A stretch of 64,000 nucleotides of DNA from Babesia bovis T2Bo (Eukaryota > Apicomplexa > Aconoidasida > Piroplasmida > Babesiidae), in NCBI RefSeq assembly GCF_000165395.2, contig NW_026261571.1, forward strand, positions 372,001-436,000, given 5' to 3'. This document shows positions 1-64,000 of this stretch, in pieces (position 1 is the stretch's first letter; each line of letters begins with the position of its first letter). Made by a program: the position numbers and the translations under genes. The notes under the pieces were generated by a model that worked only from the letters and a program-made list of their open reading frames with translations, made no database searches and was not told the origin of the DNA.

Positions 1-879
1 CCACCTCATCTCGCCTTACTAATTTGGGGTTGTCAGTGAAGAATTCCCAAAACATGTCCAGTACCGCAGGATGGACACCCTGCCTGTGCACTTCATAGTT
101 GACAGCTATCATGGCCTCGCTCAGAGGCACCTCGCCCTTCGGCCTCGCAATCTGTAAACGTGCTGTGTATAGTAACTGGGAACCTACTTGATGTATACTG
201 CGATATGTAGGTAGATCCTCTCTACCTTCGGTGTAGTCCCTAAAGAGGTACCACGCTGAGGATTGTCATGATCATAGCAATGGACTCACCCCGCCAGCAC
301 CTTACTTTATCCATGAAAAATATATCGCCATACCCAGGTGCAAGAAACCGAAGCTTGTAATCAATATTGTGGTAAAATTCATCCCGTGTCAACTGCTCAC
401 TCTTGCGGAATAACCTCTGGGTGAACATTTTGGGCGTGAGCGACTGGGAGCTTATTGGCGGTAACGGGTCTGAAACCCTGCCGCAAAGCTTCCAGAGCTC
501 ATATCGTTCCGGCGGTACCTGCCACGTATATCACAGTAGAACTATGCTTACCAATCCAAAAGGAAGATCTATGCCCACAAGATCGGATTTCTCTAACTTC
601 TCTGATCTAAATAAAGTAAGATAGGGATATGATTCCTGTAACGTTGTCCAAATATAGAGTGTTATTTACCTCCACGTGGGTGTTTAAAGCCAACTTCTCG
701 ACATATGCCGGAGTGTCTGTAATTGCGATATGCGCCTGGTACTCACGCTCAATCTCCTCCCGTTGTTCAGGAGTGATAGTGACCTTAGACCTGCCGCCCA
801 TGTGCATAGGCTTCGGCTTCTTCTTGATGGGTATCAAGCTCTTTCTCTTCTTCTTCTTTTGCACCCCTAGGGGTGCCAT
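1..879 (-). CDS. Unrecognised multi-exon protein, 3' end beyond the window edge
   Basis: Read leftwards from an ATG at 877-879. The first exon encodes a lysine-rich N-terminus (MAPLGVQKKKKRK) and ends at a GAG|GTAAAT donor near 671. A 34-nt intron restores an open frame reading ESYPYLTLFRSEKLEKSDLVG. Further exons cover roughly 512-300 (VPPERYELWKLCGRVSD, then a stretch ending FFMDKV) and 151-1 (IARPKGEVPLSEAMIAVNYE). The frame is open to position 1, so the gene is truncated by the window. The basic N-terminus and tryptophan- and arginine-rich exons would suit an organellar or mitoribosomal protein, but no family was recognised. The existence of a spliced gene is fairly secure because four exons join in frame; the function is unknown. 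Confidence 0.6.
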
Positions 880-1160
880 GCGCCTTGTACGCTCGCGTTT
901 TACGATATATGCGATATTTGGAGACCAAGCGTTATGCCTTAAGCATACGCTCGTACACTCGGTTTCCCATTGCCTGCGTTAGTATAGATTCCTTTAATGT
1001 GTGCCGTTACCTACCGCGTCGCGTTGCCGAATACCAAGTAAATCACTGCTAAAGTGAAGCAAAGTATGAACATGATATGCTTTAATTCATGCGAGCGTCA
1101 TTTTTAAATATATTATTAACGTTGCGATATTGTCTACACACTACAGATGTGTTCGCGGAA

Positions 1161-2687
1161 TCACCTCCTAGGGTAGATTCCACCGTGCTCGAGGTAGTAG
1201 TTCCTGGTAATAGCAGCCTCCAGGAACGTGGAATCGTCTTTAGCAAACATTCTGGCGCCGTAAAAAGAAGTTAACGCACGGTCTAACGATGAATGTATTT
1301 GGACATCCCACTCCGCCGGTAGCAGCTTGCATAACTCGTCATGCAGTCTCCGTTCAAACCCAGGAAACTTAGTACTGCCGCCAGTTAACAGAATATTGTT
1401 TGCGAGATCACGTTGTATACACGGTGGTGATAGAATTATAGTCCGATGTGCCAGCTCAGCTATGCCACACTCTTCTAGACCCAGATCCTGAGGGTTAAAT
1501 AGTAACTCTGGTATTTGGAAGCGTTCTACACCCAGGGTAGCCACTTGGTTCTTGTTCTTGTCGTCAACTGAGTTATCCAGTTCCGTATTTGACCATGCTG
1601 AATCCTGGCTTTGCGTAACTTCATCAGGCTCGGGTTCCTGTTTTACACCCAAAAGTTCAAGATCACTTGGACACAACGGTTCATGGTTGGCCAGTTTATG
1701 CACAACGTGTCGCCGTGACTCGTTCAGCAGAGGCTCGGTCATAGGACCATGGGACATGAAGTGTTTGATTACATGGTTTTTATTCTTAGCTGTGAACAAC
1801 GGCAGCTTGTACTCATGCAGTAAGCACTGGTGTCCCCTAACGGTGCGCAATCGAGCTGCAGCACGTAACTCAAGGTCGAAATCCAATGAGACGTAACAGG
1901 ATTCCTCCTTCATGTGCTGTACCATCAGTTCGTTAAACTCCAGGTTTATAGTGCGTATAGCAGATACGTTCTTGAGGTAAGCATTGAGATGTGACCCGCC
2001 AATGTTACTGCGTAAGGCAGCACGCTGTATAGGTTTGCCCTCCACGAAAGGGACGGAGTGCGTGGCACCGAACCCGCAATCTAACACAAGGCAGCATTTG
2101 GATCTGTTTTCCTGTCTTGCGCCAGATTTCGGCACAGTACTAAGCGCCAAATCAGGTGATAGACCACGCTTCTGCTGGGTAACCTGAGTGTAGTAAAAGT
2201 TACTGGCAGCCTGCGATGTGATGATGGCCGCCAAAGAAAACCCAAGGTCCTCAAATATCATCTCCGCCATGGTCTGCCGACACATAGCCGGCGACATGTT
2301 AGGCTCAGTAATGAGTAAAGCAGTAGTGGCGGGATTGACCCCTAGCAGATTCGCAGGGGACCCATTTATCTGTATATGAGGGTTGCCCATAACCTTCTTC
2401 CATATGTTCCGCTGCCTATTTGGCTCGTATAGCATCCCATCGGAAAATGGTCTTAAGCAGAAATATTCCCATAGACTATAGCAGCCGTCACCAATAGCGC
2501 CATGGTCATCCCCGCCAGAAGCACTTCCGTCGGCAAGGTTTTGAGAAGTGAATTTACGCTTAGGATGTCCAATACAGTTTGGCAATACAAACGGCGGCTT
2601 GACACTAGAAGCGAGTGAAAACTTAAGCAAGCCAGAACCGTTATCTACCACTGCTCTAGGGAGCGCTGCGTAAGCAGAGGGGTCCAT
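1161..2687 (-). CDS. ARP6: Actin-related protein 6 (ARP6), SWR1-type chromatin remodelling subunit
   Basis: Single-exon 508-residue protein with an actin fold. VVDNGSGLLKFSLA near residue 13 is the phosphate-1 region. VLDCGFGATHSVPFVEG (about 203-220) is phosphate-2. The most diagnostic block is near the C-terminus: PELLFNPQDLGLEECGI followed by NILLTGGSTKFPGFERRL, which resembles ARP6 rather than actin or other ARPs. ARP6 is a nuclear subunit of the SWR1/SRCAP complex that deposits H2A.Z. The protein is about 100 residues longer than yeast or human ARP6; the extra length is an acidic, low-complexity insert (about 320-385) before the PELLFNP block. It starts 549 bp from the divergent CDC50 gene. 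Confidence 0.85.
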   Translation of the reverse strand: MDPSAYAALPRAVVDNGSGLLKFSLASSVKPPFVLPNCIGHPKRKFTSQNLADGSASGGDDHGAIGDGCYSLWEYFCLRPFSDGMLYEPNRQRNIWKKVMGNPHIQINGSPANLLGVNPATTALLITEPNMSPAMCRQTMAEMIFEDLGFSLAAIITSQAASNFYYTQVTQQKRGLSPDLALSTVPKSGARQENRSKCCLVLDCGFGATHSVPFVEGKPIQRAALRSNIGGSHLNAYLKNVSAIRTINLEFNELMVQHMKEESCYVSLDFDLELRAAARLRTVRGHQCLLHEYKLPLFTAKNKNHVIKHFMSHGPMTEPLLNESRRHVVHKLANHEPLCPSDLELLGVKQEPEPDEVTQSQDSAWSNTELDNSVDDKNKNQVATLGVERFQIPELLFNPQDLGLEECGIAELAHRTIILSPPCIQRDLANNILLTGGSTKFPGFERRLHDELCKLLPAEWDVQIHSSLDRALTSFYGARMFAKDDSTFLEAAITRNYYLEHGGIYPRR

Positions 2688-3236
2688 TGTACCTCAACGA
2701 ACAAGGACAGTGTTGCGCCACTATCGATCGCTTGATGTAAACACCACCTTCTATGGTACAGTGGTTACATTTTAATATTAATATAAAGTGGTTGGGGCCA
2801 TATCCCCCGAAGCAGTGCCTATTCATGCTAGGATCAGGCTGCCGTGTGTTGTATAGGGAGGGTAAGAAACTCATACATGTTCAAAGATACCCTTCGTGGT
2901 ATACAAATAGTTTAATTCAATATTGTAATATATACATTTTTTACTATAAATAGGAGTTGATTGGTGTCAGCGGCTGCTGTAATCACACTTTCTTGACAAC
3001 GTCCTACCATCGGTGTGTAGGTCTGTATTAACGTCCGCAAAGACCTAGATTTTTGTATACCAGTGATACATGTACTTTGTGTCGCTACAGGTAAATACTA
3101 TTGTAGAAGAACATGGTATTTATACGGATATATTGCTAAATTTGCTGTATAATCTCTTGTGACTACATCTGAAAGACAGAGTCCAAACTAAGTTGCAAAG
3201 TGTAATAAACACGTGTGTTGGGAAATATATAACCAA
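2688..3236. promoter_or_regulatory. Divergent intergenic region between ARP6 and CDC50
   Basis: No convincing gene lies in these 549 bp. Both flanking genes start at its edges and point away from it, so it should hold both promoters and 5' untranslated regions. It is A+T rich around 2900-2950. No conserved element was recognised. Confidence 0.45.
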
Positions 3237-4643
3237 ATGAAGGGATTAGTAGTCGCTTTGACGCCCAAAGGCGCCAACGGCGTGATCGCTACAGCAGCTC
3301 TCTCGCTGTTTATGCTGGGTATTGCCCTGATGATCGGATGCCGTGATCTGCCGCAATGTGAACTACCATATGATTTCGCACCAAACACAAAGGGTGTGGT
3401 GGCTTTTACTCCTGATGTATGCCCAAAATTGCGTATGCCTCTGAAGGGTACATATGGACTCTACTACAAGTTGGATGGATATTACCAAAATCATAAGGAA
3501 TATCGTCGTAGTGTGGATTACAACCAACTATACGTAAGTGATCTTGTTGTGCCATAATCTGTGATAGGGAAACATATTAACCAAGCCCAGTGATCTCACC
3601 AGTTGCGGATCCTACCTCCAAGACTTTGACGGCAAGATATTCCACCCATGCGGTGCTGTTGCACGGACTGTATTCACAGACCGCTACATGATATATCATG
3701 ATGAGGCAATGCAGCACCCTATCGAGCTGGATGAAAGTCGTTACACAATTTGCAGCCGTAACGGCGCACACTGGCTATTCAGAAACCCTACCGATAAGCA
3801 GCGACGTGAAAATTATTCCAGGGTAAACTTCTGGTTACAATCCACTAAGATGCGCCAAGCGCTAAATATGGACAAGCCAGGTAAGTGAATTACACTGCCG
3901 TACACATGCCGCAGATGTCGGTGAGGGTGTTGAGAACGCACACTTCATCAACTGGATTGAACCATCGTCAACCTCTACATTCAAGAAGTTATATGGTGTC
4001 TTCTATGGATCTAGGGAAACAACTGCTCTTTACGTATCGGTGGAAGTAAGCTTCCCTATAGAATCAGTTGGTAAGCTCGGGTTTATACCTTTGTTATACT
4101 TCCACAGTTCGCAAGAGCTTGGTAGTTGAGCAGGCGTCGTTCCTAACAAGCATGGGATACACCATGGGCGTTTGCTACGTGGTGGTGGCAGTGATTATCT
4201 TTGTAATGGGATTGATGGGAATAATACATACATACATCAACATGCTCACCAAGCCCAAACTTTCACATCATTCACACCATTCCCACGGGCACAGCCATGG
4301 ACATGGACACAGTCATGGGCACGGACATGGACATGGTGACGGATTCTGCCATGGACACGATAATGACAACCAAGGACATGGTCATGGACATAGTCACGGG
4401 CATGGTGATGGTTTATGTCATGGACATGATAATGATGATCACGGGCATATTGAAGAGGGCCATGGCAATGATGAGCATGGACACAGTCACGGACATATTG
4501 ACCAGGGGCATGATCATGAAAGTGTTGATGAGCCTACACCAGTAGAAGCCCATCATGAAGTGTCTAATCATGAGGAGGAAGACCATGAATATGGTGCTGA
4601 AGAAGATGATCATAGCTATTCCGGCGGGCACGGTTGTTGTTGA
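3237..4643 (+). CDS. CDC50: CDC50/LEM3 family P4-ATPase (flippase) beta subunit with histidine-rich tail
   Basis: Four exons join in frame: 3237-3533, 3586-3880, 3915-4070 and 4108-4643. The start is the ATG at 3237; an in-frame GTG at 3213 has no support. Family signatures: an N-terminal membrane segment (ATAALSLFMLGIALMIGC), YYQNHKEYRRSVDYNQLY, a C-rich start to exon 2 (SDLTSCGSYLQDFDGK), HPCGAVARTVFTD, a FINWIEPSSTSTFKKLYG block, and a second membrane segment (MGVCYVVVAVIIFVMGLMG). CDC50 proteins chaperone P4-ATPases that flip aminophospholipids, from the ER to the plasma membrane or apical organelles. After the second membrane segment, family members usually end shortly; this one continues for about 130 residues dominated by His-Gly repeats and then by acidic residues, ending HGCC. 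In the known CDC50 topology the tail would face the cytosol. Confidence 0.88.
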
Positions 4644-4761
4644 CATATCTTAAAACAGAGGTCAAATTAACCTATAATGTAAAAATATAGTATACAGTAA
4701 CATATCGCAACTAGTGTGTACCGGGGTATGCCATTGGCAACTCCAGATATCCCTGACGAAA

Positions 4762-5306
4762 ATGAACCAATATATGGCACCGCCTGCCGACGATCCGGTG
4801 AATAAATTGCAAAATCTACTGCAAAATACATTGTACAGCTTTGCGGTAAGTTATAGTGCCAGCGACTCCCGGCATTTATGTCACAGGACATTACCATCAC
4901 CCTGGCACCGGAAAAGGCGCAGGAATTCAAACAACAGTGCGCCAATCTCGGAATAACGCTACCGGAAGAACCCAAAGAATCGGAATCTAATGTGTCTAAA
5001 CCTGAGGAGCAGGACAATTCCACCCCGGAAGTACCGTTAAATGCAGGCTCAATCACTGATCGAGTAAACCGTATAGGAATCCTAAACGACCATATACAAG
5101 CAACGGTTAACGAACTGCCTGATATGAAAGTAACAAAGGTAGGGCACTGAGTCTAATTACAACACTTCTAGGCTGATCTAAACGAACAAATACGCTTGCT
5201 ACATGAGGAAAACGAACGTGCTGCCGAGGAATTACAAGAACTCTACGGAAAGTATAACGACATGTTCCAGTTACTACGTAAATACCTTAACAAACAAACG
5301 TGTTAA
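4762..5306 (+). CDS. MED21: Small coiled-coil protein, probable Mediator subunit 21 (MED21/Srb7-like)
   Basis: Three exons (4762-4845, 4887-5138, 5172-5306) join in phase 0 and give about 156 residues. Exon 1 reads MNQYMAPPADDPVNKLQNLL; exon 2 carries a proline- and acid-rich linker and then LNDHIQATVNELPDMKVTK; exon 3 is a coiled coil (LNEQIRLLHEENERAAEELQ) ending LRKYLNKQTC. The order of an N-terminal helix, a linker, a segment with LP near its end and a C-terminal Glu/Leu coiled coil matches MED21, which dimerises with MED7 in the Mediator middle module. Sequence similarity is weak, so another small coiled-coil protein cannot be excluded. The stop lies 5 bp from the stop of the convergent UTP17 gene. 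Confidence 0.5.
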
Positions 5307-5311
5307 TGTTC

Positions 5312-8300
5312 CTAATCCAGTTTTACGTGACGCACAATCACCATACGTGAAAGACGGTTCAATACCACAGTGGGTGATGGCAAAGCACATGTTGGACAAC
5401 CAGGGTCGACTATGGCATTCAACATGTTACTTGGCAGGGGATGCTTGATACGATGTTGCCACTCAGCACTCTTGCAAATGCCCTCAGAAATGTGGGTGTG
5501 CTTAGCACGCTTCCTTGACTTAGCGGGTCGCACTAATATCGACTCGATAAATACCCCAAAGGTATCCTTAACGGGAGATTCCACCTGATCCACACAACGC
5601 AAACGAGTGCCCAGTGTGGGTTTCAGGCATACCGACTTCACCACGGGCCTGTCGATACTAAACGGATTAGACACCAGTATAATAGTTTCCAGGGTAAAGT
5701 TGGTAGTCAACAGGACTAAAGTAGATGACTTGGAGTCGGAGCACTGAGTAGTCACAAATGGACTCGGTGTAATAGTCATATTAAGGATGACCCGAGATAC
5801 CTCACGAGAGTCATTGTAAAATGAAGTTACCTTAATACCGCCATCAGTACCACGCTCCACCCAGAACAGCTCCAGCATACCAGTGCATTCGTTGGTCTCG
5901 TTGTCCTAGAATAGGATTATAGAGATCCTATATAAACTTACTATAACGCTAGAAGCAACCACAAGGAGGTTGGGACACTCCGGTACATAAAGTGTACGGT
6001 CAATCGATTGACCCGAGCGACGCTGATATGACCATGCAGTACCACCAGTGCTAATGTCCAAAATGGCGAGATAGCTGGATTTTGAATAGATTAGTAGAGG
6101 AGGCTGCTCTGGATATATAAACTCAAGGGTATAACGGTGACGATGTAGTTCATCTTCATTGTCAATTTCCTATGGACATTGTAATAGCGTAAACCCAACC
6201 TACCATTGAACATAGTGGCATGGACCCAATCATTGAAAATGAACTTTGACTCACGTCAGTCTTCCAGAAAGTAATGAGGTTGTCATGCGATACAGCTAAA
6301 ATCTGAGATGATACAGCCAAAGCAACACCCAAACAAGGCATGTTCTTGTAGGAACCAGTAGAAACACAAACCCAAACGTAACTGCCAACGTCAGATAGAT
6401 CCACTGATCTCCCAAGATCATTGACATCAACAGTCCTGTACCCAGAGAATACGTTGTCACCGGATATTACATGTTTGCGCACAATACGCCACAATTTAAA
6501 TTCGGAGTCAAGTGAAGTAGTCACAAATGTGTAATCCATACCGATTTGTCGTATAGAGGTAGTATGGTTACTGTGAGGATCAGATATCTTTGTCTGCTCA
6601 GTGAAACCATTGGCGCCATGTACCCAGAATTTAAGTAAGCTTTTCCTACTGTTACGCAAAAGATCATGCTCGAAACCATTGGATAGTGGGTCTACGTTAC
6701 CATCGGCACCCGCAGCCAAAACATTGCGACCTTGTACCGTCACAACAACACGGCCATCAGAACTTATTTCCAGAGCTTCAAGCTCCCAGTCCTCACCAAA
6801 GTCGTCGTCCTGACGACTTAATATGTTCACGTTCTTTAGGGTTATAAAGTCAGTCTCACGGTCATCCATGTAATTGTATCGCTGTAACTTGTTTGACCGA
6901 GTGTATATGGCTACGTTGGCTCCCATGGAGCTGGACACCTGTCCTAACGCAAAAGTAGGCCAGTATCGAATTATAGGTACAACAGGACGATTACCACATA
7001 TCAGTGCTAAATTGGCACGATTCACGTCGTTCTGAAGACTAGCCATACCTGGATTCGCAAACTCCTGAGGTAAACGAATATGGTTCACGTCCTTATCAAC
7101 CTTCATACCAATGGTGATAGGTACCACCAAACCAGTTATACGAGAACGAATGACCAATGCATTTGGGTCGACAAATAAAATGTCATTAGCCTCGCAAGAT
7201 AATATATATGCACTGCCAGACTTTTTACAAGTAATGTGGAATATAGCCGAGCCCAAACGAGTAAGAAACTTCTTTGCCCCTGTATGTAAGTGCCATACAA
7301 CAAGGACGCCTTCCTCACCACCTGAAAGTAACATCGATCCATCAGGAGTGTATGACAAACAGTTCACGCCATGAGCATGCCAAATTAAAGTAGTGATACT
7401 AGTGCTGATCTTCCGGAAGTTAGAGAACACACCATCAGTTGTCCTATGGCCACTGGTAGCCAGTGAGTGAAACCTTAATAGAATCGTTTTAAAATTACTA
7501 GGATTCAATTCAAATACACCAGTTGGTATGTCACAACATAGAATGGCGTTATCAGTGTGGTGGACCTGTTTTGACACATCCACTGAAAACACAGTTATCC
7601 TCCCCTTGGAGTCACCAACAGCAAAGTTGCTGCCATTGTAAAATGACATGCAACTTACACTAGCCAGGCATTCAAAAAATAATATCTTACGCGATTCCAT
7701 GTTTATCACAATACCGGTACGGCCAACGGAAAATCCAATACAATGGAGTTCGGAATCCGTAGCAAACACATCTATCCTACGGGGGAGAGTACATACAAAA
7801 GAGTAGTCCAGTATGTAATCTGGTAATTCGGTATTAGAGATACCACGCTTAGGGTTCTTAGAACGCTTGCCTTTCCCAGTAACGGTGCCGCTATGGTCAA
7901 GATCAGTGATATCCACCTCAATGGGTATTGTAACGTCATGGTCTCCAGACGATTTCAATAGACCCTCATAATCAAGCTGTAACCTCACAACCTCGTGAGC
8001 ATCCGATAGAGCAGATACACAAATCAAGTCACCACTAGATTTGCCAACACGCACGCCAATAAGACCCTTTTGTGACATGTGGAATGTACCCAATAGTAAC
8101 CAGTCAATGGAACCACCCTTCTGCGATACCAAGCCTGACACCTTCAAAATGCCATCGCTAGAAGCAGTCAAAAGAATGTCAGTGTCATCATTTAGACAAA
8201 ATGAATCGCAAGATGTAATCTGTACATTATGTTATTGACGACAGCAATGAAACACAACGGATACTACACATGGAATCCAATCCATAGGAACAAAAGTAAT

Positions 8301-8586
8301 ACAGAACCAATGTATGAAGTGTCATTCAAGCACTAATAGTAGACCAACCCACCATCTCATCATGCTCTACATAATCTGTAAACTTCTGACCCTGCTTGCA
8401 ATTGTACAAAACACATTTCTTATTGTTCACCACTGCTAAAAACCGGTCGTTTCTTAATAAACAAGGAGGTTCGCTAACAATGTAACCACCAGCTTCAAGA
8501 GCATAGTCCATTAAATTGGAACCCTCAACCTCAGCCGACGGAGGGTCGGAAGGACGAGGTTTCACCGTATTACGCTCCACAGCCAT
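5312..8586 (-). CDS. UTP17: UTP17/WDR75 (Nan1) WD40 protein of the small-subunit processome
   Basis: Read leftwards as about four exons: 8586 to about 8355, about 8223-6204, 6169 to about 5940, and about 5910-5312. The intron at 6203-6170 and the one ending at the CTAG before GACAACGAG are clear by GT/AG and frame. The body has WD40-like repeats. The signature is IWHAHGVNCLSYTPDGSMLL, then SGGEEGVLVVWHL and a KKFLTRLGSAIFH block, which matches the WDR75/UTP17 core. UTP17 belongs to the t-UTP/UTP-A subcomplex that binds nascent pre-rRNA in the nucleolus and supports rRNA transcription and 18S maturation. Exon 1 (MAVERNTVKPRPSDPPSAEV) is less certain; its donor may be the GTGGGT after HDEM. Start region faces the MAP kinase across 899 bp. 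Confidence 0.75.
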
Positions 8587-9485
8587 GGTGTACAGTAATT
8601 AAGTCCGATATATCGGAATAAATAAAAATATAGCGATATAATTGGATACTACCCATTGATTACGTGATTCCATCATGGAGGGGTTACCCACAATTACACC
8701 TTCCATTAAACAAATAACAAAATGCATAAATTTAACAAAATATGTGATCTAAATTTCGTCTTATTCACTATATACAACACAAAAAATGGAACAACTCCAA
8801 GTAGACAAGGGTGTCTGCCAGAATGTCATAATACAATAACCCAAGTAACAGTGATATACATGGACTAAAGAAAGATCATGTAAAAATGTAGTAGAATTTC
8901 ATAATTTAGGATACGCAAAAGCGAATGTGGAAATTAGACCATATCAAAATGAAGCCAATAAAACGGATGGATACACATGATCCGGTATAAACCTATGACC
9001 ACAACCTATCCACGTGGTAAAACGATTCAAGGGACTAGCTCCATTGTACAAGTGCCCAAAGGAGCCAGGGCAAACTTCATAGAGGCAACAAGAGGAATGA
9101 AAGTAACGATATTAGCACGAGTGTGTGTATACAAATGTGTGCCACAAGTCAGTGAAAATAGTTACACAAAAGTCTAATTATAATTGGGATTACTCAAATA
9201 TGTCTTAGACAGCATGCTCAGGTGCTAAGACGCCCAGCACTGCATTGCAGCAGACACACCGAAAGGCCATGACGCGCCGGATGTACAGACAGGCACAGCA
9301 TTGTATCCCAGCGACTAGTGACTACACACGAAGGTTAAAACTTAATCAGGGGAGTTATATTGATGAATATTGCATTAATAGGAGAACCAAAGTGCCATTA
9401 AAGACGCGTGTCTGTAGTCGTATGTCTACACACAATTTGTCTTGTAACGTACCAAACAAGACTTTAATAACGATATAAAGGCGTT
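8587..9485. other. Intergenic, 899 bp, divergent promoter region
   Basis: Lies between the starts of UTP17 (minus) and the MAP kinase (plus). It is A+T rich near 8600-8960. Two short plus-strand open frames (8977-9177 and 9245-9478) have no recognisable domain and no typical start context, so they are not called as genes. The region most likely holds two promoters and 5' leaders. Confidence 0.4.
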
Positions 9486-11240
9486 ATGACGGGCATTGGA
9501 CATGATAAGATGGTAGTGGAAGAGCGAATGCAGGATGTATCGCATAATGATGGACAAACAATGTACTACCCCGAAATGAGGGATCGTATGCCCTCACATA
9601 ACGCCAATAATGAAATTGGTGGAAACAAAGTAATCAAGGCGCAGGGCGCCCTTATCGCACGGAGGATCAGCTCGGCGGATACCGAGGTTCCTTCCACCCT
9701 TTTCAGACGTATGTCAAGTGTAGGTAAAAGCTACAATGATGAAGGACATTCATTGCCATCGTTAAATCAGCCACGTAAGCCTTGTGGACTTAGTGCATCA
9801 GCTCGTGAACCGCCACGTGACTACTTCATGGATAGGAATGTTAAATCGAGTTATCCAGTAACAGATGAAAGGCGCTTACGTAACCCGCCACTAAAAAACA
9901 AGTCAACGACTTTCAAGCCCAGTCTATCAAACAATAACGTGGTGTGGGATCTCCCAGATAAATATAAGGTAATTGACATTGTAGGCTCAGGGTCTTATGG
10001 GCAGGTCTGCCGTGCCTTTGATATAGAAAATCAACGTTATGTAGCTATTAAGCGGATACATAAGGTGTTCGAGGACCTGATAGATTGTAAGAGGATCTTA
10101 AGGGAAATAGCCATACTTAATCGATTGGATCACCCAAATGTTGTCAAGGTACTGGATATTGTTATACCAAGTGACTTGGAAAACTTTAATGTGCTGTATG
10201 TGGTACTGGAGATAGCAGCCTCGGATATCAAACTGCTCATAAGGTCGCCCGCATTTCTCAATGATAGCCATATCAAGCTGATAATGTATAATCTGTTGTG
10301 TGGCGTGTACTACTTACACGCACGAGGAATATATCACCGCGATTTGAAACCGGCCAATTGCCTAGTAAATCGTGATTGTAGTGTCAAAATATGTGACTTT
10401 GGACTTGCAAGGACCATAGCACAGCCAGTTACGCAGGCGCCGTTGGGCAAGCACTGCTCCTTTACTGCCAGAGAAGTTGAAGACGAAATGTGTCAAGTTG
10501 GAGTGCGCAACCTACCCAACTCAGCTAGATTGGTGGATTACAACGACGAGCTGGCCCACTTCCAGCGCAAGCGTATGAACGTTTCTCATAGCAGGCAGCT
10601 AACGGGCCACGTAGTCACAAGGTGGTACAGAGCGCCCGAGTTGATATTGCTCCAGGATAACTATACTGCAGCTATCGATGTCTGGTCCGTGGGATGCATT
10701 TTCGCGGAATTGCTAAATATGGTTAAGGGCAATATGTCTGATGTATCACAGAGGTCGCCACTGTTCCCAGGTACCTCGTGCTTCCCCCTATCACCGGATA
10801 ATAAAAACCCTAGTGATAAGGCCAAGGAACACGACCAGCTTAACATTATATTCAACGTTATTGGCACGCCATGTGAAGAGGATATTGCAGCAATCATTAA
10901 ACCGGAAGTGCGCAGATACATTAGGATGTTCCATCCAAGAAAGGGTATCGATCTTTACAAGAGATTTAAAGGTACACCACCAGCGGCTGTCAACCTGCTC
11001 CAGCAAATGCTAACATTCAATCCATACAAGAGGATAACAGTGGCGGAAGCACTTAAACACGAATATTTCCGTGAATTCTATAAGCCACAGCATGTGGAAA
11101 TTCCCACGGAACAACTGGTAACACCATTCAACGATTGGATCAACATGTCAGAGTCACAACTAAGATATGCATTCCTCAGAGAGATACAAAGGTACCACCC
11201 GGAGTTCAAAATACCACTCAAAATTATATACAAGCCATGA
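9486..11240 (+). CDS. MAPK2: MAP kinase, apicomplexan MAP2 type, with a TGH activation-loop motif
   Basis: Single exon, 584 residues. A disordered, basic N-terminal extension of about 155 residues precedes a complete kinase domain: glycine loop IVGSGSYGQVCRA, VAIKRI lysine, catalytic loop HRDLKPANCLV and metal-binding DFGLARTI. Between DFG and the activation lip is an insert of about 60 residues. The lip reads LTGHVVTRWYRAPELILLQD and is followed by the CMGC landmark DVWSVGCIFAELL. The overall pattern, including the long insert and the HVVTRWYRAPELILLQ block, matches Plasmodium map-2, whose lip is TSH rather than the usual TxY. Here the middle residue is Gly. The canonical tyrosine phospho-site is absent. 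Map-2 kinases act in parasite division or male gametogenesis in relatives; a role here is inference. The stop is 2 bp from the stop of the convergent WD40 gene. Confidence 0.82.
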   Translation: MTGIGHDKMVVEERMQDVSHNDGQTMYYPEMRDRMPSHNANNEIGGNKVIKAQGALIARRISSADTEVPSTLFRRMSSVGKSYNDEGHSLPSLNQPRKPCGLSASAREPPRDYFMDRNVKSSYPVTDERRLRNPPLKNKSTTFKPSLSNNNVVWDLPDKYKVIDIVGSGSYGQVCRAFDIENQRYVAIKRIHKVFEDLIDCKRILREIAILNRLDHPNVVKVLDIVIPSDLENFNVLYVVLEIAASDIKLLIRSPAFLNDSHIKLIMYNLLCGVYYLHARGIYHRDLKPANCLVNRDCSVKICDFGLARTIAQPVTQAPLGKHCSFTAREVEDEMCQVGVRNLPNSARLVDYNDELAHFQRKRMNVSHSRQLTGHVVTRWYRAPELILLQDNYTAAIDVWSVGCIFAELLNMVKGNMSDVSQRSPLFPGTSCFPLSPDNKNPSDKAKEHDQLNIIFNVIGTPCEEDIAAIIKPEVRRYIRMFHPRKGIDLYKRFKGTPPAAVNLLQQMLTFNPYKRITVAEALKHEYFREFYKPQHVEIPTEQLVTPFNDWINMSESQLRYAFLREIQRYHPEFKIPLKIIYKP

Positions 11241-11242
11241 TT

Positions 11243-13778
11243 CTATTGAATGTTACAGTTGCCAGTGTCGTTAGGGTTCTGCAGTGTCCTTAGCACGTCG
11301 TGGAGAACGTTGTTGCTATCAACATTTGTGTAAGTACATGCCCAAACATACCTTAATTCAGCTATGCTGTATGATAGTGGTTGTGAATGCTCATTGTAAT
11401 ATGTTTGCACGTTAGAGATAGAGTTGTCAATGTCGTTTTCCTGTGGCACGCATTAAGCTCTTGTGATCACACCTACCGTTATACGGTTCAATTCTCCGTA
11501 GGGACTCCAAACCTGAATGTGGTGGTCAATGCCACTGGTGGCTAACAAAGTGCCCTGAGAATTAACCTGGACACAATTTACATTCTCATTGTGAGCCTTG
11601 ATGATATCCAAAATGTGGCCTGATGATAGATATATAGATAGTGATATACGTACCAGTGTCTACATCGTAAAGGTAAACTGTGCCGTCAGCACTACCACTG
11701 ACAAGCACGTCATTACCCCAAAAATTTACCTCAGCAATATCGGTGCCAAAGTTACAGTGACCCCAAAAACGTAAACAACCGGAACGTGGTCGCCATGAAG
11801 GCGCTTCAATGCACTTGTACAAAGCATGCTCGTCCATGTAAGGGATAGGATATTGCTCATAAAGTAGATCTTGACGATAATCATGCGAACCCATCTCAGG
11901 AGCGTCATAACTGAAGTAATGATGCATGTTTAACATGCGATCTGCAGGTGGGTAATCCATAGTACCACGAACACTGTAAGTAAACGTATTTTGATTGTCC
12001 ATAGTCATCTGGTGGCTAAATTCAAGAGTGTGACTCTCGTCATCGGAATCCGGCTCACTGGCACTGTCATCAAAGTGTATATCAGAGTCACTAGCACGAA
12101 GATGCTCGTCTATCTCTAGACATGTTTCAGGTTTGGGCCAACGACGCCAACAGGCAATGGAGTAACGGAATGTGGCAAAATTGGAACAGTGGAAGTCATC
12201 ATCACTGCCATCACTGTCATGATTACTAGATTCATCCATATCCTTCAAACCAAGGTCGGTCTTTGGCGAGGTAATGTGCCGTGAACTGCATATCGACTTC
12301 AATGCCGTGGTTATCTGGTGACTAGAGCCCTCCAGACGATCCTTATTCGATAGCAGCAGACAAAGGTTACGAATGTGAATGAAATCATTAGCATGCCTCG
12401 GAAATAAACGCGCACCCCTAGTACATAATGTACGAGCCAAGTAGTAGTTGTCTAAGCGTAAGTTGGCCTGAATGCGACGAAATAATAGAACAGGATCCTG
12501 AGGATTTAAACTAAAAGCTGCCCTAGCCATGGTTTCACATAGTAGAGCATCGCCCATATGGTCACGATATAATAACAAATAAATCAACCGAGGTAGATTC
12601 CGCTGAGCACAGGCTACATCATAACATTTGGCATAGTGAGTCTCCATATCACGTATACGAAATGTCAGGTGATCCACATCGTCTTCTACGTCAAAGTTAC
12701 ATACACCAACAACAGAGCGCGAAACGTCGATGCCGCCAACGCTATTAAAATGACGGTCAAATAAATATACATGCTCACCCTCATAGGTCACAGCTAAACG
12801 CTCGCCATTTGGAGACCATGCTAAATAAGTAGCAAATTTGTTATTCTGGTCAGACCAAAAGTGCTTCGGCATGTATATTTGGTCTAATATAGGCATGGTG
12901 AAATTTACACTAATACCATCATTGGACGCATGACCCAGGGAAAGCTTACGACGATCAAAAACACGAACCAAAGTATCCGAAGCGGCAACCGCCAACAACT
13001 CAGGTTGCACTGGATTCAAAGCTATGGCTTTCACTTCAGTGCCGTCATAGGCCTGAGCAGCCCATTGCGATTCACGATATGCAGTGTCAACCCACGCAGA
13101 AGCCGCAGCGGGGGCCATGCCATTCACAACAGTAGCCCATGAATGCTTCCGCCTTAGTGGATTCACTAAACGCCGATCATTAGCCTGGGACATGTTGATA
13201 ATGACATTGCGACAGTTACGCTCGCAATGGTGGTGCTCACGAACATCAAATTGACGTACCGTGCCATCGTAACCAGCACTGTAAAAAACAAAATCCGATC
13301 TGTGGTCATTCAGGATTTGCTTCACACTACCACGATGACAGCTGTAACAGCTAATGCTACGACGATGGTGGACATCATTTATACAGACCTTAGAGTCACG
13401 AGCTCCAGTAGCAATACGAAACCCACGATCAAGAAACGCAACACCAAAGATGTTACCAGTGTGATCAGTTGGTATGCTAGTAGATTGACTATGCATAGGC
13501 TCTTCGGTATCCACCGATGAAGCATCCGACTCGTGCACATTCGTCAAAGCAATAGTAAGGTCGTCGCTGACCGACGCCAAGATGTTACCATCCACGTGCC
13601 ATCGTAAACGATTTACACACCCACGGTGAACGTCCAAACGCGAGTAGTGTTTTAACTTCCTCGCGTACAAAGGACCTAAGGGAACACTGGGATCATCAAT
13701 AGATGAAACACGGAAAGGGAGGCCGCTGCCAACATCAAGGGCACGACGACGTCCCTGAAGGTGATCCAAAATATTCAT
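11243..13778 (-). CDS. WD40/TPR protein of the WDTC1/DCAF type
   Basis: Exon 1 runs from the ATG at 13778 to a GTACGT donor near 11654; a second exon (about 11618-11478) continues the WD40 fold (NVNCVQVNSQGTLLATSGID) and a third (about 11440-11243) gives the C-terminus. Near residue 50 is VHRGCVNRLRWHVDGNILAS followed by SDDLTIAL; near 110, HTGNIFGVAFLDRGFRIATG; near 170, FYSAGYDGTVRQFDVREH. This order is typical of WDTC1/DCAF8-like proteins, substrate receptors of CUL4-DDB1 ubiquitin ligases. Residues about 390-470 contain helical repeats compatible with the TPR-like insertion of WDTC1, followed by an acidic Ser/Asp-rich linker and the last WD repeats (LVSGSADGTVYLYD). A role in CUL4 ligase recognition is inference. 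Confidence 0.72.
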
Positions 13779-13816
13779 TAAACTATACTAACTGATGTGT
13801 AAACAGATTCCAAAGC

Positions 13817-15348
13817 ACTACATTGAACCAGACATGATGTTCTCTCGCAACATACGAGTAGCACAGACGCGCATCGCATCAATGTCCCGACGACGAAATG
13901 CTGATAAGTGGTAAAAAGCAACCTTCAAAAATTCATCATGCTGAACTATACCACTACCCATCGATTTCATATACATCAAAAGATCCTGGTCCATAGTTAG
14001 ACGAAGTAACTGCTTCTCGTGAACCTTAAATAAAGCAAAGCAAACGCGAAATAAAACCTTCTCACCCTCGTGAAATAAAACGTCCCATATACGTAATACA
14101 GTAGGAATCTGCCATTAAATTATATCTAACAACAACAAACTTACAGGCAATGATATGGAAAAGTGACACAAAAGCCATTCAGCGCAAACACAAGTAAAGT
14201 CAACACCGTTAGCCCTGAAACATATCAACAGAGAATACTGATACCTACTTCAGGTGGTTATATAACTTTTTAAGGCGCTGTTGTAGTAACATTTCCAGCA
14301 CCAAAACATCCCGCTTCAATGCAAGCATGCCGTCCTTGTAATAACCCAAAACGTTAAGACCCTTACCAGATATGCGAGAGTCAATCATTTGTACCAATGT
14401 CAAGAATGCCTGCTCCTCTTCCATGAATACAAGGAATATCGCAGCAAGGAAATTGAAACTCTGAGTGTAACCAGCCGAAGGAACAAAATTGGCAAAAGCG
14501 GTCAATACGTTCTTCAGACTCTGAGTACCCGCTGAATGCCTCTTGTAGTTGCGATGAGTTGGGAATGTGCGATAAATGTCCATCTCTATCTGCTGAGCAA
14601 TCTCCGGAGCCAAGGGTTGAGAGACGAGCCTAGATGTGTTACATAACAAACGTTAAAAGAAAATCATGTATAAACTGTAACTATAAAGACAGCAAATTAA
14701 CCAAACGGTTGAATACACTAAAAAATCTATGCCATAGGCTAAAGTTAATTTCTACACTAGTATCTAAGATACAACCATAGAACAAACAACATACCTAGGG
14801 TATAAATCCGATATCTGAGCGCCCAATTGATCTGCTCCAGATAATTGGAACCACATTTTGGCCCTGGAATATATTAGAACATGTACCACCTGAACATACC
14901 TGTACTCGTCCGGTATTCCCTTCCGAATCAGTACCTTCAGAGCAAATGGATTGGTAGATGTAGTCCATTCGTTCTTTGATTTCATGTTTTCCCATCTGTG
15001 GTAATATGATCGACAATGTAACATTGATAAAATGGTAAACACATATCCAGTACAAATCGGCATATTGTCAATGCAATACAAGATAAATAACACTAACCTC
15101 TTTAAGCGACGCTCACGCTTCTCATTGAATTCATCTTCATAGGCGATGATACCACGAGCAAATACATTGTCATTCAAAGAAAAACCGTAATTGTCATAAG
15201 TTTGACGAGGAGTGACGGATTCCGCAGGGTTGTTAGATTGAATACGTGATAAATTACGTTGAATCATTCTCTTGGAAAGAGTGAACAAACCACTGCGCAG
15301 ACGATCTACAAATTTATGCTGGGTACCCTCACCCGATTGGTCATCCAT
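13817..15348 (-). CDS. TBC-domain Rab GTPase-activating protein
   Basis: Multi-exon gene. Exon 1 (15348 to about 15101) is an unstructured leader. A short exon near 15000-14890 ends KVLIRKGIPDEYR, the entry motif of TBC domains. The next reads AKMWFQLSGADQLGAQ. The exon at about 14640-14247 contains IEMDIYRTFPTHRNY, whose arginine is the catalytic R finger position (IxxDxxRTFP), and SAGYTQSFNFLAAIFL, the second TBC motif, where the usual YxQG is YTQS. C-terminal exons give VLRIWDVLFHEGEKVLFRV and end ENIMSGSM. The glutamine finger of YTQ is kept, so GAP activity on a Rab is plausible. The partner Rab is unknown. The 3' end is 38 bp from the start of the WD40 gene. Confidence 0.8.
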
Positions 15349-16012
15349 TATACATTAACCGTGCATATATAAACGATATCTAAGCAATAGAGCTAATAGA
15401 TATGCACATTTCTCAACGCAACTACCACAAGAAAACTTTCATAGTCATTTAGTGGCGCTATCATTCAAATTGAACCATGAAGAAAGTGTAAAATTCCACA
15501 GCAGAAATATAAATCTTTCTTTATTTAATATAATACAGAATTAATGTAAACAATAATATTTTAATGTAGATTCTAGATGTATATAAATATTAACTGCTCG
15601 CAACAGCTACGCGTGCGAGCTCTATGGCGTGGACACATTGGATGGATGAGGTTATTACATCATAGCAAGCAGAAAGTTTGAATTTGGATCTATTAATTTA
15701 TAAATTAACTATCTACATTGTTTAACCGTATAGCAATGTGTAATTGTCGCATCTTACGCCAACGCTGCGAACATCGCCGATCAGGCATAGGACAATATAT
15801 ACCTGTCGCTCGAGTAAATTCTGGTACTATGGCCGTAACTAGTTTAGCACGTGTTTAAGTACACCAACTAGTTTAATTGAGGCTTTGCAGACTACTATGT
15901 GTTAACACTTATGTATCTGCGGAGCCAAGCTTTGTACCTTGTTAATTAGCTATCCTCCAGCATATGCGCTGTTCCGGCATAGCTATTTATGCGCTACTCT
16001 ATGGCTCATACT
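15349..16012. other. Intergenic, 664 bp
   Basis: A+T-rich stretch between the TBC gene start and the 3' end of the next minus-strand gene. No coding region, tRNA or repeat was recognised. It presumably contains the TBC gene promoter and the 3' region of the neighbour. Confidence 0.35.
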
Positions 16013-17913
16013 TTATGTAGTTAGACACGTGCATCTGGTCCTGACGAGAAGTATTCCACCAGACATATGGTAGACTCCATCCAGCATATCGGTGGTCATA
16101 TTCCCTGCAACATATAACCCATATGGCCATATAACGTACCTATTATCATAAAGAGCATAGTAACGCGCCATGCGAATATAAGCGAATCGAGTTCGCTTAG
16201 CCTTCAAACGTCCCCATTGGTAGAAGTTAACATGGCATGTTTTGAATCCAAATGCCTTCAATAGACGATCAAGAGTGCGGCGTTCAGCTGTTAAATCAAA
16301 CGTGCCAGCGTAAAAACGATGATATGAATTGCATAACCACACCAGATTGCGATCTTTCTCCATAATGTCAAGCAGGATGCCATTGTAGTATACGTTGGTC
16401 TCGAAACGAATACGTAACTTCTCCAAATGTTGAGCGACCTAGATAATTGCAGAAACAACGTTTCAACCAACCTTATTGATAAACGTCGTGGTCTTAAATT
16501 TCTTATATCCAATGTCACTTCCGATTATACTCTCGAGAGTCTCAATATGATCCTCTGCAAAAGTTTAATATACCATTTAGAAACTTACTTCTAATTGAAT
16601 TGTAACAAGGCTCTGCTGAGCATTTAAGCTGAGCTATTAGAACAGTTAATTTTCTGGATAAGATTGAATTCTAAATTAATCCAGATACCTGATATATTGC
16701 GATTGTAGAGTAGTATCTATAGAGGCGTCCCACAAAGCAGCAATACTGTACAGCATATAAAGCTTCACAAAGAATATACCGTTCCAATAAGTCCTTCATT
16801 AACCAAAAGGAATCGTTGCCAGGGTCTTGTTGAATCAATTTGGAATAGCCAATCTCAATGATATCACGTATATTTAGTGTATCATCCACTTCAAATTCTA
16901 GCCTCTCGCCAGATTTTCTACGGTTGCCGAATCTTGACTCCAGTGATAAAGCCAACTCTTCATCTAACAAATCCAAAATGCTTAAGCTGCTGTATATACT
17001 AACAGCAGTGCTGACGCCCAGCGTGTTCACATTGGACTGTAATAAATGTGTCATTTATAACCAGCAAAGAAATAAGATATTTAAAGGAAGCTGACCTACC
17101 GCTACTTTAGACACTAAATGTGAAACAAAAGAATGGTCTCTGTAATGCTGTATTGCATAGGTCCTTAATAATGTAGTAACCTCTTGAATATCACATTCTA
17201 TTTCGTATTAAATCAACAGTGAACAAACATACCTTCTTGATGACTCAACATGAGGTCGCCAATGGTACAAAACAAAGGGTCGTACAATATGTATAACTTG
17301 TTAAATATGAGACAAGTAGCTGAACAATACTCTGTTAAATATGTCAAACGTACCTAAAACAGCATCCTTAAAAACAGGAGCTACAGAAGTGTCCAACTGG
17401 AATCGACGATTTGAAAAGGAGGATGTTGTATCCGTTGAAACATTAAGATCTCCATTGCTAGGTTTGACATGCCGAACAGCTTTTTTGGGTTCATAAAGTG
17501 TTAGGAAAGCCAGGCGAAGGTCTTCACAAATGGAAGATACCAAATCTAAATCTTGGAATTTTAAAATGGAACACGTCTAAAACACATACAACATACAGAT
17601 ATTGACACACCTCTAAAACGATCAAATAGTCGTCTATAGTCAATGGGACAGACAATTTAGCATGAATGTCTCCAAGAAAAGGACGAAGCTTGGACGCATC
17701 AAACCTATTATCGACGAATTGAGATAGATACCTCGCAGCGTCATCATAAGAAATATTTGTAGCGCTGCACGTAGCACGCTCAACTATGCGATTGTAGTAA
17801 TCAGATACAATGCAGAATCTACGTATTTGTGTGCCATTAGCTGATGTTTTGCTATATGTGTGTGAATGTGGCAAAATAATTCGAGATGATAACGACGTTC
17901 TAGTGAACCACAT
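16013..17913 (-). CDS. Unrecognised multi-exon protein with a possible organellar targeting leader
   Basis: At least five open segments on the minus strand line up with short GT-AG introns: about 17913-17585, 17540-17360, 17045-16690, 16550-16430 and 16426-16013. The ATG at 17913 gives MWFTRTSLSSRIILPHSHTY, a Ser/Arg-rich, acid-free leader suitable for mitochondrial import. Later segments contain LLDEELALSLESRF, RLEFEVDDTLNIRDIIEIGY and a Tyr/Arg-rich C-terminal part (NVYYNGILLDIMEKDRN, WPYGLYVAGNMTTD). No known domain was recognised. Exon order is supported by frame continuity, but some junctions, especially around 17060-17300, are uncertain. Confidence 0.55.
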
Positions 17914-18329
17914 AGTCAAATTCTATTACTATGTTAACACATAGTTTTTATTTTGTGATAGGGCAATAAAAACCGAAGCTACTGGGGGAATATGAATTTA
18001 AATGTGTAACGTACCGACTCTACACATATGGACATTTGGCGTTCAGATGGAACACATGAGTAAATGTGTATCCGTTTGAGTATGCAAAACCCTGAAAATG
18101 AGTGTCTAGAAGCACGAAGGAACGCAAATAAGTACTACATTAAGTGTATGGGTGGGGCTGTATGTGAACACATTTAGGCACCACACTCCATCGCAAAAAT
18201 GTACGGGAAACAGGGATTTTACACATTATAAGCCATACAATACATTTGTTATCCTGTTAGTCTCACGGGTTCACAGGTTTCAGCTCGTGCTGCGCAGATA
18301 CATACCTGATTATTCCTCATTCTCTCACC
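17914..18329. promoter_or_regulatory. Divergent intergenic region, 416 bp
   Basis: Separates the divergent starts of the unknown minus-strand gene and GMP reductase. No gene was seen; it likely holds both promoters. Confidence 0.35.
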
Positions 18330-19313
18330 ATGGAAATCTTCGACTTTGACGATGTTATGCTCGTCCCAAGGATGTGTACCTTGGAGACTAGAGCTCATGC
18401 TGACGTATCCGCTAAGCTGGGAAATCGCACATTCAAGATTCCACTTATGGCTTCCAATATGCCTTCAGTTTTGGATGAGAATATTGTAATTGAACTAGCC
18501 CAGAACAACTACTTCTACGTTATGCATAGGATCGATGTTGACCTCGTTGAGTTTTCACGGAAAATGCGTGATCTTCAATTGTTTGTCTCAATATCCATTG
18601 GTGTACAAGAGCAATCATACAAGGTAGTAGACAGCCTCGTGGCAAACGACCTCATCCCAGACTATGTCACCATCGACGTGGCCCATGGACATAGCCTTGC
18701 AATGCAACGTATGATTTCGTACATTAAGAAGGCATTTGGTCCAAAGACTTTTATCATCGCCGGTAACGTCGCTACTGCAGAAGGGGTGGTTGACCTAGAA
18801 AACTGGGGAGCTGATGCCATCAAGGTTGGCCTTGGACCAGGATATGTATGCAGCACATCTATTCGTACTGGATTCGGAACACGTAACTGGCAATTAGCAG
18901 CCGTAAGGGAATGTGCGCGTGTGGCAAAGAAGGCTGTCATTATTGCTGACGGTGGATGCCGTCTCAGTGGTGATATTGTCAAAGCACTCTACATGGGAGC
19001 TGATTGGGTAATGTCAGGCTACTTCTATGCGGGATTCATTAAGTCACCGTCGGAAACGGAAATTGTAGATGGTGTGCCAATGAAGGTTTACTACGGAAAC
19101 GCCTCTGCACGTTGTAAAAAAAGCAGGAGCCGCGTAGAAGGTGTATCGCTAATGGTTCCATGTGAAGAGGGCACCTTATTAGAGAAACTTAAAGGTATTG
19201 AGGAAGACTTGCAGTCAGCTGTCTCATTTGCAGGTGGAAGGTGCATCCTAGACGTACGTAAGTGCGAATATGTCATTGTAAGACACTCACGTGGACCCAA
19301 GGAATCAGGATGA
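18330..19313 (+). CDS. guaC: GMP reductase, bacterial GuaC type
   Basis: Single exon, 327 residues, the usual length of bacterial-type GMP reductases and shorter than IMP dehydrogenase because there is no CBS insert. The start MEIFDFDDVMLVPRMC, the segment YVTIDVAHGHSLAMQRMISY, the catalytic loop GPGYVCSTSIRTGFGTR with Cys174, the phosphate-binding IIADGGCRLSGDIVKALYMG and the C-terminal LQSAVSFAGG all follow the Bacillus-type GuaC pattern. The enzyme reduces GMP to IMP with NADPH and would let a purine auxotroph interconvert guanine and adenine nucleotides. IMP dehydrogenase is the main alternative, but length and the missing CBS region argue for GMPR. An intron-free gene with closest recalled resemblance to Firmicutes enzymes raises the possibility of horizontal acquisition. 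Confidence 0.85.
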   Translation: MEIFDFDDVMLVPRMCTLETRAHADVSAKLGNRTFKIPLMASNMPSVLDENIVIELAQNNYFYVMHRIDVDLVEFSRKMRDLQLFVSISIGVQEQSYKVVDSLVANDLIPDYVTIDVAHGHSLAMQRMISYIKKAFGPKTFIIAGNVATAEGVVDLENWGADAIKVGLGPGYVCSTSIRTGFGTRNWQLAAVRECARVAKKAVIIADGGCRLSGDIVKALYMGADWVMSGYFYAGFIKSPSETEIVDGVPMKVYYGNASARCKKSRSRVEGVSLMVPCEEGTLLEKLKGIEEDLQSAVSFAGGRCILDVRKCEYVIVRHSRGPKESG

Positions 19314-20213
19314 ATAATGTATAATAATTATTGCCGTAAAACAGTTTTTAGGTAGATGAAAGTGAAAAGTAACCTGATTCTATGGACTCTGCCTGAAGAC
19401 TTTATTGAGTTGTATATTTAATGTACAAACGTATTAACAGTATACTAAGTTAACATTTTTTCCTTCATTTAAAGCACTTTAGTTACAGACTTTATGTGTG
19501 TCTAACATCATCCCTGTGAGATATAACTAAGTGTAACTTTCTTCCATATATTATGATACTGCTATACGTTTTGTCAGCAAGGTTCGTTTCAGATGTGATG
19601 TAACGGGTCACCGCAGTTTATGGCGCTTTTACCATGAGTAAAAGGAGTTGCAACTGTGGTGAATAACAGCCAACATCTAGCCAAATAATGAAATAAGTCA
19701 CTAGTAAGCAGTGCCAACCCAATAGACGAACATAAGACTGTTAGTCAGGGGCAGTAACCAACAAGTCTAATTGGCACCATTAGGGGGAAAGATAAATCTA
19801 CATAACCATAAAACAGGAAGGACGCTAAATCGTAATAAATGACCGCCAAATATCTGTATATTGTGGGTGATATAGATCGATAGGATTCCAATAGGAATCA
19901 AGTGAGATCTACACCACGCTGAGGGTGGGTGGCGATAATGTCGTGGCCGTTGGGCACGTGTTATCTGTCACAAAGATACCCAAACACGTGATATTTGATA
20001 CTTACATTTATATAATAATTTATAAATGTACATATATCATTAATTGGGGTAAGTGTTAACTCTGTTGTCTAAGTAAAATAGTCGGTAATACACATGGTCC
20101 CTTGGATTTGTCCACGTCGGTACGAACATATCCTGATTTTACCTATGGTACACATCACGATAGGGATTTTTAATGTTTTATCGACAACAACGAACTAATA
20201 TTATGTACAGAAA
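19314..20213. other. Intergenic, 900 bp
   Basis: Between GMP reductase and the EBP1 gene, both on plus. No open frame with a recognisable product, no tRNA-like fold and no obvious repeat. It is A+T rich and should contain the 3' end of the first and the promoter of the second gene. Confidence 0.35.
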
Positions 20214-21453
20214 ATGGCTTCCAACACTACTGCTAACAACCCTGCCGACGGCAAGCCAGAAGTCAACGAAAATGATATCTCAAACTCTGATATAGTAACC
20301 AAATATCGCACGGCTGCTAATATAGCGGATACTATTTTGCAGAAGCTGATTGACGAAGTCAAAGTAGGTGCTTGTGTAAAGACGCTGTGTAAGATGGGTG
20401 ACGATATGATATTGGCCGAAACTGCAAAGGTGTATAACAAGAAGGAAAATGGGCGTAAGATAGAAAAAGGCATTGCTTTCCCTACATGTGTGTCTATCAA
20501 CGAAATATGTGATAATTTCTCACCATTGGAACCAGGTGCTGTAATTGCAGATGGTGATTTGGTCAAAGTCTCCCTTGGTTGCCACATAGATGGATACTTG
20601 GGTTTGGTGACGCATACTGTTTATGTAGGAAATAACATCACAGGGAAGGCTGCTAACGTGCTTTCTGCGGCATGGAACGGATGCCAAGCGGCTATTCGTG
20701 AAATGAAAGTTGGCAACTCAAGTCAAGCTGTATCAAAAGTCATCGAACAGGTTGCCGCAGAGTACAAGTGTACACCGCTAATTGGTTATGTTAGCCATGA
20801 AATCAAGCGTCACGTTATTGAGGGTAGTCGTTTCATTCCCGGTGGTACCAGAATTGAGGACAAGGCAGAGACCTTTACATTCAATGCCAACGAGGCATAT
20901 GCTTTGAATGTTATCATGAGTACCGGTGATGGAAAGGCAAAAGCCACTGAACACAAATCTACCATCTATCGTACTGAAGTGCAAAATAGATACACTCTCA
21001 AGACATCATTAGGCAGAGCTTTCATCTCACAAGTCAACTCCAGTAAGTCCCGATAGATCTAATATACACGGACACAGAATTCCCAACATTCCCATTCCAT
21101 ATCGGTGCCATCGACGATGAGCGCGTACTCAAGGCTGGTCTCCCAGAAGCTGTGCGTCACAAGCTGATTACACCTTACCGAGTGGAAACCGAAAAGAGTG
21201 GAGAACTAGTGGCACATTTCACGTGTGTAATACTTATTGGAGCCGGAGGTACAAAGAAAATTAATGGGCTTTCTTTCCAACAGGAGACCATATGCAACCC
21301 TGATTACACAATCCAGGATGAACATATCAAGCAACTGTTAGCGGTAAGCAAAACGGAAATAATATTGACATTTTGTAGACACCCCTGATGACGAAAACCA
21401 AAAAGACGAGCAAAACCGCCGGAAAGACGAAGGATGAAACACCCAACGAATAG
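20214..21453 (+). CDS. PA2G4: Proliferation-associated protein 2G4 / EBP1 (aminopeptidase-fold, inactive)
   Basis: Three exons: 20214-21042, 21078-21343 and 21379-21453, all with GT-AG borders and consistent phase. Features: YRTAANIADTILQKLIDEVK near residue 30, AFPTCVSINEICDNFSP, GDLVKVSLGCHIDGYLGLVT, and after the splice KFPTFPFHIGAIDDERV, the conserved EBP1 block. The C-terminus is lysine rich (TKTKKTSKTAGKTKDE), as in EBP1, which binds structured RNA and ribosomes at the exit tunnel. The family has the methionine aminopeptidase (pita-bread) fold without the metal ligands. Methionine aminopeptidase 2 is a less likely alternative, given the Lys-rich tail and lack of metal-site motifs. Confidence 0.85.
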
Positions 21454-21858
21454 CTGAAAACAATGGTCATAAATTGATCAACGTATATGTTACACATCGC
21501 TGATATATGTAATCAATAACCGTTAAATGAAATGTGTAATCTGGATAATACATGCGTCATATGGCAAATCACAACTTTTTCATTCGACCCAACACATAGG
21601 GAATGTAAAGTACCGTGCAGAATCAGATAAGCGATATGCCAAGAGGTACGTCCACTATTAATCACTATACATCCACACATTCAATTGCAGATCATTCTAT
21701 CTTATCCCAGAGGCTCACGTCAAAGCACACCCAGTGAAGTGTCTCCAACTCTTCGCAGTAACGCCCGCCGCTCGGGCTTTAAAACGAGCGTCAATCTCCC
21801 GTTGATGTAAACAACAAGAAGGGTAGTACTATACTTCAACGGATACAGAATATATCAA
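21454..21858. other. Intergenic, 405 bp
   Basis: Between EBP1 and the single-pass membrane protein gene, both on plus. There is a possible GT-AG pair near 21646-21690, but the sequence around it makes only very short peptides, so no gene is called. Confidence 0.3.
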
Positions 21859-22563
21859 ATGGAGCGACACCCTGAAGGCGCGCCCATGCACACTGATGCG
21901 GAATCAAAATTAAGAACAGGAGATGTTGGCACTTTTCATACCATATACGATGCCAACGGGGCTGAGATTGATTACCAGGATGAAGAAAAGGCGAGTAACT
22001 GGCTGAAGAGGAAAGTAGACAAGGGTGTGTCAATGGGTGCTTCATTACCAATGTATAAAAAATACATCGAACATGATATGATTTCAAAGGATAGACAGAA
22101 AACAGGTCGAAGGCTAAACAAATATGTACGTAGATTATTAACTGTATTGTTCTGTTTCGGAGTCGCTGTAGGTACATACATGGGATCAACGAAGGTCATA
22201 AACTGGGCAGAAGATAAGCGCAAGGGCACTGGTGTTTTGGAAAATACACCAAGTGAAGATGTTGCGCGTCTACTTCAAACGATAGAAAGCCTTAGGGTTG
22301 AATTAAACAAAGTTAAAGAAGCTACTTATGCCAACTCCGTAGCTATCAATAGCATGACTAATGGTGCCTTCAGACTTCCAGGTAATGAGGAAGCTGCACC
22401 GAAGAAGGCTAAGTTTGGCAAAGGTAAACCTTCGATTAATCAAGGTTATGTTTCTCAAAACTTTGACGCCAAACAATTTGCATATGCCGGGGATGCACAG
22501 GCAAAGGATGTAGGCACTGAGGTTAATCTAAACCCTATAGTGTACGAAGCTGATATTCATTAG
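21859..22563 (+). CDS. Single-pass membrane protein with coiled coil, function unknown
   Basis: Single exon, 234 residues. A charged N-terminal half is followed by one hydrophobic segment at about residues 91-109 (RLLTVLFCFGVAVGTYMG). Next comes a heptad-like stretch (about 130-155, DVARLLQTIESLRVELNKVK), then a Lys/Gly-rich and low-complexity C-terminus. There is no signal peptide, so a tail-anchored-like or type II membrane topology is possible. No family was recognised. The next gene starts only 27 bp after the stop. Confidence 0.65.
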   Translation: MERHPEGAPMHTDAESKLRTGDVGTFHTIYDANGAEIDYQDEEKASNWLKRKVDKGVSMGASLPMYKKYIEHDMISKDRQKTGRRLNKYVRRLLTVLFCFGVAVGTYMGSTKVINWAEDKRKGTGVLENTPSEDVARLLQTIESLRVELNKVKEATYANSVAINSMTNGAFRLPGNEEAAPKKAKFGKGKPSINQGYVSQNFDAKQFAYAGDAQAKDVGTEVNLNPIVYEADIH

Positions 22564-22590
22564 CAAATAAATAATGAAATAATTTAAAAT

Positions 22591-24735
22591 ATGGACTCGG
22601 GTCTAAAATTTTGCTCAAATACCTTAGATACAACACAGTTAAAAGCACTTGAATTATGGACTCATCAGTTATTTCAACCTATAAACCTTTCCAGCTCCAG
22701 GGAAAGGCGGCGAAAGGTATTTAGACAGCTAGTAAATCAGATGTGTAACAGTTGAAAGATGCGAGGATCTCTCAATTACGAACTAAAGTATTCCTACTAT
22801 CATGCCTCGGACATATAAGATTAGTTAACAAGTTGGTAGATGGACAGTTTTTGAGAGTAGTTGCTGTGTATAATAATGTATATTCTACAGGCATTAACGC
22901 TGTCTTATTTTGAAAATCATTACAACGGCTCACAGGAACCAAGGAAGCTTTTTAACTTCATCAATCAAAGATTCATGGTTAGTTGTTAAAGACATTCGTC
23001 GATAAGGGTTAGGTTCTGAATGAAATTGACAATGAAGTTATAAGGTTCGGTCGTGGAAGGCTAATATTTCGATTCATGAGGTACTTTGGTTTTCTCACAT
23101 ATATGGATAACCCAGATGTCTACATATACATAAGGCAACACCCGAAATTCTGGCCATGGTATGATTGTGTGTTATATAAATGACGTCGATACAGCTATTT
23201 GTTTCTGCATGTCGACTGTACAACATATCAGCTCGTCTTGTCATATCAATTGAAGCTGTCACAAACAGAATTAGTTTCTCAGCGGAAGCTTTCGAAACTA
23301 CAAATGGATCATGGAAATCTGTAGATTTCAGTACAATGACATATGACGGTACCAAATACGATATGTTAAGGACCCCAAAGCCGTTAATGCCAGGGGCACA
23401 AGTAACGTGCAATGAACGTGATGAATGTCAGCACAACAACCATCTTTTTGTTAAACGACAAAACAAGTTATTCATATACAAACAACAAGACGAACTTGCA
23501 ATTGTCACGATTGTAATACTGCGTAGTCAATGCGCAGAAAGGGTAATACTCAATCCTGTACTTTTCCCCTTTGAGGCAGCTGAATTAAAGGTACGCCTAA
23601 TGCAGCAAACAGAAAGGAAAAAACAAAAGGGAAACATCAAGGATTATATATACGTACTAGGTTGTAATAGTAAAGGGTGGATTTCCGAGTTAACCCCTAA
23701 GCATGTGGAAAGGTATAGTCCACAGAGGTAAATAAAATGTTTACTAGGTATAATGATGCTTGCTTAAATAGAGGGAAGAATATTAACACATGGCTAATTC
23801 GGACTATTGAGCTTATAAACCATAAGTTAAAAGGGCTACCAGAAATTGGTTTAGTATCGTTACTTGAGCGCGCAGAACAGAAGTGGATGCAAACAAGGGT
23901 AAACAATGACCCTTTTCCGCAAACTAAGGCGAAATTTAAAAACCATCCAACATACATACTTGCATCACAGGTAAGAGTATTCTATCAATATGCTATCAGC
24001 CTTCCAGATAGGCAATAATAGAGTTCGAAAAAAGGATGCTACACCCTTGGGTTATGTAAAAGGAGAAGAAGTTTATCTTTTGAGTGATTTTGAGGATATT
24101 AAGTCACGTAGCGCATGGTTGAAAGTCAACAGGCGGGTGCTAGATGATGCCACACCTGTCACTACGCGTAGAATGTACCATAAGAGCCATAGGATGCACA
24201 TGAATACGAATCTATATCAATTTAGTCAAACTGAACCTATTCCTCAGGTATCAATGGTCGATGGAACCATACCAACAAACGAATATGACAACGTAGACGT
24301 CACAGGAGAAAAGTTCGTGCCAGAAAGAACTATCTACATAAAGTCGAAAAAATCCGGACTGATCTTTAAAACTGCTCGTTCTTTGAATCTGTATTATAAG
24401 AAGGCTTTTTCTGAATATCAGGAAGTTGACACTTTGAAGCCAGAAATAGATGGCATCGTGATTCGCAGGACTGACTTAAGTATATTTTTACGTACATATG
24501 AAGGTGGGTATAATATGAACTCGTTTTGTCGTTACTCGCCACAGAATTGCTTTTGAATGAAACGAAATTAGAACAAGAACAAAAAAAGGAATCATATCGC
24601 AAGTTGTGGCGTAGCGCTTTCAAAACTATGCTTTCAGATCCTCCATCTGTAGCCGTCCAGCAGCATCGCAAAATTAGAAAAGTACTTGGTGATAGCGTTA
24701 CCAAGTTCCTCAACAGACTAGAACATGTCACTTGA
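22591..24735 (+). CDS. RAD4: XPC/Rad4 nucleotide-excision-repair protein (split across many short introns)
   Basis: Reconstructed from at least seven exons with tiny introns. The start is ATG 22591. A 26-nt intron (23169-23194) joins WPWYDC to LFVSACRLYNISARLVIS and removes an apparent stop that overlaps an internal ATG. Domain order supports Rad4: a transglutaminase-like part (DYIYVLGCNSKGWISELTP, corresponding to the DVTxRY region), KAKFKNHPTYILASQ, then BHD1 (VKGEEVYLLSDFEDIKSRSA), BHD2 (VDGTIPTNEYDNVDV) and BHD3 (PEIDGIVIRRTDLSIFLRTYE). Rad4/XPC recognises helix-distorting DNA damage with Rad23. The N-terminal part is short compared with yeast and human proteins. The 3' exon (from about 24510) ends FLNRLEHVT. 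Individual junctions are by eye. Confidence 0.75.
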
Positions 24736-25038
24736 ATATGACTACTTATAGTAGGATATGTTCTCCATATAAGCTCTCTTTGTAACTCTGGTCTCTGTCC
24801 ATTTTGTACGTTATATTGTTACTTGGGCCATAATATTATGCGGTAACTATCATTGAAATGAAATCTATCGATTCCATGAACAATTAATGTGGTCCAGAAA
24901 TGATTGCGATGACTTATATCCATGTGAATTAAGCGATATATCTACGGGATTAGACTTCATTGAGCTGTTTATGTGAATATGCATGTTCAAAACCAATAAT
25001 ACGCGCAATGGAATACATAACATTGATGTGCTCTGACA
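24736..25038. other. Intergenic, 303 bp, between convergent genes
   Basis: Lies between the 3' ends of RAD4 and SPOUT1. Nothing recognisable was seen. Confidence 0.3.
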
Positions 25039-26357
25039 TTAAATAGAGTAATGTGCGAAAAATTGCGATAAACATATGGTTAGCGCTTCTTCGGTACGTA
25101 TTGTTCTGGATCTCTGATTGGGGCAAAAATTAACATAGGCATCTAAGTCTTCACGGGGGTTTTCTTTTATGCTTTCCAAACCTTTAATGGGACCAAGAAC
25201 CATCAACATATGCTGGAAATGAGGTACTGACACATCCTTCGGATATATATCACCCCGCTCGCTCGTACCAATCGTGTAGTCGTACTTCCCATCTGTGCTA
25301 AATGGACAGTCAGAAAATACGCCTTCATAACTCTCAGCTTCTCTTACTACGAAGCCCCAATATAGTCCTGTATGTGTTCATAATGTTAAATGAGTCACTC
25401 ACCTACTAGACTCTGAGGTTCATCTGGTGGTACTAATTTCCCACTCAACATGGTACAAGAATCACTATATGATGGTCCATTTAATTGTTCCTTCCATCTA
25501 CGTTTACATTCACGTAGAGAGTTAGCATCTAGCATCACTGTAACACGCTGATAAACGCTGTCTTCATTATCTAGACAGAAGCGTTCTACACCGTATATTT
25601 CCGATAATGCTTCTGGGTTATCTACTTTTATACGACCAAATAAACCACAGTCAACCATCATATCTAGATTGCCCATTGATAAAGATGCACTTTTTTCTTC
25701 TAACTTAACTACGCCTTCTCTGTGTAATATAACAACATAATCTGCTGCAAACCCACCTATATGGTAACCATTCGTTGCTCCTGAGGTGGTGCGGAGCATC
25801 CAGTGGATTCTGCAATCCAGTGTTTCGCAAATGTGGAACTATCGGAAACATATATTTCCTTAAGTATTGCGGTGTTTCTAAATACCGTAAGTTGATGGCA
25901 AAATATTCTTGCCAATCAATATCCTCGGCACCTTCATCACATGTAAGTGGGTACCAAATGACTTACCTAAGTCGTTGTATATTACAACTTCATGGATACC
26001 GTAGATAGTTAGACTGCGGGCGATGTTACCAATGATATATGCCCTTAATTCATCAGTTTGAATATTTTGTAGAATTGAAACGGGCAAAGCTACTGAAAAC
26101 GTCTTCTTTGACGGTTTGCCTTGGAATGGTATCCGTTGTGGAATCTCACGTAATAGACGCACCATAGACATTTCTCCATCGGTTGATTTAGGTATAGTGT
26201 TCTTAGATGTTGATTCTTTTTGTTCTGTGTAAGCATATACATCATATTATTGTCACATACTTTTACGCAACTCTTGAGGAGCTTCCTTCCTAAGCTTACG
26301 AGCATCTTTCCTCTTCTTCTTAGTGCGCACAATGTTACAGGTTATGTTCTCATCCAT
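25039..26357 (-). CDS. SPOUT1: SPOUT-family RNA methyltransferase, C9orf114/SPOUT1 type
   Basis: Exons on the minus strand: from ATG 26357 to about 26260, about 26222-25967, about 25935-25779, about 25741-25403, and about 25366-25039. The N-terminus is a Lys/Arg-rich nuclear-type segment (RTKKKRKDARKLRKEAP). The core is KTFSVALPVSILQNIQTDEL, then IIGNIARSLTIYGIHEVVIY, then LRYLETPQYLRKYMFP and LQNPLDAPHHLRS, and at the C-terminus CPNQRSRTIRTEEALTICLS. This is the knotted SPOUT fold with the SAM site of C9orf114-like proteins, where the usual PxQGSRTIRTEEA appears here with N-Q-R instead of Q-G. The exact RNA substrate of the family is not settled. Confidence 0.8.
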
Positions 26358-26683
26358 TCTATCGGTATGTGAGACTATACAGATGTGATAAATATACTAT
26401 GTGTAAAGTATTCAATGTAATAATCGTTGCCTGATACATAAGAAATATAAAGTCTGCCGCTTGATATAGAATATTTATATATACCATTTAAGGCAAAATA
26501 ACAATCTTACGGTGGTGGAATGTTGTATATAATTACACCTGTGAATGTTTACTCCTAGCACAATGTGTTGTATAAAATCAGCCTCTAAATCATTTGTAAT
26601 GGTTAATATAACACGTTTATCTACGTGATATATTTTAAACATGTTCAGATATAATATAATAAACTAAACTGTTAAATGCACAT
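26358..26683. other. Intergenic, 326 bp
   Basis: A+T-rich gap between two minus-strand genes, containing the SPOUT1 promoter and TBCB 3' region. No other feature was seen. Confidence 0.3.
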
Positions 26684-27534
26684 TCAAGTGATGTCAAATG
26701 GGTCCACCTCAGGAAAGTCTCCCACTTCCACTTGTTCCGGTGGATAAAACCCAGCGTATTTGCCTCCCCGGGCATTAAATACTCGCGTTCCATTGATAGT
26801 GCCGTCACTATTACCCAGCGGCTCGTCCAGCTCCACACCTGTTCCATTTCATTCTGGCAGCACATATACTTACCAATAAGTGTTTTATTATTTACGATAC
26901 CAACAAATTGTACGCTACCACGGATTTCACCTGGCGACACGGAGCATCGTGTTCCTATAGTATATTCTTCTTTCAATTCTGCGATTGTTTTGGCATTTTT
27001 GGAAGACGGATCGTCCGCAACCTTTAATCCAGCCCGAGTTCTCATCTGAGAGATGAAATTGCGCAAATCTTGAGCTCGCAATGCATAGTCATCATCACTC
27101 ATCTTATACTTTTCAAAAGCTTCGTCGTCACCTAATTCTTGACAACGTTGCAGCTGTTCTTGGTAATGCTTTTGTAAACGTGAGTTGGAGAAATTCATAC
27201 GCGATGACCCAACCGGATACGTTGTATCACTACGGCTAGATGTTGCGGCCCTTATGTATATGATATGACCATCTTCAATTCCATAGGTATCTAAATTCGC
27301 TGAATCATTGTCCAGCAATACCTGAGTTTGTTGTACATTATATGGTGCATACGCATAGAGTGTCATATCACTTGGATGAGTTCCCGTATTAGCATAAAGT
27401 TTGTTTTTTAACTCGCTCACTGTCATAGAACTTTGTAGCCGAATTTCTGGCCAACGCCTATCAGGCATCAGTGAGTGTCTCAAATCGACTTTCACAACTC
27501 GTTGTCGAAATCCCATATTGTGCGTTCGTTTCAT
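26684..27534 (-). CDS. TBCB: Tubulin-folding cofactor B (Ubl plus CAP-Gly)
   Basis: Two exons joined by a short intron near 26865-26831. The ATG at 27534 (MKRTHNMGFRQRVVKVDLRH) is preferred over an upstream in-frame TTG. The N-terminus is a ubiquitin-like domain (WPEIRLQSSMTVSELKNKLY; YGIEDGHIIYIR). A central helix with EKYKMSDDDYALRAQDLRNF follows, typical of TBCB. The CAP-Gly domain is YTIGTRCSVSPGEIRGSVQF and, after the splice, VELDEPLGNSDGTINGTRVF and GGKYAGFYPPEQVEVGDFP, ending in VDPFDIT. TBCB works with cofactor E in handling alpha-tubulin. Removing the intron is required; the unspliced frame loses the second half of CAP-Gly. Confidence 0.88.
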
Positions 27535-27624
27535 GATTAATATAGTCAATATGTGCAAGGGAGATTAGCATTTCAAGCGAATTTTTGTGGAATTTAGGTC
27601 CCCTGCGTTGAGTTACGAGTGTCT

Positions 27625-28394
27625 CCTTTTGGATGTGTAAGCATACACACTACAAATAGGATAACCCACTTCGTATGTGCAGAGTTTCATATATTTACAT
27701 TGTGCCTTTTATTTGGTAACACAGTAAAATGTAGACATCAAGAACCGTTATATGACGTCTCCGGATTTGGCTCGGAACGCGATGCTATACGGGTGTATAA
27801 GGTGAAACATTCGAATACACTTCTGCAATTCTTTGGTCCTTCCATCATTCCAATTGGTTGTAACTGTTGTTTGGAGCCTTCAGATGTAGCAATGGAATTT
27901 ACGATGTCGCTTTTCGCTTTCTCTGGCACCACTGGTACTACTACTTGAGGTATATTCCAATGAGGGTGTAAGGCACCTCCATAAACAAACAAACGCCTAC
28001 ATAAGATATATAGATGGTGACGTGGGTGAATACCTGTACCAAAATGGGCGTAGCTTGTTGCGTGGCAGCATACGCTTGACAGCAAGGTTTATCTGCAAGC
28101 TACATATACATCCTTTAGGGACCTACGATCATAGCAGGGTTACGTCCCATCATAGTTTTGGCAGTAATTATTTTAGGACCTTTTGGGTGCGCTGCAATGT
28201 TCATTTCCAAAAATGAGAAACATACCCTTTCGATCAAACTTGTAAACCTTTGTATCCCAGCTGTGGCCGTTCATTAGTACTCGAACAGCATTAACCACGA
28301 TAACATTGTCTCCGCTGACCTTAGCAGAATCATACGTTGGTAGATGCTTCCCTTGTAGGATGACTGCAATATGCGAAGCTATGGCTCCGACAGT
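27625..28394 (-). repeat. Left copy of about 770-bp direct duplication (mL13 fragment)
   Basis: Matches 52807-53574 with only scattered differences in the same orientation. It starts at a shared TTTGGATGTGTAAGCATAC and ends at GCTCCGACAGT, which is the first bases of an internal mL13 exon. The two copies flank the ves1 island. Confidence 0.88.
27738..28394 (-). pseudogene. 5'-truncated mitochondrial ribosomal protein L13 copy
   Basis: Contains the mL13 exons from [19 protein letters not shown] onward. These include [20 protein letters not shown], an [19 protein letters not shown] exon, an [15 protein letters not shown] exon, and [20 protein letters not shown]. Splice sites are kept. The first two exons, with the initiator and [10 protein letters not shown], are missing; upstream sequence is unrelated. 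The coding exons carry no obvious stop, and the C-terminus is longer than in the right-hand copy because of one extra base. It may be transcribed from a cryptic upstream start, but as a gene it looks incomplete. Confidence 0.72.
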
Positions 28395-29353
28395 GTGCTG
28401 GGTGATAGAACGTATATGACTGAATTTAAACCACGAACAGAGTAGTGTGTAAATATGTATGATACATCTAATTGGTTCCACGACTGAGTAGTACATGCTA
28501 TCGATTCGTATAAATAGAGGATAGTTCCTATTTTATTCCCCACCCTAAGAATAGTCATACACTTATTAAATACAACATGTTATTTGTTTGCTAGCAGGGA
28601 ATACAATGGTGGTGAACAGATTGTCATTTCCATTGAACTTGTTACTCCAACGTAGCTAATGACTAGTACAGTATATAGGTTTCACATTTGAAATGAACTG
28701 GATTAAGCAGATATTGTATACTGTGAGAGCTTCCACAGTATAGTTACGAGGCATTATAGCAGATTGAAATTTTGGAATGCGCTAGAGTCCCCAATCAATG
28801 GGTCAGAAAAATCTCCATGGATATCCACAGGAATCAGTACAGAATTGCTGATATTAAATTAATTGGTGTTATATGGTTAGATGAATGACTGTAATGGGGA
28901 CAGATCAGTACCTATCATGTGCCACAGCTACTTTTTACTCACTATTTACCGCCCCATCACGGTGGTTGCCCTAGCATCCTAAAAACCCCACCAGGGTATC
29001 ACCAACATAAATTATGGCCCCACTAAACAGACCTCTGTACGGGGACATTATATATAGTGCTGTGTAGACTAGTAATAGGGCTGTATAGTTGACACCATAT
29101 TGTTACATGGTTGCGTGGTAGTGACTCGCAATCTATCATCACTTGACGTCACATCAAGTGTCAGTTCTGATATATAGTTAGTGACCCAGGTGACATAGGT
29201 AGATAGGTGTACAAGCACGCTATCAATATGAATATACTGTCTGTCACAACTACACTATAGCGCCCCTCCCTATACACTCTTACGCCGAAGCCGCCATTTA
29301 TTATCCATGTGGTGCTCATAGTATACATAGTACAACTGGGTAGCATTACTTAC
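28395..29353. other. Non-coding stretch, 959 bp
   Basis: No credible gene. It contains A+T-rich sequence and, from about 28980, short motifs (CACCAGGGTATCACCAACATAAATTAT-like) that recur at about 37760-37800. That shared block shows that both places belong to the repeated ves environment. Confidence 0.4.
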
Positions 29354-29477
29354 CCTTGTTATTGTTACCATCCCTACCAGTTACCCTCAGGACCCAGTCA
29401 GTGGCCTCCTTCAGGTTGGTGGGAGCAGTGGTAAGCTTGTCGTGTGGCGTCCAGCCAGCAGTCCCTGGTGCCGACAT
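29354..29477 (-). pseudogene. Orphan first exon of a ves1 gene
   Basis: From the ATG at 29477 the frame reads MSAPGTAGWTPHDKLTTAPT, then NLKEATDWVLRVTGRDG, the hallmark start of VESA1 subunits. It ends at a GGTAAGT donor (29354). No second ves exon follows downstream. The neighbouring minus-strand gene upstream is the polytopic membrane protein, so this is an exon-only remnant or a donor segment rather than a full gene. Confidence 0.8.
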
Positions 29478-29570
29478 TATGTTTAAAACCCCTTGTTGAG
29501 AGAGTGTCCAGTAGTACGAGTAGTCAGTGGTAGTGACGGTGTAGGTATCAGGGTGGAATCATACTAGTGG
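29478..29570 (-). promoter_or_regulatory. ves1-type 5' flank of the orphan exon
   Basis: AGAGTGTCCAGTAGTACGAG, TAGTCAGTGGTAGTGACGG and ATCAGGGTGGAATCAT occur in the same order as upstream of the intact ves1beta exon 1 (42613-42693). The GGGTGGAATC element is half of the inverted repeat seen in the intact promoter. Confidence 0.55.
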
Positions 29571-29780
29571 TATTGTAGTTATACGGAACGCCTAGAATTA
29601 TACTAGAGTAGTGCTGCACTAGTGTTATCCAATCGCTAATTCTGTATTGCATAAAATCAGTAATTTCTGTATAATACGCGTAGTACAAATCATACTTCCA
29701 CAGGGAGCATACCAGTTCATATTGGGCTATCCCAAGATGGGCCATCAAGCGTAATAGGGTGGTACAGGTAGTCCTCACTT

Positions 29781-31016
29781 CTACTCTTCCTTTGCGATAT
29801 CAGTGTCTGCTGTCGTGTTTTCAGCAATGTCAGTAGCCTCGAGACCCTTTTTCTTGGGGAGGCACCATTTAAAAAGACCACAACGGTATCCATACCACAA
29901 TGTTGGTATCATGAGTAATATTGAGTAGCCTATTAGTGTATATTTCACAGCATCAACGTCGCCGCCTTCTTCTCTCTCTACGTTAGGGATTACTATCACT
30001 ACCAGTACCAGTACCAATGCTACCACTAGTACCGCTGCCAGTACACCGAAGCACAAGTAATTTTTAGGCCAATAGAATATCCCCTTATACTCCATACAGT
30101 ACCAGGTAATTCCTAAGCACAGTAGATGAGCTGCTAGGAGGGGGTACCCTGCAGTATTGAGCAATGTTGAATAGTACGCCTTAGTACTTGCTTGTACTCC
30201 GTCCTTATGGGTGCTGCCGGATACTGTCACTGCCAAGATAGAGGCTAATGCCAATGCCAGGATAGAGGCCACGGTCAGTACCGATGTCAACAGGGTAACC
30301 ACCTCCGGTACTGTATATGGTAACTTCATTGTAGTTCGCCATAGCACTGCCATGGTATAGCACTGTGTAATAGGTACTACCATGTAACCGAAGTAGCCAA
30401 TAGTAAGAATCTCGTTAAGCCATTCAAATCCGACACCAAAGCTCTCAGTGCGTCGGTGCTCTCCCATAGAGGCAATTACTGCCAGAACTATCAGTACTGC
30501 TAGTACTACCACTATTGCACTACCATAGCACACGTACTGACTCTTACAACATGGTCTACAGAATAGGTTGCATTTCCAACCGCAGTATAGGGTACTACCC
30601 AGTATAACCATTAATACCACTAGAATACTGTAAATGGGATATTTCCAATTGGTACCAAGGCTTTTGTGACCCCAACCCTGCAGACCCAGATACTCCGTTA
30701 ACACTGCCACTATCTGTAGTAATACTAGTAGTACCAATAGTACCCAATGGTACCAGGTCATTGGGGTTACGAGGTAACCTGCCTTTTTGCATTGCCATAG
30801 ACATACTACTAGCAGTAAAGTGGATAATGTTGTAGTGGAGGGTATGACTGCATAAGTACCGTATAGTGATGAATAGTGTTGTAATAATTCTGGATTGCTG
30901 TAGTAGCTTATAAGGGTGACCAACAAACCCACTGCCTGGCAGCATATGGATAGCCATAGAAGTACTAGTACTATTGTCGTACAGGTAGTATTATCCATAA
31001 TGCGATAGGAATCCAA
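29781..31016 (-). CDS. Polytopic membrane protein, mtm/Tpr-like piroplasm family
   Basis: Single exon, 411 residues, about 9-10 hydrophobic segments (for example CTTIVLVLLWLSICCQAVG, YGSAIVVVLAVLIVLAVIAS, VLAAVLVVALVLVLVVIVIP). Loops are short and a small cytosolic-type tail ends DTDIAKEE. There is no signal peptide. The gene lies within a ves1 environment on the same strand as the orphan exon. B. bovis is known to have expanded families of multi-transmembrane (mtm) and Tpr-related proteins near ves sites; those are the likely families, but no signature residue was checked. Base composition has abundant GTACTA-like words, as in the flanking ves introns and repeats. Confidence 0.65.
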   Translation of the reverse strand: MDSYRIMDNTTCTTIVLVLLWLSICCQAVGLLVTLISYYSNPELLQHYSSLYGTYAVIPSTTTLSTLLLVVCLWQCKKAGYLVTPMTWYHWVLLVLLVLLQIVAVLTEYLGLQGWGHKSLGTNWKYPIYSILVVLMVILGSTLYCGWKCNLFCRPCCKSQYVCYGSAIVVVLAVLIVLAVIASMGEHRRTESFGVGFEWLNEILTIGYFGYMVVPITQCYTMAVLWRTTMKLPYTVPEVVTLLTSVLTVASILALALASILAVTVSGSTHKDGVQASTKAYYSTLLNTAGYPLLAAHLLCLGITWYCMEYKGIFYWPKNYLCFGVLAAVLVVALVLVLVVIVIPNVEREEGGDVDAVKYTLIGYSILLMIPTLWYGYRCGLFKWCLPKKKGLEATDIAENTTADTDIAKEE

Positions 31017-31067
31017 TGAGTAGTACTTAGTAGTAGTGAATTAGTTATGAAATCATGGGATTCCATG

Positions 31068-31120
31068 GTAGTACTAGGGTAGTACTAGGGTAGTACTAGG
31101 GTAGTACTAGGGTAGTACTC
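31068..31120. repeat. 11-bp tandem repeat, about 4.8 copies
   Basis: Unit GTAGTACTAGG. It lies 52-104 bp upstream of the start of the polytopic membrane protein gene, so it could be in its promoter or 5' leader. The same GTACTA word is dispersed in ves introns, for example near 43261-43300. Confidence 0.9.
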
Positions 31121-31435
31121 AGTGGTACCCAGTAGTAGGGATCTGGTTGGTCCAGGTGCCGCAATCTAGAGACACCTCTAGGAAGTCATTCTAGGGCCGT
31201 AAACCCCGCACAGGGTGTGGGGGATTGGAAGCTTTTGTATGGTATAGTAAAGGGAATGTGGTGTAGCGGTAATGTAGTGGTGGTGGTAGTGTGGAGGATA
31301 GTCATGTGGAGTGGTGGTATAGTAGTGGTGGGCACTACCACATAAATAGCCTAACTTACATCACATTGCTGTTCTCCTGAAACATAATGTTTCTCATGTT
31401 GTCCACATGACTACCCTAGAGAGTACTTACCTCCC

Positions 31436-32085
31436 TGATTCAACCTCTCCAGGTCATAGCCCATGGCCGCCATGAATGAGCCGAGGCCCTCACTCTCACT
31501 AGTCAATGTTTTCTCCCTCCACCTCTGATCACCACCCTTTCCAGTTAGGAACCCCAACTGACTGAGTCCACTCCAGATGAGACATACTGACCCTAGGAAA
31601 ATACGGGCCAGGAGGTGGACCTTAGAGGGGTCATTATTAGTAGTAGAACTACCTGCTATACCACCAGTCACTGTCAGTACTAATGGGTACTTACCTGTGT
31701 TAGCATTGACTATGGTAGTCCAGAGAGCAGTGCTCTTGCTGTAGGCCGAAAGGTGGCACTTGTTTGTACAACGAGTACACTTCTCACAACCAGGACTAAT
31801 ACCACAATGCTTACATTCATGATTAACGCAATCGGTACCCCTAACAGTGATCCTACCACCACTGGGGGTACCATTCTTGTTACAACATTTCCCATCAGCG
31901 GCATCAGCACCATGTTTGCATTTCTTCCCTGTGCCCTTACTTTCTCCACTAGAAACCCTATTAAGACAGCACTTGTCTTCCCGATCCCTCCAGCAACTTC
32001 TCTAGTCCTTGTGCCAACTGGTCTATCAGTGTCCCTATGTCCTCGGTACTGCCAGCGGCTGTGTTAGGAGTGCTGCGTAGTATTA
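31436..32085 (-). pseudogene. ves1beta internal fragment
   Basis: Read leftwards, it has the ves1beta exon-2 region: STEDIGTLIDQLAQGLEKL, then a cysteine-rich variable part (CNKNGTPSGG, CKHCGISPGCEKCTRC), then VHLLARIFLGSVCLIWSGLS and MAAMGYDLERLNQGG with a donor. There is a reading-frame change between EKL and WRDREDKCC near 32000, compared with the intact gene. There is no initiator exon adjoining and no C-terminal membrane exon, so this is a broken fragment. Confidence 0.78.
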
Positions 32086-32387
32086 ATGTTCTTGTGGAAC
32101 TGTGGAGGAGGCTTAGGAAACCTGGGTTTTTCCAGCAATCCTGTAGTTGTGGATAAACGGTATTATTTTATAGTACTACCTAGTATTGCTTTGTACTACC
32201 ATGGAATAATTGACGCTATTATATGGAAGGTTGCTACTGGGATCCTGACATTCTACCACGTAATAGTGTGGTAGTATCCGGTACTACCCTAGTACAACCA
32301 TAGCGATCCCATTCCTATTCCAGATAACTTTATCATCCCTACTGTTGAGTACTAATGACGACCTCTCAAAGCTCTTGGACCCCTTAC

Positions 32388-32551
32388 TCCTTCCTTACAG
32401 ATCCTCCCATCAACCTGAAGTAGGCCATTGACTGGGTCCTGAGGGTAACTGGTAAGGATGGTAAAGAGAAGAAGGGTATCTTGTAGAAGTCAATAGTACT
32501 AGGTAGTTCTGTAGTAGTACTGACTCACTCTTCTATAGAATGCGTATCCGG
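32388..32551 (+). pseudogene. ves1 N-terminal fragment with a nonsense codon
   Basis: Plus-strand TPSLTDPPINLK, then TAG in place of GAG, then AIDWVLRVTGKDG matches ves1alpha exon 1. It continues through a shortened intron to the first bases of exon 2 (CTATAGAATGCGTATCC), after which homology ends. It lies opposite the ves1beta fragment at 31436-32085, so the two look like a decayed divergent pair. Confidence 0.75.
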
Positions 32552-32931
32552 ATTTCCTCAACGAAATATTTAGCTATGTAAAAATAAACCTGAAAAGTTA
32601 AAAATTGAATCGATAATTATAAACGACGGTAATTTTATGTTTGCATGAGAATCAACTAGCTACCAAGTGAAATAATTAAATAACGCCAAAATAAATGGTA
32701 AATGTTACGTCGCTGGAGTTTTTAAGAGATACTTGTGCATATATTGTAAATAATGGCAAGACTGGTCACTTGATCAACGCACATAAAGGTGCATCGAACA
32801 ATATGGAAACAACGTCACCAACCTCCGCACCACTGGGCTGCTAGCGAACGCACATGAGTATTTTTCAATCCACGCCATTTACTCATCATATAGTTGCTTA
32901 TAATATTCACATTTAATATTACCATTCTAAA
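32552..32931. other. Non-coding, 380 bp
   Basis: A+T-rich sequence between the ves relic and the secreted acidic protein. Likely promoter of the latter. Confidence 0.3.
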
Positions 32932-33747
32932 ATGAATGTCGCCGTTGCCGTGGCACTCTTGGCATACACCCAAGTCAAATCAATCGTTGCCCAAATGGCA
33001 ACAAAGGTTGATTATGAAGGCGTCATACCAACAACAGAAGAGCGTGTTAAATTGGTAATGAGTCTGATGGATTCTGATGGTAACTTGGATGAGGATTTGG
33101 TAGACCTCATCAGGGAAAAATACAGGAAGCATTGTGTGGAAATGTTCAAAACTGCTAGCAGTGATACCGAAGAAGAAGGAGACAAAGTCAACAGTATCTA
33201 TCGTAGCCGCGTAGATATCAACAACATGTGCTCCATCGATAGTGACCTCTTCATCGGTTACCTGAATGTAGTTGGTTACGCCTTGGACGAGCTGTTCACT
33301 GGTCTATACGGGGAGAACTACCACAAATTGGTAGAAGGGTACCTTGAAGCTGGTATTAGGGAGAGTGGCTTGGAACCAAAAGAGTTCAAATTCCTTAACA
33401 CTAGATTCGTATTCCCAGTCTTCTACGATGATATCAGGGAACTGTACAGTGCTTTGGAACCCGAAGGTCCAGAGTCAAGTTCGTCTGAAGATGAAAAGGA
33501 GCCTTTAGACATTATGTATAAGTGGGTTGACATTCAAACTAACGGCCTAGTGCCTGCTGAACACATTGATGAACAGAAGGTATCAAATGCTCTTGCTGTT
33601 CTGTTTTCCGCTGATAAGACACCATTCAGTCAAATAGTTGTACACATTTTAGTGTACAACTTGTTCTCCGAAGATACTGAAAAGGCACGTGAGGAAGTAA
33701 TACGCTGCTCCAGGTTGTTAAACGAGGCATCGTGTGAAACGATCTAG
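32932..33747 (+). CDS. Secreted acidic protein, lineage-specific, function unknown
   Basis: Single exon, 271 residues. The first 20 residues (MNVAVAVALLAYTQVKSIVA) look like a signal peptide. The mature part is acidic, mostly helical, with three cysteines and a Ser/Glu-rich stretch (EGPESSSSEDEKEP near 180). There is no membrane segment or GPI signal. It sits within the ves island, which suggests an exported or surface-associated parasite protein; the B. bovis smORF and spherical body protein families are candidates, but no signature was matched. Alternative: an unrelated secreted protein of the locus. Confidence 0.7.
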   Translation: MNVAVAVALLAYTQVKSIVAQMATKVDYEGVIPTTEERVKLVMSLMDSDGNLDEDLVDLIREKYRKHCVEMFKTASSDTEEEGDKVNSIYRSRVDINNMCSIDSDLFIGYLNVVGYALDELFTGLYGENYHKLVEGYLEAGIRESGLEPKEFKFLNTRFVFPVFYDDIRELYSALEPEGPESSSSEDEKEPLDIMYKWVDIQTNGLVPAEHIDEQKVSNALAVLFSADKTPFSQIVVHILVYNLFSEDTEKAREEVIRCSRLLNEASCETI

Positions 33748-35608
33748 AAGACACCGCAGTTATACATTTGAATGTGGCGTATGATTAAAGTTAAATGAGA
33801 AGCTACAATGGTTGATCGCTAAAATATATGATGAAAAGTTCATTCAAGGGTCCACCAATGTAGCTTGCTGCCTATTGATAAAAAAGAATTATTAATGGGA
33901 GAAATAGGATCTACGTCATTTATTGTGTAACATGCTACTTAATGTTTAATTTCTAAAACTTTAAAACAATAGGATTGTTACCTAGAAATGGAAGTAGTAT
34001 ATAATATTCATATCGCTTGTGTTCCGCTGTGTAAATGGCTTGTATCAACATTATAATCATATCATCACCGTATTCCCAGGTTACTTACTTTGCTATAAGG
34101 TTGCATTATACAAAAAATGCATAAATAACAAATCTTTATATATCTATATGAGTGATACATATATTTCAAAAAAGTACTACAAACCGCATGGCTAATATCT
34201 TGGACCCTTGTTTTAACTCAACAATAGCTAACTATGTTGATTTTATGGTGATGATAATAATCTACGTACGATAAATCATTGGGGCGCACATATCCACATG
34301 GAATAACGTATTTTGCATTAATACGGCAAAATTCTGTATTGTGTTATATTCCATAAACCTATATGAATAACCAGAAAATGTATCCCATAACACTATATTT
34401 AGTCAAAAAGTCTACCATGTCATTATCTATGGAATAATATATATATATATATATAACGTACAATTCATTGTCAGAAGTGTCGTTTTGAAATATTCAAAAC
34501 AACAAATAAGCATGTATTTCACACAAATCGACGTCTTGAAGATAGATAATAGAAACATAGCAATAAGCTCAACATGTGGAAATTTTAACAATCAAATCTT
34601 GCGAGTGGGTCCCAGATTGGTGCCCAGTTGTCCCGGACAACCGTTGGCTAGTCCACCTATAGTAAAACGAATTGCTTTTGATAGATATACATGGCTTCAC
34701 CATCAATAATACATGAAAATAAACAACCACTGACCTATATTCGGAATTAATATAGTCATCTATGTTAAATGGTGATGCTATGAAACAGCTACCTATTTTA
34801 CCATGCCAAAAAATTTTCAATCAACCTAGTGAACAGTCATTCGTGAGAAACTTCTATGTTGTACTGATGACGTACGCATAGGCAAAAAATTACAAAGTGG
34901 AACAATAACGCAGTATCAGCTGTAAGGGGACTTTTGCGGTATGTGTAAATCTATAGATCATTATGATGGCATTTCACAAAATGCATTTTACAATAGAGTG
35001 GCATAATTCCATTGGATTATATGGATCTATACATGTTGATAGCACGATTTTACGCCATATGTATTGCTTGAGCAAAGAGAAATAGGGTATTCACACCGCG
35101 ATACCCTTCAAAGTAGGTTCGTCATTTATCCGCTTAGTGCTTCATAATAGTGTTGAATTTGAATATTTGAATACTATGGAAGCATTAATATATGTAATGT
35201 AAAGATCCTACGTGAAATGCTTCTGTGGATCCTAAAACAGTGATGCCTGCAGTGGATATCAAACGGAATGATAAGTGATTATATATGGCGTTCCTTCATT
35301 TAATATGAAATCTATCTGCTAAGTTATAATCTTCAATTTTAAATTACGTTCGCTTAAGCACCAGTTATCAGTCGGGTAACATGTTGTGATTCCACGTGCT
35401 ATAGTCCTTCCTAATGTTGCATCATCTTCTGCTGGAACATGTGAAGATATATTTATGTGAGAAACAATGACGGTACATGCATATCTTCACTAACCTTCTT
35501 CATCGGTCTACCGGGGGACTGGTGTCGGATCTAATCAACAGCTCATTGATGCACACTGTGCTTCTATGACATTAGTCACTATTCACTTCCCATTGTTCTT
35601 TCTACAGG
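33748..35608. other. A+T-rich non-coding block, 1.86 kb
   Basis: No open frame with a credible product. It includes a (TA)n run at about 34436-34456. It is the longest gene-free stretch in the window apart from the ves arrays. A splice-acceptor-like polypyrimidine tract (TTCTTTCTACAG) just precedes the small membrane protein start, so an upstream non-coding exon is possible. Confidence 0.35.
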
Positions 35609-35989
35609 ATGACGATACAAAAGGGCTCTTTTTCATGGTTAGAAGAAATAAATATTTCCCGTCCGACTATTGTAGGTGGACTAGGACTTGCATGTACTAT
35701 ACTCTTAAGCCATGCTACAACTGTGGTACTAGGCAAAAAGGCCAGTAAACACTTGAGAGACAAAGAAAAGAGGAAACGTAGGCGACGAAAAAGTCGCTTC
35801 ACCCGAAAGAAGATAGTTGATCTAGTTTCGATTATGGTGGCTGTTGTAGTTGTGATAACATTCGCAGTTGGATTGATTTTTAAATACTGCCCAAATGAAA
35901 AGGTTGATGGCATTAATATATATTGTGCTTTTATCCTATATGTCATTCTTATCGTCGTTGTATTCGCATGGCTTCTTATAAATAGATAG
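35609..35989 (+). CDS. Small basic three-pass membrane protein, unknown
   Basis: 126 residues from ATG 35609. Hydrophobic segments at about 19-42, 76-95 and 102-123, with a strongly basic loop KEKRKRRRRKSRFTRKK between the first two. The start sits directly after TTCTTTCTACAGG, so the reading frame could begin in an upstream exon. No family was recognised. Its place between ves fragments suggests an island-specific gene. Confidence 0.5.
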   Translation: MTIQKGSFSWLEEINISRPTIVGGLGLACTILLSHATTVVLGKKASKHLRDKEKRKRRRRKSRFTRKKIVDLVSIMVAVVVVITFAVGLIFKYCPNEKVDGINIYCAFILYVILIVVVFAWLLINR

Positions 35990-36209
35990 CACTCTAAAGG
36001 CGAAACAATCTTGCCGAATGCTGGCGAAATTGTCTATATATTTCTCGGAGATAATATTTGGGATTTATTAGCAATTATGTCTGACTGTCACATACACTTG
36101 ACAACATCATTCATTATAATATATGGGATTATATCATATGACCTGTTTCCATTTATTCTTACAGTGGCAGTGAATATCATGTAAACTGCCTGATGGACAT
36201 CTTCATCAG

Positions 36210-37343
36210 ATGGATGATGAAGAAGAGTTGAATGATGCAAATAGCGTAAAGGTTCTGCTGGTCTCTATAGGAAACGTAGTGATACAATTGGGTAATGCCC
36301 AGCAGGTATTGGAAAGGGATGTTAATAATGAGGGTGTGGCAGTAGCGGCACTAAAGAAAGTACTTGAGGTGAGTGCTAACCATGGGAGCAATCTACAGGA
36401 TGTATTAGAGAAGGTACGAGAGGTAGTGGAAGAGAAGGTGACGGAACTAAAGAAGGGGGCACCATTGCATGGATTAACAGAGGTTGTGAAGGAACTAGGT
36501 ACAACTAAAAAGACACTGGAGAGTAGTAGTAATAAAGACAAGCTTGATGCTGCCCACCATGGAATAGATCAGACATTGGAGATATTTAAGAAGTGGTTGA
36601 AGAATACATCAACAAGTCTTGACGGTAACAAAGATGATATTGCCAATGCTATTAACGACCTCACCTCCCTATGCAACTCTCCCAAGTGCACGGCATGTAA
36701 AGACCACAAAGATAAGTGTGGCAAGCAATCCAATCCCACTATCTGTAGGACCTGTCTCCAACCCACTACCACCGGTGTCCCCTTCCCCCTCCAGGCATTC
36801 CTCGAGGACCGGTTACCAGGCTTTAGTTGTAATGAGGTTCTCAACACAGAGGACACCGACAAGTACCCTCCCGCTGCATCCCACTTATATCACAGCAATA
36901 GTCCCGGCCAGTGCTGTCCACTTCCAATGGGTTTTAGAGGGCAATTCCACAAGGGCAGCAGCAGTGACATGACTGGCCAACGCCTTTATGGGATCCTATA
37001 CTTCTTCAGTAACGAGAACATGATGCAGTCGTGTGTCTATACACTAGTGAGGGTCACAGCAGCTCTCAGTGCCACAACACCACAGGTATTGGGTGATGTA
37101 TTCGGGTTCTTTAGGGGTGGAGTGGGAAACAAAGAGCAGGGAAAGAACAAGAAGGATAGAGATGCGACGTGTAAGCACGATAAGGATCCGTCTCAGAAAG
37201 GAGATGATGACTACTTTTGCGGCTGGTGTGCCTCTGGATTACGGGATGAAGTACAAAAGATAGGGTGGATACCAAAGGGGGATGACAGTAATGGAGGGAA
37301 GTACATGGTCACTGGTAGTGATTGTAGTGGCACAGATCGTTAA
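36210..37343 (+). pseudogene. ves1alpha middle-domain fragment
   Basis: An open frame of 377 residues aligns with the middle of VESA1alpha. It starts in the coiled-coil region (GNVVIQLGNAQQVLE), then CKDHKDKCGKQSNPTICRTC, LQAFLEDRLPGFSC, SNENMMQSCVYTLVRVTAAL, TPQVLGDVFGFFRGGVGN and FCGWCASGLRDEVQKIGWIP. Homology stops abruptly after GGKYM, followed by unrelated codons and a stop. The leading residues (MDDEEELNDAN) are not ves-like. There is no N-terminal exon and no membrane exon. It could serve as a gene-conversion donor. Confidence 0.82.
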
Positions 37344-37371
37344 ATTATATTTGAATGAGACCCCATCTTAC

Positions 37372-37442
37372 TCACTACCTCTGGCGATACCGAGGTCATA
37401 AAGGCACTGATAGACCAGTTGGCACAGGGATTGCAGAAGCTA
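37372..37442 (+). pseudogene. ves1beta-type exon-2 scrap
   Basis: TSGDTEVIKALIDQLAQGLQK in one frame matches the ves1beta sequence TEVIKALIDQLALGLQKW and nothing around it does. It is only 30 bp after the end of the ves1alpha fragment, so alpha-middle and beta-early segments are fused here. Confidence 0.7.
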
Positions 37443-38526
37443 TGTAATGCCATTAAATATAGAAACTGAAGCAATGAATGCCACTATATTAGCAAAAATT
37501 ATGCAAATATTGATCGTCACTCTACTAGCAAGAATTTTGCAATCAAACATTGAAAATCAATAGCGCAGAAAACTGTACTAAATGTCAAAAAACGACATTA
37601 TCTAGAAACTAGATGAAACAATAATATAATTGTATTTATATATATTAATAATACAATTAGTATACCAGTTATGAGAGGACACCGCTATATTCCCCTATCT
37701 AGCGCCACACCTACTGTTCAAGCCACTATCCAGAACCCCACCACTACACTACCCCCATACTCTATAAACCCCACCAGGGTAACCCCAACATAAATTATGC
37801 CCCCACTAAACACATCTTTGTGCGGGGACAGTATATATAGTACTGTGTAGACTAGTGAACGTGTTATTCCATGTAAATACTGTGTATACCTGTAATAGGA
37901 TAGTCTAGATGAATCCGAAATAACCACAAGCTGCTAACACTGTATAATCACTATATACTTACTAAGTGGTCACCAAAATGGTACTACTACTCCATATAAC
38001 TACCCCGAACCCCTAGAACCTTTTCACGAAAAGTACCATCAAACTTTAATGAAACTTTTACCAAAACCAGTAGTAAACTTTTACTGAATATAGGACGAAT
38101 ATTTTAGTAAAATAACTACGGAAGCTTTACCAACATTGCTATTACAATGCTATCAATCCTTTGCAAACCTTTACGCCAAATTTCCAGCAAATGTCCACCA
38201 AAAAATGGCAGCAACTTTATCCGTATCACCACCCTGAATGTTTAGAACTTTTCTACCAAACTTTCACCAAAAGTGCAACCAAACTTTTGTGAAACTTTTA
38301 CCAAAATCCGCACTAAACTTTGACTGAAAATACTACTAAATTTTTAATAGAATCACTACTAAACCTTTACTAACATTGCTACGTAACTCTATGAAAACAC
38401 TCTGTAACCTTATCCACATCACCATCCCTAACTGCTACTACTTTTATACTAAACTTCCATGTAACCTTTGATGAACATATCCACATTATCCCTAGTTATC
38501 GCGCCGAAGGCGCCACTACTTTGCCA
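37443..38526. repeat. Non-coding 3' flank of ves1beta with degenerate AAACTTTTACCAAAA-type repeats
   Basis: No coding region. From about 38020 to 38470, loosely periodic words such as AAACTTTTACCAAAA and ACTTTTACTGAATAT occur many times. They are the reverse complement of the words in 47700-50640 and in the last ves1beta intron (38874-38997). Near 38500 a GCGCCGAAGGCGCC hairpin lies 20 bp beyond the stop of ves1beta. Confidence 0.6.
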
Positions 38527-41500
38527 CTATGTCTTACCAAAAAACTCCAGTATCCCCCTTCCCTTCTTCTTTCCCACCATCAAGATCTCCCATGGACTCA
38601 GACTACCCTTCCTGAACCATCCCCTACAATGTGACCTCATATGTGTCCAGTCCAGTGGCCATATGGCACCAAAGGCAAGGTAGAGTACCGCTACTAGCCA
38701 GGCTAGCGTGAGGACAAAGATCCAGGGGAGCCTGGTGGTGTAGATGAGCTGGTTGATTTCATGGTGGAGTCCTGTATTAGAGTCTTTCTTGAGGTGTTCA
38801 CCCTTGAGGACACTCTCTAGTGTTCCCAGGAAGTTGTGACACTTCTTATGTGTACCTACATCACCATTTAATACCCCTAGGACACTGTTGCGCCTTAGGC
38901 GCCCTTATAGAACTTTCAGCAAAAGTGCTACTAAATTGTTGTGAAACTTTTACCAAAACTACTGCTACACTATCCATACTACTATACTACAACCTACCCT
39001 TGGTGCTGTGCAACTCCGTTACATTACCATACCCAAAGCCATACTTGTACAACACCGGCAGTACCCCGGTACATGATACGACAGAGGTACACTGACAGAC
39101 TCCGTTACTACCACCACCACTGCATGGCATACCGTGACTTCCTGCTTTACACGACTCTCCACATCCAACAGCTCCTGCCTTACCTACTACATCATTAATC
39201 CATATGATACGGTTGCGCGCCGTACTAAAGGATATTGTTGCGCCGAAGGCGCCCCTATCTCTACGGCGCGCCCCTATATAGCACTGAAACTTACCCGTAC
39301 ATCCATCACCCTTACAATCCACCTTCATATAATCATCCTTCAACCCCTCTAGTCCTGTCCTGAACCCCTCTATCAAATAGACCAACCATGACAGGTAGGT
39401 CCCAGCCATCAAGGGACTCAACTGGCCATACTGCTGGCCACTCAGAGGAGAGAGGTATTTGGCGCCAGTACCAGTAGTGCAGTCTACTAGACACTTAAGG
39501 GTGTCGTTCGTGGTACTGCAATCTCCACCATTTTTCCACTTCTCGAGTGCTTTGACCACTCCATCAGGACCACCACCCAGCATGCTCAACCTAACGTCCC
39601 TTAGTTCCTTTTCTAGCTTCATATACACTCCCTGTTGTCCACCACCACCACTACTGTTTCCCCCAATGTAGACTATATAGTAATAGAACCCAAAGAGGTC
39701 ACCCAGAGTCCGTGGCACCGTGGGAGTGATACATGCCAGTAGTCTCAGTAGTACCACTAGGGTGCCATGGCACTTCTCTGGGTCACAGTAGTACTCCAGG
39801 AGTAGTGACAGTGTCCTGCCAGTGCAGTGGGCAGGATACTTGTTGTTAGTGCCTACTACAGGATGAGTCCATATATGACTAGGGTGGGACGTACCTTGTG
39901 CCGGTGGTGACAGATTCTCTGTCTTATGGGTACCCTGGGTTAAATCTGTATACACCATGAGTCACTATTGGTCACTAGGGTTACTGTGGCGCCCAGGGGG
40001 TGCCCCTGGTATATAAACAGTGCCTTAGGGGTACCATATAGTACTGGGACGTACCTTTGAAGTGAGTCTCACCGGTAGTGTTCCTCCCATCAGTGCTCCA
40101 TCCCATTGGGACGGGACAGTGTCCTTGTGGCATTTTCAAATGACCCGGAGGGAAATCATACTTGGTATTCATGTGATCCTCGATAGATGGATATTCATCT
40201 ATGTTGCCCCTTCCTACTGTCCGTGGACAAGCAATATTACCAAGTCCATCACATAAGAAGCACATAAGAGGAGAATGCTTTTGACCACCAGCACCACTCT
40301 GTAATCCACACTTCTTGGTATGGTCATCGCCACTAGCACCTGCTACACCATTACTCCACATGACTACCCTATACACTACCTACCTTCCGCTTTACATAAC
40401 CAAGAATATGAATTACTTGCTCCACTCCCCCAATAGACTCCATTACCATACCTACAACTCTGCCAGCCCAGCACAGCCTTCTTGTCTCCTGCCACTCCCA
40501 CCGTGCATTGCTTCCTCAGGAAATAGAGCTGGTAGAAGCAGTGGTAGACATATACCCTCAGTTGGTCCAGGCACTGGGCGGCCGAAAGGTCCATCTGGAA
40601 GCCAAAGAGCCCATTGGCGTACATCCCATGGAGGGGGCCTAAAGGGAGTGTTAGACAGTGACTAGTAGTGACGAGTACTTACCAAACTGGGAGACATCCA
40701 GGTGGTACCCGCCGTAGCAGACTTGGCCTTCCGTGAGTTCATTGGCAACCGCCTGTTGCTGTTGCTGTTGTTGCTGCTGCAGCTGTACCTGGGCAGCTTT
40801 TGCCTTGGCTGCTTCTTCTTTCTTTTTCTTTATCTCCTCAAGGGTACACCTCTTAGATTTAGGGTCTTTACTGTGTTCGGGACACCTGTTCTTCTCCGCA
40901 GCAGCTGGAGCACTACCTACTCCACCATAAGTCCACATGACTACCCCTAGGGCACTGTTGCGCCCATGGCGCCCTTATAACAGTGTCTATATCACTCACC
41001 TGGTGCTTGTGCCGGCTGCGGCTGCGCCTTGTCTACCTCTTTTTCTATGGTCCCCTGGATACCGATGAGTACCAATGGGCAGTAGCCACAGGCGGCCAGT
41101 AGGTAGTGGGTAATACAGTCCCTCTTGAGAGTGGTACTGGCATTAGATTCACCGTGGAGCTTTAATTCACCCTTCTTTTGCTCATCCTCAGGGAATTTTC
41201 CTCCCATCCTATCTACCAAGTCCTTGTACCCCTGACTATAGGGCAATGCACTTAGCCAGTATAGGATTTCCCGGATAGTGCGTGGTTTCCTAGGAGAAGG
41301 AGTGTCCTTGTTAGTAGTATCCTTGGCAGTACTACTTCCTGCCTTCGGGGTGATACCCTTAGCCCCGGCACTACCTGCCCTGAAGTACCCACTGGCAAGG
41401 ATGTGGAGTACCAATAGGGGGTACTTAGTACAGATGTCTTCAGTACTGCCTTTGGCAGCACCCAGTGCTCCACTATAAATACTGCTGTAGTACTCAGCTA

Positions 41501-42613
41501 CACTCTCTGGGTCACATTGGTACTACAGAGGAGGTGGGACTTACCCTTAGAAGTACTGTCTCCCTGGAATTCTTTCCACGGTACTCCCTTACTCTTATCC
41601 GTCAACAAGTCGTGCACAAACTCTCCATTCTTATTACCTACTCCACCATAAGTCCACATGACCACCCTAGGCAGCACTCACCTGGTACAGTACCACTCCC
41701 ATTCAACCTCTCCAGGTCGTAGCCCATGGCCGCCATGAATGAGCCGAGACCCTTATTGTCACCAGCCTCTAATGAGTGCAAACTACTGTTCTCCCATCTA
41801 CTACTCCCCTTTCCCGTTAGGAACCCCAACTGACTGAGTCCACTCCAGATGAGACATACTGACCCTAGGAAAATACGGGCCAGGAGGTGGACCTTAGTGG
41901 AGTCACTGGATATGGAGGTCCAAAGGAAGTGTTCTGTAGTGCCACTACTGGAAGAACTCTTTGTTTTGCAATAGGCCGAGAGGTAGCATTTTTTAGAAGC
42001 ACTAGTGGTACCACACTGGCTACACTGATGACAAGGAGTACTACTAGTACCACTACCGGTACAACAGGTACCACCACCACCATTAGGACAATCACACTTC
42101 TTTCCTATCCCATTCTCCCCCTTAAGACAACACTCATCTCCTTTTTCCTGCCACCCAACCCACTTCTGTAGTCCCAGTGCCAACTGGTCTATCAGTGCCT
42201 TTATGACCTCGGTACCACCAGCACAAGTACTACTGGCAGCACCAGTGCTGTCACTATAGACCAGTCCCAGATCAGTGAGCACTGGCTTGACTATGGCACT
42301 TTCCTCTTGTAGGAGTATGCCGTCCCAGTACCTCTTAGGGCTGGGACCAGGGGACCCCGGGGACCTGGCATCATACAGTAGGTCCTTCGTTGCCTTGGCC
42401 AAGTAGCACAGGCAGTCTGTATAGCAATGTGGGAGCTAGTATTAGTGATATTGACTTACGGGGAGGATTATCTGTGCTTGGCGGCTTCTTTGCCACATTT
42501 TGTTTACCATCCCTACCAGTAACCCTCAGGACCCAGTCAATGGCCTCCTTCAGGTTGGTGGGAGCCTGGGTGAGGCTGTCATAAGGCCAGGGAGAAGCCG
42601 CTGCTGCCGCCAT
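38527..42613 (-). CDS. ves1beta: Variant erythrocyte surface antigen-1 beta subunit (VESA1beta)
   Basis: About 11 exons read leftwards. Exon 1 (42613-42460) is MAAAAASPWPYDSLTQAPTN with NLKEAIDWVLRVTGRDG. Exon 2 (about 42416-41682) has the cysteine-rich variable region (CDCPNGGGGTCC; CHQCSQCG) and VHLLARIFLGSVCLIWSGLS. Short exon about 41638-41547; then about 41517-41001 (RTIREILYWLSALPYSQGYK; CGYCPLVLIGIQG), 40919-40681 with a polyglutamine run of about nine, 40640-40386, 40361-40055, 39940-39895, and 39862-39284; the final membrane exon (about 38873-38527) has RLPWIFVLTLAWLVAVLYLA and ends ILEFFGKT. The protein forms, with VESA1alpha, the heterodimer exposed on infected erythrocytes that mediates antigenic variation and cytoadhesion. 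Introns carry GCGCC/GGCGC hairpins. No stop interrupts the exons, so the gene looks intact; the exact minor exons are approximate. Confidence 0.85.
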
Positions 42614-42958
42614 TGTTTACCACCTCTTGGTGAGAGAGTGTCCGGTGAGAGTCAGTGGTAGTCAAGGTCAATGTATCGGGGTGGAATCCTAGGGAGATAG
42701 GGGCGCCTTGGGCGCAACACGTTCCTAGGGGATTCCACGTAACGCTAGGTTGTTCGCTATAACAACGGTATCATCATCACCATGGTACTACGTAGTGGAA
42801 TCCCATAGAATAGTGCGCGCGCCACTGTAACGGTTACTGTCGCGCCGAAGGCGCCCCTTCTACACGGGCGCGCTCAGTATATATAGGATTCCACCCCGAT
42901 AGCCACTCCACTGCCTCACCACTGTGAGTACTGCTGAGTACTCCTAAAGGCACTGACA
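42614..42958. promoter_or_regulatory. Bidirectional ves1 promoter, 345 bp, quasi-palindromic
   Basis: Separates the start codons of ves1beta (minus) and ves1alpha (plus). A perfect 17-bp inverted repeat is present: ATCGGGGTGGAATCCTA at 42675-42691 and its complement at 42884-42900. Between them are hairpins GGCGCCTTGGGCGC (42701-42714) and GCGCCGAAGGCGCC (about 42842-42855) and the palindrome GTAACGGTTAC. A TATATATA-like tract (about 42878-42885) lies on the alpha side. The divergent arrangement resembles the B. bovis locus of active ves transcription, where the intergenic region of about 430 bp acts as the promoter for both. Confidence 0.75.
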
Positions 42959-45900
42959 ATGGCCCCTGCAAGCACTTTCACGCCGAAGGCGTCCCTGACA
43001 GACGCCCCTACCAACCTGAAGGAGGCCATTGACTGGGTCCTGAGGGTAACTGGTAAGGATGGTAAAGACAATGGAGGTACGTTACTGTAGACATTACTGT
43101 GTTATGCGCGCCCGTGGAGATAGTACCTGACACTGTCCTTTACACTGGCGCGCCCAGTACTATTGGACTCACCCCTCTACAGAATGCATATGTGGCCTGG
43201 CGGCGGCAGTGACTGACCTACTGCAGTCAGTAGAGCTAGAATACAATGGTAAGTACCCTAGAGTACTAGAGTAGTACTACCTAGTACTACTACTGGTATA
43301 CAGTACCTCATGGTGTCCTATAGGTTATCAAGGTGATGTTAAGGATGGCACTGACACCAGCAAAGGTGCCACTGAACAGCAAGTCAAAGGCCACCTCAAT
43401 GGACTATTCTCTCTGGTACAGGGACTAGGTGGCACTGCAGTGGTCCGGACCTATATAGACCAGCTGGCACAGGTACTCAGTGCACTCGTTGGGTGGAGTA
43501 AGATAGATAAGTGTTGGGAGGGCAAGAATGGCAAGTGCACGAAGGGTGGTAAGGTACATCATGGCCAAAATGGCTCGTGCAAGTATCTACTGGATGTAAA
43601 GCCGAATATGCCGTGCACAGAATGTAAATGTATGAAATGGAAACAGCCCGATCCGATCAATGAAGGAGTTCAACTGGGCAGAAGATGTACAAGGTGTAAG
43701 GATAGTGGTAGTAGTAGTGATTGTAAGTGTAGTACTGGTGGCTGTGCTGCTGGCCAGGAGTGTAAATGCGCTAAAGAAGGCAAGTGCTGCAAGTGTTGTT
43801 GTAAGGATAAGTGTGGGACGTGTAGTGATAAGTGTAGTTGTGTCAAGGAGAAGGACATCTATGGCCTCGGTTTATATGGACATAATGACAGCTATACTTC
43901 GGCATATCCAAATAACACACACAACCCACCAACATGGAAAGATCTGAAGGAAAGTGCTACCAAACGCCACCACTGTGCCCGTATTTTCCTAGGGTCAGTA
44001 TGTCTCATCTGGAGCGGCATTACCTATATGTATTGGACTGGTAAATGGCACGGTACTAGTCCCCGGTGGAACAATCACATCCTGGACGGCAGAGGTCTAG
44101 ATGATGGAAGTTTATCCCAATGGCTACAGGCCCTAGGGTTCCCTAGGGAAATGCTGAATGACGCTGGTCCTGGTAATAGGTTGGATGCTATTATATGGGA
44201 TGGGTTAAGGGATAAGTTATATTTGGGATTCCTGGAGCCTAGTGGCCTTAATACTAGTGATGTCAAGGACGAAAATGGCAATACAGCGAGAAGTCCTTTC
44301 GGTATGAATTACGCTGGATTTATACATACTGCACATAGGGATTCATTCAATAGTGATGCTACTGTCTTCCCTAATGGTACTAGCTCTAGTAGCGCTGGCC
44401 AAATCAGTGACACTAACACCAACAAATGTGGTGCCTTGTACAAGCTCTACATTCTATCGTGTGCCTATTTTACTGGGCTTCAGCAGAAGGCTCCGCCGAA
44501 GGCGGACAATAAAACTCCCCGTACCATCCGTGAGATCCTATACTGGCTAAGTGCTCTGCCCTATAGTCAGGCCTATAAGGATATGCTGGACTATGCCAAG
44601 AAAAGACTAAAAGAAGTGCTCAAGAAACCCGGAGACAATGACTCTACCAATGGAGAGACACAACTCAAGTTCTATCAAACAGGTCTTAAACATCCCATTA
44701 CCGTTGATGAATACAACCTGTTTGCCCACTTCCAGGCAGTGACTCAGTACTGCCCACTGGTGCTCATAGGTATCCAAGGTGGAATACACAGTCCTAAAGG
44801 TACTACTACTGGCATTCACTCCCTCTATGCCAACACTGAGTGTGGATTTACCTATCCCACTGTGTCCATCCAAGCATACAACCAAGTGGTACACTACATT
44901 AGGGCTCTGTTCTACCAACTCTATTTCCTCAGGAAGCAGTGTGCCATGAAAGTGGCTCTAGGAGGCAAATGGCGTGAATGTAGGTATGGCAATGGAGTGC
45001 TTGGGAAGGACGTGGTTAGCTGGATGTGCCTGGGGTGTGACCCCATGGAACATGATAGGAAATGTAGGGTAAAGGAGATGGGGAAGGGGTTGGATGGGGT
45101 GAAAAATGTGGATGCAGGAGCTGTATCAAGGGTCATCAAAGATTTGTTAGTGCCTTTGGGAAATGTAGTGGTACAATTGGGTAATGCCCAGGAGGCATTG
45201 GAAGGGAAGAAGAAGGAGGCGATAGAGGGGGTGAAGACGGTACTAGGGAAGGCTAAGGGGGAACTAGATAAGGCTAAGCAGGAACTAGAGCAGGTGAATG
45301 GGAAGGACGGTCAGACGTCACAGGCAATAAGTAAGGCTAAGAAGGCACTAGAGGCGCTGACGAATGGTGGTAGTGGTGCACTACATACACTAGTGAGTGA
45401 TGGACTAGAGAAGGCAGCAAATGGGGAAGAGTGGAAGAAGGATTACAGTAGTGCCAAGGACAAGATAAGTGCTGCTATCAAAGCAGTACGTGATGCATTG
45501 GAGGGATTACTGCTATTAAAGGATGCAGGAGCCTCAGGGCTAAAGGAAAATAAAGAAACACTGTTAGGAGCCATTAAAGATATGCTAGACATGGTAAGCA
45601 GTACTAGATGTGTCCACTGTAAAGATCACAAAGACAAGTGTGGCAAAACACCAAAACCCACTATCTGTAAGACCTGCCATCAACAATACAACGAAGGCTT
45701 TCCCTCCCCTCTCCAGGCATTCCTCGAGGATAGGCTACCAGGTTTTAGTTGTCGTAGTACCATGGACGAGCTGGACAAACAGGAGGTAGAGAAGGCTCAG
45801 AATAAAGGAAAAGATACATCTCATGCGTCGGCGCTAGAATATCCCTCTGCAGCATCCCACTTAGGACACTGTAATGGCTCTGGCCAATGCTGCCCACTGC

Positions 45901-47087
45901 CAATGGGTTTTAGAAATAACTTCCAGGACGGTGTCACCAATACTGGCCAACGCCTTTATGGCATGCTGTACTTCTTCAGTAACGAGAACATGATGCAGTC
46001 TTGTGTTTATACACTGGTGAGAGTTACTGCAGCACTCAGTGCCACGACACCGCAGGTATTGGGTGATGTATTCGGGTTCTTCAGGGGTGGTGTAGGAAAT
46101 CCAGTGAAGAAAGAGGGAGACTTAAGCAAGAACTGTGATCACCAGAATGACCCCAAAACGTCGACAGGCAATGACAAGTACTTTTGTGGCTGGTGTGCCT
46201 CTGGGTTAAGGGATGAGGTAAAGAAGATAGAGTGGATACCAAAGGGGTCGGACGCAGGAGGTCAATACATGGACAAAGTCGGTAAAGCACTAAGAGATAT
46301 TAAGGGCAGTGACAGCACTGCTACTACCACTGCATATTCCAGCACTGCTACTGCCAATACCTCCCTCTCACGACTCACTAAGAACTGCCAGTACCTCTCC
46401 CCCCTAACCGGTGAACTCTATACAGCAGTGAGTGCCACCTTCGGTAACACATACCTCTCATGGGTGCTATACCTATCAGATTCCCTATACTGGGGATTAC
46501 AGTCACTGTCTGACGCATTCCAACAGATTGAATGCCGTGGTTGTACAGGATGTGACCCCAATAAGTGCAAGAAGGGAGAACACGGAAGCAATGGCGGTGG
46601 ACAGTGTGGATGCCAATCAATCGTATCGTGTACCGGGGTATTGCCGGTATTGTATAGGCATGGCTTCAGCTACGGTAACCCATTCAATCTGGAGGGGTAT
46701 GAACAGAAGGATGAGAAAAGTGGAGATTATAGCATAGAGAACACGAAGAATCCTAGGCAGTGTCACGAGTTCTTAAGCAGTCTTGGTGCAGTGATCAAGA
46801 AGAAGGAAGCCACTCAGAAGGATCAGGAACAGCACCCCCTCACCAACCTCCTCTCCGAGGTCGGCAAGCTCCAATACGACATACGGCTCCCGTGGATATT
46901 TGTGCTGACCTTGGCCTGGCTGGTAGCAGTACTCTACCTCGCCTTTGGCGCCATATGGCCACTGGACTGGACACATATGAGGTCTCATTGGTTACGGGGT
47001 GGAGAACACCAGTGGCAATGTATGTGGTATAAGGTGATGACGGGACGCAAAGGAATGGAACTGGTGGAGTATTTTGGTAAGACATAG
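42959..47087 (+). CDS. ves1alpha: Variant erythrocyte surface antigen-1 alpha subunit (VESA1alpha)
   Basis: Three exons with exact frame closure: 42959-43076, 43183-43248 and 43324-47087, giving 1,315 residues. Exon 1 is the ves N-terminus (SLTDAPTNLKEAIDWVLRVT). The long exon contains a cysteine-rich variable region at about residues 119-240 (CKCAKEGKCCKCCCKDKCG), ARIFLGSVCLIWSGITYM, RTIREILYWLSALPYSQAYK, and a coiled-coil block (about 645-790). Then come CKDHKDKCGKTPKPTICKTC, LQAFLEDRLPGFSC, SNENMMQSCVYTLVRVTAAL, and near the C-terminus a single membrane segment (WIFVLTLAWLVAVLYLAFGA) with a short tail ending VEYFGKT. There is no N-terminal signal peptide. With VESA1beta it forms the surface ligand. 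Two introns are the usual number for ves1alpha. No frame damage was seen. Confidence 0.9.
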
Positions 47088-47848
47088 TGGCGCCTTCGGC
47101 GCAACGGTGCTAAATGATATACACTAGTGTCACTCACTATATATAGTAGCGGTATAGGTAGTGTTCTTATAGTGGGCATTAAAAGCCTACACATTTCAGT
47201 GAAACCAGTCCGTTGAGCAGTGCTAATATAGAGTAACTGAGATATCTATGGAAGGCTGGAGTTAGTCCACTGAGCAGGTAGTGATAACCCTTCCGTGGTA
47301 CCACACACATTCAAATTTACCCAGTGGGTTCCATGAAGTGGCAGTGACTGCAATAGGCAACGGTATGTATGACGTACACACAGTACATTGTCTATGCCAT
47401 TGGGGGTCATCATATGGCGCCAGGGGCGCAACGGTGCCTCTAGGGGTGGTGATGTGGAGTAATTGTAACATAGAAAGCCCATGGGTTCCACCCACCCTTT
47501 GGCACCAATTGAAAGGAAACAGTACATTATAGACAAGTGTAGTAACGATTGATAGGAAACAGTGTTATTATAGACATGTGTAGTAACAATTGAAGGAAAC
47601 AGTGTTATTGTAGACACGTGTAGCAACAATAGAAAGAAACAGTGTTATTATAGTTATGGGTCTCCAGGACGGTGTAACGGAAATGTTGTTATACTGTTGG
47701 TATAGCTTTAGTCAGATTGTTTATACGTTTTAGTTGTGTTTCCACTGAAACTTGGGCTTAGCTTTGGGTAATTCTTTCACAAAAGTTTTCTAGAGCTTTT
47801 GTAGCACTTTTGCCGAAAGTTTAGTATAAAAGTAGTGCCTTTTCGGGG
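47088..47848 (+). repeat. ves1 3' flank, tandem copy 1
   Basis: Begins directly after the ves1alpha stop with TGGCGCCTTCGGCGCAACGG. Nearly identical, base for base, to 48174-48933 (offset 1,086). It includes repeats of the word GGAAACAGTGTTATTATAGAC (about 47515-47650) and ends in TTAGTATAAAAGTAGTGCC and CTTTTCGGGG. No gene is inferred; antisense open frames in it are identical in both copies and derive from the duplication. Confidence 0.85.
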
Positions 47849-47865
47849 TAATTATGGTGACGTAG

Positions 47866-48173
47866 GTCCGAAGAAGTGCCACGAGTTCCTAAAGACACTG
47901 GGTAACGTAGAAAAAAGCGTCGAGTTCACAAAACTCACCAATTCCATCAAGCAGCTCATCTACACCACCAGGCTCCCCTGGATCTTTGTCCTCACGTTAG
48001 CGTGGCTAGTGGCGGTACTCTACCTTGCCTTTGGTGCCATATGGCCATTGGACTGGACACATATGAGGTCACACTGGTTACGGGGTGGAGAACACCAGTG
48101 GCAATGTATGTGGTATAAGGTGATGACGGGGCGCAAAGGAATGGAACTGGTGGAGTATTTTGGTAGAAAATAG
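47866..48173 (+). pseudogene. Isolated ves1 last exon, copy 1
   Basis: An acceptor-like GACGTAG is followed by AAGTGCCACGAGTTCCTAAAG in the arrangement of the last ves1beta exon. It encodes the membrane segment (RLPWIFVLTLAWLVAVLYLA), WLRGGEHQWQCMWYKVMTGR and VEYFGRK. The frame is intact but has no start codon or upstream exons. The 5' portion (with its intron acceptor) is beta-like; the tail with GGEHQWQC is alpha-like, so it is mosaic. Confidence 0.75.
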
Positions 48174-48933
48174 TGGCGCCTTCGGCGCAACGGTGCTAAA
48201 TGATATACACTAGTGTCACTCACTATATATAGTAGCGGTATAGGTAGTGTTCTTATAGTGGGCATTAAAAGCCTACACATTTCAGTGAAACCAGTCCGTT
48301 GAGCAGTGCTAATATAGAGTAACTGAGATATCTATGGAAGGCTGGAGTTAGTCCACTGAGCAGGTAGTGATAACCCTTCCGTGGTACCACACACATTCAA
48401 ATTTACCCAGTGGGTTCCATGAAGTGGCAGTGACTGCAATAGGCAACGGTATGTATGACGTACACACAGTACATTGTCTATGCCATTGGGGGTCATCATA
48501 TGGCGCCAGGGGCGCAACGGTGCCTCTAGGGGTGGTGATGTGGAGTAATTGTAACATAGAAAGCCCATGGGTTCCACCCACCCTTTGGCACCAATTGAAA
48601 GGAAACAGTACATTATAGACAAGTGTAGTAACGATTGATAGGAAACAGTGTTATTATAGACATGTGTAGTAACAATTGAAGGAAACAGTGTTATTGTAGA
48701 CACGTGTAGCAACAATAGAAAGAAACAGTGTTATTATAGTTATGGGTCTCCAGGACGGTGTAACGGAAATGTTGTTATACTGTTGGTATAGCTTTAGTCA
48801 GATTGTTTATACGTTTTAGTTGTGTTTCCACTGAAACTTGGGCTTAGCTTTGGGTAATTCTTTCACAAAAGTTTTCTAGAGCTTTTGTAGCACTTTTGCC
48901 GAAAGTTTAGTATAAAAGTAGTGCCTTTTCGGG
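48174..48933 (+). repeat. ves1 3' flank, tandem copy 2
   Basis: Second copy of 47088-47847. Each copy follows a VEYFG-stop, showing that exon plus flank was duplicated as a unit. Confidence 0.85.
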
Positions 48934-49821
48934 GTATTATATGGAGTATTGGTGTAGTAGATCAGGCGGTGAATAAGCCATGGGTTCCACCCAGCCTTTG
49001 GCACCAATTGAAGGAAACAGTACATTGTAGACAAGTGTAACAACAATTGAAGGAAACAGTGTTGTTATAGTTAAGGGTCTCCAGGAGGGTGTAACGCAAA
49101 TGTTGTTATGCTGTTGGTATAGCTTTAGTCAGATTGTTTATACGTTTTAGTTGTGATTCCACTGAAACTTTGGCTTAGCTTTGGGTAATTCTTTCACAAA
49201 AGTTTTGTAGAGCTTTTGTCATATGCCTTAGGTGGTGTTAGTATAGCTTTAGTCAGGTAGTTCATACGTTTTAGTTGTATTTCCACTGAAACTGTGCTTA
49301 GCTTTGGGTAATACTTTCATAAAAGTTTTCTAGAGCTTTAGTCATGTGCCTTACATGGCGTTAGCATAGCTTTAGTCAGGTAGTTTATACGTTTTAATTG
49401 TGATTCCACTGAATCTTTGGCTCAGCTTTGGGTAATTCTTTCATAAAAGTTTTCTAGAGCTTTTGTAGCACTTTTGCCGAAAGATTAGTATAAAAGTAGT
49501 GCCTTTTCGGGGTATTATATGGAGTATTGGTGTAGTATACCAGGCGGTGAATGAGCCATGGGTTCCACCCAGCCTTTGGCACCAATTGAAAGGAACAGTG
49601 TTATTATAGTCATAGGTCTCCAGGACGGTGTAACGCAAATGTTGTTATGCTGTTAGTATAGCTTCAGTCAGGTAGTTTAGAAGTTTTAGTTGTGATTCCA
49701 CTGAAACTGTGGCTTAGCTTTGGGTAATTCTTTCACAAAAGTTTTCTAGAGCTTTTGTAGCACTTTTGCCGAAAGTTTAGTATAAAAGTAGTGCCTTTTC
49801 GGGGTAATTATGGTGACGTAG
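48934..49821 (+). repeat. Partial tandem repeats of the ves1 3' flank
   Basis: Further shortened copies of the segment with TTTTAGTTGTGATTCCACTG, GGCTTAGCTTTGGGTAATTC and AAAAGTTTTCTAGAGC occur near 49145, 49270, 49395 and 49685. Units are of uneven length, suggesting repeated unequal exchange. No gene is seen. Confidence 0.7.
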
Positions 49822-50128
49822 GTCCGAAGAAGTGCCACGAGTTCCTAAAGACACTGGGTAACGTAGAAAAAGCGTCGAGTTCACAAAACTCACCAATTCC
49901 ATCAAGCAGCTCATCTACACCACCAGGCTCCCCTGGATCTTTGTCCTCACGTTAGCGTGGCTAGTGGCGGTACTCTACCTTGCCTTTGGTGCCATATGGC
50001 CATTGGACTGGACACATATGAGGTCACACTGGTTACGGGGTGGAGAACACCAGTGGCAATGTATGTGGTATAAGGTGATGACGGGGCGCAAAGGAATGGA
50101 ACTGGTGGAGTATTTTGGTAGAAAATAG
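49822..50128 (+). pseudogene. Isolated ves1 last exon, copy 2, frameshifted
   Basis: Near-identical to 47866-48173, but one A is missing in the GTAGAAAAA run (about 49866), which shifts the frame upstream of the membrane segment. It retains the sequence for the membrane segment and ends with the same stop and GGCGCCTTCGGCGC. Confidence 0.75.
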
Positions 50129-50707
50129 TGGCGCCTTCGGCGCAACGGTGCTATAATGTGGTAGTTAATATCTAGGGATGAGTAATGTGGAGCAGTATAG
50201 TGGTAGAGTTAGAGGACCAATGATACTCATAAGGTATACATAGAGTTATAGTGGCAGTGTTAGTAAAGGTTTAGTACTGGTTTTATTAAAATTTTGGGTC
50301 GTACGTTCAGTACAAGCTTAGTAGGATTTAGGTAGAGGTTTGGCATTAGATGTGATAAATGATTCACAGAACTTTAGTGGCACTTTTGGTAAAGGGTTCA
50401 CGAGAAAGTAGTAGCACTTTTGCTGAAAGTTTAGTATAACTTTGGCAAATGTTTCACAAAAGTTTAGTAATAGTTTTGGTGAATGTTTGGTATAACTTTG
50501 GTAAAAGTTTCACAGAAGTTTAGTAGCACTTTTGCTGAATGTTTAGTATAACTTTGCTAAAAGTTTCACAAAAGTTTAGTAATAGTTTTGTTGAATGTTT
50601 CACAGAAAAGTAGTAGCTGTTGGGGGTGGTATATGGAAGAGATTACAGAGTGTGTTGCTTGGATTTTCGTAGCAATGTTGGTAAAGGACTCATAGAGTTT
50701 TGGTGCA
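50129..50707 (+). repeat. Degenerate TTTGGTAAAAGTTTCACA repeats
   Basis: From about 50265 to 50630, words like GTTTAGTAGCACTTTTGCTG and TTTGGTAAAAGTTTCACA recur at intervals of about 60-75 bp. The same words are in the last intron of ves1beta (on minus, 38874-38997), so this looks like an expanded intron. It leads into the next last-exon copy. Confidence 0.65.
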
Positions 50708-50986
50708 GTGATCAACGGAGATAGTACCACTCCCCTCACCAATCTCCTTACCCAGGTCGGCAAGCTCCAATACGACATACGGCTCCCCTGGATCTTTGTT
50801 CTCACGCTAGCGTGGCTAGTAGCGGTGCTCTACCTTGCATTTGGTGCCATATGGCCACTGGACTGGACATATATTAAGTCACATTGGTTACGGGGTGGAG
50901 CACACCAGTGGCAATGTATGTGGTATAAGGTGATGACGGGACGAAAAGGAATGGAACTGGTGGAGTATTTTGGTAGAAGAGTTTAG
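50708..50986 (+). pseudogene. Isolated ves1 last exon, copy 3
   Basis: After TTTTGGTGCAG the frame reads VINGDSTTPLTNLLTQVGKL, then the membrane segment, WLRGGAHQWQCMWYKVMTGR and VEYFGRRV. The first part resembles the ves1alpha sequence just before the membrane (PLTNLLSEVGKLQYD), unlike copies 1 and 2. No start or upstream exons. Confidence 0.72.
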
Positions 50987-51380
50987 AGACAGTGTTATAG
51001 TTTGAGTGCAATATGGATATCATGTTACAATGATATATGATGAGCTCATTGTTACTAACGTACGATTAGTACTAAAAACAGAGCCCAAATTTTCTATGAC
51101 AGGCTGTCATTTTTAATGGCGCCTTCAAAAGAAGGTTTTTACGTTATTATAAGAATAAAGGTGGTAGATACACAGTTATCACGCTTATATCTAGGCTGAA
51201 AATTGGACAACGCCCTTTTGGGGCATCACTATTACAACAATACGACCGTGACCATATAGAATTATTATGTTACTCGACATTCTACAGGATCATAATTGAT
51301 TCCTTCACACCATACTACCTTCGCCAATAGCATACATTCATTCATTGGTTGATAAAAAATCGACTATGGTGATACACTCG
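50987..51380. other. Non-coding, 394 bp, end of the ves1 array
   Basis: Homology to ves sequences ends around 51000. No gene, hairpin or repeat was recognised beyond a GGCGCC at about 51118. Confidence 0.35.
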
Positions 51381-52252
51381 TTAAGTTGCTGTATCCTTCG
51401 GAATATTTGATATGGTTGTCCTAGGGCAAATTATATCATAAAATTCTTGGAGAGCCTGATCTACATATAATGCAAATGTTGTATCCATATCATCATGGCC
51501 AGCACCATTTATCCATCTGCCATATACGCGTTGCATTGTTAGAGCCATACTTTGCGATATTGATATTGGAACGACATTATCCTTTGTACCGTGAAGAATT
51601 AATGTTGGTACATTAATTCTATCTACTTTATCTTCATTTCTAAACATGTCACCTGGTATTGTGCACGGAAGTCGATATACTTTTACTTTATATACGGAAG
51701 AAATGGGACTTTGCAGTACAACTCCTAGGACACTACGTTTCAATGCTATGTGGACAGTGGGACCACTGCCTATGCTCCTACCATATGCTACTATAGTATG
51801 AGGATTAACACCTATTATATATAAACATTCTACATCTAATATCCCACCAAGTACAGAAGTGAGATAATCATACGCTGCTTCTACATCCATATATACATTA
51901 TGTTCAGAAGGTACACCCTCGCTTAGACCATATCCTGTACGTTATGCATAATAATTGTATAGCTCACCAGAGTAATCATACAAAAATACATTTGCATTCC
52001 ATTTTGCAATGCGGTTCATGAGACTGCAAGCCACATCACCAATGTCTTCTGCATTACCATGGCTATACAATATTGTAAAGCGTGCCGTACTATAAACAGT
52101 TAAAATATCGCCCCGTTAACCTACCGATGCTTCACATAATACGCGGCAATCTTGTGCCCAGCTTTTGTTGGGAACATATGTAGATGCGGATCATCAAAAC
52201 TATAGCTAGGCATCGGAGGGTGAAATACTACCGTATTAAGTATGTTGCCCAT
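51381..52252 (-). CDS. ABHD17/BEM46-like alpha/beta hydrolase (serine hydrolase)
   Basis: Three exons on minus: 52252 to about 52127, about 52093-51964, and about 51930-51381. Exon 1 starts MGNILNTVVFHPPMPSYSFD, with a glycine at position 2 that could be N-myristoylated, then AGHKIAAYYVKHR. Exon 2 carries ILYSHGNAEDIGDVA, the oxyanion-side HGN motif. Exon 3 carries VAYGRSIGSGPTVHIAL (nucleophile Ser in GRSIG), LILHGTKDNVVPISIS (Asp) and the His in GAGHDDM. This is the ABHD17 pattern of the family, whose mammalian members remove palmitate from membrane proteins. Substrates here are unknown. The gene separates the ves array from the mL13 repeat. Confidence 0.8.
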
Positions 52253-52965
52253 TTCATGTTGTTAAACCAAGCTGGGATCTATTGCCACAATGTCTATATA
52301 TACTGTAACATTTCACATAATACCTAGATATGATCAAGCTATTTTCGTTTTATCTTATGGCATACTCTTTCATGTATATTTAAATACCCGAGCAACAAGA
52401 AAGATACGGATGAAAAATCATTGCTGATATTTTCACATATTTCCACCATATGAAACGGATAAACCATTATATTTTGGGGCATGTACGATTTATTTCCGTG
52501 TTGCATATAAGGGATCGCAGTGGAAGTCATCGTTAATGCTACTTGTTATCCATGTCATAGAGTTAGATTGAAAATTTCCACAAAGATATGCTAAGATCAA
52601 TGTTAACGTATATTATATAATGTTAAGAAACCCACACGGCACATCTTCCAGTGGATTCCAAACAACGATGAACATAGCGACCACAAAGTAGAATTACACA
52701 TAGAAGGCATCATTACATTACATAGAATCCTACGGGTTTTGTGTGTGTATCAGATAATTGTATTAAATGGTTTATATATCTCTTGCGTATTGATTATAAT
52801 AAATAACCTTTGGATGTGTAAGCATACACACTACAAATAGGATAACCCGCATCGTATGTACAGAGTTTCGTATATTTAGATTGTGCGTTTTATTTGGTGA
52901 CACAGTAAAATGTAGACATCAAGAACCGTTATATGACGTCTCCGGATTTGGCTCGGAAAGCGATG
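52253..52965. other. Non-coding gap, 713 bp, including the start of the right mL13 repeat
   Basis: A+T-rich. No credible gene; a minus-strand frame at 52339-52530 has no homology signal. From 52807 the sequence matches the left copy at 27625 on. Confidence 0.35.
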
Positions 52966-53574
52966 CTATACGGTGTATAAGGTGAAACATTCGAATACAC
53001 TTCCGCAATTCTTTGGTCCTTCCATCATCACAACCGGTTGTAACTGTTGTTTAAAGCTCTTAGATGTAGCAATGGAATTTACGATGTCGCTTTTCGCCTT
53101 CTCTGGCACCACTGGTACTACTACTTGAGGTATATTCCAATGAGGGTGTAAGGCACCGCCATAGACAAACAGTCGCCTACATAAGGTATATAGATGGTGA
53201 CATGGGTTAATACCTGTACCAAAATGGGCGTAGCTTGTTGCGTGGCAGCATACGCTTGACAGCAAGGTTTATCTGCAAGCTGCATATACATCCTTTAGGG
53301 ACCTACGATCATAGCAGGGTTACGGGCCATCATAGTTTTGGCAGTAATTATTTTAGGACCTTTTGGGTGCGCTACAATATTCATTTCCAAAAATGAGAAA
53401 CATACCCTTCCGATCAAACTTGTAAACCTTTGTATCCCAGCTGTGGCCGTTCATTAGTACTCGTACAGCATTAACCACGATAACATTGTCTCCGCTGACC
53501 TTAGCAGAATCATACGTTGGTAGATGCTTCCCTTGTAGGATGACTGCAATATGCGAAGCTATTGCTCCGACAGT
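52807..53574 (-). repeat. Right copy of about 770-bp direct duplication (mL13)
   Basis: Counterpart of 27625-28394. Here the duplication is continuous with upstream mL13 exons, so this is likely the parental copy. Differences are scattered single-base changes and a few single-base gaps. Confidence 0.88.
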
Positions 53575-53902
53575 CTGCATGCTCAATTAGATAAATCTAC
53601 AGATATTTTATAGCAATCATCCATGAATATTGTCCACAACCACATACCTTCTCTGCTGCATCTATTATGTGCCAATTACCCGTTGGAGTGTCTGTCACTG
53701 TAACTACACCTAAGCTGCGATGCGCCGGAGCAAGCGGCGACACAGTGGGCATATTACCGTTGAGAAATGGCTGCGATATCCTGCGTTTTCATTCGATTAA
53801 CCTAATTTGCACGTACCATTGCACCTTTGCAAAAGGGTCGATGTTACCTTCATGATACCCTTGTCGCAGCGAGCGCGCAAGGGCTAGAATAGACAGTCGC
53901 AT
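52966..53902 (-). CDS. mL13: Mitochondrial (bacterial-type) ribosomal protein L13
   Basis: About six exons. Exon 1: 53902-53859 ([14 protein letters not shown], a basic targeting leader). Exon 2: 53780-53648, ending [10 protein letters not shown]. Exon 3: 53574-53406 ([39 protein letters not shown]). Later exons give [34 protein letters not shown] and [20 protein letters not shown]. This is the conserved L13 order (xWxxIDAxxxxxGRLAS with GxAIAS here, and AVxxMLPxN). The product is part of the large subunit of the mitochondrial or apicoplast ribosome. The C-terminus ends FTLYTV; in the left copy one extra base gives a longer end. Confidence 0.82.
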
Positions 53903-54002
53903 GATACATTAAGAACATAAAAAATGTGTTCCATAAGAATCATGAGGTGTGTATAATAATTAATGGGGAATTAGTCGGACCTAATATGTTACTATGTGTA
54001 GC

Positions 54003-55552
54003 TTACTTAAGACGTAAATATTTTACTCCATCCATGATATCGTATGATCCCACTGAACTCTTCTCTGCGACCTTCTTCCTCACATTCTTAAGGGCTTCTT
54101 TATTTTCTTTTTTCATACGAGTAATAAGCGCCTTTGCTTTCTTAACAGCTGCTTTACGTGCACGTTTTTCTTCCGGTGTTTCATTAGGTTTTCTGGTGGT
54201 GATCACTTGCGGGAGTTCTATATACTCCACATCATCTATAGGTTTAGGTTGAGCTTCACTAGGTTCACGCAGCCCGGCTTTTTTAATACGTCGAACGACG
54301 TTGGTTAATACACGTTGCGGATGATTGGTGACATTTGTATATTTCGTCAGGACCGTTTCCACATCCCTGTTGAAATTACACATTAATACAACACAGAAAA
54401 ACCTACCATTGTTCAGATTCATCAGATGAGTCTGGGAATTCATCATCATCGCTGGTGTCATTTTCGTCCGTTAATTCGGCTAACATAAGTACAGTTTCCT
54501 TCGTTGTTCCATCTGGATCCAGCGAGTCCATTGTTATTTTTTCGTCTACTTTATTAGCCCATCTAGCATAGTCGTATGCTGCTGAAAGCGACTCTAGCAT
54601 TTGATCGTCACCGTCGTAGATCTCATCGTCATAATCAATATGTTCCTTTGCTTCCTCTCCATCATCCGAGTGCGATATGTTTAGATTGCAGTCGTTTCCC
54701 TTATTAAACGCTCCTAGGACGTCGGGTAGCATTGGCTTATATCCACCCCAAAGAAGTTCATTGTCATCAACGAATGTACTAGGGTCATCATTATCCATGG
54801 CTTTGGCTACAAAATCGTCATCTATATCTTCCAAATCGCCTTCAGATTCATCTAAGGCTTTTAATACTTCAGCAACTGAGCTATATTAGACTCGGTTTAT
54901 ATACTTCTCACCATCAGTGTTACCGTTATCGCGTTGTATGTTTGACCCGAGAGAAGGGAAGTCGACCGTACTATTTAGATTCGCTGACGAGATTTAACTT
55001 ATAAAGTTACAACATACCAAAGCGTGATGAGGTGATGCTATCCGGGTTTAATGCCGGAATGAAATTCTGAGGTGTAATAGTGGCAAGGTGCTTGCTATAG
55101 TCATATCCATCTTTGGGGAAATAACAATCATCATCTAGCTCTTCATCCGTAGGTTTGTGGCTTTCGTTATATGTTCCGAATTTAATGGCATATTTTTGAT
55201 ATTCTTCATGAGAACCATATATTTCTGCGATTAGGGATTCCTAGACATAATAGTTCAGAAACAAAAAATCCTACTCTTTCAGGTCCCACAAGGTTAGGAT
55301 GTATACCGAAATCTGCCGGGCTAATGATATCGAGTAGTTCCTTAGGTATTTTGGCAGACTCTTTTTTCTGTGTAATCAATGTAAGATCGATTCTGCTAGA
55401 CCCACTTTCATAACTGCATTTGGTGTATGTTTCAATACAAGCGTGCGTTGCCATGGGTTCGCAGAAGTCCGTGGATCCGATGCAGAAGCTGAAACGAGCT
55501 TGAAGGTGACGCGCTTGGACCCTTTTCTTGAAGGACGATCATTATCATCCAT
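54003..55552 (-). CDS. LTV1: LTV1, 40S ribosome biogenesis factor
   Basis: Exon 1 from ATG 55552 (MDDNDRPSRKGSKRVTFKLV; SASASDPRTSANPWQRTL) matches the basic LTV1 start. The next exons give KIPKELLDIISPADFGIHPN and HEEYQKYAIKFGTYNESHKP with DDDCYFPKDGYDYSKHL, the DDDYDYLQHL-like core. Then come the acidic exon around 54875-54410 (LEDIDDDFVAKAMDNDD; MLESLSAAYDYARW) and the C-terminal exon (YTNVTNHPQRVL; NETPEEKRARKAAVKKAKAL). LTV1 escorts Enp1 and Rps3 in late pre-40S assembly and export. About six exons; the small exon near 54950 is the least sure. The Lys-rich end with TPEEKRARK is a good family mark. Confidence 0.8.
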
Positions 55553-55664
55553 TATGCCGATAGTTTATTGAAATATGTTGTGGATAACGCTATTAATATA
55601 GCCCATGTAATCCCGGAATTAATAATATAAATTTATATAGGGACAGTTAAGTGTGCCATTGGAA

Positions 55665-57053
55665 TCACGGAATTTTATTTAAGAACGCACACACATTTGA
55701 CTAACAATTATAATACTGTTGGATGCTATCAAAATTTTCAAAATGTTCCAGATATCTTCGTGTCTGATATATGTATATTTTCATAGAGCTGAACTTACTT
55801 CCGCAATGAAGAGGAACATCGCGTCACACCAAACATCTCGGTTGCGATCAACGGCCTTTAATATAATATCGTGTGTACCTTTTTGTGTGTAATACTTGAT
55901 ATAGAAGCAGGTATAGTCGGTTGGATGACAAATTACCGTGCTTATAGATAGTATTGAAATATAACCGTGCGCCTTTTTGTCAGCACGGCATTCTGTTTTG
56001 GAGCTCCAATAGCACCACTTCCACGTTCCTTCCGTGAGTAGAGCTTTGTAGTACCGCATTTGTTGTGCACCTCCTTCTTTTGCGATAAGTGGTCCTTCCA
56101 GTGCCATGGAAAACAAATTTAGCTTCTCATGTTCGTACAATGCACTGTCTGATGTCAGCTGCAAACATGCCTTAATAGATGATTAACATGACGCTTACAT
56201 CTGTGTTGATTTTATGCCCTTGTTCTTTGTATTCTTGTGCGCATAAAAGTGCCTGCTGGAGTACAAGACCATCAACTATACTGCGGTGCATTTCAACTGT
56301 TATGTAATGAATACCGTACAATGGCAAACATACGCTTGTGGAACGACAGTTTAACTCGACCCAAAATAACTCCCGCTTCTCTCAGCATGTACCTTGTATA
56401 GTCTTATCGGTATATAATAAAACATACCATTTGTTTTTAGGACAGTCTCTTAAAATGATATCCCTATCAATATTAAATGTTATCGTTACTATATGCTTTC
56501 TTGTTACAAATTGTTTTTTGTAAAAAGCCAAGTCAATCGTTGTATCTCGCTGATTTATTACGGTAGATACACGACTTCCTACATTTTCAAGGATACCCTT
56601 GGCACTAGTAGGCAAAGCTAATGTATAGTGTAATGCCATAGATATTACATACCTGTCGTAGAAACGACCTTGTTGCCTACTCTCAACTCAGCAACCGTGT
56701 TATAGCAAACGAATGATCCTTCAACTGCGCATATTTCCACTATCAGCTGGAAGCTTCTATGGCTATGAATACCGGTGTAGTAGCATATTGAAGCTGCAAT
56801 GATGAATTATGTGACCAAGATTAAAAAACGAAGCAAATGGAAAACAGACGCTTACACATTTACATTATTAAAAAAGTTGCTTACTAGTAATGCACTCAAT
56901 ATGTACAGCCATCTACAATGGATACATACCTAAGGGTTCATATTCCGTGATTGATGGTATTAATGAGGTTAGCTTACCTATCGAGTTGGTAACACACAGC
57001 TCGACGTTGCGGCAACACAGACGGCCAATAGTCCTGCCTGTGAAGCCTAGCAT
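55665..57053 (-). CDS. C2/PH-like domain protein, candidate CERLI1/RASP2
   Basis: Several minus-strand exons: 57053 to about 56976 (MLGFTGRTIGRLCCRNVELC), a short one near 56926-56898, about 56792-56658 (YYTGIHSHRSFQLIVEICAV, beta-rich), about 56601-56385 (RVSTVINQRDTTIDLAFYKK; HIVTITFNIDRDIILRDC), about 56334-56200 and 56162-55797. The last long exon ends in a PH-like pattern (MRYYKALLTEGTWKWCYW; KAVDRNRDVWCDAMFLFIAE). A final small exon from about 55697 to 55665 is possible. A beta-rich N-terminal domain followed by a PH domain, with early cysteines that could be palmitoylated, is the build of the apicomplexan rhoptry-surface protein CERLI1/RASP2, so that is the best candidate. It remains unproven. 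Confidence 0.55.
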
Positions 57054-57140
57054 AATTGTGCAATATTATTACGCTTAAATATTAAGAGTGGAAGTTGACC
57101 AGATCATGTTGAGATGATGCGCGACCCCTTGCACAATTAT

Positions 57141-60100
57141 CTAACCGATGATATCATCGATAGTGTGTCTAATCGATTTATGGACTTCTACAAGAAAGTT
57201 GACATAACTGGATACCTCTCCCATCTCATCTTCAAGTAACAACAGTTTGATAAGTCGATGATGGCGGGAGGAGTATGGGAGTATATGCAGTCCTAGGTAT
57301 CGTCCACCTACATGGGTTGATCTCACGCGCTCTATGGCGTCTAACATGTTACGACCTGTTTCAGTATCTGTTCTAACCTCCAGTTTGTTAGATGTTTTTT
57401 CATCTAGTAGCAAATCTTGTCCGAACAGTTCCTGCAATAGTGGCCATTTAACATGTGGTCCAAAGTAGAGAACCAGCTTCTGGCCATCGTCAATTAGGTA
57501 TATGCCATCGCTGTATATTTGAGTAACCGTTGACGGTATGGGTGCGCAATAGAAATCCCATCCACCATCCATCGTTGATTCTTTGTTATCATAAACGCTT
57601 CGGTGTAGACAATAGCAACGGGAGTATAGATAGATAGTCTCCTGTATCGGAGCCTGTAGTATGCGTAGCATCTTTGTCAAGAATTCGGCACCTTGCTCCC
57701 CGAGGTTGATGATCTTCATCAGTGCGTTCAGCAAGCACAGTATACTCTTTATGTTCTCTGGTAGTATAAGTTGGTTTTCCGGTGTCGAAGGTGCGCATAG
57801 TTTACGGTAGTTTGCAAGGAAGAGTACCACTTCATTTGTTACCTTCTGCTTCGTGTTCTTATTTGACCTTATCATTTCATAAACCAGTTTCTTCGCGTAG
57901 TAATTTATTATAGTATCAGCACATACGTTCTTGAATATGTTGTGGATATTGGTTGACACTTTGACTGATTGTGTATGGACTCGTATCAGTTTCTTTCCAG
58001 TGATGCTCGAATTGTACATACAAGCAAATTGAACATACAGTTGACGCCTGTCACTAACTAGATCATCTACATATAAGTGGAAGCATATTGCAGTATCCGG
58101 GGACAGCCTTGGTACTTTCATTGTTGACTTATCAATGTACGATCTCATGTTGTGGAACGAACAGAAGCTCCCAAGTATGTATATAGGTTTGCTTGTACGC
58201 AGTTTAAGCTCACAGTTGTAAGCGTGAGGCACTGTGAACAATCGTGTAAAGCTGTGCATTATTTTAGGGCCACATTCAATGGGATTGAAGGATGAGAAGT
58301 AGGCACCCCAACCAGCCGTCTGTTGGCTCATGTACATTAGCGGTATATCTGCAGGCATGCGTTCCTGGGCAGCACAAATGTACACATCCACGGCGATTGC
58401 GTTTTCATAACACTGGAGTATCATTCCATCATATACGATCTTCATGGTTTCATCAACGCTGAATTCAGTGGTCAAGCTGGGTTTTTCGCAGTGCCCCAAT
58501 CCCAACTCTGGTGGCTGTGCGTAGAAAATGGAGACGGTGCCTGAAAGATGCGCATCTGCCAATAGCGAGATAGCAACTGACAGAGCAAAGTTTCCACATG
58601 ATAGTGAGCCTGTTGGTGGGATTGACACCTTAGTGATGTTATCCAAATACTCCAAGACTTCTTCGATGTTATTTCCCGTGAATTCTACAAATAGTTCCTC
58701 AAAACATCCTGGTGAAAACAATTCGTCAACTTCAGATACTACATTTACACTAAAAAAGCCATTTCTCCGGTCGTATAAATGCACCACGCAATCATACGTA
58801 ATGACACAAAACCTAACGGTTCGTTGCATATCCTGACACGTTTGGAATACTGGCCTCAATGCCTCCAGTACACAATTCTTAAGTCCGATGGAGCGTGAAG
58901 TAGAGGTCGTATCTATGGCAATGACATACGACGGTAATGTGTTGATTTGTGTTGTCGGCATAATCTGTGGCCAAGTAGGGTCCTCTGGGATGTCATGGTT
59001 TAAGCCCATCATACGCATTGGCGATGAGATTGTGCAGGAATCCGACATCATGCCGGCCGTAGATACACTGGTTGGGCTGCTTGATCCTGACGTGGACCTA
59101 TTTGGCGACTTAGATGACACCGAACTGTAGGTGTAATAAACGACATTGGAATTATCCTCAGAGCGATTGCGCAGTATTGGCAGTTTATACGACAGCTCGT
59201 TAGCACGCACCATTAGCGATGAAAGCTGGGATGTTAGAGTGCCATCGTCCTCTAGGTTCTGGATGTAATATCGTACTGGTGCAATAAAATCTACACTCGG
59301 TTGCATCACTGGAGCTACTGGACAATTCTTAGAAACTTCTGCCTTTAATTCAGCAAGGGCCCTGGATTCAGGTTCAGTCAAAGTGAACCCAGTGTAGCAA
59401 AAGTTGCATATACGGTAGTCGAGTCTTGCATCAAGTTCCATGGCTGGATTAAAGTATGCTTGGCATTTTGGGCAGCGTATTAAATTTTGCTTCGATAGTT
59501 CACATTCACCTATAGCCGATACCAAATCTACCATGGGGATGCGTTCCTTCACTTCTTCAGCAAATGGTTGCACAACCACTGCAAAAGGTATGTTGATCCT
59601 TCTTAGAGTGTCTCCGTATATAGGTATTTCATTCATTGTCAGGCTAACATAGGTTTTCTCGCACATAGGAGGCAGCTCGTTTTCTGCTGGTTGATATGTC
59701 GGTAGTAATGGTGTAACGGGTTTAGTCGGTTTTACTTCAGACTCTGGTTCTTCAACGTTGGTTTGTGGCCTTGGTACGTGCCTATGATCTATTTTGGTAG
59801 ATGTTATTGGTCCATAAGTATATACAATCTTTTCTAATTCACGATCAACGTATTCTATTTCATCCGCTGAGTAATCGCTCCCGCTGCTTATAGTGCGACG
59901 TCTTCTCTGTGAATCATTGGATGACGGCACTTGTAGCATTTTTAACCCGGATGTAGGTCCTGTCACTTTTGTTATTGGAGATTGGGTAGCTTTTAGCGGG
60001 GGTTGTATGACGTTAGGTAATGGAACTGTCACGTCGGAATGACCAGAATCATCTCGCACTAGCGTTATGTTACCACTATTTGCTGACATCAACTTCCTGT

Positions 60101-60215
60101 GTACCATGGCGTGGTGACTTATGTGACCACGTTTACGCATATGATGACCCTTAGAAGCGCGATTATCAACATGACCGCTTGGTCGCGGAGTTTGATTCGA
60201 ACCTCCAGTATCCAT
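57141..60215 (-). CDS. SEC24: COPII coat subunit Sec24
   Basis: Single exon, 1,024 residues. A disordered N-terminal part of about 200 residues is followed by the zinc finger (IRCPKCQAYFNPAMELD; YRICNFCYTGF), about residues 245-275. The trunk domain starts at LPSYVIAIDTTSTSRSIGLK (about 437); the beta-sandwich, helical and gelsolin-like parts follow (VTNEVVLFLANYRKLCAP; DGIYLIDDGQKLVLYFG). Sec24 captures cargo in COPII vesicles on the ER with Sec23. It is about the usual length. Which of the apicomplexan Sec24 paralogues it is cannot be told. The start lies 612 bp from the divergent helicase gene. Confidence 0.88.
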   Translation of the reverse strand: MDTGGSNQTPRPSGHVDNRASKGHHMRKRGHISHHAMVHRKLMSANSGNITLVRDDSGHSDVTVPLPNVIQPPLKATQSPITKVTGPTSGLKMLQVPSSNDSQRRRRTISSGSDYSADEIEYVDRELEKIVYTYGPITSTKIDHRHVPRPQTNVEEPESEVKPTKPVTPLLPTYQPAENELPPMCEKTYVSLTMNEIPIYGDTLRRINIPFAVVVQPFAEEVKERIPMVDLVSAIGECELSKQNLIRCPKCQAYFNPAMELDARLDYRICNFCYTGFTLTEPESRALAELKAEVSKNCPVAPVMQPSVDFIAPVRYYIQNLEDDGTLTSQLSSLMVRANELSYKLPILRNRSEDNSNVVYYTYSSVSSKSPNRSTSGSSSPTSVSTAGMMSDSCTISSPMRMMGLNHDIPEDPTWPQIMPTTQINTLPSYVIAIDTTSTSRSIGLKNCVLEALRPVFQTCQDMQRTVRFCVITYDCVVHLYDRRNGFFSVNVVSEVDELFSPGCFEELFVEFTGNNIEEVLEYLDNITKVSIPPTGSLSCGNFALSVAISLLADAHLSGTVSIFYAQPPELGLGHCEKPSLTTEFSVDETMKIVYDGMILQCYENAIAVDVYICAAQERMPADIPLMYMSQQTAGWGAYFSSFNPIECGPKIMHSFTRLFTVPHAYNCELKLRTSKPIYILGSFCSFHNMRSYIDKSTMKVPRLSPDTAICFHLYVDDLVSDRRQLYVQFACMYNSSITGKKLIRVHTQSVKVSTNIHNIFKNVCADTIINYYAKKLVYEMIRSNKNTKQKVTNEVVLFLANYRKLCAPSTPENQLILPENIKSILCLLNALMKIINLGEQGAEFLTKMLRILQAPIQETIYLYSRCYCLHRSVYDNKESTMDGGWDFYCAPIPSTVTQIYSDGIYLIDDGQKLVLYFGPHVKWPLLQELFGQDLLLDEKTSNKLEVRTDTETGRNMLDAIERVRSTHVGGRYLGLHILPYSSRHHRLIKLLLLEDEMGEVSSYVNFLVEVHKSIRHTIDDIIG

Positions 60216-60827
60216 GGTAATTACACTTTGTTCTTGGCCTTTATTAGATAAACATGTTATTTATCAACTAAGTGATGTATAACTTAGAGTCTTCGGTTGA
60301 TGAATCCGAAAAAGCGTACTTTTAAGGCAGCCGATGCTTCGATATAGGAGAAAGCGCCTTTCATACACAGCACTTCCCACTGGATTATAAAGGCGACGGT
60401 TTACAAAGCCCAAACAACCCTCTTATAACTCCAGTTATCTTTCTATAATCTATGTAATCGTAGGTATATGTTGGCCGTTGTAATAAAACGCTTTTTTGCG
60501 GTCTCCGTACATAAACACCTGTCGTGCAAGAACACAGGCCTTATGCTATAACAAATTACCCTAGGAGGCTTAATCCAGCAACAAAATCCACCTTTTACGA
60601 TACTTCGTTAGATAGGATTGTTATATCTCTGTGATTTGTATGTTGTGTGTGATGCTTGCGTGCGACCTTTCGATACGGGGCGCCATGATACCCGTCCTTT
60701 TGTTACGCTGATAACCTACATATCAAATACACACATAGCTATTCTAATGGTATATAATGTGGTATTTTTTTGTTTTCTAGTATGTTCTATACCGCTGTCT
60801 AAATGCACATCTTCTAGGTGAGCTGAT
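60216..60827. promoter_or_regulatory. Divergent intergenic region, 612 bp
   Basis: Between Sec24 and the helicase start. A plus-strand open frame at 60618-60821 has no recognised product. Likely holds both promoters. Confidence 0.35.
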
Positions 60828-62547
60828 ATGGCGCCATCAACGTCGCAACCTTCCAGTGCTAATATAATACCACTTTGGGTCAATCGCATAAAACTCATAG
60901 AAACAGAGAGTACTGGCAAGTCTGCAAGGGATTATTTTAAGGAATGGAAGGTCCATCCACATTTATTATTGCTTCTTGAACGTCATGGTATAACGGATCT
61001 ATTCCCAGGTACATCGTTATTTAGCGACATTTATGTATTTCAGTCCAAAAGCAGGTAATACCATGGTTGATCAATTGCGATGTTTTGGATCGTTTTTCTT
61101 CATCTGCTTGTGACATTGTTATTACTGCTCCAACAGGTCAGGGTAAAACATTGTGTTATCTGTTACCTATAGTAAACAGTATAGTAACCCACAACAGTAG
61201 GTTATATAGCTTCAATACTATTTTATCGCAGGAAGGGGTCTCTGCGCGTTGATATTAGCACCAACAAGGGAGCTGGTAAAGCAGACATACGACTTTTGCA
61301 CGTGGTTCCTTGAAGATGACGCCAGCGTTTATGACCTTAAAGGTGGCACTCTATTAAGGGCTCATTTGTGCTACGGTAGCACATCATTTGTCGATGATCA
61401 TACATATTTATTGGAGCATTCACCTCAGATTGTACTGTTTACTCCTGGTCGTTTTGTAGAACATTATAACCATCGCAATTCATCATGTGGCAAGATTCTT
61501 GACTATTCCAGCATTAGGTGGATGGTAATCGATGAGGTTGACATGTTACTATCGCAGAGCTACTTTAATTGGACATCTGTTGTCACTTCAATATCACGAG
61601 AGTGTCAAGAGAAGCAGTCTCTGTTGGACACAAGTTTCCCAGTAGTCAGGCCGCAGAAGATATGTAGGTTTAGGTTATAAAATTAATAATTTGCAGTGGT
61701 TTCTGCTACAATTCCTACAAAATCAGCTGAAATAGACTTAATTCAGTTAAACAGGCCATTATTAATGAAATCTAGATCTCAGGCTCTTTACAGTTTACCT
61801 GCGAACCTGACCCAATGGTACATAAAGACTACTAAAAACAACAAGCCATTGGTTTTGGCGAAGTTACTGTTGCATATCATGGCAAATGGCTCCACTGGTG
61901 ACAAGACGATCGTATTTTGCTCATATCGTCAAACAGCACACGCCATGGTTCGTATGCTGGAATTATTTTCAATACATACGTATGTTGTTATTTGAGAGGT
62001 TAATTTTTTATTAGGGGCCACAACTTACGTTCTTTAGAACTCAGTGCAAGCTTATCGCAGAAGCAGCGTCACGATGTGGTGGACATGTTTCGTAAAGGAG
62101 ATAGTTTTTGTCTAGTATGCTCTGACGTAGCATCTCGTGGTATGAACTTTAGCAACACTCGGAACGTGATAAACTACGACTTCCCTACTTCCATAGCTAA
62201 ATATATACATCGCATCGGTCGTACAGCTCGGTAGGTGTATTGAAAATATTAAAGAAATATCCAGTGCCTATGAGAGCGGGAATTCATACATTTTGCTTAC
62301 TGGGCAGCAGGTCGTTGGATTTCAGAAATTTACTTCTGAAATTCAGGTCGGCCCTGAAGACATTCACCAGCTTTGGGAGAATCACCTCCTTGAAGGAAAA
62401 CACGACGATGATTTGAATAAAATCTTTACAAGCATTCAACCATTGTTGGATCAATGTCTTATGCTTGAGAAGAAGGGCAAGATACAGCATGATGCAGCAT
62501 TACCATCTAATTGGACATCACTCCTGGAGCAACCTGATGACCCTTAA
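60828..62547 (+). CDS. DEAD-box RNA helicase, DDX51/Dbp6 type
   Basis: At least six exons. Exon 1 (60828-61034) is followed by a possible 20-nt intron (61035-61054), giving [17 protein letters not shown]. Other junctions at about 61196/61231, 61662/61695, 61978/62013 and 62232/62265 restore frame. Motifs: [15 protein letters not shown], Ia [13 protein letters not shown], Ib [14 protein letters not shown] in [58 protein letters not shown] and [13 protein letters not shown]51/Dbp6 helicases act in early 60S assembly in the nucleolus. The class is inferred from VIPWL and the general order; the motif II fourth residue is Asp after Val, not the canonical Ala-Asp. C-terminal exon ends LLEQPDDP. Confidence 0.75.
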
Positions 62548-62960
62548 TTATCAGCATATATCTTTTACATTATGTTTTACGTGGACTGCATTGTGCTAAG
62601 ATTCGTATGAATTCCACTGATTTATCACTATCTTAATCGCAGTATATCAATGAAATGAGTATTGGTAATTATTATTTATGACAACTACACTTGTAACTAT
62701 AGTAATCCTCCATGGTAATCTGAATCGCTCGGTGTCTAAAAGTACAGGACTAAACATTCTAATACACACCTTTCTCAAAAAGAACCAATTTGCTCATGAA
62801 TAGTGTGCTAGATTATGTCATTATGATACAAATATGTAGATAATTCTATTATATTATTTCGATTCGCGTGTCTTGTGATTATTGTAGTGGATTCCATGGA
62901 TATTAGGTAGAGACGATTCGATATTGGTTTATAGCAACTTCAATATATAATATGCATTAA
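62548..62960. other. Intergenic, 413 bp
   Basis: A+T rich, with no gene or RNA recognised. Promoter of the next gene is likely here. Confidence 0.3.
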
Positions 62961-64000
62961 ATGGTGGCCATACTTTTATTTTATTCCGCTTTAGCGGTTT
63001 TGGGCATATTAAGAGCGGTAGGTGTAAATATACTCTTGGTGAATCCTCACCGCAGGAAGGACACACATCGCCTAGATCCACTTACACCTTTCCAAAGCCT
63101 AGAAGTATACGTGGCACGCTGTTACTACGTGATGTATTGAACTCTATAAACAACAACTTTGGAAGGAAGATCAACATTGCAAAGAGGTTCAACCTAGGCA
63201 AATTCGAGTTGCGGTGTTCACTACGAAGTCGTGACATTGACTCTTGCAGCCGTCTTGGCAACCAATTGGTACCTATTAACTTTCGGGGCTATTCTGATGT
63301 TGAGAAAGCAAGATGGGAAGACTTATTTGATGAAGTCGGCTTAGATGCAACGGTAAATCACGTGCCATTTTGTATAACATGTTGTAGATTATGCTTGATA
63401 GCCAGTACGTGTGGAATGCCAGACTTTCTGTGGACATACCTCGTGCTATGCGTTACGTTGCTTATAAGAGAGGTGATGCACTAACAACTGGTTTGGTGGA
63501 TTTCTCAGAGACCATAAAAAGAATAGCGTTTCTTTACAAGCATAAAGATCTTTTACTTCAGGTACATCATGCTCCACTCACTAAGGAGACTACTTTTGAC
63601 ATTTTGAAACGTTGGGAGGACCTATACGTCATGAAGAATAAATACATCCATGTGACCCCTAAACTCCAACTGATCATTGATGACGGTATCAGCCCAAAGT
63701 CAAACATGTGCCTTGCAATTGAGCGTGGTAAAGACTTTATAACTCCTATTATATACCCATTAGATAAGTAGGTCCTAAGCTCTGTAATTCACATGTTGTA
63801 GGAAATTTGAGCTTATGGCGGAGAAGACCTTAACTGATGGCATTAAAGCCAATGTATTTTGGAGTAAGGACAATCGTGTATATATGAATTTGAGTATAAG
63901 TTTACCTTGGGGAAAGAGGGGTTGGCAAACATTGTCATTTAGGTTTGTCTTCCCTGAGGTTAATCGATCGCACGTTCATTTGTTGAACGAGGTTTATTTA
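62961..64000 (+). CDS. Secreted or membrane protein of unknown family, 3' part beyond the window
   Basis: ATG 62961 gives a signal-peptide-like start (MVAILLFYSALAVLGILRA) up to a donor near 63018. After a 38-nt intron the frame continues EGHTSPRSTYTFPKPRSIRG, LLLRDVLNSINNNFGRKINI and onward. A second intron near 63352-63386 leads to IMLDSQYVWNARLSVDIPRA and LQVHHAPLTKETTFDILKRW. A third near 63771-63801 leads to FELMAEKTLTDGIKANVFW and FRFVFPEVNRSHVHLLNE, open to the window end. No domain was recognised; targeting to the secretory route is supported only by the leader. Confidence 0.6.

What the first reader, a model, noticed from the sequence alone, without database searches (positions are those of the whole stretch)
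38527..47087. Intact head-to-head ves1beta/ves1alpha pair with a quasi-palindromic shared promoter
Both genes appear open throughout and share a 345-bp gap containing a perfect 17-bp inverted repeat 42675-42691/42884-42900, GC hairpins and an 11-bp palindrome. In B. bovis such divergent pairs include the single locus of active ves transcription. The symmetric element abutting each start suggests that one regulator or one nucleosome-free region controls both genes.
Basis: partly seen in the sequence, partly recalled or inferred. Interest (0 to 1): 0.82.

Follow-up and report, generated by a model that had tools for sequence, protein, structure and literature searches.

The report
Twin-cassette promoter between Babesia antigen genes
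Two back-to-back surface-antigen genes of a cattle blood parasite share a known kind of two-way control region, and it turns out to be built from two mirror-image DNA cassettes whose GC-rich core also recurs in introns and at the ends of this gene family.

Summary
A ves1β gene (38527-42613, minus) and a ves1α gene (42959-47087, plus), evidently of Babesia bovis, stand head to head across 345 bp. The inverted repeat is 18 bp, perfect, 42674-42691/42884-42901. [quoted passage not shown] I found 33 pairs with such a region.

Added here: the region is not one palindrome but two mirror-image cassettes, each GGAATCC box, GC-rich nested palindrome, GGATTCC box (R-F-R-F in 22 of 33). Outer boxes sit 67-88 nt from the β start (33 of 33) and 56-72 nt from the α start (31 of 33). 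Leaders between box and start differ by class, so the symmetric element does not abut the starts.

The GC hairpin GCGCCNNNGGCGC occurs 309 times in the genome, 0 for a control. The first 100 listed all lie within 3.8 kb of ves sequence: promoters, introns, and just after stop codons. Four promoterless head-to-head α/α pairs carry it at their joints. A role as shared regulatory or recombination tag is plausible, unproven. Whether this pair is the active locus cannot be told from sequence.

The parts
38527..42613 (-). ves1β gene (10-exon model: 42613-42460, 42416-41682, 41637-41545, 41506-41000, 40946-40683, 40638-40417, 40375-40055, 39945-39295, 39186-38998, 38876-38527)
   Evidence: VESA1_N (PF12785) in two pieces; C-terminal match 38530-38760; exon model only, no transcripts
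42959..47087 (+). ves1α gene; exons 42959-43076, 43183-43248, 43324-47087
   Evidence: VESA1_N E 5e-203; ORF 43275-47087; splice sites read by eye
42614..42958 (.). 345-bp intergenic region, inferred bidirectional promoter
   Evidence: homologous to 32 other ves intergenic regions
42614..42673 (-). β-type leader between start codon and outer box
42674..42691 (.). outer β-side box R1 (TATCGGGGTGGAATCCTA)
   Evidence: conserved in position
42703..42715 (+). GC hairpin in the β-proximal cassette
42728..42738 (+). inner box F1 (GGGGATTCCAC), closes the β-proximal cassette
42795..42804 (-). inner box R2 (GTGGAATCCC), opens the α-proximal cassette
42817..42873 (.). GC module GCGCGCC...GGCGCGC of the α-proximal cassette, with hairpin 42842-42854
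42884..42901 (.). outer α-side box F2 (TAGGATTCCACCCCGATA)
42902..42958 (+). α-type leader
42980..42992 (.). hairpin ACGCC-GAA-GGCGT inside α exon 1 (encodes part of TPKAS)
43106..43153 (.). GC module (without the inner hairpin) inside ves1α intron 1 (43077-43182)
39215..39271 (.). GC module with hairpin 39240-39252 in a modelled ves1β intron (39187-39294)
40960..40972 (.). GC hairpin in a modelled ves1β intron (40947-40999)
38890..38902 (.). GC hairpin in the last modelled ves1β intron (38877-38997)
47090..47102 (+). GC hairpin 2 nt after the ves1α stop codon
38501..38513 (-). GC hairpin 13 nt after the ves1β stop codon

Best explanation
This is one of about 33 divergent ves pairs of B. bovis with a shared bidirectional promoter. 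Shown here: the promoter region consists of two inverted copies of one palindromic cassette (box, GC-rich nested palindrome, box), one per gene, with the outer box at a nearly fixed distance from each start codon and a class-specific leader between. Inferred: the boxes and GC arms are palindromic binding sites for one dimeric factor, each cassette fires its proximal gene, and the mirror arrangement keeps the two VESA1 subunits co-expressed. Also inferred: the GC core, which recurs in ves introns and right after ves stop codons and was seen only in ves neighbourhoods among the 100 copies listed, marks ves genes for the same factor or for recombination. In an unexpressed pair the promoter would be silenced by chromatin; whether this pair is expressed is unknown.
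For: 33 divergent pairs among 40 fetched loci, matching the published 'approximately 33 pairs' (passage). Box order (hexamers GGAATC and GATTCC) R-F-R-F in 22 of 33, other orders in 11. Outer box 67-88 nt from the β start in 33 of 33 and 56-72 nt from the α start in 31 of 33; leaders (31 α, 33 β) 87% identical α-α, 80% β-β, 61% α-β, 50% α shuffled against β. β-side and α-side cassettes align end to end: 25 long cassettes (of 43 distinct); 8 of 9 box pairs, 4 of 7 GC-arm pairs and 3 of 5 hairpin pairs never vary. GGATTCCACC: 124 places in the genome against 13 for the backwards control; of the first 100 listed, 80 lie in the 33 regions. The window's two box-to-box cassettes fold as DNA better than shuffles, z -2.95 (2 of 200 as good) and -4.55 (0 of 200). 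Function of several ves promoters is published (passages).
Against: In the cassette alignment no pair changes on both sides, so folding is not shown; the GC module alone (42815-42875) does not fold better than its shuffles (z -1.17, 29 of 200 as good). The window's own region is among the least palindromic of the 33, and its own two leaders are 68% alike, more than the α-β mean. Two pairs have only one cassette (L027, L036) and two lack a perfect outer α box (L025, L033), so the full layout is not obligatory if those pairs work. The hairpin is missing in 4 of 33 regions. Recent gene conversion could by itself keep boxes identical. No transcript, factor or chromatin data were available.
Confidence: 0.72

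Rival explanations
1. The symmetry is only a relic: an ancient inverted duplication of a whole ves 5′ end, kept alike by gene conversion, with no binding function for the symmetric parts.
For: The inverted similarity continues into both first exons (80 nt, 88%); L010 and L011 have identical regions; in L034 a gene with a β-type leader carries an α-type first-exon start, a sign of conversion.
Against: Leaders between box and start are class-specific (61% α-β) while boxes are nearly invariant and held at a near-constant distance; conversion alone would not single out the boxes.
Confidence: 0.2
2. The GC hairpins and modules are primarily recombination sites for gene conversion, inversion and cassette exchange; their presence in the promoter is secondary.
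For: The same element sits in introns and at 3′ ends. Four promoterless head-to-head α/α arrangements (L084-L087) have no boxes; similarity to the window's α gene begins inside intron 1 on one side and inside intron 2 on the other, and a GC hairpin lies at the intron 1 joint in 4 of 4. Single-cassette regions look like deletions between the two R boxes, short cassettes like deletions between GCGCC repeats (by eye). Copies of the ves1α 3′ end in tandem mostly carry the hairpin. G-quadruplex motifs are reported enriched near ves (passage).
Against: No mapped conversion tracts; the four joints may descend from one event; target-site duplications were not looked for; the consistent orientation in promoters (24 of 25 β-side one way, 1 unresolved; 13 of 13 α-side the other way) is not required by simple homology-driven exchange.
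Confidence: 0.35
3. The 3′ and intronic copies act in RNA: a stem-loop after the stop codon that governs ves mRNA stability or 3′ end formation.
For: 39 of 51 C-terminal coding ends on contig C1 below 912 kb have the hairpin 5-22 nt after the last matched codon, sense loop TTN in all 39; 37 of 47 distinct ends in fetched loci have it within 35 nt of the stop codon, 2 further out, 8 not.
Against: 12 of 51 and 8 of 47 ends lack it; no match to an Rfam family in 38000-52000 (one hit far below its cut-off); no covariation test on the 3′ copies alone; promoter copies have the opposite orientation to the gene.
Confidence: 0.2
4. This pair is the single active ves locus of the sequenced strain.
For: Both genes look intact and the promoter layout is the common one.
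Against: The promoter layout is shared by 22 of 33 pairs; dominant loci in the clones of one study were on chromosomes 2 and 3 (section 8).
Confidence: 0.04

Closest known systems
B. bovis bidirectional ves promoters / locus of active ves transcription (Al-Khedery and Allred 2006; Wang et al. 2012; seen only as cited)
   Same: Head-to-head ves genes with a short quasi-palindromic intergenic region (passages)
   Different: Wang et al. 2012 is not held and the 2006 paper was not looked up, so I cannot say whether they already resolve the two-cassette R-F-R-F layout or the shared GC module
P. falciparum var promoter and var intron
   Same: Control sequences in both promoter and intron of a mutually exclusive antigen family; [quoted passage not shown]
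   Different: In ves a similar palindromic module is physically present in promoter and intron; no factor or silencing role is known here
Repeats bordering antigenic-variation cassettes (Borrelia vls repeats, T. brucei 70-bp repeats; recalled, not tested)
   Same: A short repeat at the edges of variable units
   Different: Here the repeat is a GC hairpin or nested palindrome; no recombination role shown
MITEs or introner elements (recalled)
   Same: Short element with inverted ends, present in many introns
   Different: All of the first 100 hairpin copies lie within 3.8 kb of ves sequence; target-site duplications not tested

Membership tests
ves1α/ves1β divergent pair | VESA1_N domain in both genes | tested here: met
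   PF12785 in the α ORF (5e-203) and in two β pieces (1.8e-13, 1.4e-10)
[quoted passage not shown]
   Exons 118, 66 and 3764 nt, sum divisible by three (own arithmetic); feature as stated in PMC4066756 (passage)
ves1α/ves1β divergent pair | ves1β with many introns (up to 11) | tested here: met
   Model with 9 introns; a model, not transcript evidence
ves1α/ves1β divergent pair | Conserved VESA1 C-terminal tail | tested here: met
   β match to the α tail, 70% identity, window 38530-38760
ves1α/ves1β divergent pair | CKRD and VDCS domains of B. bovis VESA1 | not tested
   No model used
Quasi-palindromic bidirectional ves promoter | Self-complementary intergenic region between divergent ves genes | tested here: met
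   38 against mean 21.8, 1 of 500 shuffles as high; 18-bp perfect inverted repeat
Quasi-palindromic bidirectional ves promoter | Drives transcription in both directions | not testable with these tools
   Needs transcripts or reporters
Locus of active ves transcription | Dominant transcription of this pair | not testable with these tools
   No RNA data
MITE / introner element | Inverted ends and many copies | tested here: met
   GCGCGCC...GGCGCGC, 89 places against 0 for the control
MITE / introner element | Dispersal independent of one gene family | tested here: not met
   First 100 of 309 hairpin copies all within 3.8 kb of ves features; the other 209 not placed
MITE / introner element | Target-site duplications | not tested
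   Not examined

The most novel reading that the evidence does not exclude
The GC palindrome is a ves-private tag: one factor binds the same module in the promoter, in intron 1 and at the 3′ end of each ves gene and loops or silences the gene as a unit, as promoter and intron do for var genes. The outward-pointing copies at promoter and stop codon also delimit the unit that is moved or converted.
Probability: 0.22. Interest if true: 0.82.

Novelty: new variant of a known kind. Interest (0 to 1): 0.52.

Why it matters
How B. bovis restricts expression to one ves locus, and what focuses gene conversion on ves genes, are open: a review calls control of monoallelic ves expression 'less well understood' (passage), and another paper says that analogous recombination motifs 'may exist in Babesia' (passage). 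A palindromic module present in ves promoters, introns and 3′ ends gives a concrete sequence to test for both questions.

Tried and rejected
Rejected: one global palindrome (the structure is two cassettes, and the leaders are class-specific). Not accepted as shown: a hairpin selected as structure. In the cassettes no pair changes on both sides. A wider look at 213 distinct GCCNNNGGC contexts finds the next two pairs Watson-Crick in 155 and 157 (113.5 and 88.7 expected from column make-up) but the third in only 46 (65.1 expected); much of the excess may be one inherited form in α exon 1. Rejected: taking L034 (a/a by first exon) and L039 (b/b) as exceptions by leader; each has one α-type and one β-type leader (read; L034 was turned round). 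By gene body, however, L036 and L038 have ves1α-strength VESA1_N matches on both sides, so those two are α/α pairs, a kind already in print.

Led nowhere: Rfam; smORF repeat search, no convincing match in the window. Paper searches for hairpins, inverted repeats or truncated C-terminal copies in ves listed nothing recognisable on this element; they saw listings only, and three key papers looked up are not held, so absence from print is not claimed. Two tallies were wrong at first: promoter hairpins sorted by their own loop were recounted by position and flank; 13 'intergenic' hairpins are 10 truly between the starts and 3 in first exon or intron. A notebook line gives 36 of 47 ends; the count is 37.

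Limits: genome searches score only the best candidates, so family counts are lower bounds; hairpin and box listings show the first places only (100 of 309, 100 of 124). The α intron 1 count used a fixed stretch where no acceptor was found (20 of 33). The 33 pairs are those found through the intergenic sequence; one search shows more head-to-head ves1α matches without it. Single or lone first exons: of 8 checked, 3 β ones keep the outer box (one with a mismatch), 1 α one has its best matches over the last 52-55 nt only, 4 gave no match.
Full report
Identity. The window lies at C4:372001-436000 of an 8.23-Mb genome in 8 contigs. Contig lengths (1.25, 1.73, 2.59, 1.80 and 0.83 Mb), VESA1_N domains and ves exon structure point to Babesia bovis, most likely the T2Bo reference, whose chromosome 4 is in two contigs (figure legend); organism and strain are inferences. 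ORFs matching actin, WD40, kinase, IMPDH and M24 peptidase families lie on one side and Sec23/24 on the other.

The pair. The minus gene starts at 42613 and ends at 38527; the plus gene starts at 42959 and ends at 47087; the gap is 345 bp. Both carry VESA1_N. The α gene reads as three exons of 118, 66 and 3764 nt, the published ves1α form (passage). The β gene has a 9-intron, stop-free model; its five stretches that match the α protein have no stops. Transcripts are needed to confirm the splice sites.

What is in print. A passage in PMC7485966 describes about 33 head-to-head ves pairs, α/β or α/α, flanking quasi-palindromic, bidirectional promoters, several shown to function. Passages in PMC12064010 (section 8), PMC6630957, PMC4066756 and PMC9477259 agree on bidirectional promoters and expression of a pair from an active locus. 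Wang et al. 2012 and two other papers looked up are not held.

Survey. The 345-bp region has many relatives in the genome (84 matches, a lower bound). Of 40 fetched loci, 33 show a first exon on each strand, 3 on one strand only and 4 on none. Region lengths run 200-497 bp. By leader type each of the 33 has one α-type and one β-type side (read); by gene body two of them, L036 and L038, are α/α.

Architecture. Each region holds R (GGAATC) and F (GATTCC) boxes. The order is R-F-R-F in 22, R-F-F-R-F in 6, R-F-F-R in 2, R-F in 2 and R-F-F-F-R-F in 1. The outer R box lies 67-88 nt from the β start in 33 of 33, the outer F box 56-72 nt from the α start in 31 of 33; the other two have a changed outer box. 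Between R and F lies a GC-rich nested palindrome, in its full form outer arms GCGCGCC/GGCGCGC around a hairpin GCGCC-NNN-GGCGC; 29 of 33 regions hold at least one exact hairpin, 39 in all. The β-side cassette is homologous to the reverse complement of the α-side one: 25 long cassettes (16 β-side, 9 α-side, of 43 distinct) align end to end with boxes and arms almost invariant. In the window the two cassettes fold as DNA with z -2.95 and -4.55, though the GC module alone does not stand out (z -1.17); the reported inverted repeat pairs the outermost boxes of the two cassettes. The leaders are class-specific: 87% α-α, 80% β-β, 61% α-β, 50% shuffled; the window's own two are 68% alike. No cassette pair shows a change on both sides, so sequence recognition is better supported than folding. 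The two 200-215-bp regions look like loss of one cassette between the two R boxes.

The GC element beyond the promoter. The exact hairpin occurs 309 times in the genome and 0 times for the backwards control. The first 100 listed, all on contig C1, lie within 3.8 kb of a ves first exon or C-terminal match: 39 just after a C-terminal coding end, 10 between pair starts, 17 within 450 nt upstream of a C-terminal match, 34 elsewhere in ves neighbourhoods (as corrected). Of 51 C-terminal ends in that stretch, 39 have the hairpin 5-22 nt after the last matched codon, all with a TTN loop in sense, and 12 do not; in fetched loci 37 of 47 distinct ends have it within 35 nt of the stop codon. The larger module GCGCGCC...GGCGCGC occurs 89 times against 0. 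In ves1α intron 1, or the fixed stretch standing for it in 20 of 33, each of the 33 pairs carries a module (21), a hairpin (16) or GCGCGC (27), against 0 of 314 windows of 110 nt in exon 3; the fixed stretch is 220 nt, twice the control window. In promoters the element points away from its proximal gene: 24 of 25 β-side one way with 1 unresolved, 13 of 13 α-side the other way. With the sense orientation after the stop codon it thus faces outward at both ends of a ves gene. Many α first exons carry the compensated form ACGCC-GAA-GGCGT in coding sequence.

Joints without a promoter. One search shows head-to-head ves1α matches only about 340 nt apart. In the four looked at (L084-L087) there are no boxes. 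Similarity to the window's α gene starts inside intron 1 on one side (window 43150-43166 onward) and inside intron 2 on the other (43262-43271 onward), and an exact GC hairpin lies at the intron 1 joint in 4 of 4. This fits recombination at the intronic element; the four may share one origin.

Interpretation. The simplest reading is a bidirectional promoter made of two mirror-image operator-like cassettes, one per gene, with boxes as binding sites. The sharing of the GC core among promoter, intron and 3′ end suggests, but does not show, a family-wide tag for regulation, recombination or both. The nearest parallel is the var promoter and intron (passage). G-quadruplex enrichment near ves is already reported (passage) and may partly reflect the same GC-rich elements; I did not test this.

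What cannot be told. Activity of this pair, the bound factor, any role in conversion, and whether other Babesia share the element.

Noticed in passing
46867-47166, 47953-48252, 49908-50207, 50763-51062: Four tandem copies of the ves1α 3′ end (300 nt), at 100, 91, 79 and 72% identity. Genome-wide, of the 108 best of 150 C-terminal matches, 63 lie in open frames of 200 aa or less and 45 in frames over 1000 aa, so short tail ORFs outnumber full genes.
   Followed up: partly
L084-L087 (C1:30.5 kb, C1:532.4 kb, C2:548.5 kb, C4:893.7 kb): Promoterless head-to-head ves1α arrangements joined within introns 1 and 2, with a GC hairpin at the intron 1 joint.
   Followed up: partly
47619-48167: The first downstream partial copy aligns to the α C-terminal part with 4 stops, a decayed copy.
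   Followed up: no
46851-47084, 49880-50122, 50747-50977: The tails match Pfam PF23479 'Apicomplexa microprotein' below its cut-off (22.6-22.8 against 27 bits).
   Followed up: no
29349-37499: Second, degenerate ves area: β-type first exon at 29477 (minus), β-like piece 31429-31992 (minus), first exon with a stop at 32355 (plus), α-like 389-aa ORF at 36174-37343. The β leader's similarity to the promoters ends near its outer box.
   Followed up: partly
41638-41681, 40918-40999, 39187-39294: Some ves1β intron regions look alike at their 3′ side and differ by presence of the GC hairpin (by eye), as if copied from one another.
   Followed up: no
L010 and L011 (C1:671.8 kb and 795.7 kb): Identical 293-bp intergenic regions 124 kb apart: recent duplication or conversion.
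   Followed up: no
L036 (C3:1682.7 kb): The first exon on the β-leader side continues with the same residues as its partner (KKLGDGGT), and both bodies are ves1α: conversion within a pair is likely.
   Followed up: no
G000:C3:543846-544079: Another ves1α C-terminal tail identical over 78 aa to the window's.
   Followed up: no
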